Shown here in pieces: positions 1 through 64,000 of a DNA stretch of 64,000 nucleotides (position 1 is the first letter of the stretch; the number at the start of each line of letters is the position of its first letter). Made by a program: the position numbers and the translations under genes. Source of the DNA: Isoetes taiwanensis (Eukaryota > Streptophyta > Lycopodiopsida > Isoetales > Isoetaceae); NCBI GenBank assembly GCA_021234155.1, contig JAJEKV010000057.1, forward strand, positions 3,875,821 through 3,939,820. The letters are read 5' to 3'. A model generated the notes under the pieces. That model saw only the letters and a list, made by a program, of their open reading frames with translations, ran no database searches and was not told where the DNA came from.

Positions 1-489
1 AAATACGCGCCACATACGGTCGGGCGCCGATGGCATTATACGGGTTTCTGCCTCGACTGGGTGTCGTCGAAATGCAAGCGGCGCCCGAGTTGACCTGGCG
101 GGTCCGCGTTGACTCGAGTCTGACGGGTCGGGCGCCGACAGCATTTCGGGCGCTTCCAACTTGACTGCAAAGCGACAAAAAGCAAGCGGCGCCCGAATTC
201 GTTTTTGGGCCTGCCCTTGACTATTTTTCGCCTGGAGTTGACTGTTTTAGGGTAATTCGAGTACGCCCAATCCAATGGAGCCATCATCTTTGTCATTTGA
301 GTTACCCACTGGCACCTGCTAGGCCTCCAATCTTGGCCCCTCCACTTCAAAGCTACAATTTCTTAACTTAACCTAACACCAAACCAAACAACAAAGAGAA
401 CTAACGACACATTGACTTAGCCTCCTCCTAACTACCGTGCTACGAGTTAGTGTTTGGCCAGTGCTATGATTTCGAACAACCGAAATCAC
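1..489 (-). mobile_element. Leader and start of internal region of an LTR retrotransposon
   Basis: This lies just inside the primer-binding site of the minus-strand LTR at 505-2113, so it should be the 5' leader and first internal bases of that element; the rest runs off the left edge. A minus-strand frame of 104 codons (350 to 36) begins about 140 bases after the primer site and could be the start of Gag, but I recognise no domain. Positions 450-502 resemble 44040-44090 (GGCCAGTG.AATGATTT), which sits in the same place next to another LTR of the family. That supports the assignment. Confidence 0.4.
20..225. repeat. Two-unit tandem repeat containing GGGCGCC palindromes
   Basis: Two units of roughly 108 bp each begin with TCGGGCGCCGA (near 23 and 128) and carry AAGCGGCGCCCGA about 55-60 bases later (near 78 and 184). 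Each unit therefore holds a facing pair of GGGCGCC-type boxes. They lie in the putative leader/Gag start of the element. Confidence 0.5.
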
Positions 490-501
490 GGCTCGATACC
501 A
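490..501 (-). other. Degenerate primer-binding site (tRNA-iMet type)
   Basis: On the minus strand this reads TGGTATCGAGCC, against the plant consensus TGGTATCAGAGC. It sits three bases inside the end of the LTR at 505. The match is imperfect, but the same relationship is seen with better copies at 44076-44088 and 63901-63913. Confidence 0.55.
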
Positions 502-504
502 TCG

Positions 505-2113
505 TGGACGCTCCCGAATATATATCGACCCTCCGGGCGTATACATGCGGGACTTTCCCTCCCATGGCGATCATCTCACCATGAGCGGGGCCCTCCGTCT
601 ATTTCGGGCCATCTATGAAATGAGGCCCAAGAAGGACACTGAAAGGGGTCATTCGCCCACGCCTTCAATGGGACTCCTACGTCGCGGAAGCATGAATACA
701 AGGGTTAGCACACAAAGACGAATATACATAAATAACCACCACGAAGGGTGGCGATCCATCAAATACCAACGGCATAGAATATGCATCTAATCCTAAGAAA
801 ACACCCAAACCCCGGGTTCTACCCCCGGCTCGGACTCCCGTGGGGATCGGTGGCGACGGCCTCAAGAGATCAGCCAGGACCGAAGTCTTGGCATGGCGTT
901 ATGGGCATAGAACATTGGCTAGGGTTGTCCACTCCATCCGCCCCTCCTCATGCACACTTTGCGGATGGGTCAAATCATGCTATGGCTTTGCTATAGCCTT
1001 CCCGGAGACGCAAAACTTCGAGGGCATCACCCTCCGAGCCTACTCCGGGTTCATGGCGCTGGTCCGATGAGGCAGGCCGGGAAGCGTCCCCTTCCGAGAA
1101 TCACAAATGGTTCCATGGGTGAGCTAGAGAATACGTGCGCATCAGCGACCCCGCATCCGTGCAGGACTTACTCACCCTAAATCTACTCAAAGTGCAAGGT
1201 GCTCCATACGGATCACACCTTCCCACCCGAGGGGAGTGTCGGACCCATACCCGGCCCTCTCGTGGCCGGCTATCGAGCCCTAGCCCACCGTAGGGAGTCT
1301 CGGGAGCCTTGTATGCTCATGCAAGACCCCACCCCTCATGTCACCACCGTGTTCCTTGTCTGGTGCTAAGCCGGACCATAGCATCTAGGACCGGTGGGTT
1401 CTTGTGCCTGAGCCGCAAACTAATGGGACTTTACTGGCTATCTAGGAGCATACCATCGCATACCGCGGTTGAGGCCTCTACCCCCGTAATCCCCCCGTTT
1501 TGAGTCGATCAAACAAAGAAGTTAACAATCCATCCTTTCGAGTAAGAATCAAAATTGAATATAAAGAGAACTTGTTTGTACAATCAAGGGTTAGTCTCTA
1601 TGATTGAATTACAAAGAGAACAGAGAAAGAGCGGACACGACCAAGTGTTAACTAGAATTCACATAGCCACCTACGAATTACGGCTGGACTCATTCCCATG
1701 GGGCGCCTCCATCTCTGGCGGTTGAAGATTCAAATGTGGCTTCCGCGGGGACGGCCGGTATGGTGGTTCTCTGCAGTGGTTGATGGCGCCGGCTCCCGGC
1801 CTTCCTTGGTCGATCTTGAGAGTCAATCCCGGGATAGGGGTCAAGTTGGCATCCAAACTTGGCAACCCCCATGCTTTGCCATTCGATTGGGGCGGTGGCG
1901 CCTTCCTAATTGGTAATTATCCTAATTTCCTAGGTTATAGGTTATTATTATTAATGTGTTAAATTAGCATAGCTAATTTAATCCTTTGTAAGGTAACCCC
2001 CTAGGTTGCAATTAAGTTCCCATACCCCCATGGTAGTGTACCTTTAGGGAATGACGTGCTTGTATTTGTACGTGTCCCGTATAGTAGACCGTATAAATAC
2101 GTGGAACGTCACA
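505..2113 (-). mobile_element. LTR of a plant LTR retrotransposon (5' LTR, minus strand)
   Basis: Read on the minus strand it starts TGTGACGTTCCACG (2113 downward) and ends GGGAGCGTCCA at 505, followed by the primer-binding site. It is therefore the 5' LTR of an element transcribed leftward. Length is about 1.6 kb. It shares blocks with the LTRs at 18566, 25603 and 44090 (same strand) and 41273 and 62395 (opposite strand), for example the 'catggcgatcatctcaccatg' region near 562 and the cctccgagcctactccgggt block near 1030. No coding capacity is expected. The small frames inside are chance. Confidence 0.8.
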
Positions 2114-2726
2114 GTTTCCAAATTTTCCAGGGCATTTGACAAGAGTAGTCAAGGAATTCTAATTTCAATGTGCAACATTCAGACGACTCAAATTCTCCTG
2201 TTCATACGACATGTGTCCAAAATGGAGCTGTGATTTTTAAATCTGACATCTGATCCTTTTTCCTTTAATCTTATTTACCTTTGCCTTCGACTACGTCATT
2301 GTCGAATCTGCAGCATGATAGAGTTAGGTTCTAGTAGAGTAGGTTACCGCATGTGTCTGTCATCGCGTCCAATCTGGCTACATTTTGCAGGTTAGATTAC
2401 AGTCCCTTGACGCAATTCTATGCCCATCAAATATTTTTTTCAAGGTTAGTCTTTAGTTATTGGCGTAGATTTTTTTTTTTTCCTCTCTCTCTTCTTCTTC
2501 TTCTTCTTCCTGGGAGCTATTTTTGGCCCGAACTCTCTTTTTAATCCCTCCATTTTGATCCCTTCCATAACTTTTTGCCATTTCCCATTCAATTCTCTTG
2601 AACCACATTCTTTGAGTATTTTGTGGTGTTCTAAGCCAGTTAGCCATGATAGTTTCTTGCCGATAGTGTATTAAGGGAATTTTTTTCCTTTGGGATTGTT
2701 TAGATCTAAATAGCTCGCTCAATTCT
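2114..2726. other. No gene seen; AT-rich flank with (CTT)n
   Basis: Sequence outside the LTR with a polypyrimidine run and (CTT)n near 2470-2510. The open frames are low-complexity translations of this run. I see no conserved motif. Confidence 0.5.
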
Positions 2727-2756
2727 AGATAATGTAACATTGGTATATTACATTAT
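2727..2756. repeat. Short perfect inverted repeat
   Basis: GATAATGTAA and TTACATTATC face each other around a 10-base spacer. This may mark the start of the retroposon fragment that follows, or be unrelated. Confidence 0.5.
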
Positions 2757-2998
2757 CTCTGGGGTGACCCCATCTCAAATGGAAAGGACTTGGTGATCAG
2801 GCTCAAGCACCCCTTAAGGGTTCAACGCCTCGTTGTGAAAGTGGCCATGCAATGTAAAGTTGGTGGGGGAAGGACCCACTTCAGCAATGTAAAGTGGTGG
2901 GGGCAGGACCCATCTGGGTGTGTTGTAAAGTGTCACATGTCCGATAGGACGCTGCCTTGTGGCGTGACGTTAAAATCTCTTCTTCTTCTTCTTCTTAA
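2757..2998 (+). mobile_element. Probable 3' end of a LINE with (CTT)n tail
   Basis: GC-richer than its surroundings and ending GGCGTGACGTTAAAAT followed by (CTT)n. This is the layout of plant LINE 3' ends, and compares with GTGGACGTAAAAATTTATC(TTATC)n at 59839-59875. It contains two near-identical sub-repeats, GCAATGTAAAGT.GGTGGGGG.AGGACCCA, near 2849 and 2886. No coding sequence remains. The assignment rests on the tail and is inferred. Confidence 0.35.
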
Positions 2999-3281
2999 GA
3001 AAGATTTGGTTTTTGTTGTTTTCTAATGCAGCACTAAAGCAAATCCTGGAGCACTAGTGCCACTATTACTTGTATAGCAGCATGCATATATGCGTTCATC
3101 AACTGACTAGATCATATCAACAAGACAAGATAGGTCAAGGTCATGGTCGTCCCATCTCAAATGGGCAGCAGACTATAGGGAATAATCATTTATATTTTTT
3201 GTTAACCATAATGACTTTAGCTAAACTTGCCCGAAACTAATCCTAAAACTTTTTTGTGATTTAGCTAAACTCTACTCTCAT

Positions 3282-3833
3282 ACTTTCTAGCGTTTAGCTA
3301 AATTAACCCGAATTAAATCCCAAAAATTTCTCTGGAGTGGTGGGCACGAAAAATGTAGAACTAATTCTCAACTGTTTCCATTTACTTCAGTCATATTCTT
3401 TGTGGAAACATGCTAAAAAGATGTCAACTAAGTTTAGGCCTCATTAGAAAATAAATTACTAATCGTATATTTCTCATCAACTACAAGTATCTTAGTTAAA
3501 CTAGTCAAAAACGCATTTCAAAGTCTTCTATAGTTTAGCTAAATGTTACAGATTTTCACTTTCTAGCGTTTAGCTAAATTAACCCGAATTAAATCCCAAA
3601 AATTTCTCTGGAGTGGTGGGCACGAAAAATGTAGAACTAATTCTCAACTGTTTCCATTTACTTCAGTCATATTCTTTGTGGAAACATGCTAAAAAGATGT
3701 CAACTAAGTTTAGGCCTCATTAGAAAATAAATTACTAATCGTATATTTCTCATCAACTACAAGTATCTTAGTTAAACTAGTCAAAAACGCATTTCAAAGT
3801 CTTCTATAGTTTAGCTAAATGTTACAGATTTTC
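3282..3833. repeat. Identical 276-bp tandem duplication
   Basis: Two adjacent 276-bp units (3282-3557 and 3558-3833) appear identical throughout by eye, so this is a very recent duplication or an assembly duplicate. The unit carries several copies of the palindrome-like motif TTTAGCTAAA, also seen just upstream (3208, 3260). A third, partial start (TACTTTCTAGCATTGGGCTAA) follows at 3841. Confidence 0.9.
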
Positions 3834-5125
3834 ACTTTCTTACTTTCTAGCATTGGGCTAACAAGCTTGAATGTTGGTGCAAGTGTGAAACAAGTTAGAC
3901 TAAGATTATTATTTTTTCCCTATTTTTTCCCATTGACTTTACCCAACATTTTTTGAAAATGTGCTAAAAACTTGCGAGCTATGTTTAGCCCTTAATTTAT
4001 TCCATGCTACGTGATTGGGCTTCTGAAGCACCCTTGTGAAAGATTTGTTATTTTTTCTTATCACAATCCTGAGGGGTTACTTGGGGAGGGTCATGGTTAG
4101 CTCCACCTTGAATGGGGTGTTGGGGCACAAGACAATCAAATCCACTCTCTAACATTAAGATGATAGACATTGTGGTCTAGGTTGTTATATAATATGCTTA
4201 AGTAATACTTTCGAGCGTATCCAAAATTTAATTCATTTATTATAAGGCTCACAAGAATCATAGTTTCACTAAGTAAACAAACTTCTTCTTCTCAACACCT
4301 TAACAAGATGTGTTGTTGGGTTTTCGGCATCATATAAATTTTTTCTTTCTATTTATATTACTTGTTTTTTGTTTACTAGTAACACTACATTGAGGACCAA
4401 TCAGAATATACCTGTCATTTAAAATAATCACTTATGCAAAGAAGCTATTTGCCACAAATAGTCTAGTAAGTCTAGGACCCAGGATCATGAACCCGAGACT
4501 TCTCATATGTATGTACATACAACAAAACATTGCGCATGCATCAACAACAACCATTTTGTGTACTTTCAAGGGTCACACACTCTGACACTTTGGACCATTC
4601 TAACCCCCATCCAATTGTTTGAGCCAATTGGTGGATGACTGGTACAAATATGCATCTCAACAAAAGGTAAAAGGGGATTCTAATTAATGTCAATTGTGGA
4701 TGTATGGCATGTGGTCATCGGGTGCCCTTTATTTTGTCTGTGGGTTTCTTTTGGAGCTGATGTTTGATGTGGCCTATGAGGTTCATATCATAAGATGTTA
4801 CTTTGAAGTCGTTGTAATGGCAATTGAAGACGAACTCATAGGTCAGAAGAGTGGAGGTTTTATTTAGGGTCCATGGCAATTTCAATATTGTAAGAAGTAG
4901 GCTTCTCATAACTATTATATGTACCATAATTCATCTTCATTAGTAACATGTTTGATAAGGGTGCTATTATGTTCCTCATATGGCAATTGCATGTTCCAAA
5001 TGACCAAACTAAGTTATTTGCAGTATAGCTTTAATGACTCAGTTATCTTTCTAGTAGCCAACTCTCTCTTGATTGTGGCTCTGACAATAATCATGGGCTC
5101 TTGTTTTGAAAGTGAAGCATACTAT
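3834..5125. other. No gene seen
   Basis: AT-rich sequence without a credible coding frame. The two longest frames (4715-4927 and 4919-5161, opposite strands) have no recognisable features and overlap AT-rich repeats. Confidence 0.6.
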
Positions 5126-5610
5126 ATAATCATTCTAATACTCCAATTCTTTCACAATTGAAAGAAATGTAGCAAGTTAAATAATCTGGTTCATCATTTG
5201 TAAAAAAAATAATTAAAAGTGGCGTGTATGATATAACCATTCTAATATTGTAATTCTTTCACAATTGAAAGAATCTAGCAAGTTCAACATTTATGATTCA
5301 TCATTTGTAACATTGGTACAAAAGTATTATTTGTAATATTTATTTTCGAAAGTGAAGTGTACTACATAACCATTTTAATATTGCAATTCTTTCACAATTG
5401 AAAGAAATATAGCAAGTTCAACAATCATGATTCTACATTTGTTAATTTTTTTTTAAAGCAAGTATTATTTGTAATATTTATTTTTGAAAGAATAGAATAG
5501 AATAGAATAGTGAAGTGTACTACATAACCATTTTAATATTGCAATTCTTTCACACTTGAAAGAAATATAGCAAGTTCAACAATCATGATTCTACATTTGT
5601 TATATGTCTA
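5126..5610. repeat. Four diverged tandem units with a CTTTCACAATTGAAAG hairpin
   Basis: The motif CAATTCTTTCACAATTGAAAG recurs near 5142, 5250, 5384 and 5541, each time followed by (aa)TATAGCAAGTTCAACAAT.ATGATT and preceded by a GTGAAGTGTACTACATAACC-like stretch. Spacing grows from about 108 to about 157 bases because of inserted AT-rich runs, including (GAATA)n at about 5488-5512. The core can fold as a small stem-loop (CTTTC...GAAAG). Confidence 0.8.
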
Positions 5611-6690
5611 AATGGGAGACGGAGGATAAATGGCATAAATGTGCACAAATGACAGATTTTGTGGCATTTTTGCACATCTATATCATTTACTATTCACCCT
5701 TTTTATTTCTTTTTTAGAAGTTAAACAAGCTTTTACCACCTTAAATTTTTGTAATATATCTGATGAACAAGTTTCTTAATTTTTGCATGCCGGTATTTGT
5801 TCTGGAGTCATCCATATGGGAGCTCAAATGCAAAACTTCATGGCCTGAAGTTACTATATATTTGATCATTTGGTCGCCTATCGAGACTACAATATATGTT
5901 ACCCACCTTTGACTTATAGGGTTTGTTTTTTATGCCTTGCTATATAGAACATCATAGTTATAGAACAAATATATCTTTTACTTATCCTTTTACTTATCAT
6001 TTATACTATCAATTGGATTGCTGAAAGTATCATGATTTAAAATATGAATCCAATTGCGTGCATTGTTTATTGGCAACTAACATTACAGAATTTCTTCTTC
6101 TCACCTCTGTCAAACATCAAATCTATTATCCTTATATGGTCAATTAATCCCTATAAGATCTATTATACAAGGATTAGTGCAAACTTGTACATGTGATAGT
6201 GTATACATTCATTTTATGACAAGAATGTCTGAGCTTTCATTGTCACACGATATGGTTGAAGGGAGGGTTTTATAGAGCTAAACCATTAACGTATTTACTT
6301 GTCATATGCTTTTAAGCATGAATTCATTAATTAGAGAAATTTGGAATTCTCGTTTAGCATGAAATAGGTTAGCGGGTAGCCATATAGTGCAAAAACTACT
6401 ACCAATTGAGTAAAAGTTGGCGTTTTTTTGCACAAATTCTGCAAATGCTTCAGTGTTATTCGGAAATATAGTTTTTACTGCTAATGCAAAGGTTCGCCGC
6501 GAGTAGAACGTAGTAGGAGGGAGTGTTAAAACTTCTCGCAAGAAGCGCGAACGCGATGTTTCGCAGCTGAAAGGAGACAAAATAATGTGCCTTTTATTAA
6601 AACCATATGAGAGCATTGTGTTAAAAGAAGGTACCGAGGAGCAAGGATATCACACAAAATTCAGTATTTAAAGCCATATAATTGCTACAG
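5611..6690. other. No gene seen
   Basis: AT-rich sequence. A 104-codon minus frame (6616 to 6302) has no recognisable motif. CpG-rich patches (6540-6560) precede the first copy of the GATCGCGGTCGCGAT palindrome at 6693. Confidence 0.55.
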
Positions 6691-6692
6691 AG

Positions 6693-6707
6693 GATCGCGG
6701 TCGCGAT
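6693..6707. repeat. Isolated copy of the GATCGCGGTCGCGAT palindrome
   Basis: Near-palindromic GC-rich 15-mer in AT-rich DNA. The same motif recurs in the 11.4-13.0 kb cluster. It lies about 120 bases beyond the 3' end of the minus-strand frame at 6827-7183. Confidence 0.7.
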
Positions 6708-6826
6708 TATTTTTAGCATTAAACATATGGTAAAAGATATGGGTAAAGACAAAACCAAAATTCCCGAAACAAAAATTTCCATTGAAGGAAGTAATATACA
6801 ACATAATTACTGATTGAAGGAAATAA

Positions 6827-7183
6827 TTATTCTGATTGTGTTTCAGATACTTGATCAGGTATCACACCCATTTCATTGGCCATGCGGGTGACATGCTCTC
6901 TACCCAATTCCATAGCTTGTGTTGTGTCCATCTCTGAATAACCTGTGACCTCTGGAAGTACAACACCCATGGCCTTTGCGATGCGCTGCAGATGTGAATC
7001 AGGCTCCCATTCTTCACTGTCCACTGCACTGCTCCCGCCTATAAGTTCCTTCTCCGATGCAGTAGCATTCTGCTGTGGATGAGAGAGCTTCTGCTTCTTG
7101 CTGTGTACCTGATGCTCTTGTGTCCCAAGAACCTCATCTTGGTCAATCTCCATGTGCTGTTGGTCTGCTTCCATGTGCTGCAT
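6827..7183 (-). CDS. C-terminal exon of an unrecognised gene
   Basis: Open for 118 codons, beginning with a repetitive acidic segment (HMEADQQHMEID) that matches the end of the upstream minus frame at 7838 (VEHMETDHQH). The two are therefore parts of one protein separated by the insert at 7184-7837. The remainder is acidic and rich in Met/Glu (RIAKAMGVVLPEV, ANEMGVIPDQV are two related helices). No known family recognised. ATTCCATGCAG just before it could act as a splice acceptor, but I found no matching donor. Confidence 0.45.
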   Translation of the reverse strand: MQHMEADQQHMEIDQDEVLGTQEHQVHSKKQKLSHPQQNATASEKELIGGSSAVDSEEWEPDSHLQRIAKAMGVVLPEVTGYSEMDTTQAMELGREHVTRMANEMGVIPDQVSETQSE

Positions 7184-7837
7184 GGAATAAAATAACGGCT
7201 AAGGTTAGCCAAATGGCTATTTTGTAGCAGTTTTACCAAGAAAAACGGCTAAAGTAAATGGAAATAATGCCCAAAAAAAAGAAAATTTTAGCCCAATATT
7301 TTTGCCACCCAAGTGAATTTTTAGGTTGAAGAGCCAAACCTTTACTTCCAGACATATCCATCAGAACATCGATTAGCTAAACCTAAGATAGAGTGGGCTT
7401 GGAAACAAGGATAGATTAGCCCGAAATTCAACACCAATGTATGTACTAACTTTAAGAAATTTCAAATGGGGTTTATATTTTTCCTTTTTTTTCCCACTTT
7501 CTTTCTTATTCCAAGTACAAAGTTGAAGCAATGGAGGAAAAGGAACAATGTAGTCCCTTTTTTTTAGGTTTTTGAACATGTTCATGTATGTTTGTATCTT
7601 GATTTATGTATTTACAATAAATTCAATACCTTTGCCAAAATGCTTGGATTTTTTTTAAATTACTATCGCGTGATGGCTAATATTTGCCTTTCCATTTTGT
7701 GAAAGTTTAGCCAAAAGCAAGAAATTGTGATGGAGAAAAACCATTTAGTTTAGCCAAATGTTAGAAACTTCTAGCCCCAATTTGAAGGTAGTTTAGCTAA
7801 ACCTATTTTGGCTACACCAAAATATAGGAGTAGTAAT
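7184..7837. mobile_element. AT-rich insert with facing GGAATAAA ends inside a coding region
   Basis: This 650-bp non-coding block separates two frames that share a repeated HME.D.QH motif. Its ends are loosely inverted: GGAATAAAATAACGG near 7183 and the complement of TAGTAATTTATTCC near 7830. Inside are several (T)TAG(C)CTAAA motifs like those at 3.2-3.9 kb. It could be a foldback element or a long intron. The missing GT donor favours an insertion. Confidence 0.35.
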
Positions 7838-8221
7838 TTATTCCATGATGTGCTGGTGGTCTGTTTCCATGTGTTCTACGCCCACGTATTCAAACTTATG
7901 TTCGCCTGTCAAGAAAGGCATGTACCCATCAAGCTTCTCATTAAGTGCACTCAATTTTTGAAAAGTGGGCTCCAGGGCTTCTATACCTTTTTCCGTCTCT
8001 TCAAGCAAGCGCTTTGTTTCTTGCATTCTCTCTTCGTAGGACTTAGCATCGAGGTTTTCCAAAATGGAATCCAACTTTGATAGATCCGTGTTTTGGGTGA
8101 TATCGATGTCGGGTTGAGCTGGATCGCTCAACATTCTCTCGCTTCGGCTCTTCCTCAAACCCATCGGCACTTGATTGGCCATTTTATCAAGCTTTTCAAA
8201 GAACGCCCTCGAAAACCGCAC
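7838..8221 (-). CDS. Coiled-coil segment of the same unrecognised gene
   Basis: Open for 127 codons with a clear heptad-rich, charged region (SKLDSILENLDAKSYEERM through LNEKLDGYMPF), so a coiled coil is likely. It ends with the HMETDHQH repeat that resumes at 7183. The frame is preceded by a shifted frame (8220-8340) that may be its upstream part. No catalytic motif seen. Confidence 0.4.
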   Translation of the reverse strand: MRFSRAFFEKLDKMANQVPMGLRKSRSERMLSDPAQPDIDITQNTDLSKLDSILENLDAKSYEERMQETKRLLEETEKGIEALEPTFQKLSALNEKLDGYMPFLTGEHKFEYVGVEHMETDHQHIME

Positions 8222-8654
8222 ACTTTACCCAACTTTCGAAGCCACGCTCTTTTTGCCTTGCATAAGAGCAACACGAAGTCGTCCCAAAAAAAAAAGAAAT
8301 CCGAACGCAACCATCACGGCACCACCGCTCAACAATATGGTAGGCATAGGAGGTTTTCACCGGCATTTCAATACAAGATCTCCTTCCATTGCCCCCATTT
8401 GAATCTTGGTTTGCCCGTAAAAAAGAGTCCGATATTTTTTTTTTATCTTCTCGCCGGCATCCTCATTACCCGTTAGCGGCATTGGAGGCAATGGTGTTGA
8501 CTTAGGAGCCTTGCCGTGTCGAGATAGGTGAAGCTCCAACTCGGTTGCACGGTGCTACACGAACATCACTCCCCGTTAATGCACATATGACTAATAAAGT
8601 AATGATGTTCTTTCACCCTTCGCTTGCTCTCCCATCCCATTTCTTCATAGGAAC

Positions 8655-9590
8655 CTAAAGATAGGTAGCCACCGCCTCAATTTGCTTCCCGACCGCATAA
8701 GCAATTGGGCAAATTCCACTGAAATGCATGATAATGACCAAGTGATAAACTTTGGCATTCGTCATGGTAGCTATCCTTGTAAATAGATCTGTGTATTTCT
8801 TGCAATCCCATACCTTGTTTATCCCTCGGATGTCAATAAATATCAATGTCGCATTCTCTGACACTTGGGAGGAAGTAGGGATGCCATCCTTTGTCACTGC
8901 TATGACAATATTTCTCTTTTCCTTTCTTTTTCTAGCCTCCTCTGGCTTTAGAATATTCCTGACTGGCTCCAGAAAGGCTACAGGTAGGTTACCAAGTGTA
9001 TGATCCTTGTTATAGTTAGCCTTCACGTATTCTCAGACAAGATCCGATATATCCAAGATTCTTCTCTGCTCACCAAATCGGGAAAAGCCCGAAGCAATTC
9101 GTCCCAAATATATAGAAATCCTTTTGCAAAGAAATTAATGGCATAAGATAAAATTTCTCGCCTCATAAAAGTGAGGGTTCTGATGTCGGGCCAACCGTTG
9201 TTTGCAATCAAATCTCCCGCTATAACCCTCGGGCTGCACCTTTAAATAGGTCTTGCCTTCTATAATCTCATCGAAAGGTACCGGACACCTCTCGATTCGA
9301 CATACCTCGTAGCAACCGGAGCCGTGTCTTGTTAAAGAAGTCTTTCGATGGCTTGTCCGAAAGTCACCATGGTCGCCACTTAGTTTACGACTCACCCACA
9401 TACCGCAACTTCCATTAACTTCTTGAAAACCTTCTCATCCATAAAAATGAATTGTTTTTCATCCTTAAGCTCTTGCACTTTCAAGGTGGTCGCTGCAATT
9501 TCATGGAAATCCTGCGCAAGCAATTTCAAGGTCATCAAGATCGCGCCGCGAACTTGGCGAGTAGAAAACAAATAAATACCTTCCAAGCTG
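8655..9590 (-). pseudogene. Decayed middle part of the 6.8-10.8 kb gene
   Basis: Minus-strand frames at 9586-9392, 9401-9135, 9211-9023 and 9026-8655 overlap end to end in shifting frames and read like one protein (for example LKVQELKDEKQFIFMDE, FAKGFLYIWDELLRAFPDL, VAFLEPVRNILKPEEARK, YHLVIIMHFSGICP). The shifts show it is broken. I do not recognise the fold. Its position between the ParB-like segment and the coiled-coil tail suggests one original gene on the minus strand. Confidence 0.4.
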
Positions 9591-9649
9591 AAGTTTTAGT
9601 CGTCCCTATAGGTCCTTGTGGAGGGCAACCATAAGCCTTGTGCCGATGA

Positions 9650-10198
9650 CGGTTGTTGCGCTTTTCAATCGGTGGCTCTCTGACACCTACCGGTGTTTGC
9701 AATTACTTCGTTGTATTGAATACTCAACTCTATATATTCCTTGTCTGTAAGATTTCCGTTGAGCACCCTCGATCTTCTTCTAGCATATACTTTGGCAAAT
9801 TCTCGTTCTGTTGCTCGAACTCATGCCGAATTAATCGAACAAAGGAGTTGTGCAAAAAGAATCTTCGTGGTTGCCGAAATAATATAAAATTTCTTGCCCT
9901 TCAAATCTTCTGGATTGCTCCATGTCATCCTCCTCCTGAAAGATAGACAACTGTCAGGTCAAATCTACATAACCAGTGTCCAAAAGATAAAGAATTAGTT
10001 ACTTGGTAATAAGGTCAAACGGAACGACGTCAGCAGGGGTGAGGACCTCTGTCGGGTATGTCTTGAAGCTTTTAACCAGAGTTTGAACATGGTCATTTGA
10101 TCGCATTCTGTGTGTCAAGTTTGCTGGTGCAGGTTCACAATCAAAAATAGAAATCTTTGTAAACCAATTAACCCCTAAGGGTAGAACCTTTGAACCGC
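9650..10198 (-). pseudogene. Possible ParB-like segment (decayed)
   Basis: After a shift at about 10200 the minus strand reads NWFTKISIFDCEPAP, then THRMRSNDHVQTLVKSF..PTEVLTPADVVPF. After a possible short intron (donor AA/GTAACT near 10005, acceptor TTTCAG near 9938) come frames resembling 'FYIISGNH' and a stretch reading HNE-like. ParB-like nuclease folds share a 'vqxLvxSfk...PxxVxP...(Y)xIisGxHRxxA' layout. The resemblance is from memory and partial, so this is a weak inference. Confidence 0.25.
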
Positions 10199-10846
10199 TC
10201 AAGCTTCGAAAGTGGTTTGCTCTGCCATCTTGCGTTCCTCTTCGGGATTGAACTTCAACTCGACTGGAATGGCAGGTGCGTGGGGCCATATCAATGCTAG
10301 TCTAGAGGAGGCATCCGTAACTAAGGGGGGGGTTTGAGAACTGCTGGGCTGCGGGCTATCTTCAGTAGGTGTCAGATTCCTGAGGCTAATTTTGAAAGGA
10401 GGGAGCTTTTTTGGAATAAATCCACCAGATGCAGTGCTATCTGGGGCCTTCATAGCAAGAGGAAGAGTAGGGTTAACAATACCGGAGGGGTTTATCGTGG
10501 ATTGTGGTTCTTGAACAACCTCTTTTGGTGCTGATGTCTCTCCCAAAGTAGCAATAGGCTTCACACTCTTTTTCTTGGCCACGTCTCTTAGCCAATTGGT
10601 GTCCATCACGGAGGGCATCTTCTCGTCCCGAACTGCTTTTAAGGCACAGCTCGGAGGCTTCTTGTCTGTAGACAAACCATTTCTGCATGCCGAGAACCCG
10701 AGCAATATGTCTCTGTTTCCCTTTATTCCTGACAAAGAGAGAGATTCATAGGATGGCAACAACCAGCCATAACCCTTAGCTGACGTGGGGACGTTTTTCC
10801 CTGTGGCTGGCTTGTTCATTTTGCTCGGGTCATCGAGACGGGTCAT
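10199..10846 (-). CDS. N-terminal, low-complexity part of the same gene
   Basis: Open for 215 codons from an ATG at 10846. It is rich in Pro, Ser, Thr and Lys (SSSQTPPLVTD, GFIPKKLPPFKISL) and ends in a charged helix (FNPEEERKMAEQ), after which the reading continues in another frame. No domain recognised. An earlier start in another frame is possible. Confidence 0.4.
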   Translation of the reverse strand: MTRLDDPSKMNKPATGKNVPTSAKGYGWLLPSYESLSLSGIKGNRDILLGFSACRNGLSTDKKPPSCALKAVRDEKMPSVMDTNWLRDVAKKKSVKPIATLGETSAPKEVVQEPQSTINPSGIVNPTLPLAMKAPDSTASGGFIPKKLPPFKISLRNLTPTEDSPQPSSSQTPPLVTDASSRLALIWPHAPAIPVELKFNPEEERKMAEQTTFEA

Positions 10847-10849
10847 AAT

Positions 10850-11436
10850 TGCGCCATTTCAAAATGTACTCCAGAAACTGCAATGCTTGTGTGTCCTCAA
10901 TGCTGCATATGATAGCATCTTGCACATTGTTCTTAGTGCCTTCCCACATTGCCACCACTATGCCAACTTGTTCAACGCCCTCGGAAGAGTTCCGGTCCGC
11001 AGAAACAGGCAACACGGGTCCTTTCTTTTTGCGATCACCCTTAATGTGCGGTATAGCCTAATGATAATCTCAATACACCATTTCCTTTCATTGGAAGGGG
11101 TTATAATACATCGGACCATATATCGACATCCGGTCCTCGGAAGAGAGCAAGTCAAAAGTTATGTAAACAAAAGCCTTGTTGGTGAGTGCCCGGTAGGATT
11201 CTTATGCATAATGTGGTGCAACGAAAAGGTATAAACTACTTGTTCAGAGAAACGCGCGACGCCTTTCTGATCCCGCCAAGCGGCTAAAATAGAACTCCAC
11301 ACTATCGCGAAGAGAGCAAGTGGCGTTTGTGTAGCACTTAAGCACAAGAAAAAACATCGAGAAACGCGATCCGCGAACCTAATGATCTACTACACTAGTA
11401 CTCATGAACATCGCAAGAAAGAAAATCTATGCTCAG
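10850..11436. other. No gene supported
   Basis: Overlapping frames on both strands (10785-11347) lack motifs. Possibly the upstream region of the minus gene starting near 10846. Confidence 0.45.
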
Positions 11437-11600
11437 CCAGACCGCGGCCGCGATCTTGTTGAGCAGCTACACTTATGAAGACCGCTATCTAGAAATTACA
11501 AAACCTAGCAAGCAAGACCGCGGCCGCGATCTTGCTGAGCAGCTATACTTATGAAAACAATAGAAGTTCTAGTAGGCAAGATCGCGGCCGCGATGTTGCT
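11437..11600. repeat. Three tandem copies of a GATCGCGGCCGCGATC palindrome unit
   Basis: Three diverged units of 64-76 bp, each with the palindrome (11440-11456, 11516-11532, 11580-11594) followed by TTG(C/T)TGAGCAGCTA.ACTTATGAA. The core GCGGCCGC is the rare NotI recognition sequence and appears three times in 160 bases. In unit 2 the symmetry extends outward to CAAGA...TCTTG. More single copies follow at 11794, 12725, 12911 and 13001. Confidence 0.85.
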
Positions 11601-12724
11601 GAGCTGAAATGTTAGAAATTACCTTCTCTGAGGGAGTCCTTAGGTGCCATGGGATCGCGGGCGCTGGCTGAGTACGAAATACGAGTCCTTTTGGAGTGGC
11701 TCGAGAAGGCGCTCGGAGGGCGAAGGCGCTAGGCGCTGAAAGAAATCGCGGAGTCGAAATTTGTTTTTAAATGTTTTGAGTTTCAATTTATAGAACGCGG
11801 CCGCGGAAATTAATTGCCCGCCCCTCATAATGGCGCGTGAAAAAACGTGCCAGCCATAATGGCGTCGTACGCCGGCAGTAATAATTACCGGCCGGCCGGC
11901 CGTATTTATTCCCTGACATAAATGCGGCCGTGCGAATATACCCGTCCGAAAAGGCAAGTAATCCGTACGAAAGGTCTTTATCCACTTGGACGTCCGCGTT
12001 CAATTTCGGGCCGTAATTAAGGACCTGACACATTATGCAGCCATAAATGCCCCAAAAGAATCCGGTTTACGGACGGACAGCGACTGTAAAATTTGAATTC
12101 GAGAACAAACCAATTCGAGAAAGCGGGAAAAGCCAATTCAAATTTCATTGTTTTGCAAGATCTTCGAGGCGCTGGAGCTGCGCCTAAGCTGGGCCAAGTT
12201 CGGGCAAGGATTTGCTGCAGAATTCCGCATCCATTGAAGGCGCTAACGAGGGCGCTGATAATCCGCTTGCAATCCGCCACTACACATTCGGAATTCTGCA
12301 ACTGCATCGAATTCAGGGTTTCGGGCGAGGTAAAAGGCCTATTCTGATGCATATCCCTCACTGAAGTGAACTCAACGTTTATGTTGCACTGAATTTCAAT
12401 TATAACTACAACCTCCGAGTCTCTGCACTAACATCACTATGTATTGCATGGATTGATAAGATACCTCCTGATACTTTGTTGCAACTATGTAAAAATAGAT
12501 GTTCTAAGCAAAACTGTGCACTCTGTTGTGTTTATTATACAATGTAAACATGTTTCAAGAATATGCTTTCTTTCTCCATGTGGATGAAACTAAACACTGT
12601 TTTCATGACACTGCAGCTTCTGACGGGTCCTCGGCTACAAGTTGACGTTGACTACACCGTATTCTGTGAGGTATGAGTAATGCTTTATTCTGTAAGTCAA
12701 TCGTTTCACTTTGGTGCTCCACGA
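11601..12724. other. GC-rich stretch, no gene supported
   Basis: CpG-rich sequence holding AACGCGGCCGCGG at 11794-11806 and a (CCGG)n run, CCGGCCGGCCGGCCG, at 11888-11902. Minus frames of 81-114 codons are likely by-products of GC content. From about 12360 the sequence becomes AT-rich and unremarkable. Confidence 0.5.
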
Positions 12725-13015
12725 GATCGCGGTCGCGATACCTTCAACCATCTACACTTGCTATTGACCAAAGAACTCCCAGCTATCGATAACTTTGAGT
12801 TGAAACCACTAGCTAGCCTCGAAATGTGATTTGCACGAGTTCTTATCGAAACAGCTAGTGTGAATGCTTGCAAAAAAGCCGACCGCCGCGTTCTTGCCCA
12901 TGCTCGATAAGATCGCGGTGGCGAAAAGTCCCGACCATTTTTATTTTTCGTTGCTATTTTTGTAGTGGTTTATGATCACGATGCTTTTACGCTTTACGAG
13001 GATCGCGGCCGCTAT
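12725..13015. repeat. Three dispersed copies of the GATCGCGG palindrome
   Basis: GATCGCGGTCGCGAT (12725-12739), GATCGCGGTGGCGA (12911-12924) and GATCGCGGCCGCTAT (13001-13015). They diverge mainly in the right half, as if an originally perfect palindrome is decaying. They lie just upstream of, and at the beginning of, the plus-strand coding block at 13.0 kb. Confidence 0.75.
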
Positions 13016-13034
13016 TCACGACCTCTTATTTGCG

Positions 13035-13345
13035 GGATGGCTGATGTAATTCCGCCAGATGTCTATTGGGAAAAAGGTGGCGTAAGGAAGAGTCCACAAT
13101 TTCGAGCGCCATCACAATTCGGACCGTCCCCGCAGGGTATGGTTGTCGCTTCAATTGTGAATGTTCGATGGACAATTTACGCTACCAATTCCTGAAATGG
13201 AAATAGAAAAAATGGGTGAAGCTGTGGGGACTTTTGTGTTGTGGTACAAGAAGGACATTGCTGCTCAACTTGATAGACATGAGGAAGCTTGCACCCCACC
13301 AGGTCAGATAAAACGCATAGACCGGCGGGGACGGAGGGAATGAGG
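13035..13345 (+). pseudogene. Remnant resembling plant transposon-associated DUF8039-like segment
   Basis: In two frames joined near 13170: VIPPDVYWEKGGVRK ... SPQGMVVASIV, then DGQFTLPIP.MEIEKMGEAVGTFVLWYKKDI. The 'xLgxAvGtFVxWxkxxI' ending is like the domain found beside many plant CACTA-type transposases. Family name is from memory. The frame shift shows it is broken. Confidence 0.35.
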
Positions 13346-13379
13346 GGTTAGCCAAGAATGAGAGACGAATCATGTGCAA

Positions 13380-13835
13380 GGGCTTTCTAGAGATGAGTTA
13401 GTTGAGAAGGCGTGCACACTCATGCATGAATGCTGCCACATGGCTTATGCCTATGGTGTTATCGTTTTTGCCGATCCAAACCATGCCGTGGTCCGACGAA
13501 GAAGTTAGGGGAAGGCTCGATAGCTCGCTACTATCATGAACATTTTTCCAATGCCCGAAAAAAGATCTCTATCTTGTTTGCCGCCCGTGCGTAAATGCCC
13601 CAACTACATGACCTTGTGAGATGGCCCATAGCCCTCGTGCTCGTTGATAACATTCCAGTTTCTACTCTTGTGGTTGCGGTGAAGGAGAAGGATGTGGAGA
13701 ATGAACCTTACTCCATTAGACCTGAAATTGGCATCACCAAAAAGAGACCTTACAAAGATGGTCAATCTGAGACCCGAACACGCCAAAGACGGACTAAATG
13801 TGAAAGAAAAAAACTAGTCTTGAGGCTATTCTAGA
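13380..13835 (+). pseudogene. Unrecognised coding remnant upstream of DDE transposase
   Basis: Frames such as LVEKACTLMHECCHMAYAYG ... VIVFADPNHAVV (13395-13500) and LVDNIPVSTLVVAVKEKDVENEPYS (13640-13710) read like protein but shift frame. The last 25 codons are very basic. It may be the N-terminal part of the transposon gene that follows, or a separate gene of the same element. Confidence 0.3.
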
Positions 13836-13902
13836 CTTCAGTCATCACCGTCTTTGCATGAAATGATGCCGTGCAAATTTTACATCCCGTGAGATAGCTT
13901 GC

Positions 13903-15443
13903 ATGAGAACCTTTTACTGGAACATGAAGTCCTCGGAGCGCACAACTTTTGCATATAACATGCTAGATCTTTGCTCTGAAAATGGTGTAGTCCGCAAACT
14001 GATGTTGAATAACAAACAGGTGTGCGTGAAAGCATGGCATAAAGCCTATGGCATTCCCATTTCCACTTTTTACAAGTGGAAGAAGCTCTTCAATGACGGC
14101 CACAGAATTGCTGAGCACGGAAATACTGGGTCTAAGAAGCCAAGGTCTCATACTTTGGCTGGCAATGCTGTGCTATCCATGTTCATAGATGAAAACGCAG
14201 AGACGATGCCACACCGCTCGAAAATTACGAAGAGGGGGTAGCGCACAAAATGTTAAGAGGCTACCTTCAGTCTTGACTAAGAAGGATATACACCAAGAAG
14301 TAGATATTTCCGTTACAGAGATGACAGGCAAGCATATTTCTCCTTCGTCATTTCTGTCTGCTTGGAAAGAGAATCATTCAGAGGTAGCAATAGCTAAGAG
14401 GATAGCATTTTCCAAGTGTAACACCTGTATTGTCATAAAGGAAAAGCTTGCTAAGACCAGAGATCTAAACGAAAGAAGGGTACTTGCAATAGAGAGAAAA
14501 TCGCATATGACGGCCCAGATTTCATGCAGGAGCCTTTACTGGTCCTGGAGAGCTTTGTCGCATAGATCTCCTGAGCACGCTTTAACCATTATACATGATA
14601 AGATGGATCAGAATAAGACCATGGTCCCTCGCCTAGAGAAGCTAGCAAAGTCTCGTATGGAGGGGTGAACGATCAAGGTCGATTATTCTGTGCTCTCATG
14701 CACGGCCATGGTATAGGTGCCTTGGGCCACTTCTCACTGGACCTCCGCCCGATGATTCTAATTTTCATGTGGGATCCTTGAATCATACCTTGAAGACACC
14801 GGAGAATAAATCGAGGATAATTGGGGCCATTTGAGAGATAATCTTGATCGTCCCGAAAGCGGTGGGGTTTAAAAACGGCAATTTTAAACCACGAGATAAC
14901 CTTAGGACACAGATAACCTTAGGAGGCTTTACTTGCAGCTAGATAATTGCTCAGGTCAGAATAAGAATAGATATCTTTTCTCTTACTTGTCATACTTGGT
15001 TTGGTTAGGTGTATTTGATCAAGTGCGTACTGGGATTCATGATGGTTGGACACACCCACGATGACATAGATGCCCTATTTGGAAACTACTCTACTCTAAT
15101 GAGAAGATCAGATGCATTGACTATTCCGGAGCTTATGCAACTCTTCAGGCAGTGTAGTTCAAAGGCTCCTTCACCTTACCTTGTGACAGAGGTTCCTGAT
15201 TGGAAGGAATTCGTGAAAGGTTTTATCCCTGATAAGAAGGACCGTTTATGTGGTCACTTGGAACCTCTACTCTTCAAGTTTTGCATGAAGGATGGATGGC
15301 CACTAATGTTCTACAAGATGAGGCCAGGGCATAGGGAGTGGTCCCTGAAAAGGGAATCGAGAATGTGGAAGGAGGATGCCCAAGGTTTACCTATGATTCC
15401 GAGAGGGTCACCTAAGGTCCCCGCAGACCATATGGGAGCTTGA
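13903..15443 (+). pseudogene. DDE transposase of the DUF7869-like 'VGHTHDDID' type, frameshifted
   Basis: Order seen: an N-terminal HTH-like stretch (HKAYGIPISTFYKWKKL, about 14030-14080); a middle region with IIHDKMD (14591-14611, probable first catalytic Asp); GHGIGALGHFSLD (14703-14740, frame-shifted); LQLDNCSGQNKN (14931-14966, probable second Asp); and VGHTHDDIDALFGNYS (15053-15100), a hallmark of this family. Shifts occur near 14240, 14670, 14750 and 15025, so it cannot make one protein. The family is a DDE/RNase-H-fold transposase group known from invertebrates and seedless plants. It probably belongs with the C-terminal segment at 15580-16077. Confidence 0.7.
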
Positions 15444-15579
15444 AAGATATAGGTGCATTAAGAGCTTCTATTGCCAAGTACATGATGCACTGGGCAGCTA
15501 TTTCTAGAGCTGGCGATAAGTCATGGTCCAACACATATATGAATGAAGTTATTGACTACTGGTCCACCTTGTTGCGAAA

Positions 15580-16077
15580 GTGCTTGGTGACGTGCAGCCG
15601 GTGAGAGTCGTCATTCAGATTTCGGCCCAAAGACTGCAAAGTGCATTGGAAGAACCCGAAAGAGTGTTTGTGGATGAGCACATTGAAGCATCTCATTACG
15701 TTGGGCCTTTCTGCAGACCCAAGAACCCAGTTGAAATATTCGACCCCTACCAAGATGTCAAGAAGGGAATGCTCTTGCTAATCACACCACATGATAACTG
15801 CCCGACATGGATGGCTTTTGCCGAAGAGGACCCAATAGAGGACCCTAATCTCCCACATTACGAAGAGGTGTTTGTCTCTTGGTTTGAACCTGTTGCCAGA
15901 AAGGGAACCTCATATGCAATGCAAGATAGGGATTGCCGGAGCAAGAATTGGAGACCCAATCCTAATGACCCGCCACGCTACCAACCTTTGAAAACAATAG
16001 ACTATGGTTGGGCCAGAGACCCAGCCATTGTCGGTGGTGATCCCCAAAGAGTGTTCGGGCTCGGTTGCAAGAATTAG
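15580..16077 (+). pseudogene. C-terminal domain of the same transposase
   Basis: A 165-codon open frame (VRVVIQISAQRLQSALEEPE ... KGMLLLITPHDNCPTWMAF ... YEEVFVSWFEP). A C-terminal beta-rich, BAH-like segment of this kind often ends transposases of this group. It follows the core by about 140 bases in which the frame shifts. Best-preserved part of the element. Confidence 0.55.
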
Positions 16078-16288
16078 TGGCTAAAGAAGCTAAGGACGAT
16101 GATGAGAACTCTTGAGGTATGCAATGCTCTTTTACATAATTACTATATCATTCATAACATGAAAGTTACAATAGACTAGTTATTATTTATTACGCCTCTG
16201 CGTTTTCATCTCAACACAAGAGCTCTTACACTATACAATGCTAAACGGTGATTCATTCATCTTCGGATCTGTAGTAGTGATCCCCGAT
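16078..16288. other. No gene seen; 3' side of transposase and of mini-gene 1
   Basis: Holds the end of the transposase region and the 3' flank of the first minus-strand mini-gene. The stretch CTCTTACACTATACAATGCTAAAC (about 16223) recurs near 16784, marking the unit boundary of the mini-gene array. Confidence 0.5.
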
Positions 16289-16291
16289 ATC

Positions 16292-16489
16292 TCATAGCTC
16301 ATTCGCCGGAAGCCAAATCAGATGGATCATTACACGAATTGACGCTAGGGCAACGAATCTCGGCCAAAGCTTTTCTTCGCAGTAGGGATCAAGAAGAAGA
16401 TGCCTGTCTAGGCAACCAACAAGATCAGAGTGGCTCATTGAGCACTTGATCGCCTCGATGTGGTGAACTGATGAAGGCGAAAAATCCAT
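16292..16489 (-). CDS. Tandem mini-gene copy 1 (unrecognised small protein)
   Basis: ATG at 16489 opens 65 codons. Key residues shared with copies 2 and 3: HIEAIKCSMSHSDL, then LDRHLLLDPY, then a hydrophobic SIRV.IHLIWLP. Against copy 2 it has lost two bases near 16312, so it stops at LPANEL and misses the acidic C-terminus. A TATA box lies 36-43 bases before the ATG (16525-16532). No signal peptide or known domain. I do not recognise the family. Confidence 0.5.
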   Translation of the reverse strand: MDFSPSSVHHIEAIKCSMSHSDLVGCLDRHLLLDPYCEEKLWPRFVALASIRVMIHLIWLPANEL

Positions 16490-16524
16490 GGGAGAAGAGT
16501 GAACTTTAGCCCCGAAGTGAGAAG

Positions 16525-16532
16525 CTTTTATA
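16525..16532 (-). promoter_or_regulatory. TATA box of mini-gene 1
   Basis: TATAAAAG on the minus strand, with GCCCAATAATTCACCTCAAT about 25-45 bases further upstream (a CCAAT-like box). Spacing to the ATG is the same in all three copies. Confidence 0.6.
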
Positions 16533-16814
16533 GTAAAGTAGAATGATTGAGGTGAATTATTGGGCTTGACTTCGGCGCCATTATTGCTCGTGTATAAGAC
16601 CGTTGTATAAATACAAGTATAATACATCTTTCGTATGGATATATGTATGCTTTTAAAACATGTGCTTGAGTAATTCAGGTGTGGTTGAAATTAGGAACTG
16701 CTCGCAGATATAGCACACCCTTACACTACATTCAGGTATGATACATCAAACAATATTCATTGTGGTATTATTTCCTTACATAGCTCTTACACTATACAAT
16801 GCTAAACAAGTGAT

Positions 16815-17056
16815 TCATTCATCTTCAGGATCTGTAGTAGTGATCCCTGATATCTCATAGCTCATTCGCTCAGGAAGCCAGATCAGATCGATCGTAACAC
16901 GAATTGACGCAGGGCAATGAATCTCAGCGCCCAAAGCTTTTCTTCGCAGGTAGGGATCAAGAAGAAGATGCCTGTCCAGGCAACCAACAAGATCTGAGTG
17001 GCTCATTGAGCACTTGATCGCCTCAATGTGGTGAACTGAAGAAGCGAAAAATCCAT
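16815..17056 (-). pseudogene. Tandem mini-gene copy 2
   Basis: The ATG at 17056 corresponds to that of copy 1 but two bases are missing just after it, so the frame is only entered again at the internal ATG at 17006 (MSHSDLVGCLDRHLLLDPYL). From there it is open to 16815 and shows the complete C-terminus, SYEISGITTTDPEDE. Copies 1 and 2 thus carry complementary lesions, and the intact ancestor was about 80-85 residues. Confidence 0.5.
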
Positions 17057-17092
17057 GGGGGATGAATGAAATTAAGCCCCGAAGTGAGAAGC

Positions 17093-17099
17093 CTTTATA
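17093..17099 (-). promoter_or_regulatory. TATA box of mini-gene 2
   Basis: TATAAAG on the minus strand, 37-43 bases before the ATG position, preceded by CCAATAATTCACCTCAATCA. Same arrangement as copies 1 and 3. Confidence 0.6.
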
Positions 17100-17456
17100 G
17101 TGAAGTGGAATGATTGAGGTGAATTATTGGGGTATACTACACCACCAAAAGTCCGAACGTATCGATCGTTGTATACGCATAAGAATAATACTTATTTCAT
17201 ACTAATATGCGTATGTTTGAAAACATGTTTGCTTGACGAATTTAGCTATGATTGAATTCAATGACAGCTTGGAGAATAAGTGGAGGTGGGATAGCACATC
17301 GTTACAATATACTCAGTTAAGGTACGTGATATTACATCCTTAATCAGAATGCTATTACATCCTTACTTAGTTATTAGGTACCCATGTCATTATTACATTA
17401 TTAGCGGTGCGATTCACTCGCCATCAACATCAAAGCTCGTGGATGCCATTCAAATT

Positions 17457-17657
17457 TCATAGATCTCCGATCGGGAAGCCAAGAATATGGACTTTAACGC
17501 TGAGTGAGCTTCCCGCAAGCACTAGCAGTCCATCAGCTTTAGATAAGAGCCATGGATCAAGCTTAACGCCATTTCTAGCGATTCGCCCCGGATCGTTGTA
17601 GCTCAAGTAACACTTGAAAGAGCGGATGTGCTCTGGACGAGGCATCGAGGAAGCCAT
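17457..17657 (-). CDS. Tandem mini-gene copy 3 (most diverged, open)
   Basis: ATG at 17657 opens 66 codons: HIRSFKCYLSYNDPGR, then LDPWLLSKADGLLVLAGSS, then KVHILGFP. Aligns with copies 1 and 2 at H-I-...-K-C, S-..-D, L-D-P-[YW]-L and a final hydrophobic strand plus Pro. The coding part is far more diverged than the promoter, yet the frame is intact from the ATG. Unknown function. Confidence 0.5.
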   Translation of the reverse strand: MASSMPRPEHIRSFKCYLSYNDPGRIARNGVKLDPWLLSKADGLLVLAGSSLSVKVHILGFPIGDL

Positions 17658-17692
17658 GGAAGATGAATGGCCTCTACCCCCTCGTGAAGCCG

Positions 17693-17700
17693 TTTTTATA
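17693..17700 (-). promoter_or_regulatory. TATA box of mini-gene 3
   Basis: TATAAAAA on the minus strand, 36-43 bases before the ATG, preceded by GCCAATAATTCACATCAAT, nearly identical to the other two copies although the coding parts differ widely. Confidence 0.6.
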
Positions 17701-17759
17701 GTGAAGTAAAATTATTGATGTGAATTATTGGCGTACAATGTAGGGCCATTATTGAGCTT

Positions 17760-18230
17760 ATACGAGTGTCATGTACACGTACAAGTATAACACAAAATTT
17801 GTATGTATATGTGTATGTTAATTACCTCATGTTTGTTGGGCTCGAGAACTAGGTAAAAGTATTCGTGCTTGAGCAAATAAGGTGTGCTCAAAATTCTCAA
17901 AATTGCGTTATTTTATCCAATTAATGAAATCATGCTTTTTTCATTGAGCAGATTTCATTGTCAAATGCTATATAATTATTTTCAAACTCATGATATAAAC
18001 AATTGGAGCACAAAATTATTACTTTCAAATGTACTAAATGGAATAGTTCTTGTATGATGATTGAAGCAAATCTTCAGTAATAGACTGTCACGCGGGATTT
18101 TGCTGAAGGAAGAAACTAGAAACCAAGAACAATAGGAAAGAAACAGAGAAACAATATGTCAAGATGAAAATCTTTGAAATGATCAAGGAAAATACAAGAG
18201 ATCTCCAGAGCATGGAGATGAGATAACTAG
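17760..18230. other. No gene seen
   Basis: AT-rich. A hydrophobic minus frame (18309-18088) has no recognisable feature. Confidence 0.5.
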
Positions 18231-18232
18231 AA

Positions 18233-18565
18233 AAATACCAAGATTTGTCTAAGCTTCTGATATATGTAGTATAATGGCCTTGGGCCCAAAATAGCAAAAA
18301 GGCTGCCATTTCAGATCTTGTCTAATCCCAAAATCTCTATTACAGTGCAAGAAAATCTACCATAATATCTGAAGTCATAATTGCCGTGATTCGTGCTGCA
18401 TGCGAATCACACTCCAAGGTTCACGCTTCGTGGTCGTGGATTCTTTATGCTATGGATTCATGTGGTCTCTTCTTCTTAAGTGGCGTGGTCTTGGCTCCTT
18501 GTTACGCGGATGCAGGGCCCTTGCCTTTGGGCTCTTTTGTGTACTACCTTAGAAATAATCGTGTG
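18233..18565. repeat. 330-bp flank shared with 25285-25602
   Basis: Starts AAGCTTCTGATATAT and continues through ATGGCCTTGGGCCCAAAATA to TTTTGTGTACTACCTTAGA, directly abutting the LTR. The same block abuts the LTR at 25603. A 3' LTR should be followed by unrelated target DNA, so the shared flank means either that LTR plus flank was duplicated together or that both insertions hit the same repeat at the same site. Confidence 0.75.
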
Positions 18566-20062
18566 TGAGACGTTCCCTGAATCTATATGATGCTCCTATC
18601 GCACAAATACGGGGAATTCCCCTCCCGTGGCAGCTACATCACCATGGAAAGGCCCTCCATCTAACTCAGACCACTTGGGATAGCCAAGTGTCTAGGTGAG
18701 GAACACGGAGATGTCATTCGTCCCACCTCCTCTATGGGAATCCTATACAGTGGAAGCGTACATACATGTTAGCACATAGCAATCATGCTCAAAATAATAT
18801 ACCATCACGAGGGGTGGTCCATCCATCATCATCATCTACATGGCAACACAAGTACAAGATACATAAGCAATATACCATAAATAAGGGCTCTACCTGGGCT
18901 CAGACTCCATGGGGTCGACTGATGGTCAGGGCCTCAAGATAACAGCAGATAGAGGTATAACATGGCGTTGGCTGACATAGAACAATGGCTAGGGTAGTCC
19001 ACTTCATCCGCCCCTCCTGTGCACACTCTGTAGATAGGCTGAAACATGCTATGGCGTGATTGTGGCCTTCCAGAGACGCAATCTCATGGGATCACCCTAT
19101 GAGACTACTCCGGGTTACATCTCCCCGGTCCGATGAGACAGGTCAGGGAGGCATCCCCTTCACGGCCACAATGGATCCCTGGGTGTACTAGAGAATGCGT
19201 GCCTCCTTAGCGACCCCCGCATCTGTACCCGACTTGAACCCTCCAAAATCCATGGGCCGCCTCGGCGCATCCATCGAGACCAAGATGTCCATATCGGCAC
19301 GTTTCCTGCGACCCAAGAGGTGTCGGACCCATACTCGGCCCCGCAAGGACCAACTATAAGCCTAGCACACTGTAGGAGTCATGTAGCCATGCTAGGCAAG
19401 ACCCCACTCCCGTTTCACCATTGTAGCCGTTATCTGATGTTGAATCACGATAGAGCATCCACAGCCAGGTGGGCTCTTGTGCACAGGCCGCAATTACTGG
19501 GTCTTAAGGGTTCTAGCTAGAGACATCTCTACTTCTAGGAAGCTTTCAGGTCTCTACCCTCCCTTAACCCGAGACACACAGGAGAAACAGAAAGAGAGAA
19601 CACATTCATAATCAAAGTATCCATCATCATCTTAGTAACACAAAAAAGAGAAATTAACCATTCCATCTAATCAGAGAAGGGTTAGTTGAAGCACAGACTA
19701 TCTAGGGACTATCCGGTCTCTTGGCTAGAACCATTGTCACGAAAGGCTTCCATTCTTCAAGTCTGGTTGCAGTAGCTGGTAGTCCTTCCTCCACTCTCCT
19801 CAAATCGACTTGGGGCAGTATTGGGGGTAGGGCTCTAATTTTCTCTCCAAACTCAGCAAGTTCTCCCTGGCCAATCGATTTGGGCCTGGTGGCACTGCCT
19901 AATTGGCTGACTTTTATTAATTAATAACCTAATTAGCCTAATTAGGTTATTTACTCACTAATATTTTAGCATAGCTAATAAAAACCCTTTTAGGTTAGGT
20001 CAAGTCCTGGGGACGTGTCATAGTATGTATATGTATATCGTATAAATATATGGAATGTCACA
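18566..20062 (-). mobile_element. LTR (minus strand), copy A
   Basis: Minus strand begins TGTGACATTCCATATATTTA (20062 downward) and ends near GGGAACGTCTCA. About 1.5 kb, closely related to 25603-26801 and partly to 44090-44758. Just upstream on the minus strand is a purine tract (GGGGAGAATG), so it is the 3' LTR of its element. Only about 70 bases of internal sequence remain (20063-20132). Confidence 0.8.
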
Positions 20063-20132
20063 TTCTCCCCAATAATCTTTGTCCTCAGCATTGGAATTAG
20101 TTTATTGAAAAAAAAGCAATTAAGTTATAAAA
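20063..20132 (-). mobile_element. Polypurine tract and short internal remnant
   Basis: Matches the internal sequence next to the LTR at 26801 (TGTCCTCA.CATTGGAATT, then CAATTAAGTTATAAAAGA) and then stops abruptly, so the element was cut here. Confidence 0.65.
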
Positions 20133-20345
20133 GACTAGTAACAGTGCCCAGCGTTGTTGGGCATAAGTTGAGAGTCTATAAATGGTTTCACTGCAATGAA
20201 AAAGTGTGTACTAACCTTTTATTATATAAGGAAGGTACCTATCATAGTAATAGTGCCTAGCGTTGCTAGGGATTAGTTCAAAACTTGTAAACTTTTAAGA
20301 AGAATAGTAATAATGCCCAGCGTTGCTGGGCTAATGTTGGGACCT
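20130..20345. repeat. Three copies of a CCCAGCGTTGCTGGG hairpin motif
   Basis: GTGCCCAGCGTTGTTGGGC (20155), GTGCCTAGCGTTGCTAGGG (20255) and ATGCCCAGCGTTGCTGGGC (20310), each preceded by AGTAA(C/T)A. The CCCAGC/GCTGGG arms form a 6-bp stem with a GTT loop. In copy 2 both arms changed together (CCTAGC/GCTAGG), so pairing is preserved. Confidence 0.7.
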
Positions 20346-20719
20346 TGTCAACGAACTTATTCGATTCAATCCACATAGCCTGCAATTTTCATAGGGACTA
20401 CCTCGTGTCTATGTTTTAATAGATTCATGTTTACCCTGCAAGTTTTATAGGAACTTCATGTTTGCGTAAGAAAGGAAAAAGACACTGTGGAAAGGTTTAA
20501 ATCACGTCCAATTGTTTTAATACATGAAATGTATATGCAACAATAATTAAGACATCCTCTTCATTGAGGATGCATATACAAAACCCAACTCGCACATGGT
20601 TATCATTAATACCTAGTGCCTTCCAATGAAGAACAGTTATTCATAGTATACATATAATATTAGCAATAACCACACGTGGTAGAGTTTAGATCTTATTGGC
20701 TTGGTGTATCCATCGAATG

Positions 20720-20861
20720 TACTTTGTATTCATGTGTCCTCTATTAGTGGATGCTTCACCATATATGCTTTGCTTCTATTATTACCTATGTACTTCGTAT
20801 TCATGTGTCCTCTATAAGTGGATGCTTCACCATATATGCTTTGCTTCGATTATTACCTATG
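20720..20861. repeat. 71-bp tandem duplication
   Basis: Two adjacent units starting TACTT(T/C)GTATTCATGTGTCC, differing at only a few bases. Non-coding. Confidence 0.8.
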
Positions 20862-21367
20862 GCATTATACATACAGCTTTGTTTTGGTTAACAAACTATT
20901 TATGGCCAATTATTTGTTATATCCTTTGAAACTAAGGTTGTTTTGATTAACAAATTATTTGCGACCATTGTTCTGAGTTGGTTTATACAGGTTTTGATGT
21001 TGTAGAAGTTAGTGTTTGACAATGGAGCAAGTATTTGGAAATGGAACCTTATTTATGGTGTCTCAAGATGGCAAATCCAGAATATCATACAACTGCTTGT
21101 AATTTAAGGTATGATATTGTTATCGAATAATACCAATATCACATTTACATATATGACCAGCACCACATCCTAAGGATCTACTCATCTGATACATGACAAC
21201 ATCATCATTCTCAAGCGTGACCATAAACAGAACTTGAGAGCATGCTAATTAGCATCATAATTACAAAGTTAGCTACATCTTCAGAGTTAGCTCTACCCAG
21301 TAAGCAAGAGTGCTAGTGTTTCACAAATAAACCTATCTAATAATCAAAGGTGGAATTGACTTTTATG

Positions 21368-21800
21368 TGCCATGCATTCATAATTACAATTTTGAATGAA
21401 CATCTGAAACACAATATCTTATTGTGGAAATATGCGTACTTGTCATTTCCGTAGAATCTAAAAGATTAATCAAGTCCATGCGCAAGACAGTTGAAGCCCT
21501 TAGTATCAACAACCTGGCAAAGCGCTTATGTTTTGCCATATAATTGAAATAGGATCTAATAATCAAACCTAGGGTTGGAACTTTTACCCTTGTGAATAAA
21601 TCTGCCATGCGCTCATATTTATGATGCTGAGTGAACATCTGAAACAAAATATTATCGTGGAAACAGGAGTAGTTGTCATTAACTTGGAATCTAAAAGTTG
21701 AATCAAGTCCATGCGCCTTGCGCAAGGTAGTTCATAGTTGAAGCCTTTAGTATCAACAACCTAGAAAAGCACTTTTATTTTGTCATATAACTGAAACAGG
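21368..21800. repeat. About 235-bp diverged tandem duplication
   Basis: Two units share GTGAACATCTGAAACA.AATAT, AATCAAGTCCATGCGC and TTAGTATCAACAACCT. The minus frame 21725-21384 is made of this repeat and shows no motif. It occupies the place where further exons of the cyclophilin gene would be expected. Confidence 0.65.
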
Positions 21801-22244
21801 AAATCGAGCAGTAGATCTTTTCGCTCCTATTGTTTTGTTTGGAAAAAATAACCCATAGAGCCAATAAATTTCTCTGTAAGCATGTAAGCAGAGATTCTTA
21901 ACTTACTTTTCATCAGAGTTCATTTCACATTATTTCTGCTGCAAAAGACGATCATAAGAAAATTCATTTTGCATATGCATTGAAAACACTGACTTCATAT
22001 ATATTGTTCCCCTTCCCACTTTGTTGCTAGAAGAGTGGCATGTTTAATTCGTGATAAGCCAAAATCACCTACCTGCATATAGGACTTAGCAAACTGCTTC
22101 TAACAAAAATTTATTCAGATATTACTTCAATGCCACACGATATTTTTGCCCAAGCTTTTTAAGCTCTGCCATCACGCAGTCTGTTATGCATGGTATACAT
22201 TACCTTGCCAAAGTAATGATTACTAAAAATATAGCCTGACATAC

Positions 22245-22551
22245 CTGTACAAAGGGCACGAAAATTTTCTACTGTTTTAGGAACATCATCGCCATATAAT
22301 CCAATAACAATCCTTCCTGCAGGCTTCCCCCCAATTTCAATGTCATAGTAGCACTTTTTTGTAACCTTTGCTTGTAATGAAGCTTCTTCCAAGTTGCTAC
22401 AACGCCTCCTCTGCTTTGACAATTCCGGTGGCATTGTAGCTTCGCCTAACTTCTGTGTACCTCCAAAGAAGAACCTAGACATTGTTTGAAGCTTAACGAA
22501 GGAAGAAAAGCATCCAGCATGTCTTAGAGAATCGCCATAACCACCAGCCAA
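22245..22551 (-). CDS. Cyclophilin (peptidyl-prolyl isomerase) N-terminal exon
   Basis: The minus frame contains [20 protein letters not shown] followed by [17 protein letters not shown] and RALCTG, the first strand-helix unit of cyclophilin. It ends at a good donor (GTACAG/GTATGT at 22244). The motifs [17 protein letters not shown] and the preceding AKVT resemble the thylakoid-lumen group (CYP20-2-like), which catalyses proline isomerisation during folding. The next exon (GYKGS.FHR) is not visible in the 2 kb downstream, where tandem repeats lie instead. It may be an isolated or captured exon. Upstream frames (22833-22597) could be a transit-peptide exon but that is uncertain. Confidence 0.6.
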
Positions 22552-22820
22552 ACGATTATAAAACTTTCTATCTTTTCTGGAGCTAGCCTTCTGGCTTCAT
22601 AGATTTGGATGCATATTAAGCTCACTATCCTTAGGCCCCTGTTTCTCCTTACGACCGTGGCTAGACATTGAGAAATTCGAGCAAAGAAAAGCAAAACGAT
22701 CCATATCCACCTCTGCAGCTAGGGTAGGCATCAGAACGGGCGGCAGTGCTCTGCTATGATAACCTCTGCTATCGTATGCTCGAGATAGGGTAAAAAAAAC
22801 ATTCCTCTTTTTCATTGAAT

Positions 22821-23004
22821 AACCATCGTTCAATTACGTCAATTAAACTTTGGCCGTCCGATCTAGGGCGGATTCTGGTCATGTCATTCTTGTCCGTTGG
22901 ATCTAGGGCTCTAACCATCGTTCAATTACGTCAATTAAACTTTGGCCGTCCGATCTAGGGCGGATTTTGGTCATGTCATTCTTGTTCGTTGGATCTAGGG
23001 CTCG
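22821..23004. repeat. 92-bp tandem duplication
   Basis: Two units beginning AACCATCGTTCAATTACGTC and containing TTGGCCGTCCGATCTAGGGC and CGTTGGATCTAGGGCTC, with two or three differences between them. Confidence 0.85.
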
Positions 23005-23323
23005 ATGCACTACACACTTACATCAAAACATTATAATATAAGATGATTTTATTTGCTGAAGTAATAGAACTATCACTCATTTAAATTGGATTTGTCTGTT
23101 CCAAAAGCATGCCACTTTTGCATACCCTTGTTTCAATATAGTATTGTGGTGTGTGTCATGATGTTTTGCAAGGTTGCAAATTTTTACATTATACTAGTGG
23201 GTGGTTTAACATTATCTTGTTTTAGTGAGAAGAATGTGGTGTTTGGTTAGCATTTGTAGATAACAATACATCAATATACACAGAACACTTTTTACATTGT
23301 ATTCACTTGATATGAAGATTACA

Positions 23324-23533
23324 TCATGGAGGGACTAGTCCTTTCTTTGTCAAATAACTCTCAAGATAGGGATCCATCTCCTTAGTCCGATCTAGTTCTG
23401 GATGCGTTTGGACAACATCTGATACTGTTTTACCAGCAGCCAAGCCACTCATGATGGACATGAATAGTACTAGAAACTCATCTGTTGAGTAATCTAGTGG
23501 AGTATAACTTGGTGGATTTAGAGCCTGACCTTG
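23324..23533 (-). pseudogene. C-terminal part of FCP1/NIF-like phosphatase gene
   Basis: Reads NPPSYTPLDYSTDEF then LVLFMSIMSGLAAG and HPELDRTKEMDPYLESYL, ending at a stop near 23326. This is the usual end of plant FCP1-homology proteins (LNPP..., then a short helical 'L..LA....V..VV..HP'). It joins in sense and order to the piece at 24866-25275, from which it is separated by a LINE. The fusion point is the DDDAL/NPPSY join of the HAD fold. Confidence 0.65.
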
Positions 23534-23669
<136 letters not shown>

Positions 23670-24868
23670 ATGAGCCCTTTAGGGCCTTAAAGGCCATAGA
23701 GCGTAATTACACATATTTACATCCCTCTCGTTTTCAAGAGTGCTAAACGGTGATCTTCCACTGTTTTAATATATAGACCTGTACTGGATTTAGACTGAAC
23801 AAAGCATGGAAATTATCTACTTGGATGCCTAATTTGTCCCTGATTTCTTTGTATGCAAAACAGCTCGTAAAGTACGTGATCTTCATCTTCAACTGCATTC
23901 AAATCACATAGTTTACACTTTCGATCCTCGGCCGGAACCTTATACCACCGGGTTTCATATTCTAAATGGTGAGAGCTTACTCGATATCTAGCTATTCTTT
24001 GTTTTAACTTCCTGTACATATTAGCTACCAAGTACTTTTGAGCCCCGTATTGCGTATTTACTGTCTCCATGTAATGGACCATCCGACTACCTTTATTCTC
24101 CCATAACAGTCTGATAGCTTGCTGCTCCAACAAAGCTCATGTCTGAGCTCTATCCTCCGGCAAGTTCGATTCTGTCACTCCCCGATGGTTTGCCCACTCC
24201 TTCACTTCCTTGTACCATCCATGGTTGGCTGATATTTGCATTGCTTGATGTGGCAATCTGCTTGGTTGTTGCCCTTTGACTCTATTAACAAAATTAATCA
24301 TCTGGTATAGTGCTTCTAATTCAAGAGGGAAAAGCCCTGTTTCAGCCAACCTAATTGGGTATGGTATACTGTTTTTGATACCGAGTTCACTGCATATATT
24401 TAGTCTCTGAATTGATTCTAGCTGCCTCCACAATTTTACAGACAAGCCGGGCCCCCAAATAGGAGATCCATATAGAGCAATTGTTCTGACTAATGTTTTG
24501 TACAGGAGCGTCTTTATGGTCCAGTCATCCAAAAATAACTTAGAGCATTTGGATAGCATTGCGTATAGTGCTGCTTTCCCCCCGCTGATTCGTCTCCTTA
24601 TGCACTCTTTCCAATTATAATTGGATGCAAAATCTATGCCCAGATACTTAAAATTTTCCACATTTTCAAGCTCGTGTCCATTATAGACAAATTTTGGCCG
24701 ATCTCTTGTACCAAAGACCATAGTCTTTGTCTTAGCAACATTGACAGACATCCGTCTTGCTGTGCAAAATTCTCCCAGTTTATCAAGATGCATTTGCAAA
24801 ACAGATTGCTTACTTGCCATAATTACTATGTCATCTGCATAGAGTAACAACTGAAAAGCACTTAAGAG
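23670..24868 (-). mobile_element. 5'-truncated LINE, ORF2 C-terminal half
   Basis: Starts in the reverse transcriptase catalytic motif (LLLYADDIVIMASKQ) and runs through KTKTMVFGT, YLGID and the thumb region (246 codons to 24137). After a frameshift it ends with the typical LINE zinc motif CKLCDLNAVEDEDHV (24133-23813). An (AAT)n tail follows. Insertion was into an FCP1-like coding exon: flanks read GCTCTTAA on one side and GCTCTAAA on the other, a likely target-site duplication. Not functional. Confidence 0.85.
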
Positions 24869-25275
24869 CATCATCATCTACTATTATAATGTCCTCTTTC
24901 TTTTTAATGCCAAGTTGATCCATCATAGTACCAAGATGTTTAACGAAGACCGGCTTGCCATCCGGATCTCTTGGATGTGAAAACTTTATACACTTAGTTT
25001 GGTCTCAAATCATCATAAAGTCTCGATTCATTCCTGGTAACACCCTAAGAACTTCATCAATATTTCTGTGTTCCATTGAGGATCAGATGGCAATTCGAAA
25101 CAATTTGAATGCCTCATTCATCATATCTTCTAAGTGTGGGTGAGGATAGATCCACTTAATATTCGATTCTAGAGGGACTTCTTCGAAGTCATCCCTGTTA
25201 ATAAGCTTCTTAGGAAACGTTTTACACAGGACACTATTTAGATCGAACAGAAGAAAACAAATGAACGAAAGCTTC
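24866..25275 (-). pseudogene. FCP1/NIF-like phosphatase core, broken
   Basis: Minus strand reads CFLLFDLNSVLCKTF (25262-25215; motif D-L-N-x-V-L of the FCP1/HAD family, first nucleophile Asp), IKWIYPHPHLEDMM, FRIAI-stop-SSMEHRN, then DFMMI-stop-DQTKC ... KPVFVKHLGTM and DIIIVDDDAL (the second acidic site). Both in-frame TGA codons (25085-25083, 25007-25005) stand where the family has Trp (IWSS, WDQ), so each is a TGG to TGA change. Such proteins dephosphorylate Ser/Thr or act on RNA polymerase II tails. This copy is dead, and its 5' end is cut by the repeat at 25285. Confidence 0.75.
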
Positions 25276-25284
25276 TGATATATA

Positions 25285-25602
25285 TAGTAAGCTTCTGATA
25301 TATATATATATAATATAATGGCCTTGGGCCCAAAATAACAAAAAGACTACCATTTCAGATCTTATCTAACCCCAAAATCTCTGCTGACAGTTCAAACCGT
25401 AATATCTGAAGTCATAATTGATGTGATTCGTGCTGCATGAGAATCACACTCCAAGGTTTATGGTTCGTAGTCCTGGATTCTTTATGCTATGGATTCATGT
25501 GGTCTCTTCTTCTCAAGTGATGTGGTCGTGGCTGTTTGTTAGGCAGATGCAGGGCCCTTGCCTTTGGGCTCTTTTGTGTACTACCTTAGATATAATCATG
25601 CG
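25285..25602. repeat. 320-bp flank shared with 18233-18565
   Basis: Same block as at 18233, here with an expanded (TA)n near 25300. AAGCTTCTGATATAT is itself duplicated at 25269 and 25289. It joins the FCP1-like remnant on one side and the LTR on the other. Confidence 0.75.
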
Positions 25603-26801
25603 TGAGACGTTTCCTGAATCTGTACGATGCTCCCATCGTACAAATACGGGGAATTCCCCTCCGTGGCAACTACATCACCATGGAAAGGCCCTCCATCTAA
25701 CTCAGACCACTTGGGATAGCCAAGTGTTCAGGTGAGGAACATGAAGATGTCATTCGTCCCACGTCCTCTATGGGAATCATATACTGCGGAAGCATGCACA
25801 CATGTTAGCACATAGCTGTCATGCTCAAAATAATATAGCATCACGAGGGGTGGTCCATCCATCATCATCATCTACATGGTAACACAAGTACAAGATACAT
25901 AAACAATATACCATAAATAAGGGCTCTACCTGGGCTCAGACTCCATGGGGTAGACTAACGGTCAGGGCCTGAAGATAACACCAGATAGAGGTATAACATG
26001 GCGTTGGCTGACATAGAACAATGGCTAGGGTAGTCCACTTCATCCGTCCCTCATGTGCACACTCTGTAGATAGGCTGAAACATGCTATGGCGTGATTGTG
26101 GCCTTCCAGAGACACAATCTCATGGGATCACCCTATGAGACTACTCCGGGTTACATCTCCCCAGTCCAATGAGGCAGGTCAGGGAGGCGTCCCCTTCCCA
26201 GCCACAATGGATCCCTAAGTGTACTAGAGAATGCATGCCTCCTTAGCGACCCCCGCATCTGTACCCAACTTGAAGCCTCCAAAATCCATGGGCTGCCTCG
26301 GCGCATACATCGAGACCAGGATGTCCATATAGGCACATCATTATCTTAGTAATACATAAAAGAGAAATTAACCATTCTATCTAATCAGAGAAGGGTTAGC
26401 TGAAGCACAGACTATCTAGGGACTGCCCGATCTCTTGGCTAGAACCATTGTCACGAAAGGCTTCCATTCTTCAAGTCTGGTTGCAGGAGTTGGTAGTCCT
26501 TCCTCCACTCTCCCCAAATTGATTTGGGGCAGAATTGGGGGTAGGGCTCCAATTTTCCCTCCAAACTTAGCAAGTTCTCCCTGGCCAATCGACTTGGACC
26601 AGGTGGCACCGCCTAATTGGCTGACTTTTACTAATTAATAACCTAATTAGGTTATTTACTCACTAATAGTTTAGCATAGCTAATAAAAACCCTTTTAGGT
26701 TAGGCCAAGTTATCCCCTATTGACCCATAAGGGTCTACTTATATCATGGTGACGTGTCATAGTATGTATATGTATATCGTATAAATATATGGAATGCCAC
26801 A
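25603..26801 (-). mobile_element. LTR (minus strand), copy B, with internal deletion
   Basis: Minus strand begins TGTGGCATTCCATATATTTA and ends AACGTCTCA. Collinear with copy A except for a deletion near 26336 that removes about 300 bases. It is the 3' LTR of the gypsy remnant that follows at higher coordinates. Confidence 0.8.
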
Positions 26802-26815
26802 TTCTCCCCCCTTGG
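26802..26815 (-). other. Polypurine tract of the gypsy element
   Basis: Minus strand AAGGGGGGAGAAT immediately before the LTR start: the plus-strand primer site of reverse transcription. Confidence 0.7.
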
Positions 26816-27324
26816 AATAATGTTGTCCTCAACATTGGAATTGGTTTATTAAAAAAAAAAACAATTAAGTTATAAAAGATGATTTTATTTGCCAAAGTAA
26901 TAGAGGATTGCATAAAGTTGTTCTAGGACCAAAGTCCCTTGACAATAGATACTTACTACCATATCATGAAAATTTAGATAGGACCACATATACAAAGTAG
27001 CAGTCTGAATAACAAGAGATGGCCCTAGACTGAGGCCCAAGGTCTGCAGTACGTTCATACGTGCTACTGGCGTGCAGAATTACAGTACGTCAGTACCTAT
27101 AAAATAATTTAAGTCGCGTGGTTGAACGGACCACCCCCTTAAGAAAAAGAAATATGAATGCAGGAAATCCTATCATGCCTACAGCTTGCATTTCGTCTCG
27201 GCGTAAGGAATGGCAATGTCCCCTATTATAGTTGTATACAAATGCATCCTATCGTGAATGCCTATATGCCCAATTCCCCATCTAGGATGCATGTAACCCG
27301 ACCCCTTAAATGATCCATGTTGGA

Positions 27325-28500
27325 TCAACTCTTATATGATTCCTGTTGGACCCATAACACAAAGATTTGAGTTCTGTTGGTTTGCTTATATGCACGATCA
27401 AGGAGAGCCTCAGGCACAATCTCCAATTGATCGTCTGTCATTTCCAGAAGTATCGACAGGTCAAGGATCTCTTCTGGATCGGGGTTATGCTTCTTGAGAA
27501 GACTCATATGAAAGACTTTATGGACCTTCAAATGCGCGGGTAGATTCAACCGGTAGGCCTGAGAACCTATCCTCTCAGTTATCTCAAAGGGTCCCACCCA
27601 TCTAGGTGCAAGCTTCTTGCAATTGCCAATCTTGAGTTTCGCCTGCTTCACCTTGATCTTTAGCCATACAGACTCACCAACTTGAAATTCCCGTGGTGTC
27701 TGATGCCATCGACAAGGCTCTTTTACCAGGCTCTGGCAGCTAACAATACCCTCGAGCTTCCTCGACTATGGCCTACATATCTGTAAGCAATTGTTGAGAC
27801 ACTTCCACCTTGGAAACTGGATTATGCCACGTGTCTGGAGTAAGCCATTGATAGCCATAATTGATCATAAAAGGAGACATCCTTGAAGACTCCTGTTTAG
27901 TACTGTTATACGCAAACTCCACCAAATCAATATAATTTGCCCATGGGATTGCTTATTCCAGACATAATTATGTAGCATATCTTTGATTATGCGATTAGTA
28001 CGCTATGTTTGACCACCCGTCTGCGGGCGGTTATAAGCTGTGCTCATGGCAAGCTTAGTTTGAATAGTGCTAAAGAAATCCTTCTAAAATGCACTAACAA
28101 ACTTAGGATCCCGGTCCGTTATAATGGTACGGAGCATCCCATGAAGGCAAAACACCTCCTTCGTGAACAATAAGGCGGTATCTAATGCAGTATCTGTGGT
28201 CCGACATGGCAAAAAATGCGCCATTTTGTAAAGCTTGTTGACCACCACCATTAAGGCATCAAATCCCCTTGAAGTGCGCGGAAGCTCCACGATGAAATCC
28301 ATGGAAATAACTTCCCATTTTGCATTAAGAACATCTAAGGGTTGCAATTCCCTTGGATGTATAACTGTTCCGCCTTTGTTTGCTGACATATCTGACATTG
28401 CTTAATGCATCGGGCAATGTGTTTCTTCATCTCTAAGCAAAAATAGCTGGAGCGGATCTTAAAATATGTCTTCATAAATCCTGCATGCTTCACTATAGGA
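27325..28500 (-). pseudogene. Ty3/gypsy integrase, decayed
   Basis: Zinc-binding region near 28440-28360 (MKKHIARCIKQCQICQQ, H-H-C-C type), core region 28398-28084 (VISMDFIVELPRTSRGFDA, first catalytic Asp; ITDRDPKFVS, second), and C-terminal end 27651-27325 (PRWVGPFEITERIGSQAY, then VFHMSLLKKHN), which is the conserved GPF/Y-type tail. Stops and shifts between these parts show it is inactive. Confidence 0.85.
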
Positions 28501-28869
28501 TTGTTATGTGTGTCGTGGAGAATGAGCTTGCGAACTCCTGATGTCTCGGGAACACATTTCTTACCCTTGTAATAAAGAAGACTACCTTCCTTTTTATATT
28601 GGCGGAAAGCCTCTCTCTCCTTATCAGTTCTCTTCCTTGGATAATATCTCTTGAAATTCAGGATCTATTGAAAGAGTTCGTTGTATCTGCCTACCAAACT
28701 CGCTGATGAGATAGAAATGCCATTACAATGTGCTCGAATGACTAATGGATGCCTGAAAAGTGCGTCAGCAACAACATTACGTTTGTTCGGCTCATAGACT
28801 GCTTCAAAATCATACTCTTCAGAAACTCCATCCATCGCTGCTGCCTAAGATTGAGGTGGGGTTGCGTGA

Positions 28870-29182
28870 AAATATATTAGAGACTTTGGTGACCTGTATC
28901 CAACTGGAATCGTCTCCTAAGTAGGTAATGTCTCCAAATACGCAAAGCATGCATGATAGCAAGTAATTCCTAGTCATGCGTGGGGTAACGCTGTTCTGCG
29001 TCATTCATCTTTCTAGAATCATAAGCGATTACCCGACCTTCTTGCATCAATACTCAACCTGTGGCGATCTTACTGGTGTCTGTAGACAGCCACTTATCCT
29101 TCTGAGGATCCGGCAAGATAAGAACTGGAGCAGTTGTCAAGGCATCCTTTAATGACTGAAAGTTGGCCTGGACCTTCTCCTT
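28870..29182 (-). pseudogene. Ty3/gypsy RNase H region, decayed
   Basis: After the RT frame the minus strand reads LILPDPQKDKWLSTDTSKI, then (stop) VLMQEGRVIAYDSRKM and YPTHD-stop-ELLAIMHALR-WRHYL, the usual RNase H features. Premature stops lie at positions normally holding sense codons. Confidence 0.7.
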
Positions 29183-29935
29183 CTAGTGTGCCATCCAATC
29201 CCTAACCTTCTCATGTTTTGTAAGGTCCTTAAGAGGTGCGGTAAGCTTAGTAAAGTCCTTAACAAATTTGCGATAATATCCTGCCAACCCTAGAAAACTG
29301 CGGATCTCTGACACGTTCCTTGGGATCGGCCAATCTTTTACTGCTTCAATCTTGGCTGGATCTGTGGCTATTCTCTCAGCAGAAACAATGTGTCCCAAGT
29401 AATCGACCTTAGTGGTTGCATACCTACACTTGGAGAACCTGGCATAAAGTTGATTGCGTCTCAATTTCTGCAAGGCCGACCGAAGATGACGCTCATGGTC
29501 CTCTAAGGTTTTGCTATATATGAGGATATCATCGAAGAAAATGATGACAAAGTCATCAAGATATTCGTGGAAGACATCGTTCATCAATCTCATAAATGTA
29601 GCAAGAGCATTAGTTAGCCCAAATGGCGTAACAGTGAACTCATCATGCCCATGACATGCCCGAAAAGCGAACTTATGGATGTCATCCTCTTTAATTCTTA
29701 TCTGGTGATATCCTGAATGAAGATCAATCTTTGTGAAATACTTAGCTCCTTGCAATTGATTCATCAAGTCATCGGCATGTAATAGAGCATACTGATTCTT
29801 AATCGTATGCTCGTTCAATTGCCTATAATCAATACACATTCTCAAAGTACCATCCTTTTTCTTCACAAACAAAATAGAGGCACCAAAGGGTGCCACATTT
29901 GGTCGAATGAACCCCAACTTGAGAAGCTCTTGCAA
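29183..29935 (-). CDS. Ty3/gypsy reverse transcriptase domain
   Basis: 250 open codons: [44 protein letters not shown] (first Asp), [20 protein letters not shown] (catalytic DD, usually YxDD, here FFDD), [21 protein letters not shown]. The Tyr of the YxDD box is Phe. The upstream neighbour is in the same frame, separated by one TAG (29938-29936) where the family would have a sense codon. Confidence 0.9.
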
Positions 29936-30604
29936 CTACTTCTTAAGCTCTGTCAATTCAGGCGTACTCATTCCGTATGGAGCTTTACTGGTAGGTTTAG
30001 TACCTGGTTCCAAGGTAATTTCACATTCCACTCCTCGGAAAGGTGGCAACCTATGAATCTCATCCGAGAAAAGGTCATGGAATTCTCGAAGTATAGCAGC
30101 TATTTCCATAGGCAAATTCTCAAAAACCTCTTCCTGTTTAGACTTGGCCTCAACTGATGCAAGTCTAACAATACAAGCAACCTGATACTTCTTGATGGCC
30201 TTATCCAACTGACGCAATGAAATATACTGCATAATTGGAATAACTGGTTTACCTGCTATGGTTACTCGAGCTCCATTAGCTGCATTAAAGGTGACTTCTC
30301 GCTTTTCACAATCAATGTTTGCCTTTGCATCAGCCAAGAATTCCATACCCACAATGAGATCACATCGACTAATATTCATAATCTCGGCCCCTAGAGCAAG
30401 GGGTGCTCTTGGCAACTTAATATTCAAATTAATACGTCGACCTTGAGTATGGCGCACGACCCCACTAGCCAGCGTAACTGGACGTGGCTTTGATCTCAAA
30501 GGAGTAAGCTGTAAGGCTTCCGCCATTCTAGGTGAGGCAAAATTATGCGTACTATCCGTATCCATAAGGATGATGAAGGCTTTACAGTCCACTTGGCCAA
30601 TCAT
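29936..30604 (-). pseudogene. Ty3/gypsy protease and linker to RT
   Basis: FIILMDTDSTHNFASPRMA holds the aspartic-protease site, here D-T-D-S instead of the usual D-S-G, then ISRCDLIVGMEFL and VECEITLEPGTKP.SKAPYG leading into RT. The Gly-to-Asp change suggests loss of activity. Same frame as RT apart from the TAG. Confidence 0.8.
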
Positions 30605-31145
30605 GGATATGACAGAAGGTTGAGTATCTGCTTGACCTGTTTCAATAGCAGCATAAATGTGGGACTCACCTTGTACATAGTCTTGCGCCTCATCATCGCA
30701 ACGGTTTTCGGTTCATTTGAGCCCATAACATCATCCCAATCCACTTCGACAAGAGCAGCTTGAGCAACCTGAGTAATGTATGGGCATTCCCGCATACGAT
30801 GTCTCGGTTGGTGTGGTATTAGCAGACTTATCTGGCACAATGAAGAAAACTTTCTTATCTTGTTTCTCGTACCCCGCAGACCAGGGAAGTCCTGGGCTAG
30901 GTGAATGTCCACGATACGATCTATAGCCCCTGTTCTGACCAAAGGTAGAAGGGCATGGCGGCTGGTACTTAGGGGTATCCTCCTCCAAGCTAAGAGATTT
31001 AGCCTCGGCTTCTGCTACTGTTTTGGGATCTATGGCTTAGACCATTTTTCTGAGAATGGGTGATAACCCCTCAATATACCCTTCAATTGCCCTGTATTCA
31101 TTAATTCCTGGATAGGATGGACATCAGTTCTGGGATCAGAAAGCT
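30605..31145 (-). pseudogene. Ty3/gypsy Gag end with zinc knuckle remnant
   Basis: Shifted frames with RHRMRECPYI (the GHxxxxC half of a CCHC zinc knuckle) and, further upstream, ELMNTGQLKGILRGYHP. Beyond about 31145 the sequence switches to a plus-strand transposase, so the 5' part and 5' LTR are missing. Confidence 0.6.
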
Positions 31146-31149
31146 ATTG

Positions 31150-32371
31150 AAGGAAACCCATTTTTACTTAAGTGATGACAAGATTCATGACACTCTTTTT
31201 GTGTAGCACTGTCTTAGAAAGCACAATTCATGGCTTGTATCAAATGGTGTAGAATTCTCCAGGCATATAGTTTGGTCAGATGGTTGTTCTAGCCAATTCA
31301 AATCTGCCCGGCTATTCTATTTCCTACCAAGATATCACCATGAGCTAGGGAAGGAAATAGTATGGAATTTCTTTGGGACAGCCCATGGTAAGGGAGAGCA
31401 TGATGGGCAAGGGACAGTCCTTAAAGGGGCATTCACTAGAGAGCAGCTCAAGTATGATGGGGTGAGATTTAGGGGTGCTGCTGATGCCTGTGAATTCGCA
31501 ACTCGTTGGAATGAAGGTGCCAACAACGGGGACATCAAAAGGTATTATGCTTTCATCTGCTGTATTCTGTTGAGTAATGCTGCCTGTAAACTGTTGTACT
31601 GTGTTGAATAGTGCTTTCATCTGCTTTAAGTGCTGTCTGTGAACTGCTGTAATGTGATAAATAGTGCTGTATTATGCTGTCTGTGAGCTGCAATACTTGT
31701 TGTCTCCTTGCAGGTACTTCTGGGTAATTGGAAAGGATGATGTTGATAGGACAGACCGGCTGGACTGTGCCAGGGTGGAAGGGACCAAGCAAATACACAG
31801 CATCTGGACATACTTGGCCAAATCAAGCACAAGGGTGGCTCATAGAGGTTTAAGTTATTTCTGTGGTTTGAAAGGAAACTGGTCATCTTGTGTGAACAAG
31901 CACAGGTTGAAGAATTGGAAATATGTTATACTAAAGCCAGATAAGTCTACTAGTGAAGGTACTGAAGACGAAATCGATGAGGCATTTTTTGAAGGTGATG
32001 GAGACGAATGGCTTAGTGGAAACATAGAGGAAGGTGATAACTTTGCTGTTATAGCCGAGGAGGGAAATCAGGAGAATGCAGATTTCTATGTGGTGAAATG
32101 TGTTAAGCCGAGGCATATCCTTGACAGAATTGTCAAGGATAGCTGGAGTCAGACCTTCAATGTCGATGAACATGTGTTGGCTAGTTTGTACTATGCTGTC
32201 CAGCCCGATGGTAGTTGGGAGCTACTTGAAGACAAAGGCCTGACCTTCCAGTACAGTCATCACGTATCAGCAATCAAGTTTGAGATGAATCAGATTCCTG
32301 GCACCAACAGATTTTCCCTTGAACAGGCTACTCACCAGATGATCCTTGACAGTCTACCATATGAAGGTTGA
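31150..32371 (+). pseudogene. DDE transposase remnant, two exons
   Basis: Exon 1 (to 31541) reads KETHFYLSDDKIHDTLFV-stop-HCL, then HIVWSDGCSSQFKSARLFYF (probable second catalytic Asp) and NFFGTAHGKGEHDGQGTVLK. Intron 31542-31713 (172 bp, GT..AG, phase 2), exon 2 to the stop at 32371 (YFWVIGKDDVDRTDR ... VKCVKPRHILDRIVKDSW). The in-frame TAG at 31204-31206 is most simply a CAG codon changed by one base. The N-terminal half is gone, replaced by the gypsy remnant. The D-G-C-S-S-Q-F-K box is cognate with D-N-C-S-G-Q-N-K at 14.9 kb, so both belong to one broad transposase clade. Confidence 0.65.
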
Positions 32372-32589
32372 ATATGCTTTGACCTAGTTGTTTTATCATT
32401 TTAACAGGTCTGTAGTTACTTGTTTACTTGTCTCAAATTTTGATGATTGTATTGGAGACAATGCTTGTGAGACAATGTTTGTAGTATTGGACTACTGTAT
32501 TGGAGTATTTTAGTATTGGAGACAATGCTTGTAGTATTGGAGACAATGCTTGATATATATTACAGAAAATTGTAGATTGGAATTCATAA

Positions 32590-32850
32590 CATAGAACAGT
32601 GCTGAACATGTGCTGAACACTGCTGTCATGTGCTGTGGCTTTGCTGGTCGGTGATGGCGAGTGCTGACGTTCATGCTGAGATGCACCTGCCCCATGATCT
32701 CCCTGCCCCCAAAAAAGTGGTGTCTCCTGGCTATCCGCAGCCTTTGCACGGGGACTAGGTGGTTTATCAACCCTGTCCCCAGAAACTACTTTCCTTGTTC
32801 TCCTGCAAAATCAAAAGTGGTGCTACAATTACCTTTGTCTTAAATTTTGA
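32590..32850 (-). repeat. Partial duplicate of the start of the FCP1-like gene at 34 kb
   Basis: Shares with 33850-34050 the stretches GTCTCCTGGCTATC / GTTTCCTGGCTATC, ATCTCCCTGCCCCCAA and CCTTGTTCTCCTGCA in the same order and strand. It holds no open frame of its own. Confidence 0.6.
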
Positions 32851-32928
32851 AGACCTTTATCTGGAATTTTTATGTTGTATTAGAGACATCACTCAAGATT
32901 ACTCAATACTCAAGATTACACAAAGCAA

Positions 32929-34061
32929 TCATACATATATTACAAAAGGGTAGTGTACAATGGTTATTTCATGAGTCATTGAAGTTTTCACCGTGGTTAG
33001 AGTCCTCAGGAATGGTGCCCAACAACTGCCTTCGTACCTCTTCTGGAGCATTGAGGATATAATAGGTCGCGACAAGATAGTTGTTGAGACAGTAATCCAG
33101 CACTGCAACTGTCTCCTTTTCAAACCATGCATCAGTGATGTCTAGCTGTGAGATTGTTTCTTCTACTGCATGAGAAGATAAATACTCCAATGCTGGACAC
33201 ACAAACTTCTGCAAAAAGTTGTCCTCTTCCTGCCCCTTGAAAGGCATAACAGGAACGGTTGTGTGTGCAGGGTTTAGAAACCCTTTGTGTAGGCTATCAT
33301 CTACCAAGAAAATCATACCATGATATTCAGGAAAATCCTCAAGTACAACCTTCAATTCCTTGAAAAAAAGTTGCTTTGCTGTGCTGGTTAGATGCTCGCA
33401 TGCATATAGCACTGCTCTTGACCATATATCTTCAAGAATTTGGTCCGCAAATCTGGGAACAATGCCTCCACCATATCCCGTGTATTCCGAAGTAGAGAAG
33501 CACTCCAGATCACAATATCAAACTCTGCAGTGCCCACTCCACAAACTCATGATACCCTGGTCTGCAAATGAAGTACTTACTTGCAGTTTCCTTTACAACA
33601 TGGTTCGTTTGAGGTGGAGGCAAGAATTTTTGGCCCGTTCTCCTTTGTTGTGTCTGTGCCAGTACACCATTTATGTCAAGCACCATCAATTTCCATCTGG
33701 GTGCCCATCCCTCAACGTTTGCAACCACTGTCAATGTCTGCTGCATTGTGCTTGAAAGTGCTGCAACATGTGCTGGACTCTGCTGGGAAGTGCTATCGAG
33801 ATGTGCTGGACTCTGCTGGGAAGTGCTATCGAGATGTGCTGGACGTTGCTGCGATCTGCTGGACTCTGCTTTAGCTTTGCTACTAGATGATGGAGAGTGC
33901 TGATAGCCATAGTTAGATACATCTGTATTAGTATCTCCCTGCCCCCAATGTATGGGTGTTTCCTGGCTATCAGTAACCCTTGCAGTGGCCCTCCATGCTT
34001 TATCCTCCATTTCCTCATTCACCACCTGCCTTGTTCTCCTGCATGCAAGGATGTGCTCCAA
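32929..34061 (-). pseudogene. Second FCP1/NIF-like phosphatase gene, frameshifted
   Basis: From 34061: a linker with an in-frame 10-residue repeat (SQQSPAHLDS twice), then WKLMVLDINGVLAQTQ (FCP1 motif, nucleophile Asp), KYFICRPGYHEFVEWAL. After a shift near 33520 comes FDIVIWSASLLRNTRDMVE. After another near 33450 come LYACEHLTSTAKQLFFKEL and MIFLVDDSLHKGFLNP (second acidic site), ending at 32969. The layout matches the broken gene at 23.3-25.3 kb (D-[IL]-N-x-V-L, IWS, VDD, LNP). It lies between a transposase and a RING gene and may be their cargo. Phosphatase activity is inferred from the family only. Confidence 0.65.
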
Positions 34062-34290
34062 TTACCAACTGAAACTTGTAGAGAATACACATTCTGAAAT
34101 ATAACAGGATTGCACCTTTTATATGTAATAGGTTGTTTTGGCACTTTGGTTTCTTCGTTATCTGTCTGGGTTCTCTCACTATCCTCATCTTCAGATTCAC
34201 TAAGTACCACTTGTGGATGCCTTCTCCTTCTGCAGGCAAATGCATATTGATCCCTAGGTTAAAACTCCAAACAAAATTATAAGGACACAA
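34015..34290 (-). pseudogene. Probable upstream part of the FCP1-like gene
   Basis: The frame VVLSESEDEDSERTQTDNEE (from about 34210) is acidic, as linkers often are, then VPKQPITYKRCNPVIFQNV. It must shift to join the 34061 frame. A GTAATTGGAG...TGCATGCAG stretch at the join looks like a 27-base intron but is too short to trust. Confidence 0.3.
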
Positions 34291-34399
34291 TGGGGGAAAA
34301 TAAATATATTATGGTATTAAACAAAAACCTTTTAACTGCTCATTTTGGCAAGTCTTGTGCAATCAAAATTGGGCCTGAAACAAGTATGGGAAAATTACA

Positions 34400-36361
34400 T
34401 TAGACTGGGGGTTTTTTCCCTAGTGCGACGTCTATAGGCACGTCCTCATCAACCGAATCATCTGACTCACCCTCACTCTCGGGTTCTGTAATATTTTTGG
34501 TCCTTGACCTTGTGAGCCTAGTGATTCGGGTCACAACCTTGTTGACCTGCTTCTCCACATCTTCAACATCCTTGTCTGCCCCTGCATCAACAGTGTTAGA
34601 GGAGGCCTTTGTAGAGGCTGCTGCAGAATTTGGAACTATATGGTAATTGTCAACATCGTCAGAACTACTGGAATCTGCTTTGGACCGTGTTGGTGTCTTT
34701 AGCACTGTGCTTTCAGGTGCTGCATTGTGCTGCTGACTGCTTGAATCTTGCTGTGCACTGTTTACAGGCGCTTCTAATGTTCCCAATTCAGAAAACAAGC
34801 GTGTACCTTTTTTGGCTGTTCTTGCTTGTAGAGTTCGAGTCCTTGTAGACTTGTGTCCGGGGGTCCTTTTACTAAGAGGTGTTTTAACATGCTTCCTTTT
34901 CCTGTTGCTGTCTAGAGTTGTAGCTACCACCTCATCTATGTCAATTGTCTCAACTATGTGTTTGTTTGCTGCCCCAGCATATAAGGGTTCCTGCTTGATT
35001 GTCTTCCCCAATTCCTCCACTAAGCCTGCTGGAACTGTTTCTGAGCATTCGAGGCAGTATGTCTTCTCCATAAGCAAACTCAGGCAACTGACATGATATA
35101 CGTGGCCACATTTCAGCTTCAGACTGAGGGTATAATCATCCTGGAATGCGAGCTCGCATGTGGAGCATCTCTCCTCATCTCCAATTGGCAACCTGAATGG
35201 CACAGGATAGATGCTCACAAGCTGGCCAGCTCTCTTTGTAAGTTCCCTAAGCCTGTTGACATTCTGTAAATGCTGCTGGGCTTTTGCAAGCTGCACTTCA
35301 TTGTTTGCAACCTCAGCAGCTACAGTGGCCACCTGTTGAACTATCCCGTCATCTACTGGGCCACCCCCCATTTCAAAAAGGGCTTTGAGCATGTACTCTG
35401 CCATGTCTTTCTCTCTCTCTCTCTAAGCGCAGTAGCTCAGCAGAGGCACCAGCATCAGGACCTGTCAGGGCTTGAAGACGTGAGATGTTGTCTTTTATTA
35501 TTTGCAATTTCTCTTGTGAAGCCGAGAAGAAAGTTCCCTTAGCCTGGGACTGAACAACTAGCTCCTTCTTGGAGACTAAATCAGCCTGCTGCGTGTTTAG
35601 GGTTTCCTGCAAAGCTTTGCACATGACTTCCAGGCGTGATATGTTCTTCCCATAAGCCGTGTAAGCTGTTGGGCACATTGCAACGCTCCTAATGGATGGC
35701 CTCCCTTCTAATTTAATACCAGTGCCTCCTGAAACTTGCCTTTCTGCTATGCTTTCAGGTGCTGTGGTTTGCTGAGATTTGCTGGTCTCTGCTCTGCTTG
35801 CTGGAGCACTGCTGGTGGGTTCACATTTAATCTTGCTGTTGTAGACTCTACTCTTTGCTGCAACTGCTGCCCAATTAACCTTGAACTTCTCTGGATCCTG
35901 CTTTGCTCTCTGGCAGTTATTGAATGCAAATAGGTATGATACTGTCTTTCTAACTTCTCTGTTCTTCAATCCGTCCGGGTATATTTTGCTCAGAAGTTCA
36001 ATTAGAGCTTCTTCGTGCTCTGGCCTTACCTTGTCAATAGAAGTTTTGCCAGGAATGACCCCGTTGGTATCCCAAACTTCATTGTACTCTGCTGTAGATA
36101 TGAGATCTGTTCGAAATTGAGAGGGATGAACGCCCTCGTTTGGCAGACCCGCATACGCATGGAAGTCTTCTTCGGTTCGGCAATCAGCCAGGTCCGGTCT
36201 TAAGGGAACGTTTCTTCTGGCCTGGAAGAATGCAAGAAAATCGAATTAACAGGGGACCCTAAACCCATAGAAATTTTGTTTAGTTGCTTTTTGCTTACCC
36301 GGCACATGGCCTCCATTGGAATTACTGCTTGAGCGGGCGGATCAATCGCCTTCTTTACCAT
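34400..36361 (-). CDS. Coiled-coil / RING-finger protein, nearly intact
   Basis: ATG at 36361, exon 1 of 21 codons, intron 36298-36222 (GTAAGC...TTCCAG, 77 bp), then exon 2. Only one break is seen: a two-base slip in a (GA)n run at about 35405-35425 that moves the frame from LERERERH to the frame of DMAEYMLKALFEM. With that allowed the product is about 630 residues: N-terminal unknown region (VRPEHEEALIELLSKIYPDG), coiled coil (NISRLEVMCKALQETL ... KLQIIKDNISRLQAL), a second helix (NNEVQLAKAQQHLQNVNRL), then a RING-like finger (C-S-T-C, 16 residues, C-G-H-x2-H-x2-C, C-L-E-C) at about residues 365-410, and a basic/acidic tail. RING proteins usually act as ubiquitin ligases. The target is unknown. 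Confidence 0.65.
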
Positions 36362-36969
36362 GGTTGATATGTTTGTTTAATGTGGAAATCCGAGAGCACA
36401 AATTCGCGGGTTGCTTCGCCGGAGTAGAGAAAGTTGGGGAAGAGAGATTTGGAAAACACAAATTCGAAAGTTAGTTTGTCTACTAGTTCCAGATTGCAGC
36501 GGGTCGCATTCATTACCGCGGGCGGCAAACAGGTAATGATTGTATAAACGGGTACGGGCTAGACGAAGAGACGGGCAGAAAATAGGTGGTACTATATAGG
36601 TGAAGGGTGGGAAAAAAATGTATGAAGGGTGGAAAAAAATGTATTTTGGGTGCTGGTGCTGGTGCTGGGCTCGCGTTTATTTGCTACCCACCAGCATACT
36701 TTTGCCCATATACAACCGTAAGCACATGAACTCATCTATATATACTTGGACTGTCATATTCTTTTGTTCCAGGCATTAAAAATTTTGAATTTGTTGGCAG
36801 CGATGAGCTCTGGGGACATAGTAACATTTGAAAGCTTTGGCAAAAACCTTATATCAGCACCTGCCTCGAGTCAGTCGATGAGAAGGGGCATATCTCTTCC
36901 ACCAAATATGGGTTGACCCTGTGAGGTTGATGGTGGCAACCTTGCCGATATCCTTCTCTGTCATTCCAT
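36362..36969. other. No gene seen; upstream region of the RING gene
   Basis: Contains a GCTGGTGCTGGTGCTGGG triplet run near 36650-36668 and otherwise nothing recognisable. It probably includes the RING gene promoter and the left boundary of the next element. Confidence 0.45.
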
Positions 36970-37610
36970 AGAACTTGTTGAATTCATGCATCTCATCCAA
37001 ACTCTGGGATGCAGAGGCTTTGACGCACGTTAAGCTAGCACACTATCAGCAGCATGTCAATCCTAGGCTCACAAGCGGCCCACACCAGTACTTGTACACC
37101 CAGCTGCCCATGAAGAAGCGCAGACTTATAGCTTCCATTCGCACGGGGGCACATCGCCTCTGCATTGAAACAGGGCGTTGGGCCCGGGAAGCACGAGAGC
37201 AAAGGCTTTGCCAGTGTTGCCACCAGGGCGCGATTGAGGATGAATGTCATGCCCTCCAGATCTGCCCAGCATTTGCCCGTATCCGAGAGCGATATGTTCG
37301 ATTACTAGTGCCTGGCCAGCCGTTGCATCAGTTATTGACTACGGCGTCAGTGGGTTTGTTGGGGTCATACCTCCAGGAGGTTATGGATGCACGGACTCGT
37401 TTGTGTCCTACGGGACGGTATTGAACTGTCCTATGCAATTGTACAGTGTGCCAGCATGCTTATTACTGCTAAGGTTTTTCCCTCGAAAACCCTTCGGGGC
37501 GGGGGTTTTTTAATCCTGTCAGTAATACGCGTGTTGCTCTCTTTTTGTTTGGGTCCCATAGGCCAATTGGTCTCCGTGGACGCTAAAAACCTATTCTATT
37601 ATATTCTATC
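36970..37610 (+). mobile_element. 3' fragment of a LINE, related to the 54.5-59.9 kb LINE
   Basis: The plus frame 36975-37424 reads KLWDAEALTHVKLAHYQQHV then LIASIRTGAHRLCIETGRW and the zinc motif CQCCHQGAIEDECHALQIC. The related element at 59344 has WDAVTLAQVKTGHYHAH and AIASIRTGSH. The 3' end is CTCCGTGGACGCTAAAAACC(TATTC)n, parallel to CCCGTGGACGTAAAAATTTATC(TTATC)n. Inserted in a minus-strand exon that resumes at 37611. Confidence 0.8.
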
Positions 37611-38010
37611 CAACCATGATTCGGTATCCGAGAACTGGGTCAATTTACGGTTCTCCCAAATGTTTATGATAGCAGAATCTACGATTTTCTGATAATCTTT
37701 CTTCTTGGACTTACCATGACCACCGGCTGACTCAGAGGACTCCGATGGCTCGGATGATTCAGAACTAGTATCAGATCCGTGTGGATGTATGTGGAGCAGG
37801 TACTGGTGCAGGTGGCGATGGTAGCTGATCATTTGGTATAGCAGGAATCTCAGGGCCATATTCTTGCGGTATTGGTGGTGGGTTGTTTCGGAATTACATA
37901 AGCTTGGAGCTCAGTAAGTTGATGCTTCATAAGTATAAGCTCCTATTCTGGAGTGAGACGACCGGGTTGCATGGGTGTCGCCCATGGAGGGGGACGTGCA
38001 CCGTCTAAAA
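37611..38010 (-). pseudogene. Unrecognised exon interrupted by a LINE
   Basis: Minus strand: LTPE-stop-ELILMKHQLTELQAYV, then a Pro-rich run (PSPPAPVPAPHTS), then after a shift SDTSSESSEPSESSESAGGH and KKKDYQKIVDSAIINIWENR before the LINE. The stop is a TAG where CAG would suit. Ser/Glu-rich linker followed by a basic helix; no known family. Confidence 0.3.
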
Positions 38011-38189
38011 TATAGATAAGATTGAGATAAACACAACATTCAAGCATTGTCATAATAACACTATTAATAAAGAAAATACTTGATGTAAGAGTGGAATTTA
38101 GTGTTACATATAAGATAGGGCTCGAATGGACAAACAGAATGTGGAATTTTATTCATAACGAGGTGTTATACATAAACATAGTCAGTTAG

Positions 38190-38818
<629 letters not shown>

Positions 38819-38931
38819 AACATAGAATATCGAAGTTTATATATGAGTGGCATATAAGTGCCTATTTGTGTAATACATATATCTTAATGGCCGAGGGCCA
38901 TAGCTATACATTATAATCAAAAGAACTACAT

Positions 38932-40350
38932 TCAAGAGCTAGGTCTTGCATCCTCATCCATCGGCGTAGGAGGTGGAGGTGGCTGGCGGTGTCGAAATGG
39001 TGTCACTTTTGGGCTGATGGTATGGGCAGCGGCGAAAGCAATCCCCGAAGGATATGCCGTGGCCAAAGGAGCGTCTACAAGGAGCTTCACGCTCATCCAT
39101 GGTGCGATATCTAGCCTTAGGACAGTCAAAGCAAACTCCCGTCGCACGAGCACATATGTGAGCGCGCGATGCGGGAGCTTCTTATGTCTGGCTAAGGTGG
39201 ATAACGCACGGAGTGCCCACCATGATGCCTCTGCCTCTGGACTAGATCCCGCGCCACAAAAAGGACCTGCCCCTGCTTAAAAGCTGAAATTAAGAAGAAG
39301 CGGGTGACATAATTTCCCATAGCACTAACCATTGGGATGACAGAGGTGGCTACTTCCTTATCGAGATCCATAGTGACCTCCTCTTCCTTAACTTCTTGCT
39401 TTGCTTCCCTCAGGTGATCTTTGTTGTCATAAAGATCTTCCTCTTCTTCATGAGATTCTGAGGGAATATCCACCATGTTAATGTTTGGGACGTGAGGTCC
39501 CATAGCAACAAAACCTTCTTCAGGTGGTTGTGACAGTGCCTCTTGCAACATAAGGTGCCGCAACTGCAAGAGTGCATCAACTAGCTCAATGGCCTCCTGA
39601 TGAAATTTAAGCAATTGCTGCACCTCAGTAGGGAGCTCTGCTGGGGTGAAATTGATGAAGTCGTCCATGCAACACTCGGCAAGCTCAATAATACATGTGC
39701 CTTCCTTTTGCACTTGAGGTCAGCAACAACATGCTATGTCCACATAATATCCTCCAATAGGAGGTATTCTTGCCCTTGATGGTGGATAACTAGGAGGGCA
39801 TCCAATCCAGTAAGTCATGCTCCTTGATCTCCATGTAGAGGCATCTGCTCTGCTAACTGTTTCCACCGAATAAAGTCATCTTCTCGGACGTACTCATCAT
39901 CTTCCTCATCCGATACCACTGGTGCTTTCCCCCTCTCTGCTGGCAAGTTCTCATCCTCAATGTACTGATCCACGAGTATAGCCAGCGCAAAGTTTACTTC
40001 CAAGTATTGCTGGCCCTCATGCATCATGATGGGTGGGTTCTTGCCCTATCTGAGCTTTCCTGTAAGAATGTTAGAGGCATGTGAATTACCTCCCAACATA
40101 TCTCTCACAATAGCCCTCTCCAAACAAAGGCGGGGTGGGTCCCCTACGGTGATACAGAGGGGTACCATTTCCTGGGTATAGAACTCAAGGAAAGCAGCAT
40201 AGTCAGGGTGAGCCTGCATGTTAGTGATGAGGTCCACCTTTTGGAGCAGAAAAGGCTAAAGGGGGTCGAATGGGACCTAAGGATCCCAATGTTCTCCATC
40301 TTGGTACCATTGGAGGAGGCTAGGGGTCTCCATTGCACAGACAAGTAGTG
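38932..40350 (-). pseudogene. Unrecognised protein gene with several TAG codons and shifts
   Basis: From ATG at about 40335 (METPSLLQWYQDGEHWDP) one frame runs to about 39815, interrupted only by three TAG codons (40279-40277, 40259-40257, 40048-40046): FLLQKVDLITNMQAHPDY, YTQEMVPLCITVGDPPRL, QQYLEVNFALAILVDQYI, SDEEDDEYVREDDFIRW. It shifts to IIELAECCMDDFINFTPAEL and a long acidic region (39713-39192), and again to LARHKKLPHRALTYVLVRRE ... ending at 38932. All three TAGs could be former CAG codons. No known domain. It lies 3' of the histone-fold gene on the same strand. Confidence 0.45.
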
Positions 40351-40533
40351 GAGGAGGAGGAGCAAGGGAAGTAAAGAAGAAATGAAACCCTAAACAATGT
40401 TTGGTGTGACTTTATTTTAAATTTTATGCTGACATGAGCGTCAATTATTATTAATACTTATTGAAAAAAATAGACAACCAAAATTTTTATATTTCTATAC
40501 AAAATTGGTACAACAAAATGCTTGATAAGCAAG
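40351..40533. other. Intergenic, AT-rich
   Basis: Between the stop of the histone-fold gene (40534) and the ATG at about 40335. A poly(A)-signal-like AATACTTATTG is present but nothing firm. Confidence 0.4.
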
Positions 40534-41272
40534 CTAATTATAGTCTCCCTGAATTCTCCTTGCGAGAGCCAAATCTTTTGTCATAATGGTAACCCTCTTG
40601 CCGTGGATCGCATAGAGGTTAGCATTCCCAAAAAGTGCTATCAGGTATCTTCGGCGACCTCCTATAGGGCGATCATAGCAAAGGTTTGGAACTGGAGATC
40701 GGTCCGATACTCCTGTGCTATCTCTCGGACCAAGCACTGGAAGGGAAGCTTCCAGGCTGGAAGGGAAGGGAGGCGGCCACCTATAGGGCGATCATAGCAA
40801 AGGTTTGGAACTGAAGATCGGTCTGATACTCCTGTGCTATCTCTCGGACCAAGCGCTGTATTCTGATACTTCTGGATCTCCTTCAACGCCATGGTATACT
40901 CGGCCTATAACTATGTGGCTTCTTTGGTTGTGTCAGCTTGTTGAGCAGGGTCTTGCCCCTTGAAACCGGCTGGGGTCGGGCGGCGTCCACGCGGTCTTGC
41001 CGATGGGCAGAGCTCGTGGCTTTGCCGATGCCCCCAACTGTCTTGAGTTTCTCCTTATAGATGTTCCCTGACTTATGGGTCGTGGACTTCTGCCTCCGTT
41101 TAACTACAAGGGTTTCAGTCTGCTCGTCATTTTGTTGGGTCTGCTATTGATCCTCATTCTGCTTGGCAAACTCCTCTACTCATTTGCTGCTCTTCCCTTT
41201 TAAGCTCTTGTTGTATGGCATGTGTAGCTGCCATGCGCTCTTCCACCTTTGCAAGGCGACGAGCAATGACCC
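40534..41272 (-). pseudogene. Histone H3-fold C-terminus with long basic tail
   Basis: Minus-strand pieces in order: VVKRRQKSTTHKSG (tail, about 41110), [13 protein letters not shown] (the KKPHRYRPG element at the start of the H3 fold, about 40940), [13 protein letters not shown] (alpha-N, 40892), [20 protein letters not shown] (alpha-1, loop 1), [19 protein letters not shown] (alpha-2), [19 protein letters not shown] and [18 protein letters not shown] (alpha-2/3, stop at 40534). Loop 1 has the canonical H3 length, so it is not a typical CENH3. Damage: frame slips near 40640 and 40900, one TAG where H3 has Gln (40664-40662), and a 119-bp internal duplication. Confidence 0.85.
40661..40899. 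repeat. 119-bp tandem duplication inside the H3 fold
   Basis: CTATAGGGCGATCATAGCAAAG...CAAGC(A/G)CTG occurs twice (from 40662 and from 40781), with about four differences. It duplicates the alpha-1/loop-1 coding part and destroys the fold. Confidence 0.85.
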
Positions 41273-42869
41273 TATGACGTTCTCCTAAAATATACGCTAT
41301 ATATACGTATGTTTCTGGGCCACATCACTGTACAAGTCTACTTTAGTTTGTACACCATAGTAGGTGGAAAAGGGAGCATGGCTAAGTTATTCATATAACT
41401 TAGCCAACCTTAGGCTTAGGGCCATTTCCACATGGCTTCACTCTATTAGGCACCTGCCACATGGAAGCACCCCATTGGAGCCATGTGGCAGTGACATGGA
41501 ACCCTAACCTATAAATGGCCAAAATCTAACCCTAGGCCATTTTTCTGGCTCCAATAGTCTGGGAACCCTTTCTCGAAACTCCGTTTCGAGAACCGTCTGC
41601 TGTGGCATAGCACAACAGCCCCTAGAGCATGTGCACCTCAGTCGGAGTGGGAGCTACTTCGACCCCCTTGAAGGTCGTGGAGATGCTGGGAGCAGGAGGG
41701 AGTTCCTCAGGAGCAGGTATTTGGGTTAGAGTCCTTTGTAGATCATCTGGAAGTTAGGATTCCAGATGAGTTAGCATTTCATATCTCTAGTAAAGTCATC
41801 CTAGAACCCTCAGTCTAGATCTTGAACCCTAACTATAAGTTAGATGCACATGATTAGGTTTAGATGTTATTCTCATTATTTATCATGTTATGTGGATATG
41901 TGATGTTGGTTGATCATGTTTGCTCCTCTTGTATTGGGAAGGGGGGTAGAGACCTAGTAGCCAATACTTAGATGAGCTCCTAGTTTAGACCCCTTAGTTC
42001 CTATTATATGCGACTTGTGCATAGGAACCCACCGGGCTACGGGGGCTATGATGTGACTTAGCACCAGATAACGGGGCTAGAGGCAAAGTGGAGGGAGGTC
42101 CCTACTGAGTGTGGCTACTGGGGACCCACAGCGGGCTAGGCCTATAGCTGGTCACTTCGAGTGGGTCGGGTATGGGTCCGACACCTCCTGGGGCAATAGT
42201 GTCGCCCTGCCTCTCAAGAGTTGCAGGTGTCGGCTCGGCTCTTGTTTTGGGGGGTTCAATCGGGTAAGAATCATGTGTTGCCACGATTCTCTAGCCGCCC
42301 ATGGAACCTCTAGACCCGGGAAGGGGAGATGCAACCCTTCTTGCCTCATCGGACGAGGGAGATGCAACCCGGAGTCTCGATGGATGATGGCATGAGATTG
42401 CGAATCCGGCAGGCTATAGTCATGTCAGAGCCCGATCTAGCCCATCTGCAAAGTATGTACAGGGAGGGGCGGATGGAGTGATCAACCCTAGCTATTGTCT
42501 ATAGCCAGCCCCGCCATTGTTATGACTCGGTCTGCTCTATCTTGTGGCCTAGCCGTCAGTCTACCTCCCCATGAGTCCGAGCTTGGGTAGGAGCTCCCAT
42601 GTTTTATGGCATATGTTTATCTCTATTGTATCTATGGATGGATGGATGTGCTACCCTTCGAGGTAGTTCGATGTATTGTTGTTGCTAGTTCTGACATCGT
42701 TTATGTTTCTGCTGTTATAGGAGCCCATAGGACCTTCGTGTCCCCTTCTCGCATTAGGGATACCCTGCAGTGTGGGATAGACAGAGGGCCCACGCAGTCG
42801 AAGGACCGGATGGGGGATTTCCTATGCAGTGTACGACTGGGCGCCGTATATTTTGTAGCGAGCGTCATA
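41273..42869 (+). mobile_element. Solo LTR inserted in the H3-fold gene
   Basis: Begins TATGACG and ends CGTCATA, a perfect 7-base inverted pair. Flanked by GACCC and GATCC, a likely 5-bp target duplication with one change. No primer site or purine tract lies next to it, so it is a solo LTR. It matches the LTR at 62395-63899 (for example TGTATTGGGAAGGGGGGTAG). A TATA-like CTATAAATGG lies at 41511. On both sides the minus strand encodes coiled-coil of the same type, so it split a gene. Confidence 0.85.
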
Positions 42870-43390
42870 GATCCTTCTCAGCAACTTAGCCTTATATCTA
42901 TTCAGCCTAGCCTGCATATCTAGCTGGATGGTTATCATGACGTCCAGAGTGAGATAGTCTGGTCAACTCTTGGACGCCTCGTCAAATTGATAGGGGGTAA
43001 GGTCAAAGGGATCCCCCGATATGATGGCGTGCCCATCTCCCAAGTAGGTATATTCTCTACCTCTGGCCTTCGGATCTCCCCTCTCCGATTCTCACACGCC
43101 GTCACCTCGAGCGAGCCCTATGATCCTTTCGGCCTCTTCTCAGATGGCCTCGTCTTCGGCAACCTCCACACACTTGACCAGCATCAAGACTTGGTCGGGT
43201 TATTCCACCAAAGTATATCTCCAAGGCATTCAGCTTTAGGAGGAAGCACTCCGACAGGGGGAAGATAGGATAGGGTACCCTATGCTCGGCAGCGAACCGC
43301 TGTACCAACTCTTCTAGGAGGAGGTTGACCTTTCCCAAGTCATCGGCAAGCTTCTTGCCAAGCTTGGCAAAGATCTGGTGGACGCTAAGT
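42870..43390 (-). pseudogene. N-terminal/coiled-coil part of the H3-fold gene
   Basis: Minus strand, in shifting frames: GKVNLLLEELVQRFAAEHRV, MLVKCVEVAEDEAI-stop-EEAERI, GDPFDLTPYQFDEASKS-stop, then DMQARLNRYKAKLLRRI abutting the LTR. Beyond the LTR it resumes as VIARRLAKVEERMAATHAIQ and QELKREEQQ. Three TGA codons interrupt it. The H3 fold is thus the C-terminus of a much longer protein. Confidence 0.5.
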
Positions 43391-44075
43391 TATTATAATA
43401 TATAAAACCAAGGGTATGAACCATGTTCATTGGTGCAAGAGAAGATTCAAATAGGAGGTGCTGGACTGCTGGTATGGCGGCTGTGACGGCGACCAAGCGC
43501 AAGGTTATGGGAAACTGAGCTATTCTCCGGCAGCTATGGCGGACGGGAGAGGCGAAGAGCGCAAGTCGGTGAGATGAAATAAAAAAATTAACCATCACTT
43601 TTTTTTTAAGTTCATTTAAAAAAAAAAAAACAAAATTTATACGACGAAAATACGCATTTTTATATGAGTGCATGTCGGAAAAAATACATGTTTCTTTTGC
43701 AATTCTAAGACGTTGTTTTGCTAGACACGCACTCTGTGCTCCCGCGCCTGTTTGATGCCATCTCAAAGTCGGATTTTGTGCCTCTGGGGTAATTGGACCG
43801 TGCCCGACATGTTGGTGCAAAAATCGTCTCCATCCGAGTTACCTAGAAGACGTTATGGCCTGTGGAAACAAGAAACCTCCATTCTCCATAACTTAACATA
43901 CTTACCATAATAACTTACACCTTCATATCTAACTAGCTTAATCCTCTCATAACTAGGCCAGCACATATACTAACTATGGAATTGGGGTAGTTTAACTTAA
44001 GGCAAAGTCTCCTACAACCAACCAACCTAACGAGTTAGACTATGGCCAGTGCAATGATTTGGTCTACCAAAATCA
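43391..44075 (-). mobile_element. Leader/internal start of a minus-strand LTR element
   Basis: Next to the primer site at 44076. The stretch nearest it resembles 450-490 beside LTR 1. A minus frame of 168 codons (43820-43314) is partly poly-Lys/Phe from homopolymers and has no clear motif. The element is cut off near 43390 by the H3-fold gene region. Confidence 0.4.
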
Positions 44076-44088
44076 TGCTCTGATACCA
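44076..44088 (-). other. Primer-binding site (tRNA-iMet type)
   Basis: Minus strand TGGTATCAGAGCA, identical to the plant consensus and to 63901-63913, one base inside the LTR end. Confidence 0.85.
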
Positions 44089-44089
44089 A

Positions 44090-44758
44090 TATGACGCTCC
44101 CTGAATCTATACGATGCTTTCATCATACAAATATGGGGAATCCCCTCCTGTGGCAACTATATCACCATGGAAAGGCTCTTCGTCTAACTCGGACCACTTG
44201 GGATGGCCAAATGTCCAGGTGAGGAACACGGAGGTGTCATACGTCACACATCCTCTATGGAAATCCTATACAACGAAAGTGTACATACATGTTAGCACAT
44301 AGCAATCATGCTCAAAATAATATACCACCACAAGGGGTGGTCCATCCATCATCATCATCTACATGGTAACACAAGTACAAAATACATAAGCAATATACCA
44401 TAAATAAGGGCTCTACCTTGGGCCCAAACTCCATGGGGTCGATTGACGGTCAAGGCCTCAAGATAACAGTAGACAGAGGTACAACATGGCATTGGCTGGC
44501 ATAGAACAATGGCTAGGGTAGTCCACTCCATTCGCCCCTCCTGTGCACACTTTGCAGATAGGCTGAAACATGCTATGGCATGATTGTAGTCTTCCCGAGA
44601 TGCAATCTCATGGGATCACCCTATGAGACTACTCCGGGTTACATCTCCCTGGTCCGATGAGGCAGGTCAGGGAGGCGTTCTCTTCTCGGCCACAATGGAT
44701 CCCCTGGGGTGTACTAGAGAATGCGTGCCTCCTTAGCGACCCCCGCATCTGTACCTGA
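44090..44758 (-). mobile_element. Truncated LTR (minus strand, 5' LTR), copy C
   Basis: Ends CGTCATA next to the primer site. Similar along its length to the PBS-proximal part of copies A and B (CCATGGAAAGGC..., TGTTAGCACATAGCAATCAT). Homology stops at about 44758, where unrelated sequence begins, so its first half is lost. Confidence 0.8.
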
Positions 44759-44999
44759 TTGCAACATATTGTTGTAGGCGTGAGAGAGGATGAAAGTTAC
44801 ATGAATCACATGAATCATCTGTATACTATTTTAATGGCCCTTTGGGGTGACCTAGGTTCGATTCTTGGAGGGCCTTCAACCATTATATATTTTGATAGAA
44901 TTACGGTTTAACTTGTAATAATATGTGACATTATACTCGACGTAAATACTGATACAATCGTAACCTCCACGTGAAAAAAGAAAATGATGTCATGTAGCT

Positions 45000-47230
45000 T
45001 GGGGGCTTGAATAGTGGTAGTTGAAGGCCAGACAATGCATTTAGAATAATCTTCTAAAACCATTTTTGAAAGTTTGAAAGTTTGCTACCACTTAAATAAT
45101 CTTCTAACAACATTTTTGAAAGTTTGAAAGTTTGCTACTAATGGTAGTTGAAGACCACAATCACAGATAACAAATAACACATTTACAATGATCTTCTAGC
45201 AACATTTTGAAGTCTTGCTATCATTTTTAGTAGTACTAAGGTCGGGCCACCAAATTGGGCAAGAAGGCATAGCAACATTCAAAGTCAACAGGACGTTTCT
45301 TCTCATCTTGCAGTGTAGGGTATAGTGATAAGTTAAGATAAGAGCACCATGTGGAGGTCGTCAAATTGTAAGCAAGCGGAGGAAGAGTGCCGAAAGTCAA
45401 GCTCTTGTACCAAGAGGAGAAGATGAGACAGTCACCAACTAATTGCACTTTCAAGTCAGTGTCAATATCAACACACCAACTGTCCCCAAATGCATTCTCG
45501 ACGCTCACACGTGCCAAGGGCTTCCAACACCTAGTGGTCTTCGTGGACGATGAAAACCCATTCATAGTACCAAGCCATGCAGACCGGGTCATAGGCTGCA
45601 ACTGACTGCTCCACCTCTTCTCTTTCTTCAACAAAAACATTATTTACCACAAAAGGCTACATTTGAACAGAAGCCCTACATCATCGATTGTAGGGTGGCT
45701 ATCAGAATTAAAGCCTGGTCCAGTTTGACATATCCCAAGTTAAGAATCATACTGTGCTACTGCAATCAGGCTTGCTGAGCTACCCAACTCTTGCCAGCAA
45801 TGGTATGATATAAGAATATAGCTGCAATTTTTCATGTCATACTCGAAAGACATGGGAAGGTAGGGGAGACGAAAGCCAGCTCCAAAACAGGGGGGAGCTG
45901 GATGTAAAATCTTCCACTGGTTTGTGATAGGGTTTCCAATTATGAATGTAAGGCATTTCTTATCCTCTTTAAGCTCAGCACAAACTAGGCCATTGGAAGG
46001 GTAGGCCTAGAGGGGACGTAAGGAGGTATCATAAGTGCCAAAAGGGCAATGACGAGACAAATACCTCGTTCTCCAAAGTTGGGTGTGCAATCTTTTGGTC
46101 GAGTTGTGGTCGTAAAAGCCTAAATCCTTATGTTTCCTTGAGACATGAATCCTTACAAGCACTACTACCCAAACGTCGCCTTCTTTATCTTCAAGCACTT
46201 GCCTCCAAAGTGCTACAAACAGTTGAGATAAGATTAGATCATATCATGATTTGCAGACACATCGTGCCCTGAATAGGCTATGCAGATCAAGCTTTGCTAA
46301 GATCACAAGCACCATATTGGTCCCTACAAAGCACTCAAAGTCGCAACACGCTTCCTCCATTTTCAAACGAGTGTTACCTATCAAAATATCTGCAGTGGCT
46401 GTCAATTATGCTATTTGTTTTTTGACATGCCAGTCATTGCACGTTGCATTTTGCATTTTGATATTATATTAACAGCTACATAATCAGGAAGAATTACGCA
46501 ATAATTGCACATTGCATTTTGATATGCTGTTGGTATAAAACTGAAACGCACCCTGGATGCTTTCTAAATCGAAATATATAAGTTTGTGAAAGAACAGTGA
46601 ACGCCTTTAAACATGCACCTTGGGATTAAGTATCTTCTTGTAGATCTTATGGTAAGGGCTTCAATACCAGATAAAGAAGTGTATCAAGATGGCAGGGCAA
46701 AAATTAAAATTGTTTAAAGCCCCACAACCTCAAGTTCTTGGAGCAAAAGAGGGAAGCAAAAGGATTCAAGCAAGTATGGGCTTTCGAAAGATGGGCTTCT
46801 AATGCTAGACCTTAATGCTACTTCAAAATAAAAAGTTTCACGAAATAAAAAGTTTCAAAACATACCTGCACAAAGCTCGCGAAACGATCTTTAAATCCGC
46901 TTTAAGTTAATGTAATCTCGGTGGAATATCTCTGCCCAAAACGTGATCGAAATTTGACGGAGCTTGATCGGAGCTTAAACCCGAAATTACATATATTCAT
47001 AAAAGACTAGGCTATTATATAATTTTTGCTGCCTAAAAAAAGAAAGAAAGCGAAGATGTTTTATTTTTATTTTTAGGCCTAGTTGAAGGTGTTTTTTTGT
47101 ACAAGGCTAAACTTTCTCGATTAAAATTCTATTATTTTTGTAACTTAGCTTGCAAGCTTTTTCACCTCTCTTTCAAGAATGATATATTTGCATGATATGA
47201 ATGTGTTTCTTTCTACATTTGCGTTAGGGT
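45000..47230. repeat. Segmental duplication, copy 1
   Basis: Collinear with 48760-51360: shared GGCCAGACAATGCATTTAGA at the left edge, the F-box gene, CCTCAAGTTCTTGGAGC (46730 / 50873), and CAAGCTTTTTCACCT...TTTCAAGAATGATAT at the right edge (47154 / 51299). Several indels distinguish the copies. Confidence 0.85.
45236..46360 (-). pseudogene. F-box protein gene, copy 1 (dead)
   Basis: ATG at 46360 (MEEACCDFECFVGTNMVLVI). F-box region: VILAKLDLHSIFRARCVCKS then a TGA where copy 2 has Trp (46246-46244). A second Trp is TAG (46009-46007), and CAA in copy 2 is TAA here (45742-45740). About 180 bp present in copy 2 (49246-49428) are absent. The C-terminus (TSTWCSYLN, LQDEKKRPVDFECCYAFL) ends at 45236. 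F-box proteins select targets for SCF ubiquitin ligases; the C-terminal half looks kelch/FBA-like but I cannot assign blades. Confidence 0.75.
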
Positions 47231-48160
47231 TCCTTATCATATTAGGGTTCTTTTTCCACATCGCCGCATTGAATTCCGCCCCCTAGTCCCAATTGTAGAA
47301 ATTTGTATCCTCCGACTAGCTTAGGATACGTATCCATCCTTGTGTACCTTCCATGCCCTCAAGAGGACATGTGTATACGGTCTTACACTTCCATCTGTAA
47401 CTGCTTGTCTTCCATATCCTTGAAATTTTAGCTACTTGTACTTGCTTCAAAATAGCGAGCTAGAAATAGCCCCCCATCGCGTAAGGCATAATGTTAACTT
47501 GTGCGTCAAATAGAAAATTATGAAAGATACATTCTGTGTCTTAAGTATCCACATTATTACAATGTATATGGTATATGAATTATGCTTCTTTCTACAATCA
47601 AGAATATTCTCTAGCAATGAAAGGTAATCGCACCAACATTATTATCAGTTTTAAATATTAAAGAATGTTGAAGGCATGCACCAAGTTGCTAAAGTAAGTT
47701 TGTAGATCCTTAATAAGCGACGTCCAATTTATGTTTTGTAATAATACGGTGATTTTATTGCCTTGTATAAGATGCAATATCATGGGTTTTTTGTTAAAGC
47801 ATGTTCCAACTCATACGCATTCAACTTCTATAAGGATCAACATTTTACTTACAAAAAGGTGGCTTTCTGAGGTGGGTGTTCATTCCCTAACAAATATTAG
47901 AATGTGGGTGTTTGTTCCCTAACAAAAGTTAGAATGTGGACATCTGAGCATAATTACCTTTTGCATAATCGTTCCTCTAAGATTTAGTCCATATTGGTGG
48001 AGATTAGAAGATGCAAGGTTGACCTTCATATCCTAGGCTAGCTTTCAATATTCGATTTGAAGCCATTTATTGTCTCACCAATTTTTAACTATAGCATTAG
48101 CTTTCTGCCATTATTCCTCTTTTTTAACTTCAAAAGCAAAGCATCTTGGGCAGTGGAAAT
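47231..48160. other. No gene seen
   Basis: AT-rich region between the two duplication copies. No motif-bearing frame. Confidence 0.5.
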
Positions 48161-48173
48161 AGTAGCTTCGTGA

Positions 48174-48386
48174 ATGAGCATCAACTTGTCTCAAGTCGTC
48201 AAACAAGGTCAAGACTTGGACATGCTTTTGAGAGGTCATCCTAGTGGAGCAAACAAACTAATCAAGATTGAGGATCTAGAAGAAACATTCCAAGTCTTTA
48301 CTTTGCTGGGCGGGCTTGATAATGATTTCCATTCTTGCTTAAAAATGAAAAATAAATTTTCATTCTTAGATGGCGCCGTGCTCTGA
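48174..48386 (+). pseudogene. Possible Copia-type Gag fragment
   Basis: 70-codon frame (QDLDMLLRGHPSGANKLIKI, TFQVFTLLGGLDNDFHSCL) resembling the 'L..LP..Y' helical part of Copia Gag. Short and isolated. Confidence 0.2.
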
Positions 48387-48921
48387 ATTTTACATGCACA
48401 GTAATAACATCTACAATAGGAACAAATGTTTGCACTGGAAATACCGTTGTAGATTAGCTTTATTCCGGATCCCAGCCAAGCCAAATCCATTGCAAATAAA
48501 GTTGAACGGGAACTAAACAGTCTGCACCGTAAGCCTTTTAAATGCCTCAACTGTTTGCCTTTCTCCTGACATCCAATCAACATTAAGAAATACAAGTACT
48601 GTCAATTAATCATGGGGAACCAAAATAGATCCCCCACAAGAAATGTCAGATGTCAGAAAGCAAATTGAATTTTTACAAGCTCCTCGATATTTCTCACAGA
48701 ACTAAAATACAGGATGAGATTCATTAGGCAAAACATTCTAGGCTGACCAGAAAGTTGGAAGGCCAGACAATGCATTTAGAATAATTTTCTAACAACATTT
48801 TTGAAAGTTTGAAACTTTGCTACTAGTGGTAGTTGAAGACCACAATCACAGATAACAGATAATGCATTTACAATAATCTTCTAGCAACATTTTGAAGTCT
48901 TATTGATCATGTTTAGTGTTA

Positions 48922-50203
48922 CTAAGGTCGGTCCCCCAAATTGGGCAAGAAGGCATAGCAACATTGAAAGTCAAGAGGACGTTTCTTCTCATCTTGTAAT
49001 GCAGGGTATAGTGATGAGTTAAGATAAGAGCACCATGTGGAGGTCTTCAAATTGTAAGCAAGCGGAGGAAGAGTGCCGAAAGTCCACATCTTGTACCAAG
49101 AGGAGAAGATGAGACAGTCACCAACTAATTCAACTTTCAAGTTAGTGTCCATATCAACACACCAACTCTCCCCAAATGCATTCTCCACGCTCACACTTGC
49201 CAAGGGCTTCCACCTAGTGGTCTTAGTGGACGATGAAAACCCATTCATTCCAATGCTATGTTCCACTACCAAATTCCGTACTCCAAATCCCGAGATAAAT
49301 TTATATTCCAGAACAAGGAGCACGGGAACAAGGAGCCCCAGCTTGTGATGTTTGAACATGCCTAGTAAGCTAGGCTTACTAGGCATGTCATTGGCATGAT
49401 TGACAACATTGGGAAGGGAAACATGGTACCAAGCCATGCAGACCGCGTCATAGGCTGCAATTGAGTGCTCCACCTCCCCTGTTTCTTCAACAACAAGATC
49501 GTTTACCACAAAAAGGCTACATTTGAACAGAAGCCCTACATCATCGATTGCAGGCTGGCTATCAGCATTAAAGCCTGGTCCAGTTTGCCATATCCCAAGT
49601 TGGGAATTATACTGTGCTACTGCATTCAGGCTTGCTGAGCCACCAAACTCTTGCCAGCATGTCATACTCGAAAGAGATTGGAAGGTAGGGGAGACGAAAG
49701 CTAGCTCCAAAACAGGGGGGAGCTGGAGGCAAAATCTTCCACTGGTTTGTGATAGGGTTTACAACTATGAATGTAAGGCATTTCTCATCCTCTTTAAGCT
49801 CAGCACAAACTAGGCCATTGGAAGAGTAGGCCCAGAGGGGACGTAAGGAGGTATCATAAGGGCCAAAAGGGCAATGACGAGACAAATACCTCTTTCTCAT
49901 TTGCTGCTTAAGACACCAAAGTTGGGTGTGTGATCTTTTGGTCAAGTTGTGGTCGTAAGAGTCTAAATCCTTATGTTTCCTTGGGACATGAGTCCTTGCC
50001 AGCACTACTGCCCAAACCTCGCCTTCTTCATCTTCATGCACTTGCCTCCAACGTGCTACAAACAGTTGAGATAATACCACATCATACCATGATTTGCACA
50101 CACATCTTGCCCTGAATATGCTATGCAGATCAAGCTTTGCTAAGATCACAAGCACCATATTGGTCCCTACAAAGCACTCAAAGTCACCACACCCTTCCTC
50201 CAT
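48922..50203 (-). pseudogene. F-box protein gene, copy 2 (one 35-bp deletion)
   Basis: ATG at 50203 (MEEGCGDFECFVGTNMVLVI); an upstream in-frame ATG lies at 50248. F-box: VILAKLDLHSIFRARCVCKS then WYDVVLSQLFVARW. It is open to about 49660, where 35 bases present in copy 1 are missing between two CA dinucleotides, shifting the frame. The other frame is then open to 48922 (CWQEFGGSASLNAV ... TLPPLAYNLKTSTWC). Apart from this it lacks premature stops, so it is younger or better preserved than copy 1. Confidence 0.75.
49357..49387. repeat. Perfect 14-bp hairpin in F-box copy 2
   Basis: CATGCCTAGTAAGC, loop TAG, GCTTACTAGGCATG. It lies in the 180-bp segment that copy 1 lacks. Confidence 0.85.
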
Positions 50204-51500
50204 TTTCAAACGAGTGTTACCTATCAAAATATCCGCAGTGCCTGTCAATTATGCTATCTGTTTTTTTATTGCACATTGCATTTTGCATTTTAATATTATA
50301 TTAACTGATACACAATCAGGAAGAATTACGCAATGCACATTGCATTTTGATATTACAATAGCTTCTACATCACGAGGAAGAATAATTATGCAATTCACTG
50401 AATAAAATACCTTTTTTAGTGGCAAGCAATCTTGAGCAATAATGGAGAGCAAGAATGATAATTGATGGTATAGCTTCCACAACTCTTGGTATAGAATCTT
50501 CATCTCTTCTCTTTACTGTTTTCATATGAATTATGAGCCTTGTTCATCAAATTGCGTCTCTTTTACGCATTTGTTCATCAAAACAATAACCAAAAAGCAA
50601 TTTGTTTATCATCAAAATGTAAAACAAGCAGAGCAGCCAAAAACCCTTAGCGACTTTAATATGCCTCTGAACTAGCTCCTGTTTAGATCCTGGACTTACT
50701 TCAGCTTTTTTCAGAAAAAGGTGATGTTTCATGGGACAATTCTGACGCTTTTGAAGATGCACCTTGGGGTTACGTATCTTCTTGAAGACCTTATGGTAGG
50801 GCTTCAACACCAGATCAAGAAGTGTATCAAGGTAGTAGGGCAAAAATTAAAATTGTTTAAAGACCTACAACCTCAAGTTCTTGGAGCAATTTAAGAAGGA
50901 AGCAAAAGGATTCCAGCAAGTATGGGCTTTTCAAAGGTGAGCTTCTAATGCTAGGCCTTAATGCTACTTCGAAATAAGAAGCTTCACATGTATAGGTACC
51001 TGCACAAAGCTCGCGAAACTATCTTCAAATCCGCTTTAAGTTAATAATCTTGGTGGAATACCTCTGCCCAAAACGCGATCAGAATTTGACGGAGCTCTGC
51101 TCGATCGGAGGTTAAAACCGGAATTACCAGGTCCGGGCCTGATTGCACATTTAATTTGGTTTGGATGATCAGGTACTTATTATGCATAAAAGACTATTAA
51201 AAGACTATGTTTTATTTTTCTAGGCTAGTCGAAGGTGTTTTGTGGTATCAGGCTAAACTTTCTAGATTAAAATTCTATTATTTTCGTGGCGTAGCTTGCA
51301 AGCTTTTTCACCTATCTTTCAAGAATGATATATATTTGCATCATATGAATGTGTTTGTCTCTACTTACGCACAACTTTTGCAAAACATTATAAATTTAAA
51401 CGAAGCATTGGTTATATGAAGACTATGGCGTCATTTTTAGATAATCAAGTTGTGCTAGTAGGACTTGTAAGCTTTACTTGCCTTCATTGCTCATTACTTA

Positions 51501-51714
51501 AAAACAGGGTAGGATCGATTCAACCTATTCACCAATCCTATGGAGCCACATGGCATGTTTTTTTTTAAAGAATGTCAAACTCACGGACGGGATGAAATTT
51601 TACTGTGCATTCTTGGATTCAACCCAACATTCCAGAGTTTTCACCATGCATTCCGGCGTTTTGATCCGATATTCTGTCGAATTTTACTCTGCTGAATCGA
51701 TCCTACCCTATTTT
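51501..51714. mobile_element. Small foldback element (MITE-like), 214 bp
   Basis: 22-bp terminal inverted repeats AAAACAGGGTAGGATCGATT-CA and its complement at 51693-51714, with one mismatch. No coding capacity. The interior has repeated CATTCC(A/G)G.GTTTT. Confidence 0.7.
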
Positions 51715-51721
51715 CACGTTT

Positions 51722-51826
51722 TAAGAATCACCCTGGGGCTTGAATTCCGGGGTGTTAGCATTGCCTCTGCGCTCCCCGCGTCAGCAACACTTCCACCCCA
51801 GAATTCAAGCCCCAGGGTGATTCTTA
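51722..51826. repeat. 105-bp near-perfect hairpin
   Basis: Arms of 33 bp (51722-51754 and 51794-51826) pair with one mismatch around a 39-base loop. The arms begin TAAGAATCACCCTGGGGC. It directly follows the foldback element at 51501. It could be a MITE hairpin or a young small-RNA locus. Confidence 0.9.
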
Positions 51827-51829
51827 TAT

Positions 51830-54540
51830 TCAACATGAACATGGAAATTGGGTCGATTTTTTCATAAGAAGATGAGCTATATGCCGCTGCGTGGCATACC
51901 AATACATCGTGGAATGGAAAGGGGGAAGACAATTCCGCACCTGCTAAAGATTACCGGTTACAACAATCTTTGATAGATTTTACACAGATGTTACATAGCT
52001 GATCGTGGGATTTGAGCCCAGCAAACCAAAATTTAATTGCAAGAAGCTTAAAAATTTTCAAGGCGACAGACTGCTGCATTTCTACTAAAAAGGGAGCAAA
52101 CAAGATGAGGCTGATGCAAAACAAAGCATATTAGCAGAGTAAACGAAAATCTGGTGAGGCTAGAAGTAGAGTAATATACATAGGTGGCTCTTATGCTCCA
52201 TATACCTCTGCCTTGTTTCTTTTGCAATGCTTTGCATAGAAAGAAGCAAGAACCAAGAACGTTAGAAAAAACATAGTAAGAGCACAAAAAAAAGACAGTT
52301 CTGAAGCTTGTATGCTGGAGTAGAAGGAAGAAGGGCAGTGTCGGACTATGAGGAGTAAAATGAAAGGCCAGTTCCAGAGTATGCCGGAAGAAGATGGACA
52401 AAAGGACTCTGAAGGGTTTTTTTCTGCTCTTCTACTGCATCATCTCTGAGAATTTTAACCCTGCAAGAAATAAAACCAAAAGATGAAAAAATCACGCCAT
52501 AGCTTACCGTGCTCTATTGATTCTCACCGCCATAGGAAAAAATGGTTCCAAAGGGACTGCCAAACACCATTTCTGAGTGTCATAGCCGCACCATAGCCAC
52601 CGAGAAACCGAGATCTCAACTGCGACATACATTGGTATTTAGAAAAGAAATTACAGAGCATATCATCATGAATAATGTATTTTTCAATAAATTGACTCAC
52701 CAAATAAACAACAGGTGCAGAAACAATTGGCAACCTAACATGAATAGTCAACTTTGTGGAAAGAGAGCTACAGTATTACAATAAAGATGCTACCTTCTAT
52801 TGCAACAAACATTTGGAGTGTGGTTGGCTTATGCAACACTTATGATCCTGCAAATGGAGGCAAAAATGTTAACAGCGAAGGCAAAAGACATATACAATGA
52901 AAAACAAACATTGGAAAGCATTTGAAGTGGTTATGTAAAAAGGAATTACCTAGAACAATAAAAAAATTGAAGGGGAATTTGCCAGAACAACAGCTTTAGA
53001 GGCGAAAACATGGAAAAAGCAATGCAGAAGGGGAAGTTTAGAGTTTTTCTGTTTAACGATTTATTTGCAATAAAATAGTAATGGAAAGAAAGAACACAAT
53101 TTAAGCTTCTATTTATAGTAGTGCATCCGGCCGAAACTTGCCCGTCGTCTTTCAGTGCAAATGCCATACTAAAGAAGAGATAGTTTAAGCTTCTACTTAC
53201 AGTAGCGTTTCAGGTCGAAATGAACATTTGTTGTTGTACATATATCATCTAAGATGGTGGCCTACTTTTTCAATCAGTAGATCTATTACCAACAACATGT
53301 TAGATTTCATCCACCAGTTCGACTCTTTGCTTTAAACTTAGTCAGTAATTTGCCTGTTAAAAACATAATAGTTGCTATTGATAATATATGTTGTGAACGT
53401 ATATAAATATTAATTTTCAAAGCTTTGAATGTAATAGCAGAAATGCAGGCTTGGGGCAAAAGGAAGGGGGGAAAGTATATTGTATTTTAACTAACTAGAT
53501 GAATTTTGCAATCAATGAAAAGAATGTTTTTCCAATGTTATAAGTATTAAACAAAATATGCATTTGTAGTTGGTAAATGGAGTTTTGATTTATAAATGTC
53601 TTGATTTTTTTATGTCGTTAGCTAGTGAATTAATGAGTGAGTACCATAGAGGGTGAAGAAACGACACTAGGAAACGACAGACTACAATTGTGCAAGGGAA
53701 TTATCGAATGCATCTTGATATTTGTAGAATATTTTCAAATGTTGGAAAAACATTATAAAGGTTGAGTCGTTAAAATGTTTGTGATATATGTGTGGTGATA
53801 TTATTTACAAAGGTAGAATATTCTACACCTCTGTTATTTAATGAGCCCCACTCAAGTGGATCATGGTGCCAACTTCTAAGAAGGGGTGCACCTATCTACA
53901 TCAAACAAGATCTCATTTGTCACATGTCACAACACATTCACTTCTTTGGCCAAAACTTCCGTTAATTTGTTCCAATAGTTTGAGCAAGGCAAGGACCATG
54001 ATATCTTTTCCTTGCTCACGGTAATAAAATTGGGATTCATAATATTGTATCCAGTTGCACCAAAAACAAAACTATGTTCGCACCCCTATGATTTGAATTT
54101 CCAAATGGATTTCTACATAAGGCTGGCATTCCATGATGTAGTAAAGTTGGATGATATCTTTGGCTACTAAGCTTGCAGAAATATTGAGATGCAAAAAGGC
54201 AGGGGTACAAGCAGCCAGAATAACAGCTATTAGTACAAGCCATTGTAAAAGAGACAAAGAAACTTCACGGCAAGATTTATGAACTAACTATCTTAGAGAG
54301 GAGCAATAAGTTCTGCAATTGTAACCAATAAACCCAGCAATAAATGAGATCATTAGGTGCTGAGCCTGTGGCAATTGATGCTATATAGTCCCTTGCTTCC
54401 ATGAAGGAACATGTATGTCCAAGCTAATTAATGGCCATAATGTTCTTCCAACATATTAGTTATACCATGCTCATGCACACAAATGGAATGAGCTCATGCT
54501 CATGCTCATCTTAAACAGCAAACATTAAATAGGGCATTGC
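51830..54540. other. No gene supported
   Basis: AT-rich. Minus frames at 52401-52048, 52751-52524, 53167-52946 and 54257-54037 lack motifs. Several pyrimidine tracts ending in GCAG (near 52460, 52860) could be splice sites of an unseen gene but nothing coherent can be joined. Confidence 0.4.
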
Positions 54541-54544
54541 ATCT

Positions 54545-54981
54545 TTACTCTCAACGGGATAAGCGTTGTCCATCGCAAATTCCCACAGGTGTTGGTGGAG
54601 CAAATGGCCCAGACGAACCTCCAATGAGGTTCAACGCATGATGATGGAGAGCAGTTTGCATCCGTTACAGGTGTTGGCAGTGCAACTGGCCCAGACGAAC
54701 CTCCAACACGCGTTGGAGGTTCACCACATAGTGCTGATGGGGAGCAGATTGCATCTGCTACAGGTGTTGGAAGTGCATATCGCTCAGCCACACCTCCAAC
54801 ATGCGTTGGAGGTTCAACTCAGGATGATGAAAGGGAGCGGATTGCTGAGGCATTGACCCCAGATGATTTCTCCAAGGTCCCTCGTCCAGCACGTCTTCCT
54901 CTCTATGTCAATTTGCTTCAAAAAGACCTAGAGAACAAGTTTGACATTCTTACAGCTACTTTGCACATGCAGCAATAAGAG
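54545..54981 (+). pseudogene. LINE ORF1 N-terminal extension with repeats
   Basis: In frame with the ORF1 ATG at 54982, the sequence reads back through TAA (54976-54978, after MQQ) into LTPDDFSKVPRPARLPLYVN, QKDLENKFDILTA and three copies of a repeat (TGVGSATGPDEPPTRVGGS type, about 31 residues) at about 54590-54820. The first copy has a deletion. The TAA could be a former CAA. The original ORF1 therefore probably started upstream of 54982. Confidence 0.6.
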
Positions 54982-56145
54982 ATGACACAATTTCGATGTG
55001 CATTGAGGTCTGAATTGGCAAAGTGTCGTAACGACCTTGCAACGCTCACTGGCAAAATTCATGCTGAACATGCAAAGCTTTGGGAAGCAATTGAGGGCGC
55101 AAAGTTGGAGTTTGCTGCTTGTCATATGACTGTGGAGCACCTAATGGTTGATATTGGCAAGCAAAGACAAGATTTACTCTGCCATGTCTCTGAGGTGTCT
55201 ACGAGTTGTAATACTCGCATACGAGCATTGGAAGAAAGCATGACCTGCCAAGTGACTGAGCTTGCTAAGGACACATCTAGTCGAGTTGCTGCCTTGGAAC
55301 GTTCCTATTCTCATGCAACCAAGGCACCTCCAACTTCTTCTTCAAAGCATCATGATCCTAATGTGAGATCCATGCCTAGTTCATCCTCCCCCCAATTTCA
55401 AAACTCTCATGTAACAGGTTTTGCATCTACACCTGCATCTACATCTACTCAGAGGCGTAGAGAATACATTGATAGGCACAACCGTCAGTGTAATCTGGTA
55501 ATTCGTGGCATGCCAGAAGAAGCATTAGAGGACTTGCAACAGAAGGTACAAACTTTGGTGTTAGCTAAATTGGACTTCACAACACCAGTTGTTGTCACTG
55601 CTGCACATAGGCTTGGAGCATTGCAGCCCCACCACCCACGCATAGTGAAATTTACAGTGCGAAATTTGAGTACTAAAATGGATATCCTCAAGCAGGCCAA
55701 GCAATTGAAAGGGACATCTCTCTATCTGGATTTTGATCTTACTAAGTCCCAACAGTTAGCCAGACGCCAGAATTTGCAAAAGGTCCAGGACATTCAAAAG
55801 AATGGTGGTAAGGCTGCACTGATTCGTGGAAAACTACGTATTTTTACGCCATCACATGCAACCTTTGCTGATGCCTTTCATCGTGCTAAGGCCACTCATA
55901 CTGCTGGTGTTAAAATCCATTCTCCCATTTCCCATGCACACACCAACGCTGCAAATGCACCTCGTGTTGTTCCATCTTCTGCACCCACCACATCTTCTTC
56001 TGCTCAAGGCCATTCCTCTCACGATGTTGCTAATGGTACCCTTGATGCTGCTGCTGCTGATGTTGTTGCTACTGCTGCCGCTGCCGCCTCTATTGCTCCA
56101 GCCTCCTCAGTTCGCACAGCTCATACCTCAAATGTACCTTCCTAG
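54982..56145 (+). CDS. LINE ORF1 protein (L1-like, RNA-binding)
   Basis: 387 open codons. A coiled coil (RSELAKCRNDLATLTGKIHA ... IRALEESMTCQVTELAK), then Ser/Thr linker, then an L1-ORF1-like RRM region: RQCNLVIRGMPEEALEDLQ, VVVTAAHRLGALQPHHPRIV, FTVRNLSTKMDILKQAKQ and SLYLDFDLTKSQQLARR. An Ala/Pro-rich tail follows. It binds element RNA as a trimer in known relatives. Ends at TAG 56143-56145; ORF2 starts three bases later in the same frame. Confidence 0.75.
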   Translation: MTQFRCALRSELAKCRNDLATLTGKIHAEHAKLWEAIEGAKLEFAACHMTVEHLMVDIGKQRQDLLCHVSEVSTSCNTRIRALEESMTCQVTELAKDTSSRVAALERSYSHATKAPPTSSSKHHDPNVRSMPSSSSPQFQNSHVTGFASTPASTSTQRRREYIDRHNRQCNLVIRGMPEEALEDLQQKVQTLVLAKLDFTTPVVVTAAHRLGALQPHHPRIVKFTVRNLSTKMDILKQAKQLKGTSLYLDFDLTKSQQLARRQNLQKVQDIQKNGGKAALIRGKLRIFTPSHATFADAFHRAKATHTAGVKIHSPISHAHTNAANAPRVVPSSAPTTSSSAQGHSSHDVANGTLDAAAADVVATAAAAASIAPASSVRTAHTSNVPS

Positions 56146-56148
56146 GAA

Positions 56149-56826
56149 ATGTGCCTTCGGTTGGTGTCTTGGAATTGTCGAGGTTTTCCCTAGCGTAAAG
56201 GTGATGGCTTGAATCCCATTGCAAAAGATATGGATATCCTTCTGCTCATGGAAACGTGGGAGCATTCAGCCAAACGGCTACCTCATTTTACAGGCTATCA
56301 ATTCTTTTCATTATTTAATAAATGTCATGGGCAACGAGGTTGCGGTGGAGTTGCTTGCTATTTCAAGGATGCCCTTGCTGCATATATCACGCTTCATAAA
56401 GCTGATAGATATAATCGCTACATGTGGCTCAAACTTCATTGCCACAATAGTAGTACCATTTTTTTTGCTGCCTGTTACTTCCCACCTACATCATCATCTT
56501 TTTATGATGAATATGATGTCGCTCGCAGTGATCCCTATGGTGATCTTTATGATGACACTGCTCAATTCAAACAGTTGGGGCATGTTATTCTTCTTGGTGA
56601 TTTCAATGCTCGCACTGCTGAAATGCAAGCTGCTCAACTCATACTTGAGGATGTCCGTGACCCTTTATGGATGTCTGCTAATGATACAGTCTTTCCACGT
56701 TCATCGCCTGATGCTAACAAACCCGTCTCAACATTTGGAAGGGAGCTCATCTAGTTGTGTGAAGTCTTTGAGATGGTACTTTGTAATGGCTTAGAGCAAT
56801 TGCCACACTCTAACGGTATTACATGC
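56149..56826 (+). pseudogene. LINE ORF2 endonuclease, first part
   Basis: CLRLVSWNCRGFP-stop-RKGD (TAG 56191-56193), MDILLLMETWEHSA (catalytic Glu region), GCGGVACYFKDAL, FFAACYFPP, HVILLGDFNAR (catalytic D-x-N), then after shifts FEMVLCNGLEQLPHSNGITC. APE-type endonuclease that nicks target DNA. Interrupted by the insert at 56855. Confidence 0.8.
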
Positions 56827-56854
56827 AGACAGGATAGGCAGGGTGCAGTGTAGG

Positions 56855-57141
56855 TTAAGTACGCGTACGTTACGTTTTCCATACTTAACGTACCGTACCC
56901 ATACGTACCGTACGTACTTATTCATTTTGTGCATCAAATAAGAACAATTTTTTTTTTTTGGTTTGTTGTTTTGCGACGCTCATCTAGTTTATAAGTACCG
57001 GTGCATTGTGCAGTGCGATGCGTTTTATATGGGTACAAGTACTTTTCAAAAAAAATGAAAAAAAAAATAATTTTTTTTTTTCGGTTAACGTACGTACCGT
57101 ACGTATTTTATGGTACCGTACGTACCGTACGCGTACTTTAA
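56855..57141. mobile_element. 287-bp MITE in LINE ORF2, TTAA-flanked
   Basis: Ends TTAAGTACGCGTACGTTACG and, inverted, TTAAAGTACGCGTACGGTAC. The interior has many CGTACGTACCGTACG steps and poly(T)/poly(A) runs. TTAA at both ends is the target of piggyBac-type elements, so it may be a non-autonomous relative. It separates two halves of the endonuclease domain. A second small inverted pair, ATGCGTTAA/TTAACGCAT (57167/57219), lies just beyond. Confidence 0.7.
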
Positions 57142-57236
57142 ACAACAACTTTTGACGACGCTTATGCGTTAAACCGCCATCGTCTCGTTACCGTCTTTGT
57201 ACATTGCATCGCGTCGCATTAACGCATTTGATGACG

Positions 57237-59588
57237 GGAAGTACCTTTACTACAACTGGCAGGGTGGTGGTACTAGTGTTGTTGATTATGTCATTTCCCA
57301 AGCGCAAGCCTTGGATCTCATTTCAGATTTTTGAATTGGCACAAGGCATAGAGATGAGGAGATAAAATCTGATCACTATTTGTCATTAAAGTGGCAGCTT
57401 CCACCTCTTCAACCCATTGCTATCCAGGCTCCTGCCCCTCGCATTCGCTTGACTTATTCTAGATCTTTTGAATATGAACAGACATTAGCTCCTGCGCTTG
57501 CAGGTATTTTGGATTACCCAACTCTTCAAGAGCGTAATGCAAAGATTTGTCGATGCTTTGCTTACTTCTGCTGTCTCTTGCTTTGGTACACGCACTTCTG
57601 GTGTTGCTCATGCTGGTAGGAAATCCTTTCCTAGAAATGCCTGGTTTGATGAAGACTGCAAGCAGCTTAAAAAACAATTGCGAACGATAGTTGAGCCAGA
57701 TATGCGACATAATGACATTCAGAATTATAAGTTTGTTTTGAAATGCAAGAAGGCACGCTTTGTTGCTTAGCATCAGAAGCAAATGTTTGAATTACTGCTA
57801 CGTGAGCCTCGGACCTTCTGGCGCAAAATATTATATCGACCACCTCCTACCCTTGGACATATGTCTATGCTGCAATGGGATGAGCGATTGGTCCACTTAT
57901 ATGATTATCCTGGGGTCCTTAATTTTGTGCCTCCTTTGGTAGGTAATATTCTTCAATTCACAGAGGAGGAAGTCAAAGAAGGACTGCAGCATCTATCTAA
58001 TGGCAATTCTTCTGATCTTCAAGGTTTGCAAGCAGAATTGCTTAAATGGGGGGGTCCGCTATTGCTTGCAATCATCACTACTCTTTTAAATCAAGCTTTG
58101 CAAGAAGGCTTGCCAGAAACTTGGGCTGTCAGTAAGGTCGTACCAATTTACAAAGCAGGTGATAAGCATGACCCTTCTAATTATCGCATGATCATGGTAA
58201 GTTCTATATTTTCAAAGCTCTTAGCCAGCCTTTTCGAGAAGCAGCTTGACATCATGGGCGTAACATACCGGTGTATGCGTCTTTGTAGGACAAAGCAAGG
58301 CTTTCGTCCATGCCATTCTACAATAGACCATATTTTCACATTGCGCATGCTTATTGAACATAGTCGAAGTTTGAAACAAGACCTCTATATATGCTTTGTG
58401 GATTTTACTTCTGCTTTTGATACAAGACCACGCTGAAGCTTCTTTGGCAAAATGCTGCGCACTTGGGTTCCACAAGATCTTCAAAATGCAGTTTATCGGC
58501 TCTATGAAAGGGTTTTTGCTAAATTTCCAAAGATCGTACTCAAATCACTAGCAATATTGAGTTCGCCAGGGTTGCCCTTTATCTCCTACACTCTTTGGCT
58601 TGTACATTGATCAATTGGAAGAATGGCTTGATAATCATGGTATGAGGTCCACATTTGGCACACTATATCATTAGGCAACTTATGTATGCTGATGATGTTT
58701 CACTTCTGGCACATACCGCTGCTAGTATGCAGCAACATTTACATGCCTGCACAGTTTTTGTGAGAACACGGGTATGCGTGTTAATCTCCAAAAGAGCAAG
58801 GTTTTGGTAGTTCAATCTTCTCGTCACAATGTTCCCACTATGCACTATGATAGCCGCGAATTTGAAGTTGTCGATAGCTACAAGTATCTTGTTGGGAATA
58901 GTGTATTACCAAGCGGGTGGCTGCTGGATGGAGAGCACTCTATGCAATGCAAAATAATTGTTTTCGCGCAGAAATTCATGATTGGCCACGGAAAGCCCAC
59001 TTGTTTCGGGCTTTGGTAGAGCCTGCTTTTACCAGATGGTTCTCAAGTGTGGGGGCTGCCCATTAGTGCTAGTGCTTGGGAGAGCTTGGAGCGGGTGCAA
59101 AAGTCCTTTCTCACTTACGTTTCTCGGAGTTAAAACAACGGTGCCCTATGCTATTCTTTTTACAAGAGACGTTTTTGGCCTCTTCAACATTCTGCCATGA
59201 AGCGCCATCTCCACTATATCTGCAAGGTGCACCACATGGATGATGTTAGGTATCCTGTTCTTGCACTTGCCATGGCTGAATCTCCTCAGCGTTTGAAATG
59301 ATGCTGGAAAGAGCATTGCACTACATGGTTTGCCCGTTGGGCTGTGCAACCAGAGCACTGCCTGATGCTTGCCAATTCTGATCCTGAGCTTTTGCAACAA
59401 TATCTCAATGGTCGTTTTTCTCAAAAGATATGGGACGCAGTTACTTTGGCCCAAGTGAAAACTGGTCATTATCATGCACACATAAATCCCACCTTGGCAC
59501 CAGGGCCCGAAGCTTATTTGCTTGCTTCATTGTCCAGGAACAAGCTTGTCGCTATTGCATCAATTCGCACGGGGTCCCACACAGAGTA
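57237..59588 (+). pseudogene. LINE ORF2: endonuclease end, reverse transcriptase, C-terminus
   Basis: YYNWQGGGTSVVDYVISQA then KSDHYLSLKW (endonuclease end, SDH motif). RT from about 57960: FTEEEVKEGLQHLSNGNSSD, LPETWAVSKVVPIYKAGDKH, NYRMIMVSSIFSKLL, TKQGFRPCHSTIDHIF, LYICFVDFTSAFDT (first Asp), and YADDVSLLAH at about 58685 (catalytic DD). C-terminal frame 59344-59588 (WDAVTLAQVKTGHYHAHIN) stops at SHTE, before the zinc motif seen in the related fragment at 37.2 kb. Multiple shifts; dead. Confidence 0.8.
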
Positions 59589-59876
59589 AAAATTATGAGC
59601 ACCTAGTATATTTTATTTTATTAACTATGGGCGATTTTTTAATATAATAATATTTTTATTAATTATTGTGTGGGCGATTTTGTTATATCAAAAATTTTAT
59701 TAAGTTATATATGGGCTATTTTTTTTTTTTAAATAAAAATCTTATGCTTATTTTGATGGACAATTTAATTTACATTACTTTAATTTAATTTGTTTTTTCG
59801 CCTTAATTTGTTTTTTCCCATAACCCATTGGGTTCCCGTGGACGTAAAAATTTATCTTATCTTATCTTATCTTACT
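59589..59876 (+). mobile_element. LINE 3' region with (TTATC)n tail
   Basis: AT-rich, with repeated ATGGGCGATTTTTT(T) phrases, then TTCCCGTGGACGTAAAAATT and (TTATC)4. Parallel to the tail at 37570-37610. Confidence 0.75.
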
Positions 59877-59968
59877 TTTTTCCACAAATTCAATACAAAT
59901 TATAAACCATAAGTTCAATACAAACTATAAAATACTCATTAACGAAGCTTATTGGTTGAATAGACAAC

Positions 59969-61177
59969 TTACTTTCGTTGTACTTGCCAAAAATTGGCGT
60001 CACATGAAATATCACCCCCAATGTCGTCCACACCAATTGTTTTTTCTGATGATGATGTACCAATTGTTGTTGTGCCTTCTGGATAAACGTTTCTTATGCC
60101 TCTTCTTGTACATGCAGACTTCCATAATTCAAATGCCCTGTCATATGGAAAGGTATCGACTCTATAGCTGGTCTTATACAACCTTATCGTTGTATCCAAA
60201 TTCTCATCCAATCTGTTGCGAAGTTGGTTTTTGACAAAGGTCATCGTACTAAATGTTCTTTCATCCTCGATAGAGCCCAACATCATAGTCAAGCACAACT
60301 TAGCCAATTTATAATACTCACCCATAGCTTCTTTCAAGTATGTACTCTCTTCTAAACTTTGCCACAGATATAAAGCATTAGCATCAATCAATCTATTTAT
60401 TTCGATCCCATCTACCAACGCCTTCTTACCAAAATGTTTAGCCAAAACCTCAAGCTTATATTCAAAAGAAGCTAGGGTTGATTCAGGAGAGTTGCAACTA
60501 TTCCATGCAAGTGGAAAAATAATACCCATTGCATCTAATATTTTATCTGGAGGAAATCTGCTGAGCTCACTTGCTAAAGAGGTGGCAACCTTATGCAACT
60601 TCACCTTCACCTTGCTGACCAATGTATCAAAATCAGACTTCTTCAAAGCCTTCTTACGCCTATTAATTTGAGCTTTCAGCACAATCATGTGGTCTTTTAC
60701 AGAAATGCATAAATCTCCATCATCATTAAACTTCAAAAAACTGCTAGCACTCCCAACATCAAGAATTTGATTAAGCTTATAGAAAGGGCACTTACCTTTC
60801 CTATCTTTCCGTAAGAAACAACCTTCTCTGACGTACATATTGTCCAATGAGAAGCAAACTCCTCGCCTTGCAGATGCATACTCTGGAATGAACAATGTTT
60901 TCTCTTGTGCAATTTTTATCAGCATATTTAATTAATTATATATTGTCTGCGATGAGGCCATGCTAGCTGCGGCAACATTTAGGCTATTATCAGATCCAAT
61001 TTCATTTGTAGCAGCCTCACTTAAGCCAAGATATTTTTTCAGAGTGTTTGCTGAGCGTACAGGCGGTACAATCTTCTTGTGTCTGTCCATTAGCTTCTTT
61101 ACGCAAACGAAACTTTTATCACTTGCGTATACCCTTGTTACGTTCACCTGTATCCAGCCAAAAGAAGCAACCAACAA
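59969..61177 (-). pseudogene. hAT-family transposase, C-terminal half
   Basis: From 61177 (KKLMDRHKKIVPPVRSANTL), through a stop near 60930, to a 318-codon frame 60925-59969: FYKLNQILDVGSASSFL, MGIIFPLAWNSCNSPEST, YYKLAKLCLTMMLGSIEDER, TFSTMTFVKNQLRNRLDENL and LYKTSYRVDTFPYDRAFELW. The SIEDERTFSTM...LRNRL stretch is the hAT dimerisation domain. The N-terminal zinc finger and first catalytic residues are absent, so it is a remnant. Confidence 0.8.
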
Positions 61178-61579
61178 TTAGGTGCAGATTCATTAAAGTT
61201 AAATGGACAACTAAATGAAAAAGTTAAATAGACAAGGAGTTAGAATCTCAAAGATGACTGTTACTATTTTATTTCCATGGGAGCAGAGAATTAGAAAGAT
61301 GCTGGAACACAATAGCTGCACAATTGATCTTCTTGGTTAAATGGATTGAATTGTTATCGGGCACATAGAACATTTATTAAAATAAAGTAAGAAATAGCGA
61401 AGATATCGTTTAGGACTAGGAAAAGAAATCCAAGTTGATGTTACTATTAGCAGATTGTCTAGTTGGCTATGAGCAGTACCCCAGAAACATTGAAATATAA
61501 GGTCCATAACTGCGAAGGTACTGGTATTGGTTTCCCATGTGAGCAATGATTACTGAGCCAATATGCTAAGGTAAAATGT

Positions 61580-61990
61580 GCAGGTTCATGTATGTGCATG
61601 CAGGACAACTGAGAAGGATGCAATTTGCTGACCGAAAGAAGAAGCGGATAGTTGCACGGACCGCACATTCCACCGCAGATATGAGTATGACAGTGAGATT
61701 AAAGAACAGCTGGGTCTTATAGATACGTGTTTCCAGCAACATGACCTTGAGAAAGCAGAATCTCATGCTGCTCAACTGCTTCAGACTTGTCAAACATCTG
61801 GAATACGTAAATATATATCTCAAGCACAAATGTGGATTATTCGGCTAGTAATGGCAAAATTACCAAGGCACTAGAATTCTGTGAGTTTGCAAAGAGAACT
61901 GCAAATGATATAAATAGCTCAGAATACAACAAAAATTGGGAGCAAAGTGATGACTGTTGGGATATCATAGTAAGTCTCAGTTGTGAAGCT
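61580..61990 (+). pseudogene. Possible helical-repeat coding fragment
   Basis: Plus frames RRMQFADRKKKRIVARTAH, then EIKEQLGLIDTCFQQHDLEK and AESHAAQLLQTCQTSGIRKY, then KALEFCEFAKRTANDINSSE, read like amphipathic helices but in three frames. Could be a decayed host exon. No family recognised. Confidence 0.25.
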
Positions 61991-62029
61991 ATAATCCCGA
62001 CACCAGGGCCTAACACACAACTGGATTCC

Positions 62030-62190
62030 GTTGGAGCATCATTAGAACCACTCACAATCATGCTCGAACCAGCAGATGGTGCAACACAGGTCACTGGCCC
62101 AGTGTGATATTTGAGTAGCAAAGAACATCTATTGCTGTACATATCAAGAAATTGAATGGAACCATTTGAGCAGCCAACAGCTATCTCTAG
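62030..62190 (-). CDS. WD40-repeat-like exon
   Basis: After an acceptor-like TTTCTTTGATCTAG (ending about 62188) the minus strand reads IAVGCSNGSIQFLDMYSNRC, LLLKYHTGPVTCVAPSAGSS and MIVSGSND, the G-S-x..D....H..PV..V......I.SGS.D pattern of a WD40 blade. A single exon; neighbours not found. WD40 proteins are scaffolds, so the function cannot be told. Confidence 0.45.
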
Positions 62191-62394
62191 ATCAAAGAAA
62201 CACCCAATCAAATTATTTCCCATTAACATATTAAACCCAAGTCCATGAATACAACATCTATAAGATTTTGTAAGGAATGCTTATACTTCGAAGTACTGGT
62301 TATATGCGACATATGCCACAACCCCGCCACCATTATGACAACATTAGGATATGTTCTAGTGTGTTGCATATGTAATAGCAAATAGTAATGTTCT

Positions 62395-63899
62395 TGTGAC
62401 GTTCCAGTACGATATACGGTCTCAAGACGTATACCATATTGCACCGTCACGTGTACACGCCACTCCAATCGACGTGTACGCCGACGTGTAACCAAGCAAG
62501 GGCGCCCTAGGGGGCAACTTGCAAGGGTGCGCACACTTAGCAATGTGCGCACTTTAAACCTTTAACCCATTAAAGGCAGACCAAGGGTCATGGAAACCCT
62601 AAACCTAACTGAGAGCCTATGTAAGGTAACCAAACTCTAATCCTTCCCTTTTCGTCCACGAACCTTCCAAGTTCCAGTTCGTGCGCCTGAGGAGTCAAAT
62701 CCAACTCCCAAGATCTGCCCGTGCTCTCTAGCTCGTCAGATTCTCCTTCCGACTGCATCCCCAAGCAGAACAGTGACATGGACGCCTTCGGATCAAGAGG
62801 AGTGAACCAGGGATCATGTATTTTGTCGATTTAATAGCTTAAACCGTATTCCAGCCATCGAACCAATAGGTTTAGCCTATTAAATTACCCTTAGTAGCCA
62901 AGCAGACCCCCAGATTGACTCTAACTAAAGAACCTAACTCTATGATATAGATTAGTTCTTATTCGTTAAGTTCTATGATGATATGATGGACGAATGAATT
63001 CTGTGGACTCATTGTATTGGGAAGGGGGGTAGAGACCTAAAGCTTAGTAGTTGATGCTCCTAGCTAGTCCCTCTTAGTGCATTACTAGATTCGGCCTGTG
63101 TACAAGAACCACACCTGGTTGTGGGTGAAGGGGCCAGACTGGCTCAGAAGGAGGTTCGTGTTCTGACTCTTGACCGATCCCTCTGGTGTGTAAAGTCTAC
63201 CGGGGATCAATGTAGACTAGGTCTAATGGCTTGCCACTGAGTGTGGGTAAGGCATGGGCTCGACACCCGTGGAGTGGTGTTCACTTTCCAGTGGGTTAAG
63301 TCGAATAAGGGCAGTGGCCCTCTAGTCGCCTTGAGTCAGCATGGAGACCTCTGGTGGGAGTGATCCCTACCTGCCCCATCGGAACTGGGGAGATGCAACC
63401 CAGGAGTAGCTCCTTTGGCTATTCATCCGGCGGGCTACAGTCAGGTCCCAACACTCTTCAACCTACTCTGCAAAGTGTGCACAGGAGGGGCGGATGGATT
63501 GGACAAACCTATGCCATATTCTCATGCCAGCCAAATCCATTGTCATGATTCTGTCTGCAATGAACTCTGGAGACCCAAGCTTGTCAGTCATTCCCTGGAG
63601 TCTGAGCCTTGGGTAGGAATCCACTTGTATTGTGCTGATCTTTGTCTATGCAGATGTTGATGTGCCACCCTTCGAGGTGGATATGTGATGATTATGTGTA
63701 CTGACATGTATATTTATGCTTCCGCAGCTAGGTAGGCCCTGAGGGAGACGGGGTAAAATGACCCCTTCATTCTTCCCACTGGAACCCAGTATGGTTACAG
63801 TGATACGTGGAGGGCCCTGTATCAGCATGGAGCTGGTATGGGGGATGAACTCCTGTTTGTATACGGTGAGTGCACCGTATACGAGTAGGGGACGTCACA
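62395..63899 (+). mobile_element. 5' LTR of a plus-strand LTR retrotransposon
   Basis: Starts TGTGACG and ends CGTCACA, a perfect 7-base inverted pair, 1505 bp. Followed after one base by the primer-binding site. Related to the solo LTR at 41273-42869 and, in inverse orientation, to the four minus-strand LTRs. The internal region runs off the right edge. Confidence 0.85.
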
Positions 63900-63900
63900 G

Positions 63901-63913
63901 TGGTATCAGAGCA
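63901..63913 (+). other. Primer-binding site (tRNA-iMet type)
   Basis: TGGTATCAGAGCA, complementary to the 3' end of plant initiator-Met tRNA. It fixes the LTR's strand and its 3' boundary at 63899. Confidence 0.9.
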
Positions 63914-64000
63914 ATGTTCTTGGACACCAAGAGCAAAGCACTGACCATGCTCCCAGTAGTACTAACTTGATAGGATCCTCAAACCTCAAAAAATGGGGAA
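63914..64000 (+). mobile_element. Leader of the plus-strand LTR element
   Basis: Sequence between the primer site and the window edge. AAAAAATGGGGAA at the very end may hold the Gag start codon. Confidence 0.5.

Follow-up and report, generated by a model that had tools for sequence, protein, structure and literature searches.

Intact Ty3/gypsy retrotransposons of Isoetes taiwanensis encode a fusion of histone H3 with a long protein and may form chromatin of their own

Background

Histone H3 coding sequences have been described within mobile DNA in fungi, where an H3-like gene (H3L) is carried by hAT DNA transposons of Pyrenophora tritici-repentis (PMC3538342) and an H3 by hAT elements of Pseudocercospora fijiensis (PMC6710886). 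As in the Isoetes taiwanensis element described here, the H3 coding sequence has been amplified within a mobile element, and in Pyrenophora transcripts suggested the expression of a chimeric protein (PMC3538342). According to these papers, the fungal carriers are DNA transposons present in tens to hundreds of copies that are near-identical or RIP-inactivated, whereas the Isoetes element is an LTR retrotransposon with an N-terminal extension of more than 300 aa on its H3, several diverged families and purifying selection. A TIR hAT element carrying H3 was rejected as an identification, since the Isoetes element has LTRs and a reverse transcriptase. Singlet viral histones (bracovirus H4, xenomavirus H3) offer a second parallel, being borne by a parasite and combining a host-like fold with an altered or longer N-terminal tail, as here (PMC9145170), and bracovirus H4 enters host nucleosomes (PMC5423620). 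These singlets belong to DNA viruses, and the xenomavirus H3 tail exceeds that of H3.2 by 35 aa, compared with the extension of over 300 aa in Isoetes; PMC9145170 does not use the word "retrotransposon" in its main text.

Plant chromoviruses and Ty3/gypsy elements with extra ORFs share with the Isoetes element the LTRs, an iMet-type primer-binding site (PBS), the order gag-PR-RT-RH-INT and a chromodomain, and extra ORFs of unknown function have been reported in them; the sections consulted of the three papers concerned (PMC6317226, PMC2864245, PMC12786077) contain no extra ORF bearing a histone. A fourth comparison is with Arabidopsis H3.3 and MGH3/HTR10, which have a core similar to that of the Isoetes protein, MGH3 serving as a model for a DDM1-resistant H3 variant that acts as a placeholder nucleosome (PMC10529913). 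The Isoetes protein differs from both in its unchanged T80, in having an element-specific domain as its tail and in being carried by a mobile element. A search of the literature in PMC, a scope outside which most subscription journals and all preprints fall, gave no LTR retrotransposon with a histone gene among the best-ranked papers listed, and the word "histone" is absent from the main text of the genome papers of Isoetes sinensis and I. taiwanensis.

Results and discussion

A decayed histone-bearing ORF1 in the window

The window is a 64,000-nucleotide stretch of I. taiwanensis contig JAJEKV010000057.1, for which an earlier note, made from the letters alone, had proposed a dead, possibly transposon-borne H3 fused to a coiled-coil body on the minus strand. 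The H3 fold lies where that note had placed it: six-frame translation of the minus strand between about 43389 and 40540 gives H3-fold fragments scattered over different frames, preceded upstream by the readable stretches ARRLAKVEERMAATHAIQQELKREEQQM and DMQARLNRYKAKLLRRI, and positions 41119-40772 match the ORF1 of an intact relative (L024) with E 1e-20 in tblastn, well beyond chance. The damage that the note had listed (stops, frame slips, a direct duplication and a solo LTR) was all recovered. The solo LTR separates the N-domain piece from the linker, has a TSD-like pair GACCC/GATCC (4 of 5 letters agree) and is about 75% identical across about 320 bp to the LTRs of two intact copies, L010 and L024. 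The description of the upstream region as coiled coil fails for 43389-42873, which belongs to a conserved domain of about 196 aa; the charged linker is just part of that region. The order of parts in the window, from the PBS at 44088-44077 to a chromodomain remnant at 27361, is that of the intact relatives (Table 1), and the window holds a dead copy of a Ty3/gypsy element with its histone-bearing ORF1. Neither RNA families at the gathering score nor tRNAs were found in the window.

Table 1. Parts of the decayed element in the window, listed in the 5' to 3' direction of the element
Feature	Position	Strand	Basis or remark
5' LTR similarity	about 44093-44765	-	
Primer-binding site TGGTATCAGAGC, adjoining the 3' end of the 5' LTR	44077-44088	-	
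ORF1 conserved N-domain, decayed	42873-43389	-	tblastn, L024 ORF1 residues 79-262, E 1e-28
Solo LTR of a related element, antisense, interrupting ORF1	41273-42869	+	
ORF1 charged linker and basic segment, decayed	40925-41272	-	six-frame translation, tblastn
ORF1 histone H3 core, alpha-N to alpha-3, decayed (TAG stop, slips)	40540-40924	-	
Internal duplication of an 87-bp alpha-1/alpha-2 segment	40653-40858	-	40653-40739 versus 40772-40858, direct, 94%
ORF2, decayed	38986-40348	-	tblastn; intact relatives without Pfam or PDB match
ORF3 remnant	38219-38453	-	
gag, 5' part, decayed	36707-38035	-	
Likely insertion between the two gag parts (inferred); no match to the element queries used	31112-36706	none	
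End of gag, protease, reverse transcriptase	29303-31111	-	
RNase H and integrase	27520-29299	-	
Integrase C-terminus with the beginning of a chromodomain	27361-27519	-	
Candidate 3' LTR	25606-26271	-	

Intact relatives in the genome

The genome searched comprises 1,658,258,908 bases in 1110 contigs. Utilizing the Pfam histone profile PF00125, the best 150 of 8,705 first-look candidates were scored and all 150 matched; some are ordinary H3 genes and many lie in open frames of more than 400 aa. From these matches, 20 main copies (L009-L028, each a 10-kb stretch) were selected for long frames, a choice that favours intact copies, so that the share of intact copies is not estimable from these 20. 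ORF1 is uninterrupted in all 20 and terminates at the usual H3 C-terminus in 19 (L012 continues past it), while L017 and L019 have a short stretch of the N-domain apparently read in a shifted frame. A second search used the 411-aa ORF1 of L024 as the query and scored 101 of 11,077 first-look candidates; both first-look totals are loose counts and not copy numbers. In every one of the 101, the N-domain and the H3 core are joined in one frame, the match starting within residue 45 and extending to residue 364 or further; 84 span residues 1-411, 69 are stop-free and 56 are both full length and stop-free.

Loci were also picked solely by N-domain rank (L033-L040, two of which are L018 and L021 again), and H3-core sequence lies downstream in 8/8, with slips in some, including L037 and L040. 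H3 sequence is likewise present in each of eight further loci that were taken for their long-framed N-domain matches (L045-L052); L052 is broken by a stop and a slip, L051 has lost part of the H3 core in frame, and L045, L046, L048, L049 and L050 end early at the limits of the fetched stretch. The note's expectation of intact relatives elsewhere in the genome was thus borne out, as was its idea of a transposon-borne H3 with an added body, since many intact copies hold the N-domain and H3 in one frame, with the ORF between the LTRs in 4/4 copies for which both LTRs were fetched. The two outcomes that it had named as counting against the idea, namely parts that never occur together in other copies and an H3 part that is a simple processed copy of a normal H3 gene, did not occur.

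Architecture of the element

In four copies (L010, L015, L018 and L024) the unit is bounded on both sides by an LTR about 1.6 kb long. The two LTRs of each pair are 93.7-96.9% identical across the aligned pieces and have TG..CA ends, beginning with TGTGACGTTCC and finishing with AGCGTCACA or nearly so. Target-site duplications of 5 bp are present in L010 (CAATC), L015 (GTGGC) and L018 (GGAAA), and that of L024 is unclear (GTGACC, 6 letters). The exact PBS TGGTATCAGAGC, which we take to be of the iMet type, occurs in 13 of the 20 main copies. ORF1, the first long ORF to follow the LTR, is placed between the 5' LTR and gag and is followed within the 10-kb stretches, some of which end before pol, by ORF2 (19/20), ORF3 (17/20) and gag (16/20). 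L010 has an intact ORF1 and no ORF2 match. The ORF2 of the intact relatives has no Pfam match and no PDB match below E 0.5.

Pfam identifies in L010 a Ty3 capsid, protease, reverse transcriptase (7.3e-39), RNase H and integrase domains, and the order gag, PR, RT is the same in the other stretches as far as those reach. The gag ORF includes a CCHC-type motif, CYRCMRPGH..QNC, with a weak Pfam zinc-knuckle match (E 0.005, below the cut-off). A chromodomain (PF00385, E 6.5e-9) lies in L029:1-348, the continuation of the L010 pol and the sole copy tested, so that the chromovirus hallmark of a chromodomain at the integrase C-terminus was found in one copy, with a remnant in the window. By eye, against HP1, one of the three aromatic cage sites is kept, as in type II. 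Type II chromodomains with a reduced aromatic cage have been described, and their partner is unknown (PMC6317226). Given the LTRs with TSDs, the gag-PR-RT-RH-INT order and the Ty3 capsid, the element is a Ty3/gypsy LTR retrotransposon.

The ORF1 protein

Intact ORF1 encodes 411-459 aa, made up of the N-domain of about 196 aa, a charged linker, a basic segment of about 65 aa and the H3 core. The main copies fall into three principal ORF1 families, A (12), B (7) and C (1), with five further C copies among L045-L052. The N-domain is common to the three, families A and B being 32-37% identical to C, and the linker is Q-rich in A and charged and, by eye, helix-like in B. An origin of the N-domain from gag or ORF2 was rejected, as no profile match was obtained, and its best PDB match has E 0.13. 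A search of viral contigs for ORF1 relatives gave 108 pattern hits, 0 of which were relatives by tblastn.

In four ORF1s the core is matched by Pfam Histone PF00125, with E 2.6e-38 to 1.9e-43. Over 99 residues, loop 1 included, the L024 core and H3 can be aligned without a gap, which confirms the H3 length that the earlier note had given to loop 1 and does not support its hint of a CENH3. That hint, the "AEDYL" of alpha-2, is readable only across a frame slip (in frame the window has AEDT and a stop), and as host H3 genes have AEAYL it is one residue away from ordinary H3. A CENH3 identity was rejected, the cores having no loop-1 insertion and being 84-90% identical to a host H3.3 gene (L043); all 22 complete cores are at least 85% identical to host H3.3. 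T107A is present in 26/26 copies and I124L in 22 of the 23 copies having that residue; L051, out of register in the residue table, had its entries set aside. The residues that we take to be those of H4 contact and H3-H3' pairing are kept in nearly all copies.

The H3.3 link of the cores appears weak, because families A, C and E are equally distant from both host H3 types (B and D being slightly closer to H3.3), because A and C have F87, and because the H3.3 match in the PDB search leads the next H3 by one bit. H87, which confers H3.3 assembly specificity in Arabidopsis (PMC10529913), is present in 7/7 B copies and in L050, and position 31, the site of the H3.3 signature T31, has no counterpart in ORF1. 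T80, which is changed to V in the DDM1-resistant MGH3 (PMC10529913), is unchanged in all readable copies.

The ordinary H3 tail is missing. ARTKQ and AARKS are absent in 28/28 copies (L041 has just 27 residues upstream), and the tail-like motifs that do occur are distributed by family, ARK[S/T] being found in 5/6 C, 1/2 D, 0/12 A and 0/7 B copies and [S/T]GGK in 11/12 A copies. We rejected the basic segment as a true remnant of the H3 tail, as its alignment scores are on average no better than those of shuffled segments: the mean fraction of shuffles reaching the tail score, with L051 and L041 excluded, was 0.19 in A (12 copies), 0.44 in B (7), 0.59 in C (6) and 0.15 in D (1). The likeness of the segment to an H3 tail is otherwise one of composition alone. 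Tail-type modification of ORF1 is conceivable, given the tail-like motifs in C, D and A.

Host H3 residues 1-70 were used as a query for host tails, with the best 150 of 3,184 candidates scored; at least 16 full-length matches at 99-100% identity were obtained among these, the next having E 5e-16 and 63% identity, and several of the weaker matches extend into query residues 3-20. Host H3 genes with introns nearer the start would escape this query, and in L044, one of the 16, the similarity to H3 breaks off at about residue 70, where there is probably an intron. Few H3 genes were found in the host plant, and very many copies of the element.

Selection, phylogeny and exchange of modules

Pooled pN/pS of the H3 core (Nei-Gojobori) is 0.058 within family A (12 copies), 0.019 within B (7) and 0.061 within C (6, partly truncated), and the same 0.019 was obtained in 4 B copies picked by the N-domain alone, regardless of H3. 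Between families and against host H3, the core has pS of 0.80-0.93, near saturation, with pN of about 0.09-0.12. Ahead of the core, ORF1 is less conserved, with pN/pS of 0.24 in A and 0.20 in B within the families and pN of 0.47-0.49 between families. The H3 core is thus under strong purifying selection while synonymous sites are saturated between families; selecting intact copies skews the values towards conservation but alone cannot yield saturated synonymous sites together with few replacements.

A maximum-likelihood tree was built from 34 core rows, 25 of them different, and 94 columns. All 11 cellular H3 rows fall to the same side of one branch (93/86); families A, B and C are each grouped (99/96, 97/94 and 95/86). 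Together with the shared T107A and I124L, the tree favours a single capture of H3. Other parts of the element have different histories: L010 (A) and L022 (B) have gags that are 96% identical (pS 0.31) and N-domains that are 31% identical (pS 0.87), while L018 and L022, both B, have N-domains that are 89% identical and gags that are 53% identical. ORF2 type, by best-matching piece, tracks ORF1 type in 18/18 A and B copies with ORF2, a count that includes the query loci L013 and L022 and, by a narrow margin (57 versus 51%), L018. The conflict between the histories of ORF1 (with ORF2) and of gag-pol points to exchange between elements, in which ORF1 and ORF2 seem to move together, as one recombining unit, among gag-pol lineages.

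What the fused histone may do

We consider it very probable that ORF1 is made as a protein and probable, at a lower grade, that this protein enters nucleosomes or H3-H4 dimers. The reading we prefer, to which we give a probability of about 0.55, is that it enters nucleosomes in place of H3, lacks the ordinary modifiable tail and shields the chromatin of the element from silencing. We arrive at it because the H3-type core is kept, because the tail that serves H3K9 and H3K27 methylation is lost, and because of what is described in Arabidopsis, where nucleosomes block DNA methyltransferase unless DDM1 remodels them, DDM1 promotes the exchange of H3.3 for H3.1, and MGH3 is a variant resistant to DDM1 (PMC10529913). 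The ORF1 protein would pair with host H4 and enter nucleosomes as a replacement H3, perhaps, in family B, via the H3.3 route; the N-terminus of the protein would swap the normal H3 tail for the element's own domain, families A and B lacking an ARKS site; nucleosomes on element cDNA or on new insertions would then be without H3K4, K9 and K27 methylation at the usual sites, and silencing by the host would be delayed. The N-domain would probably be an element-specific recruiter. The resistance route of MGH3 does not appear to be copied, T80 being unchanged; this retained residue, the F87 of A and C and the tail-like motifs of C, D and A all argue against ORF1 simply following that route. An extension of more than 300 aa might also impede chromatin assembly. 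That evasion of silencing is the main benefit to the element is a tentative proposal, held at somewhat below even odds.

An unlikely alternative is that the protein recruits or targets, ORF1 nucleosomes or H3-H4 dimers forming a landing mark that guides the integrase of the element by way of the chromodomain or the N-domain. Both features do occur in one element, as the L010 pol frame, which runs on into L029, has a chromodomain at its end, and chromodomains target heterochromatin (PMC12786077); the single aromatic cage site left in this type II chromodomain, judged by eye, stands against it, as does the conflict between gag and ORF1 histories, by which no tight pairing of the two is seen. We regard as less likely still a role in packaging, with the H3 core and basic segment binding RNA or cDNA in a virus-like particle or pre-integration complex in a non-nucleosomal form. 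It would suit the place of ORF1 as the first long ORF after the LTR and the very basic segment, and it would leave the conserved residues that we take to serve H4 and H3-H3' pairing without a purpose, in an element whose gag has its own CCHC-type motif and whose N-domain has no profile match to gag. Passive gene capture (transduplication) without function for the element, for which the H3 of the fungal hAT elements is a precedent (PMC6710886; PMC3538342), is highly improbable in view of the saturated synonymous sites with few replacements, the constant position in the element, the joint frame in all 101 scored candidates and the T107A and I124L common to several families; recent conversion tracts from host H3 are opposed by a divergence of pS about 0.92 from host H3. 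Long N-terminal extensions and AED-like residues are known in CENH3, and the idea of a host H3 variant or CENH3 gene family with elements inserted beside it can nevertheless be set aside, since the order LTR, ORF1, gag recurs at many places, its LTR-bounded copies are repeated, and loop 1 has H3 length.

Conclusions

The intact copies encoding H3 fused to a long protein suggest that this element may form chromatin of its own. In its fuller form the silencing-shield reading would have a nucleosomal H3 with an element-specific N-terminus of 300 residues make up self-made chromatin on element DNA or new insertions, which we put forward as a possibility a little short of an even chance; as part of the same reading, and equally tentatively, ORF1 may be a chromatin-identity module, passed from one element lineage to another, with which plant heterochromatin is resisted or redirected. 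Should the protein be incorporated into nucleosomes, the element would be a natural test of the role of the H3 tail in transposon silencing, having the same core without the tail. In that case it would also be an instance of mobile elements opposing silencing at the nucleosome itself and not via suppressors of small RNA or DNA methylation.

ORF2, ORF3 and the histone-like segments

ORF2, which is about 430-470 aa long where it is uninterrupted, gave no match in Pfam and PDB searches, and its type follows that of ORF1. ORF3 has no obvious ATG and its start is located 3' of a possible splice acceptor, so ORF2 and ORF3 may be a single spliced gene. In five of the six family C copies (L024, L045-L049) the basic segment contains ARK[S/T], which may imitate the H3K9/K27 site. 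An additional H3-like core (RKPHRYRPG..ARRIRGETR) was found in L041, another stretch of this genome; over the core region only, it is 90% identical to host H3 and slightly nearer to it than the others, and nonetheless carries both T107A and I124L.

Other features of the window

A further LTR of the element's kind (83-84% identical) is followed by a PBS-like TGGTATCGAGCC. The 387-aa frame had no Pfam match, and the RT match near it is weak, just under the cut-off.

Positions of ORF2 and of additional features
Feature	Position	Strand
ORF2	window 38986-40348	minus
Further LTR of the element's kind	window 507-1622	minus
Perfect 276-bp tandem duplication	window 3282-3840	
Similar blocks (81-93%) from another repeat, upstream of element	window 45019-47216 and 48753-51364	
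387-aa open frame	window 54982-56142	
RT match	window 57783-58433	
H3-like core	L041:2-373	

Exchange between element lineages

Comparison of L010 (family A) with L022 (family B), and of L018 (family B) with L022, showed that the histories of gag and of the ORF1-ORF2 module are in conflict, which suggests that recombination among element lineages is frequent.
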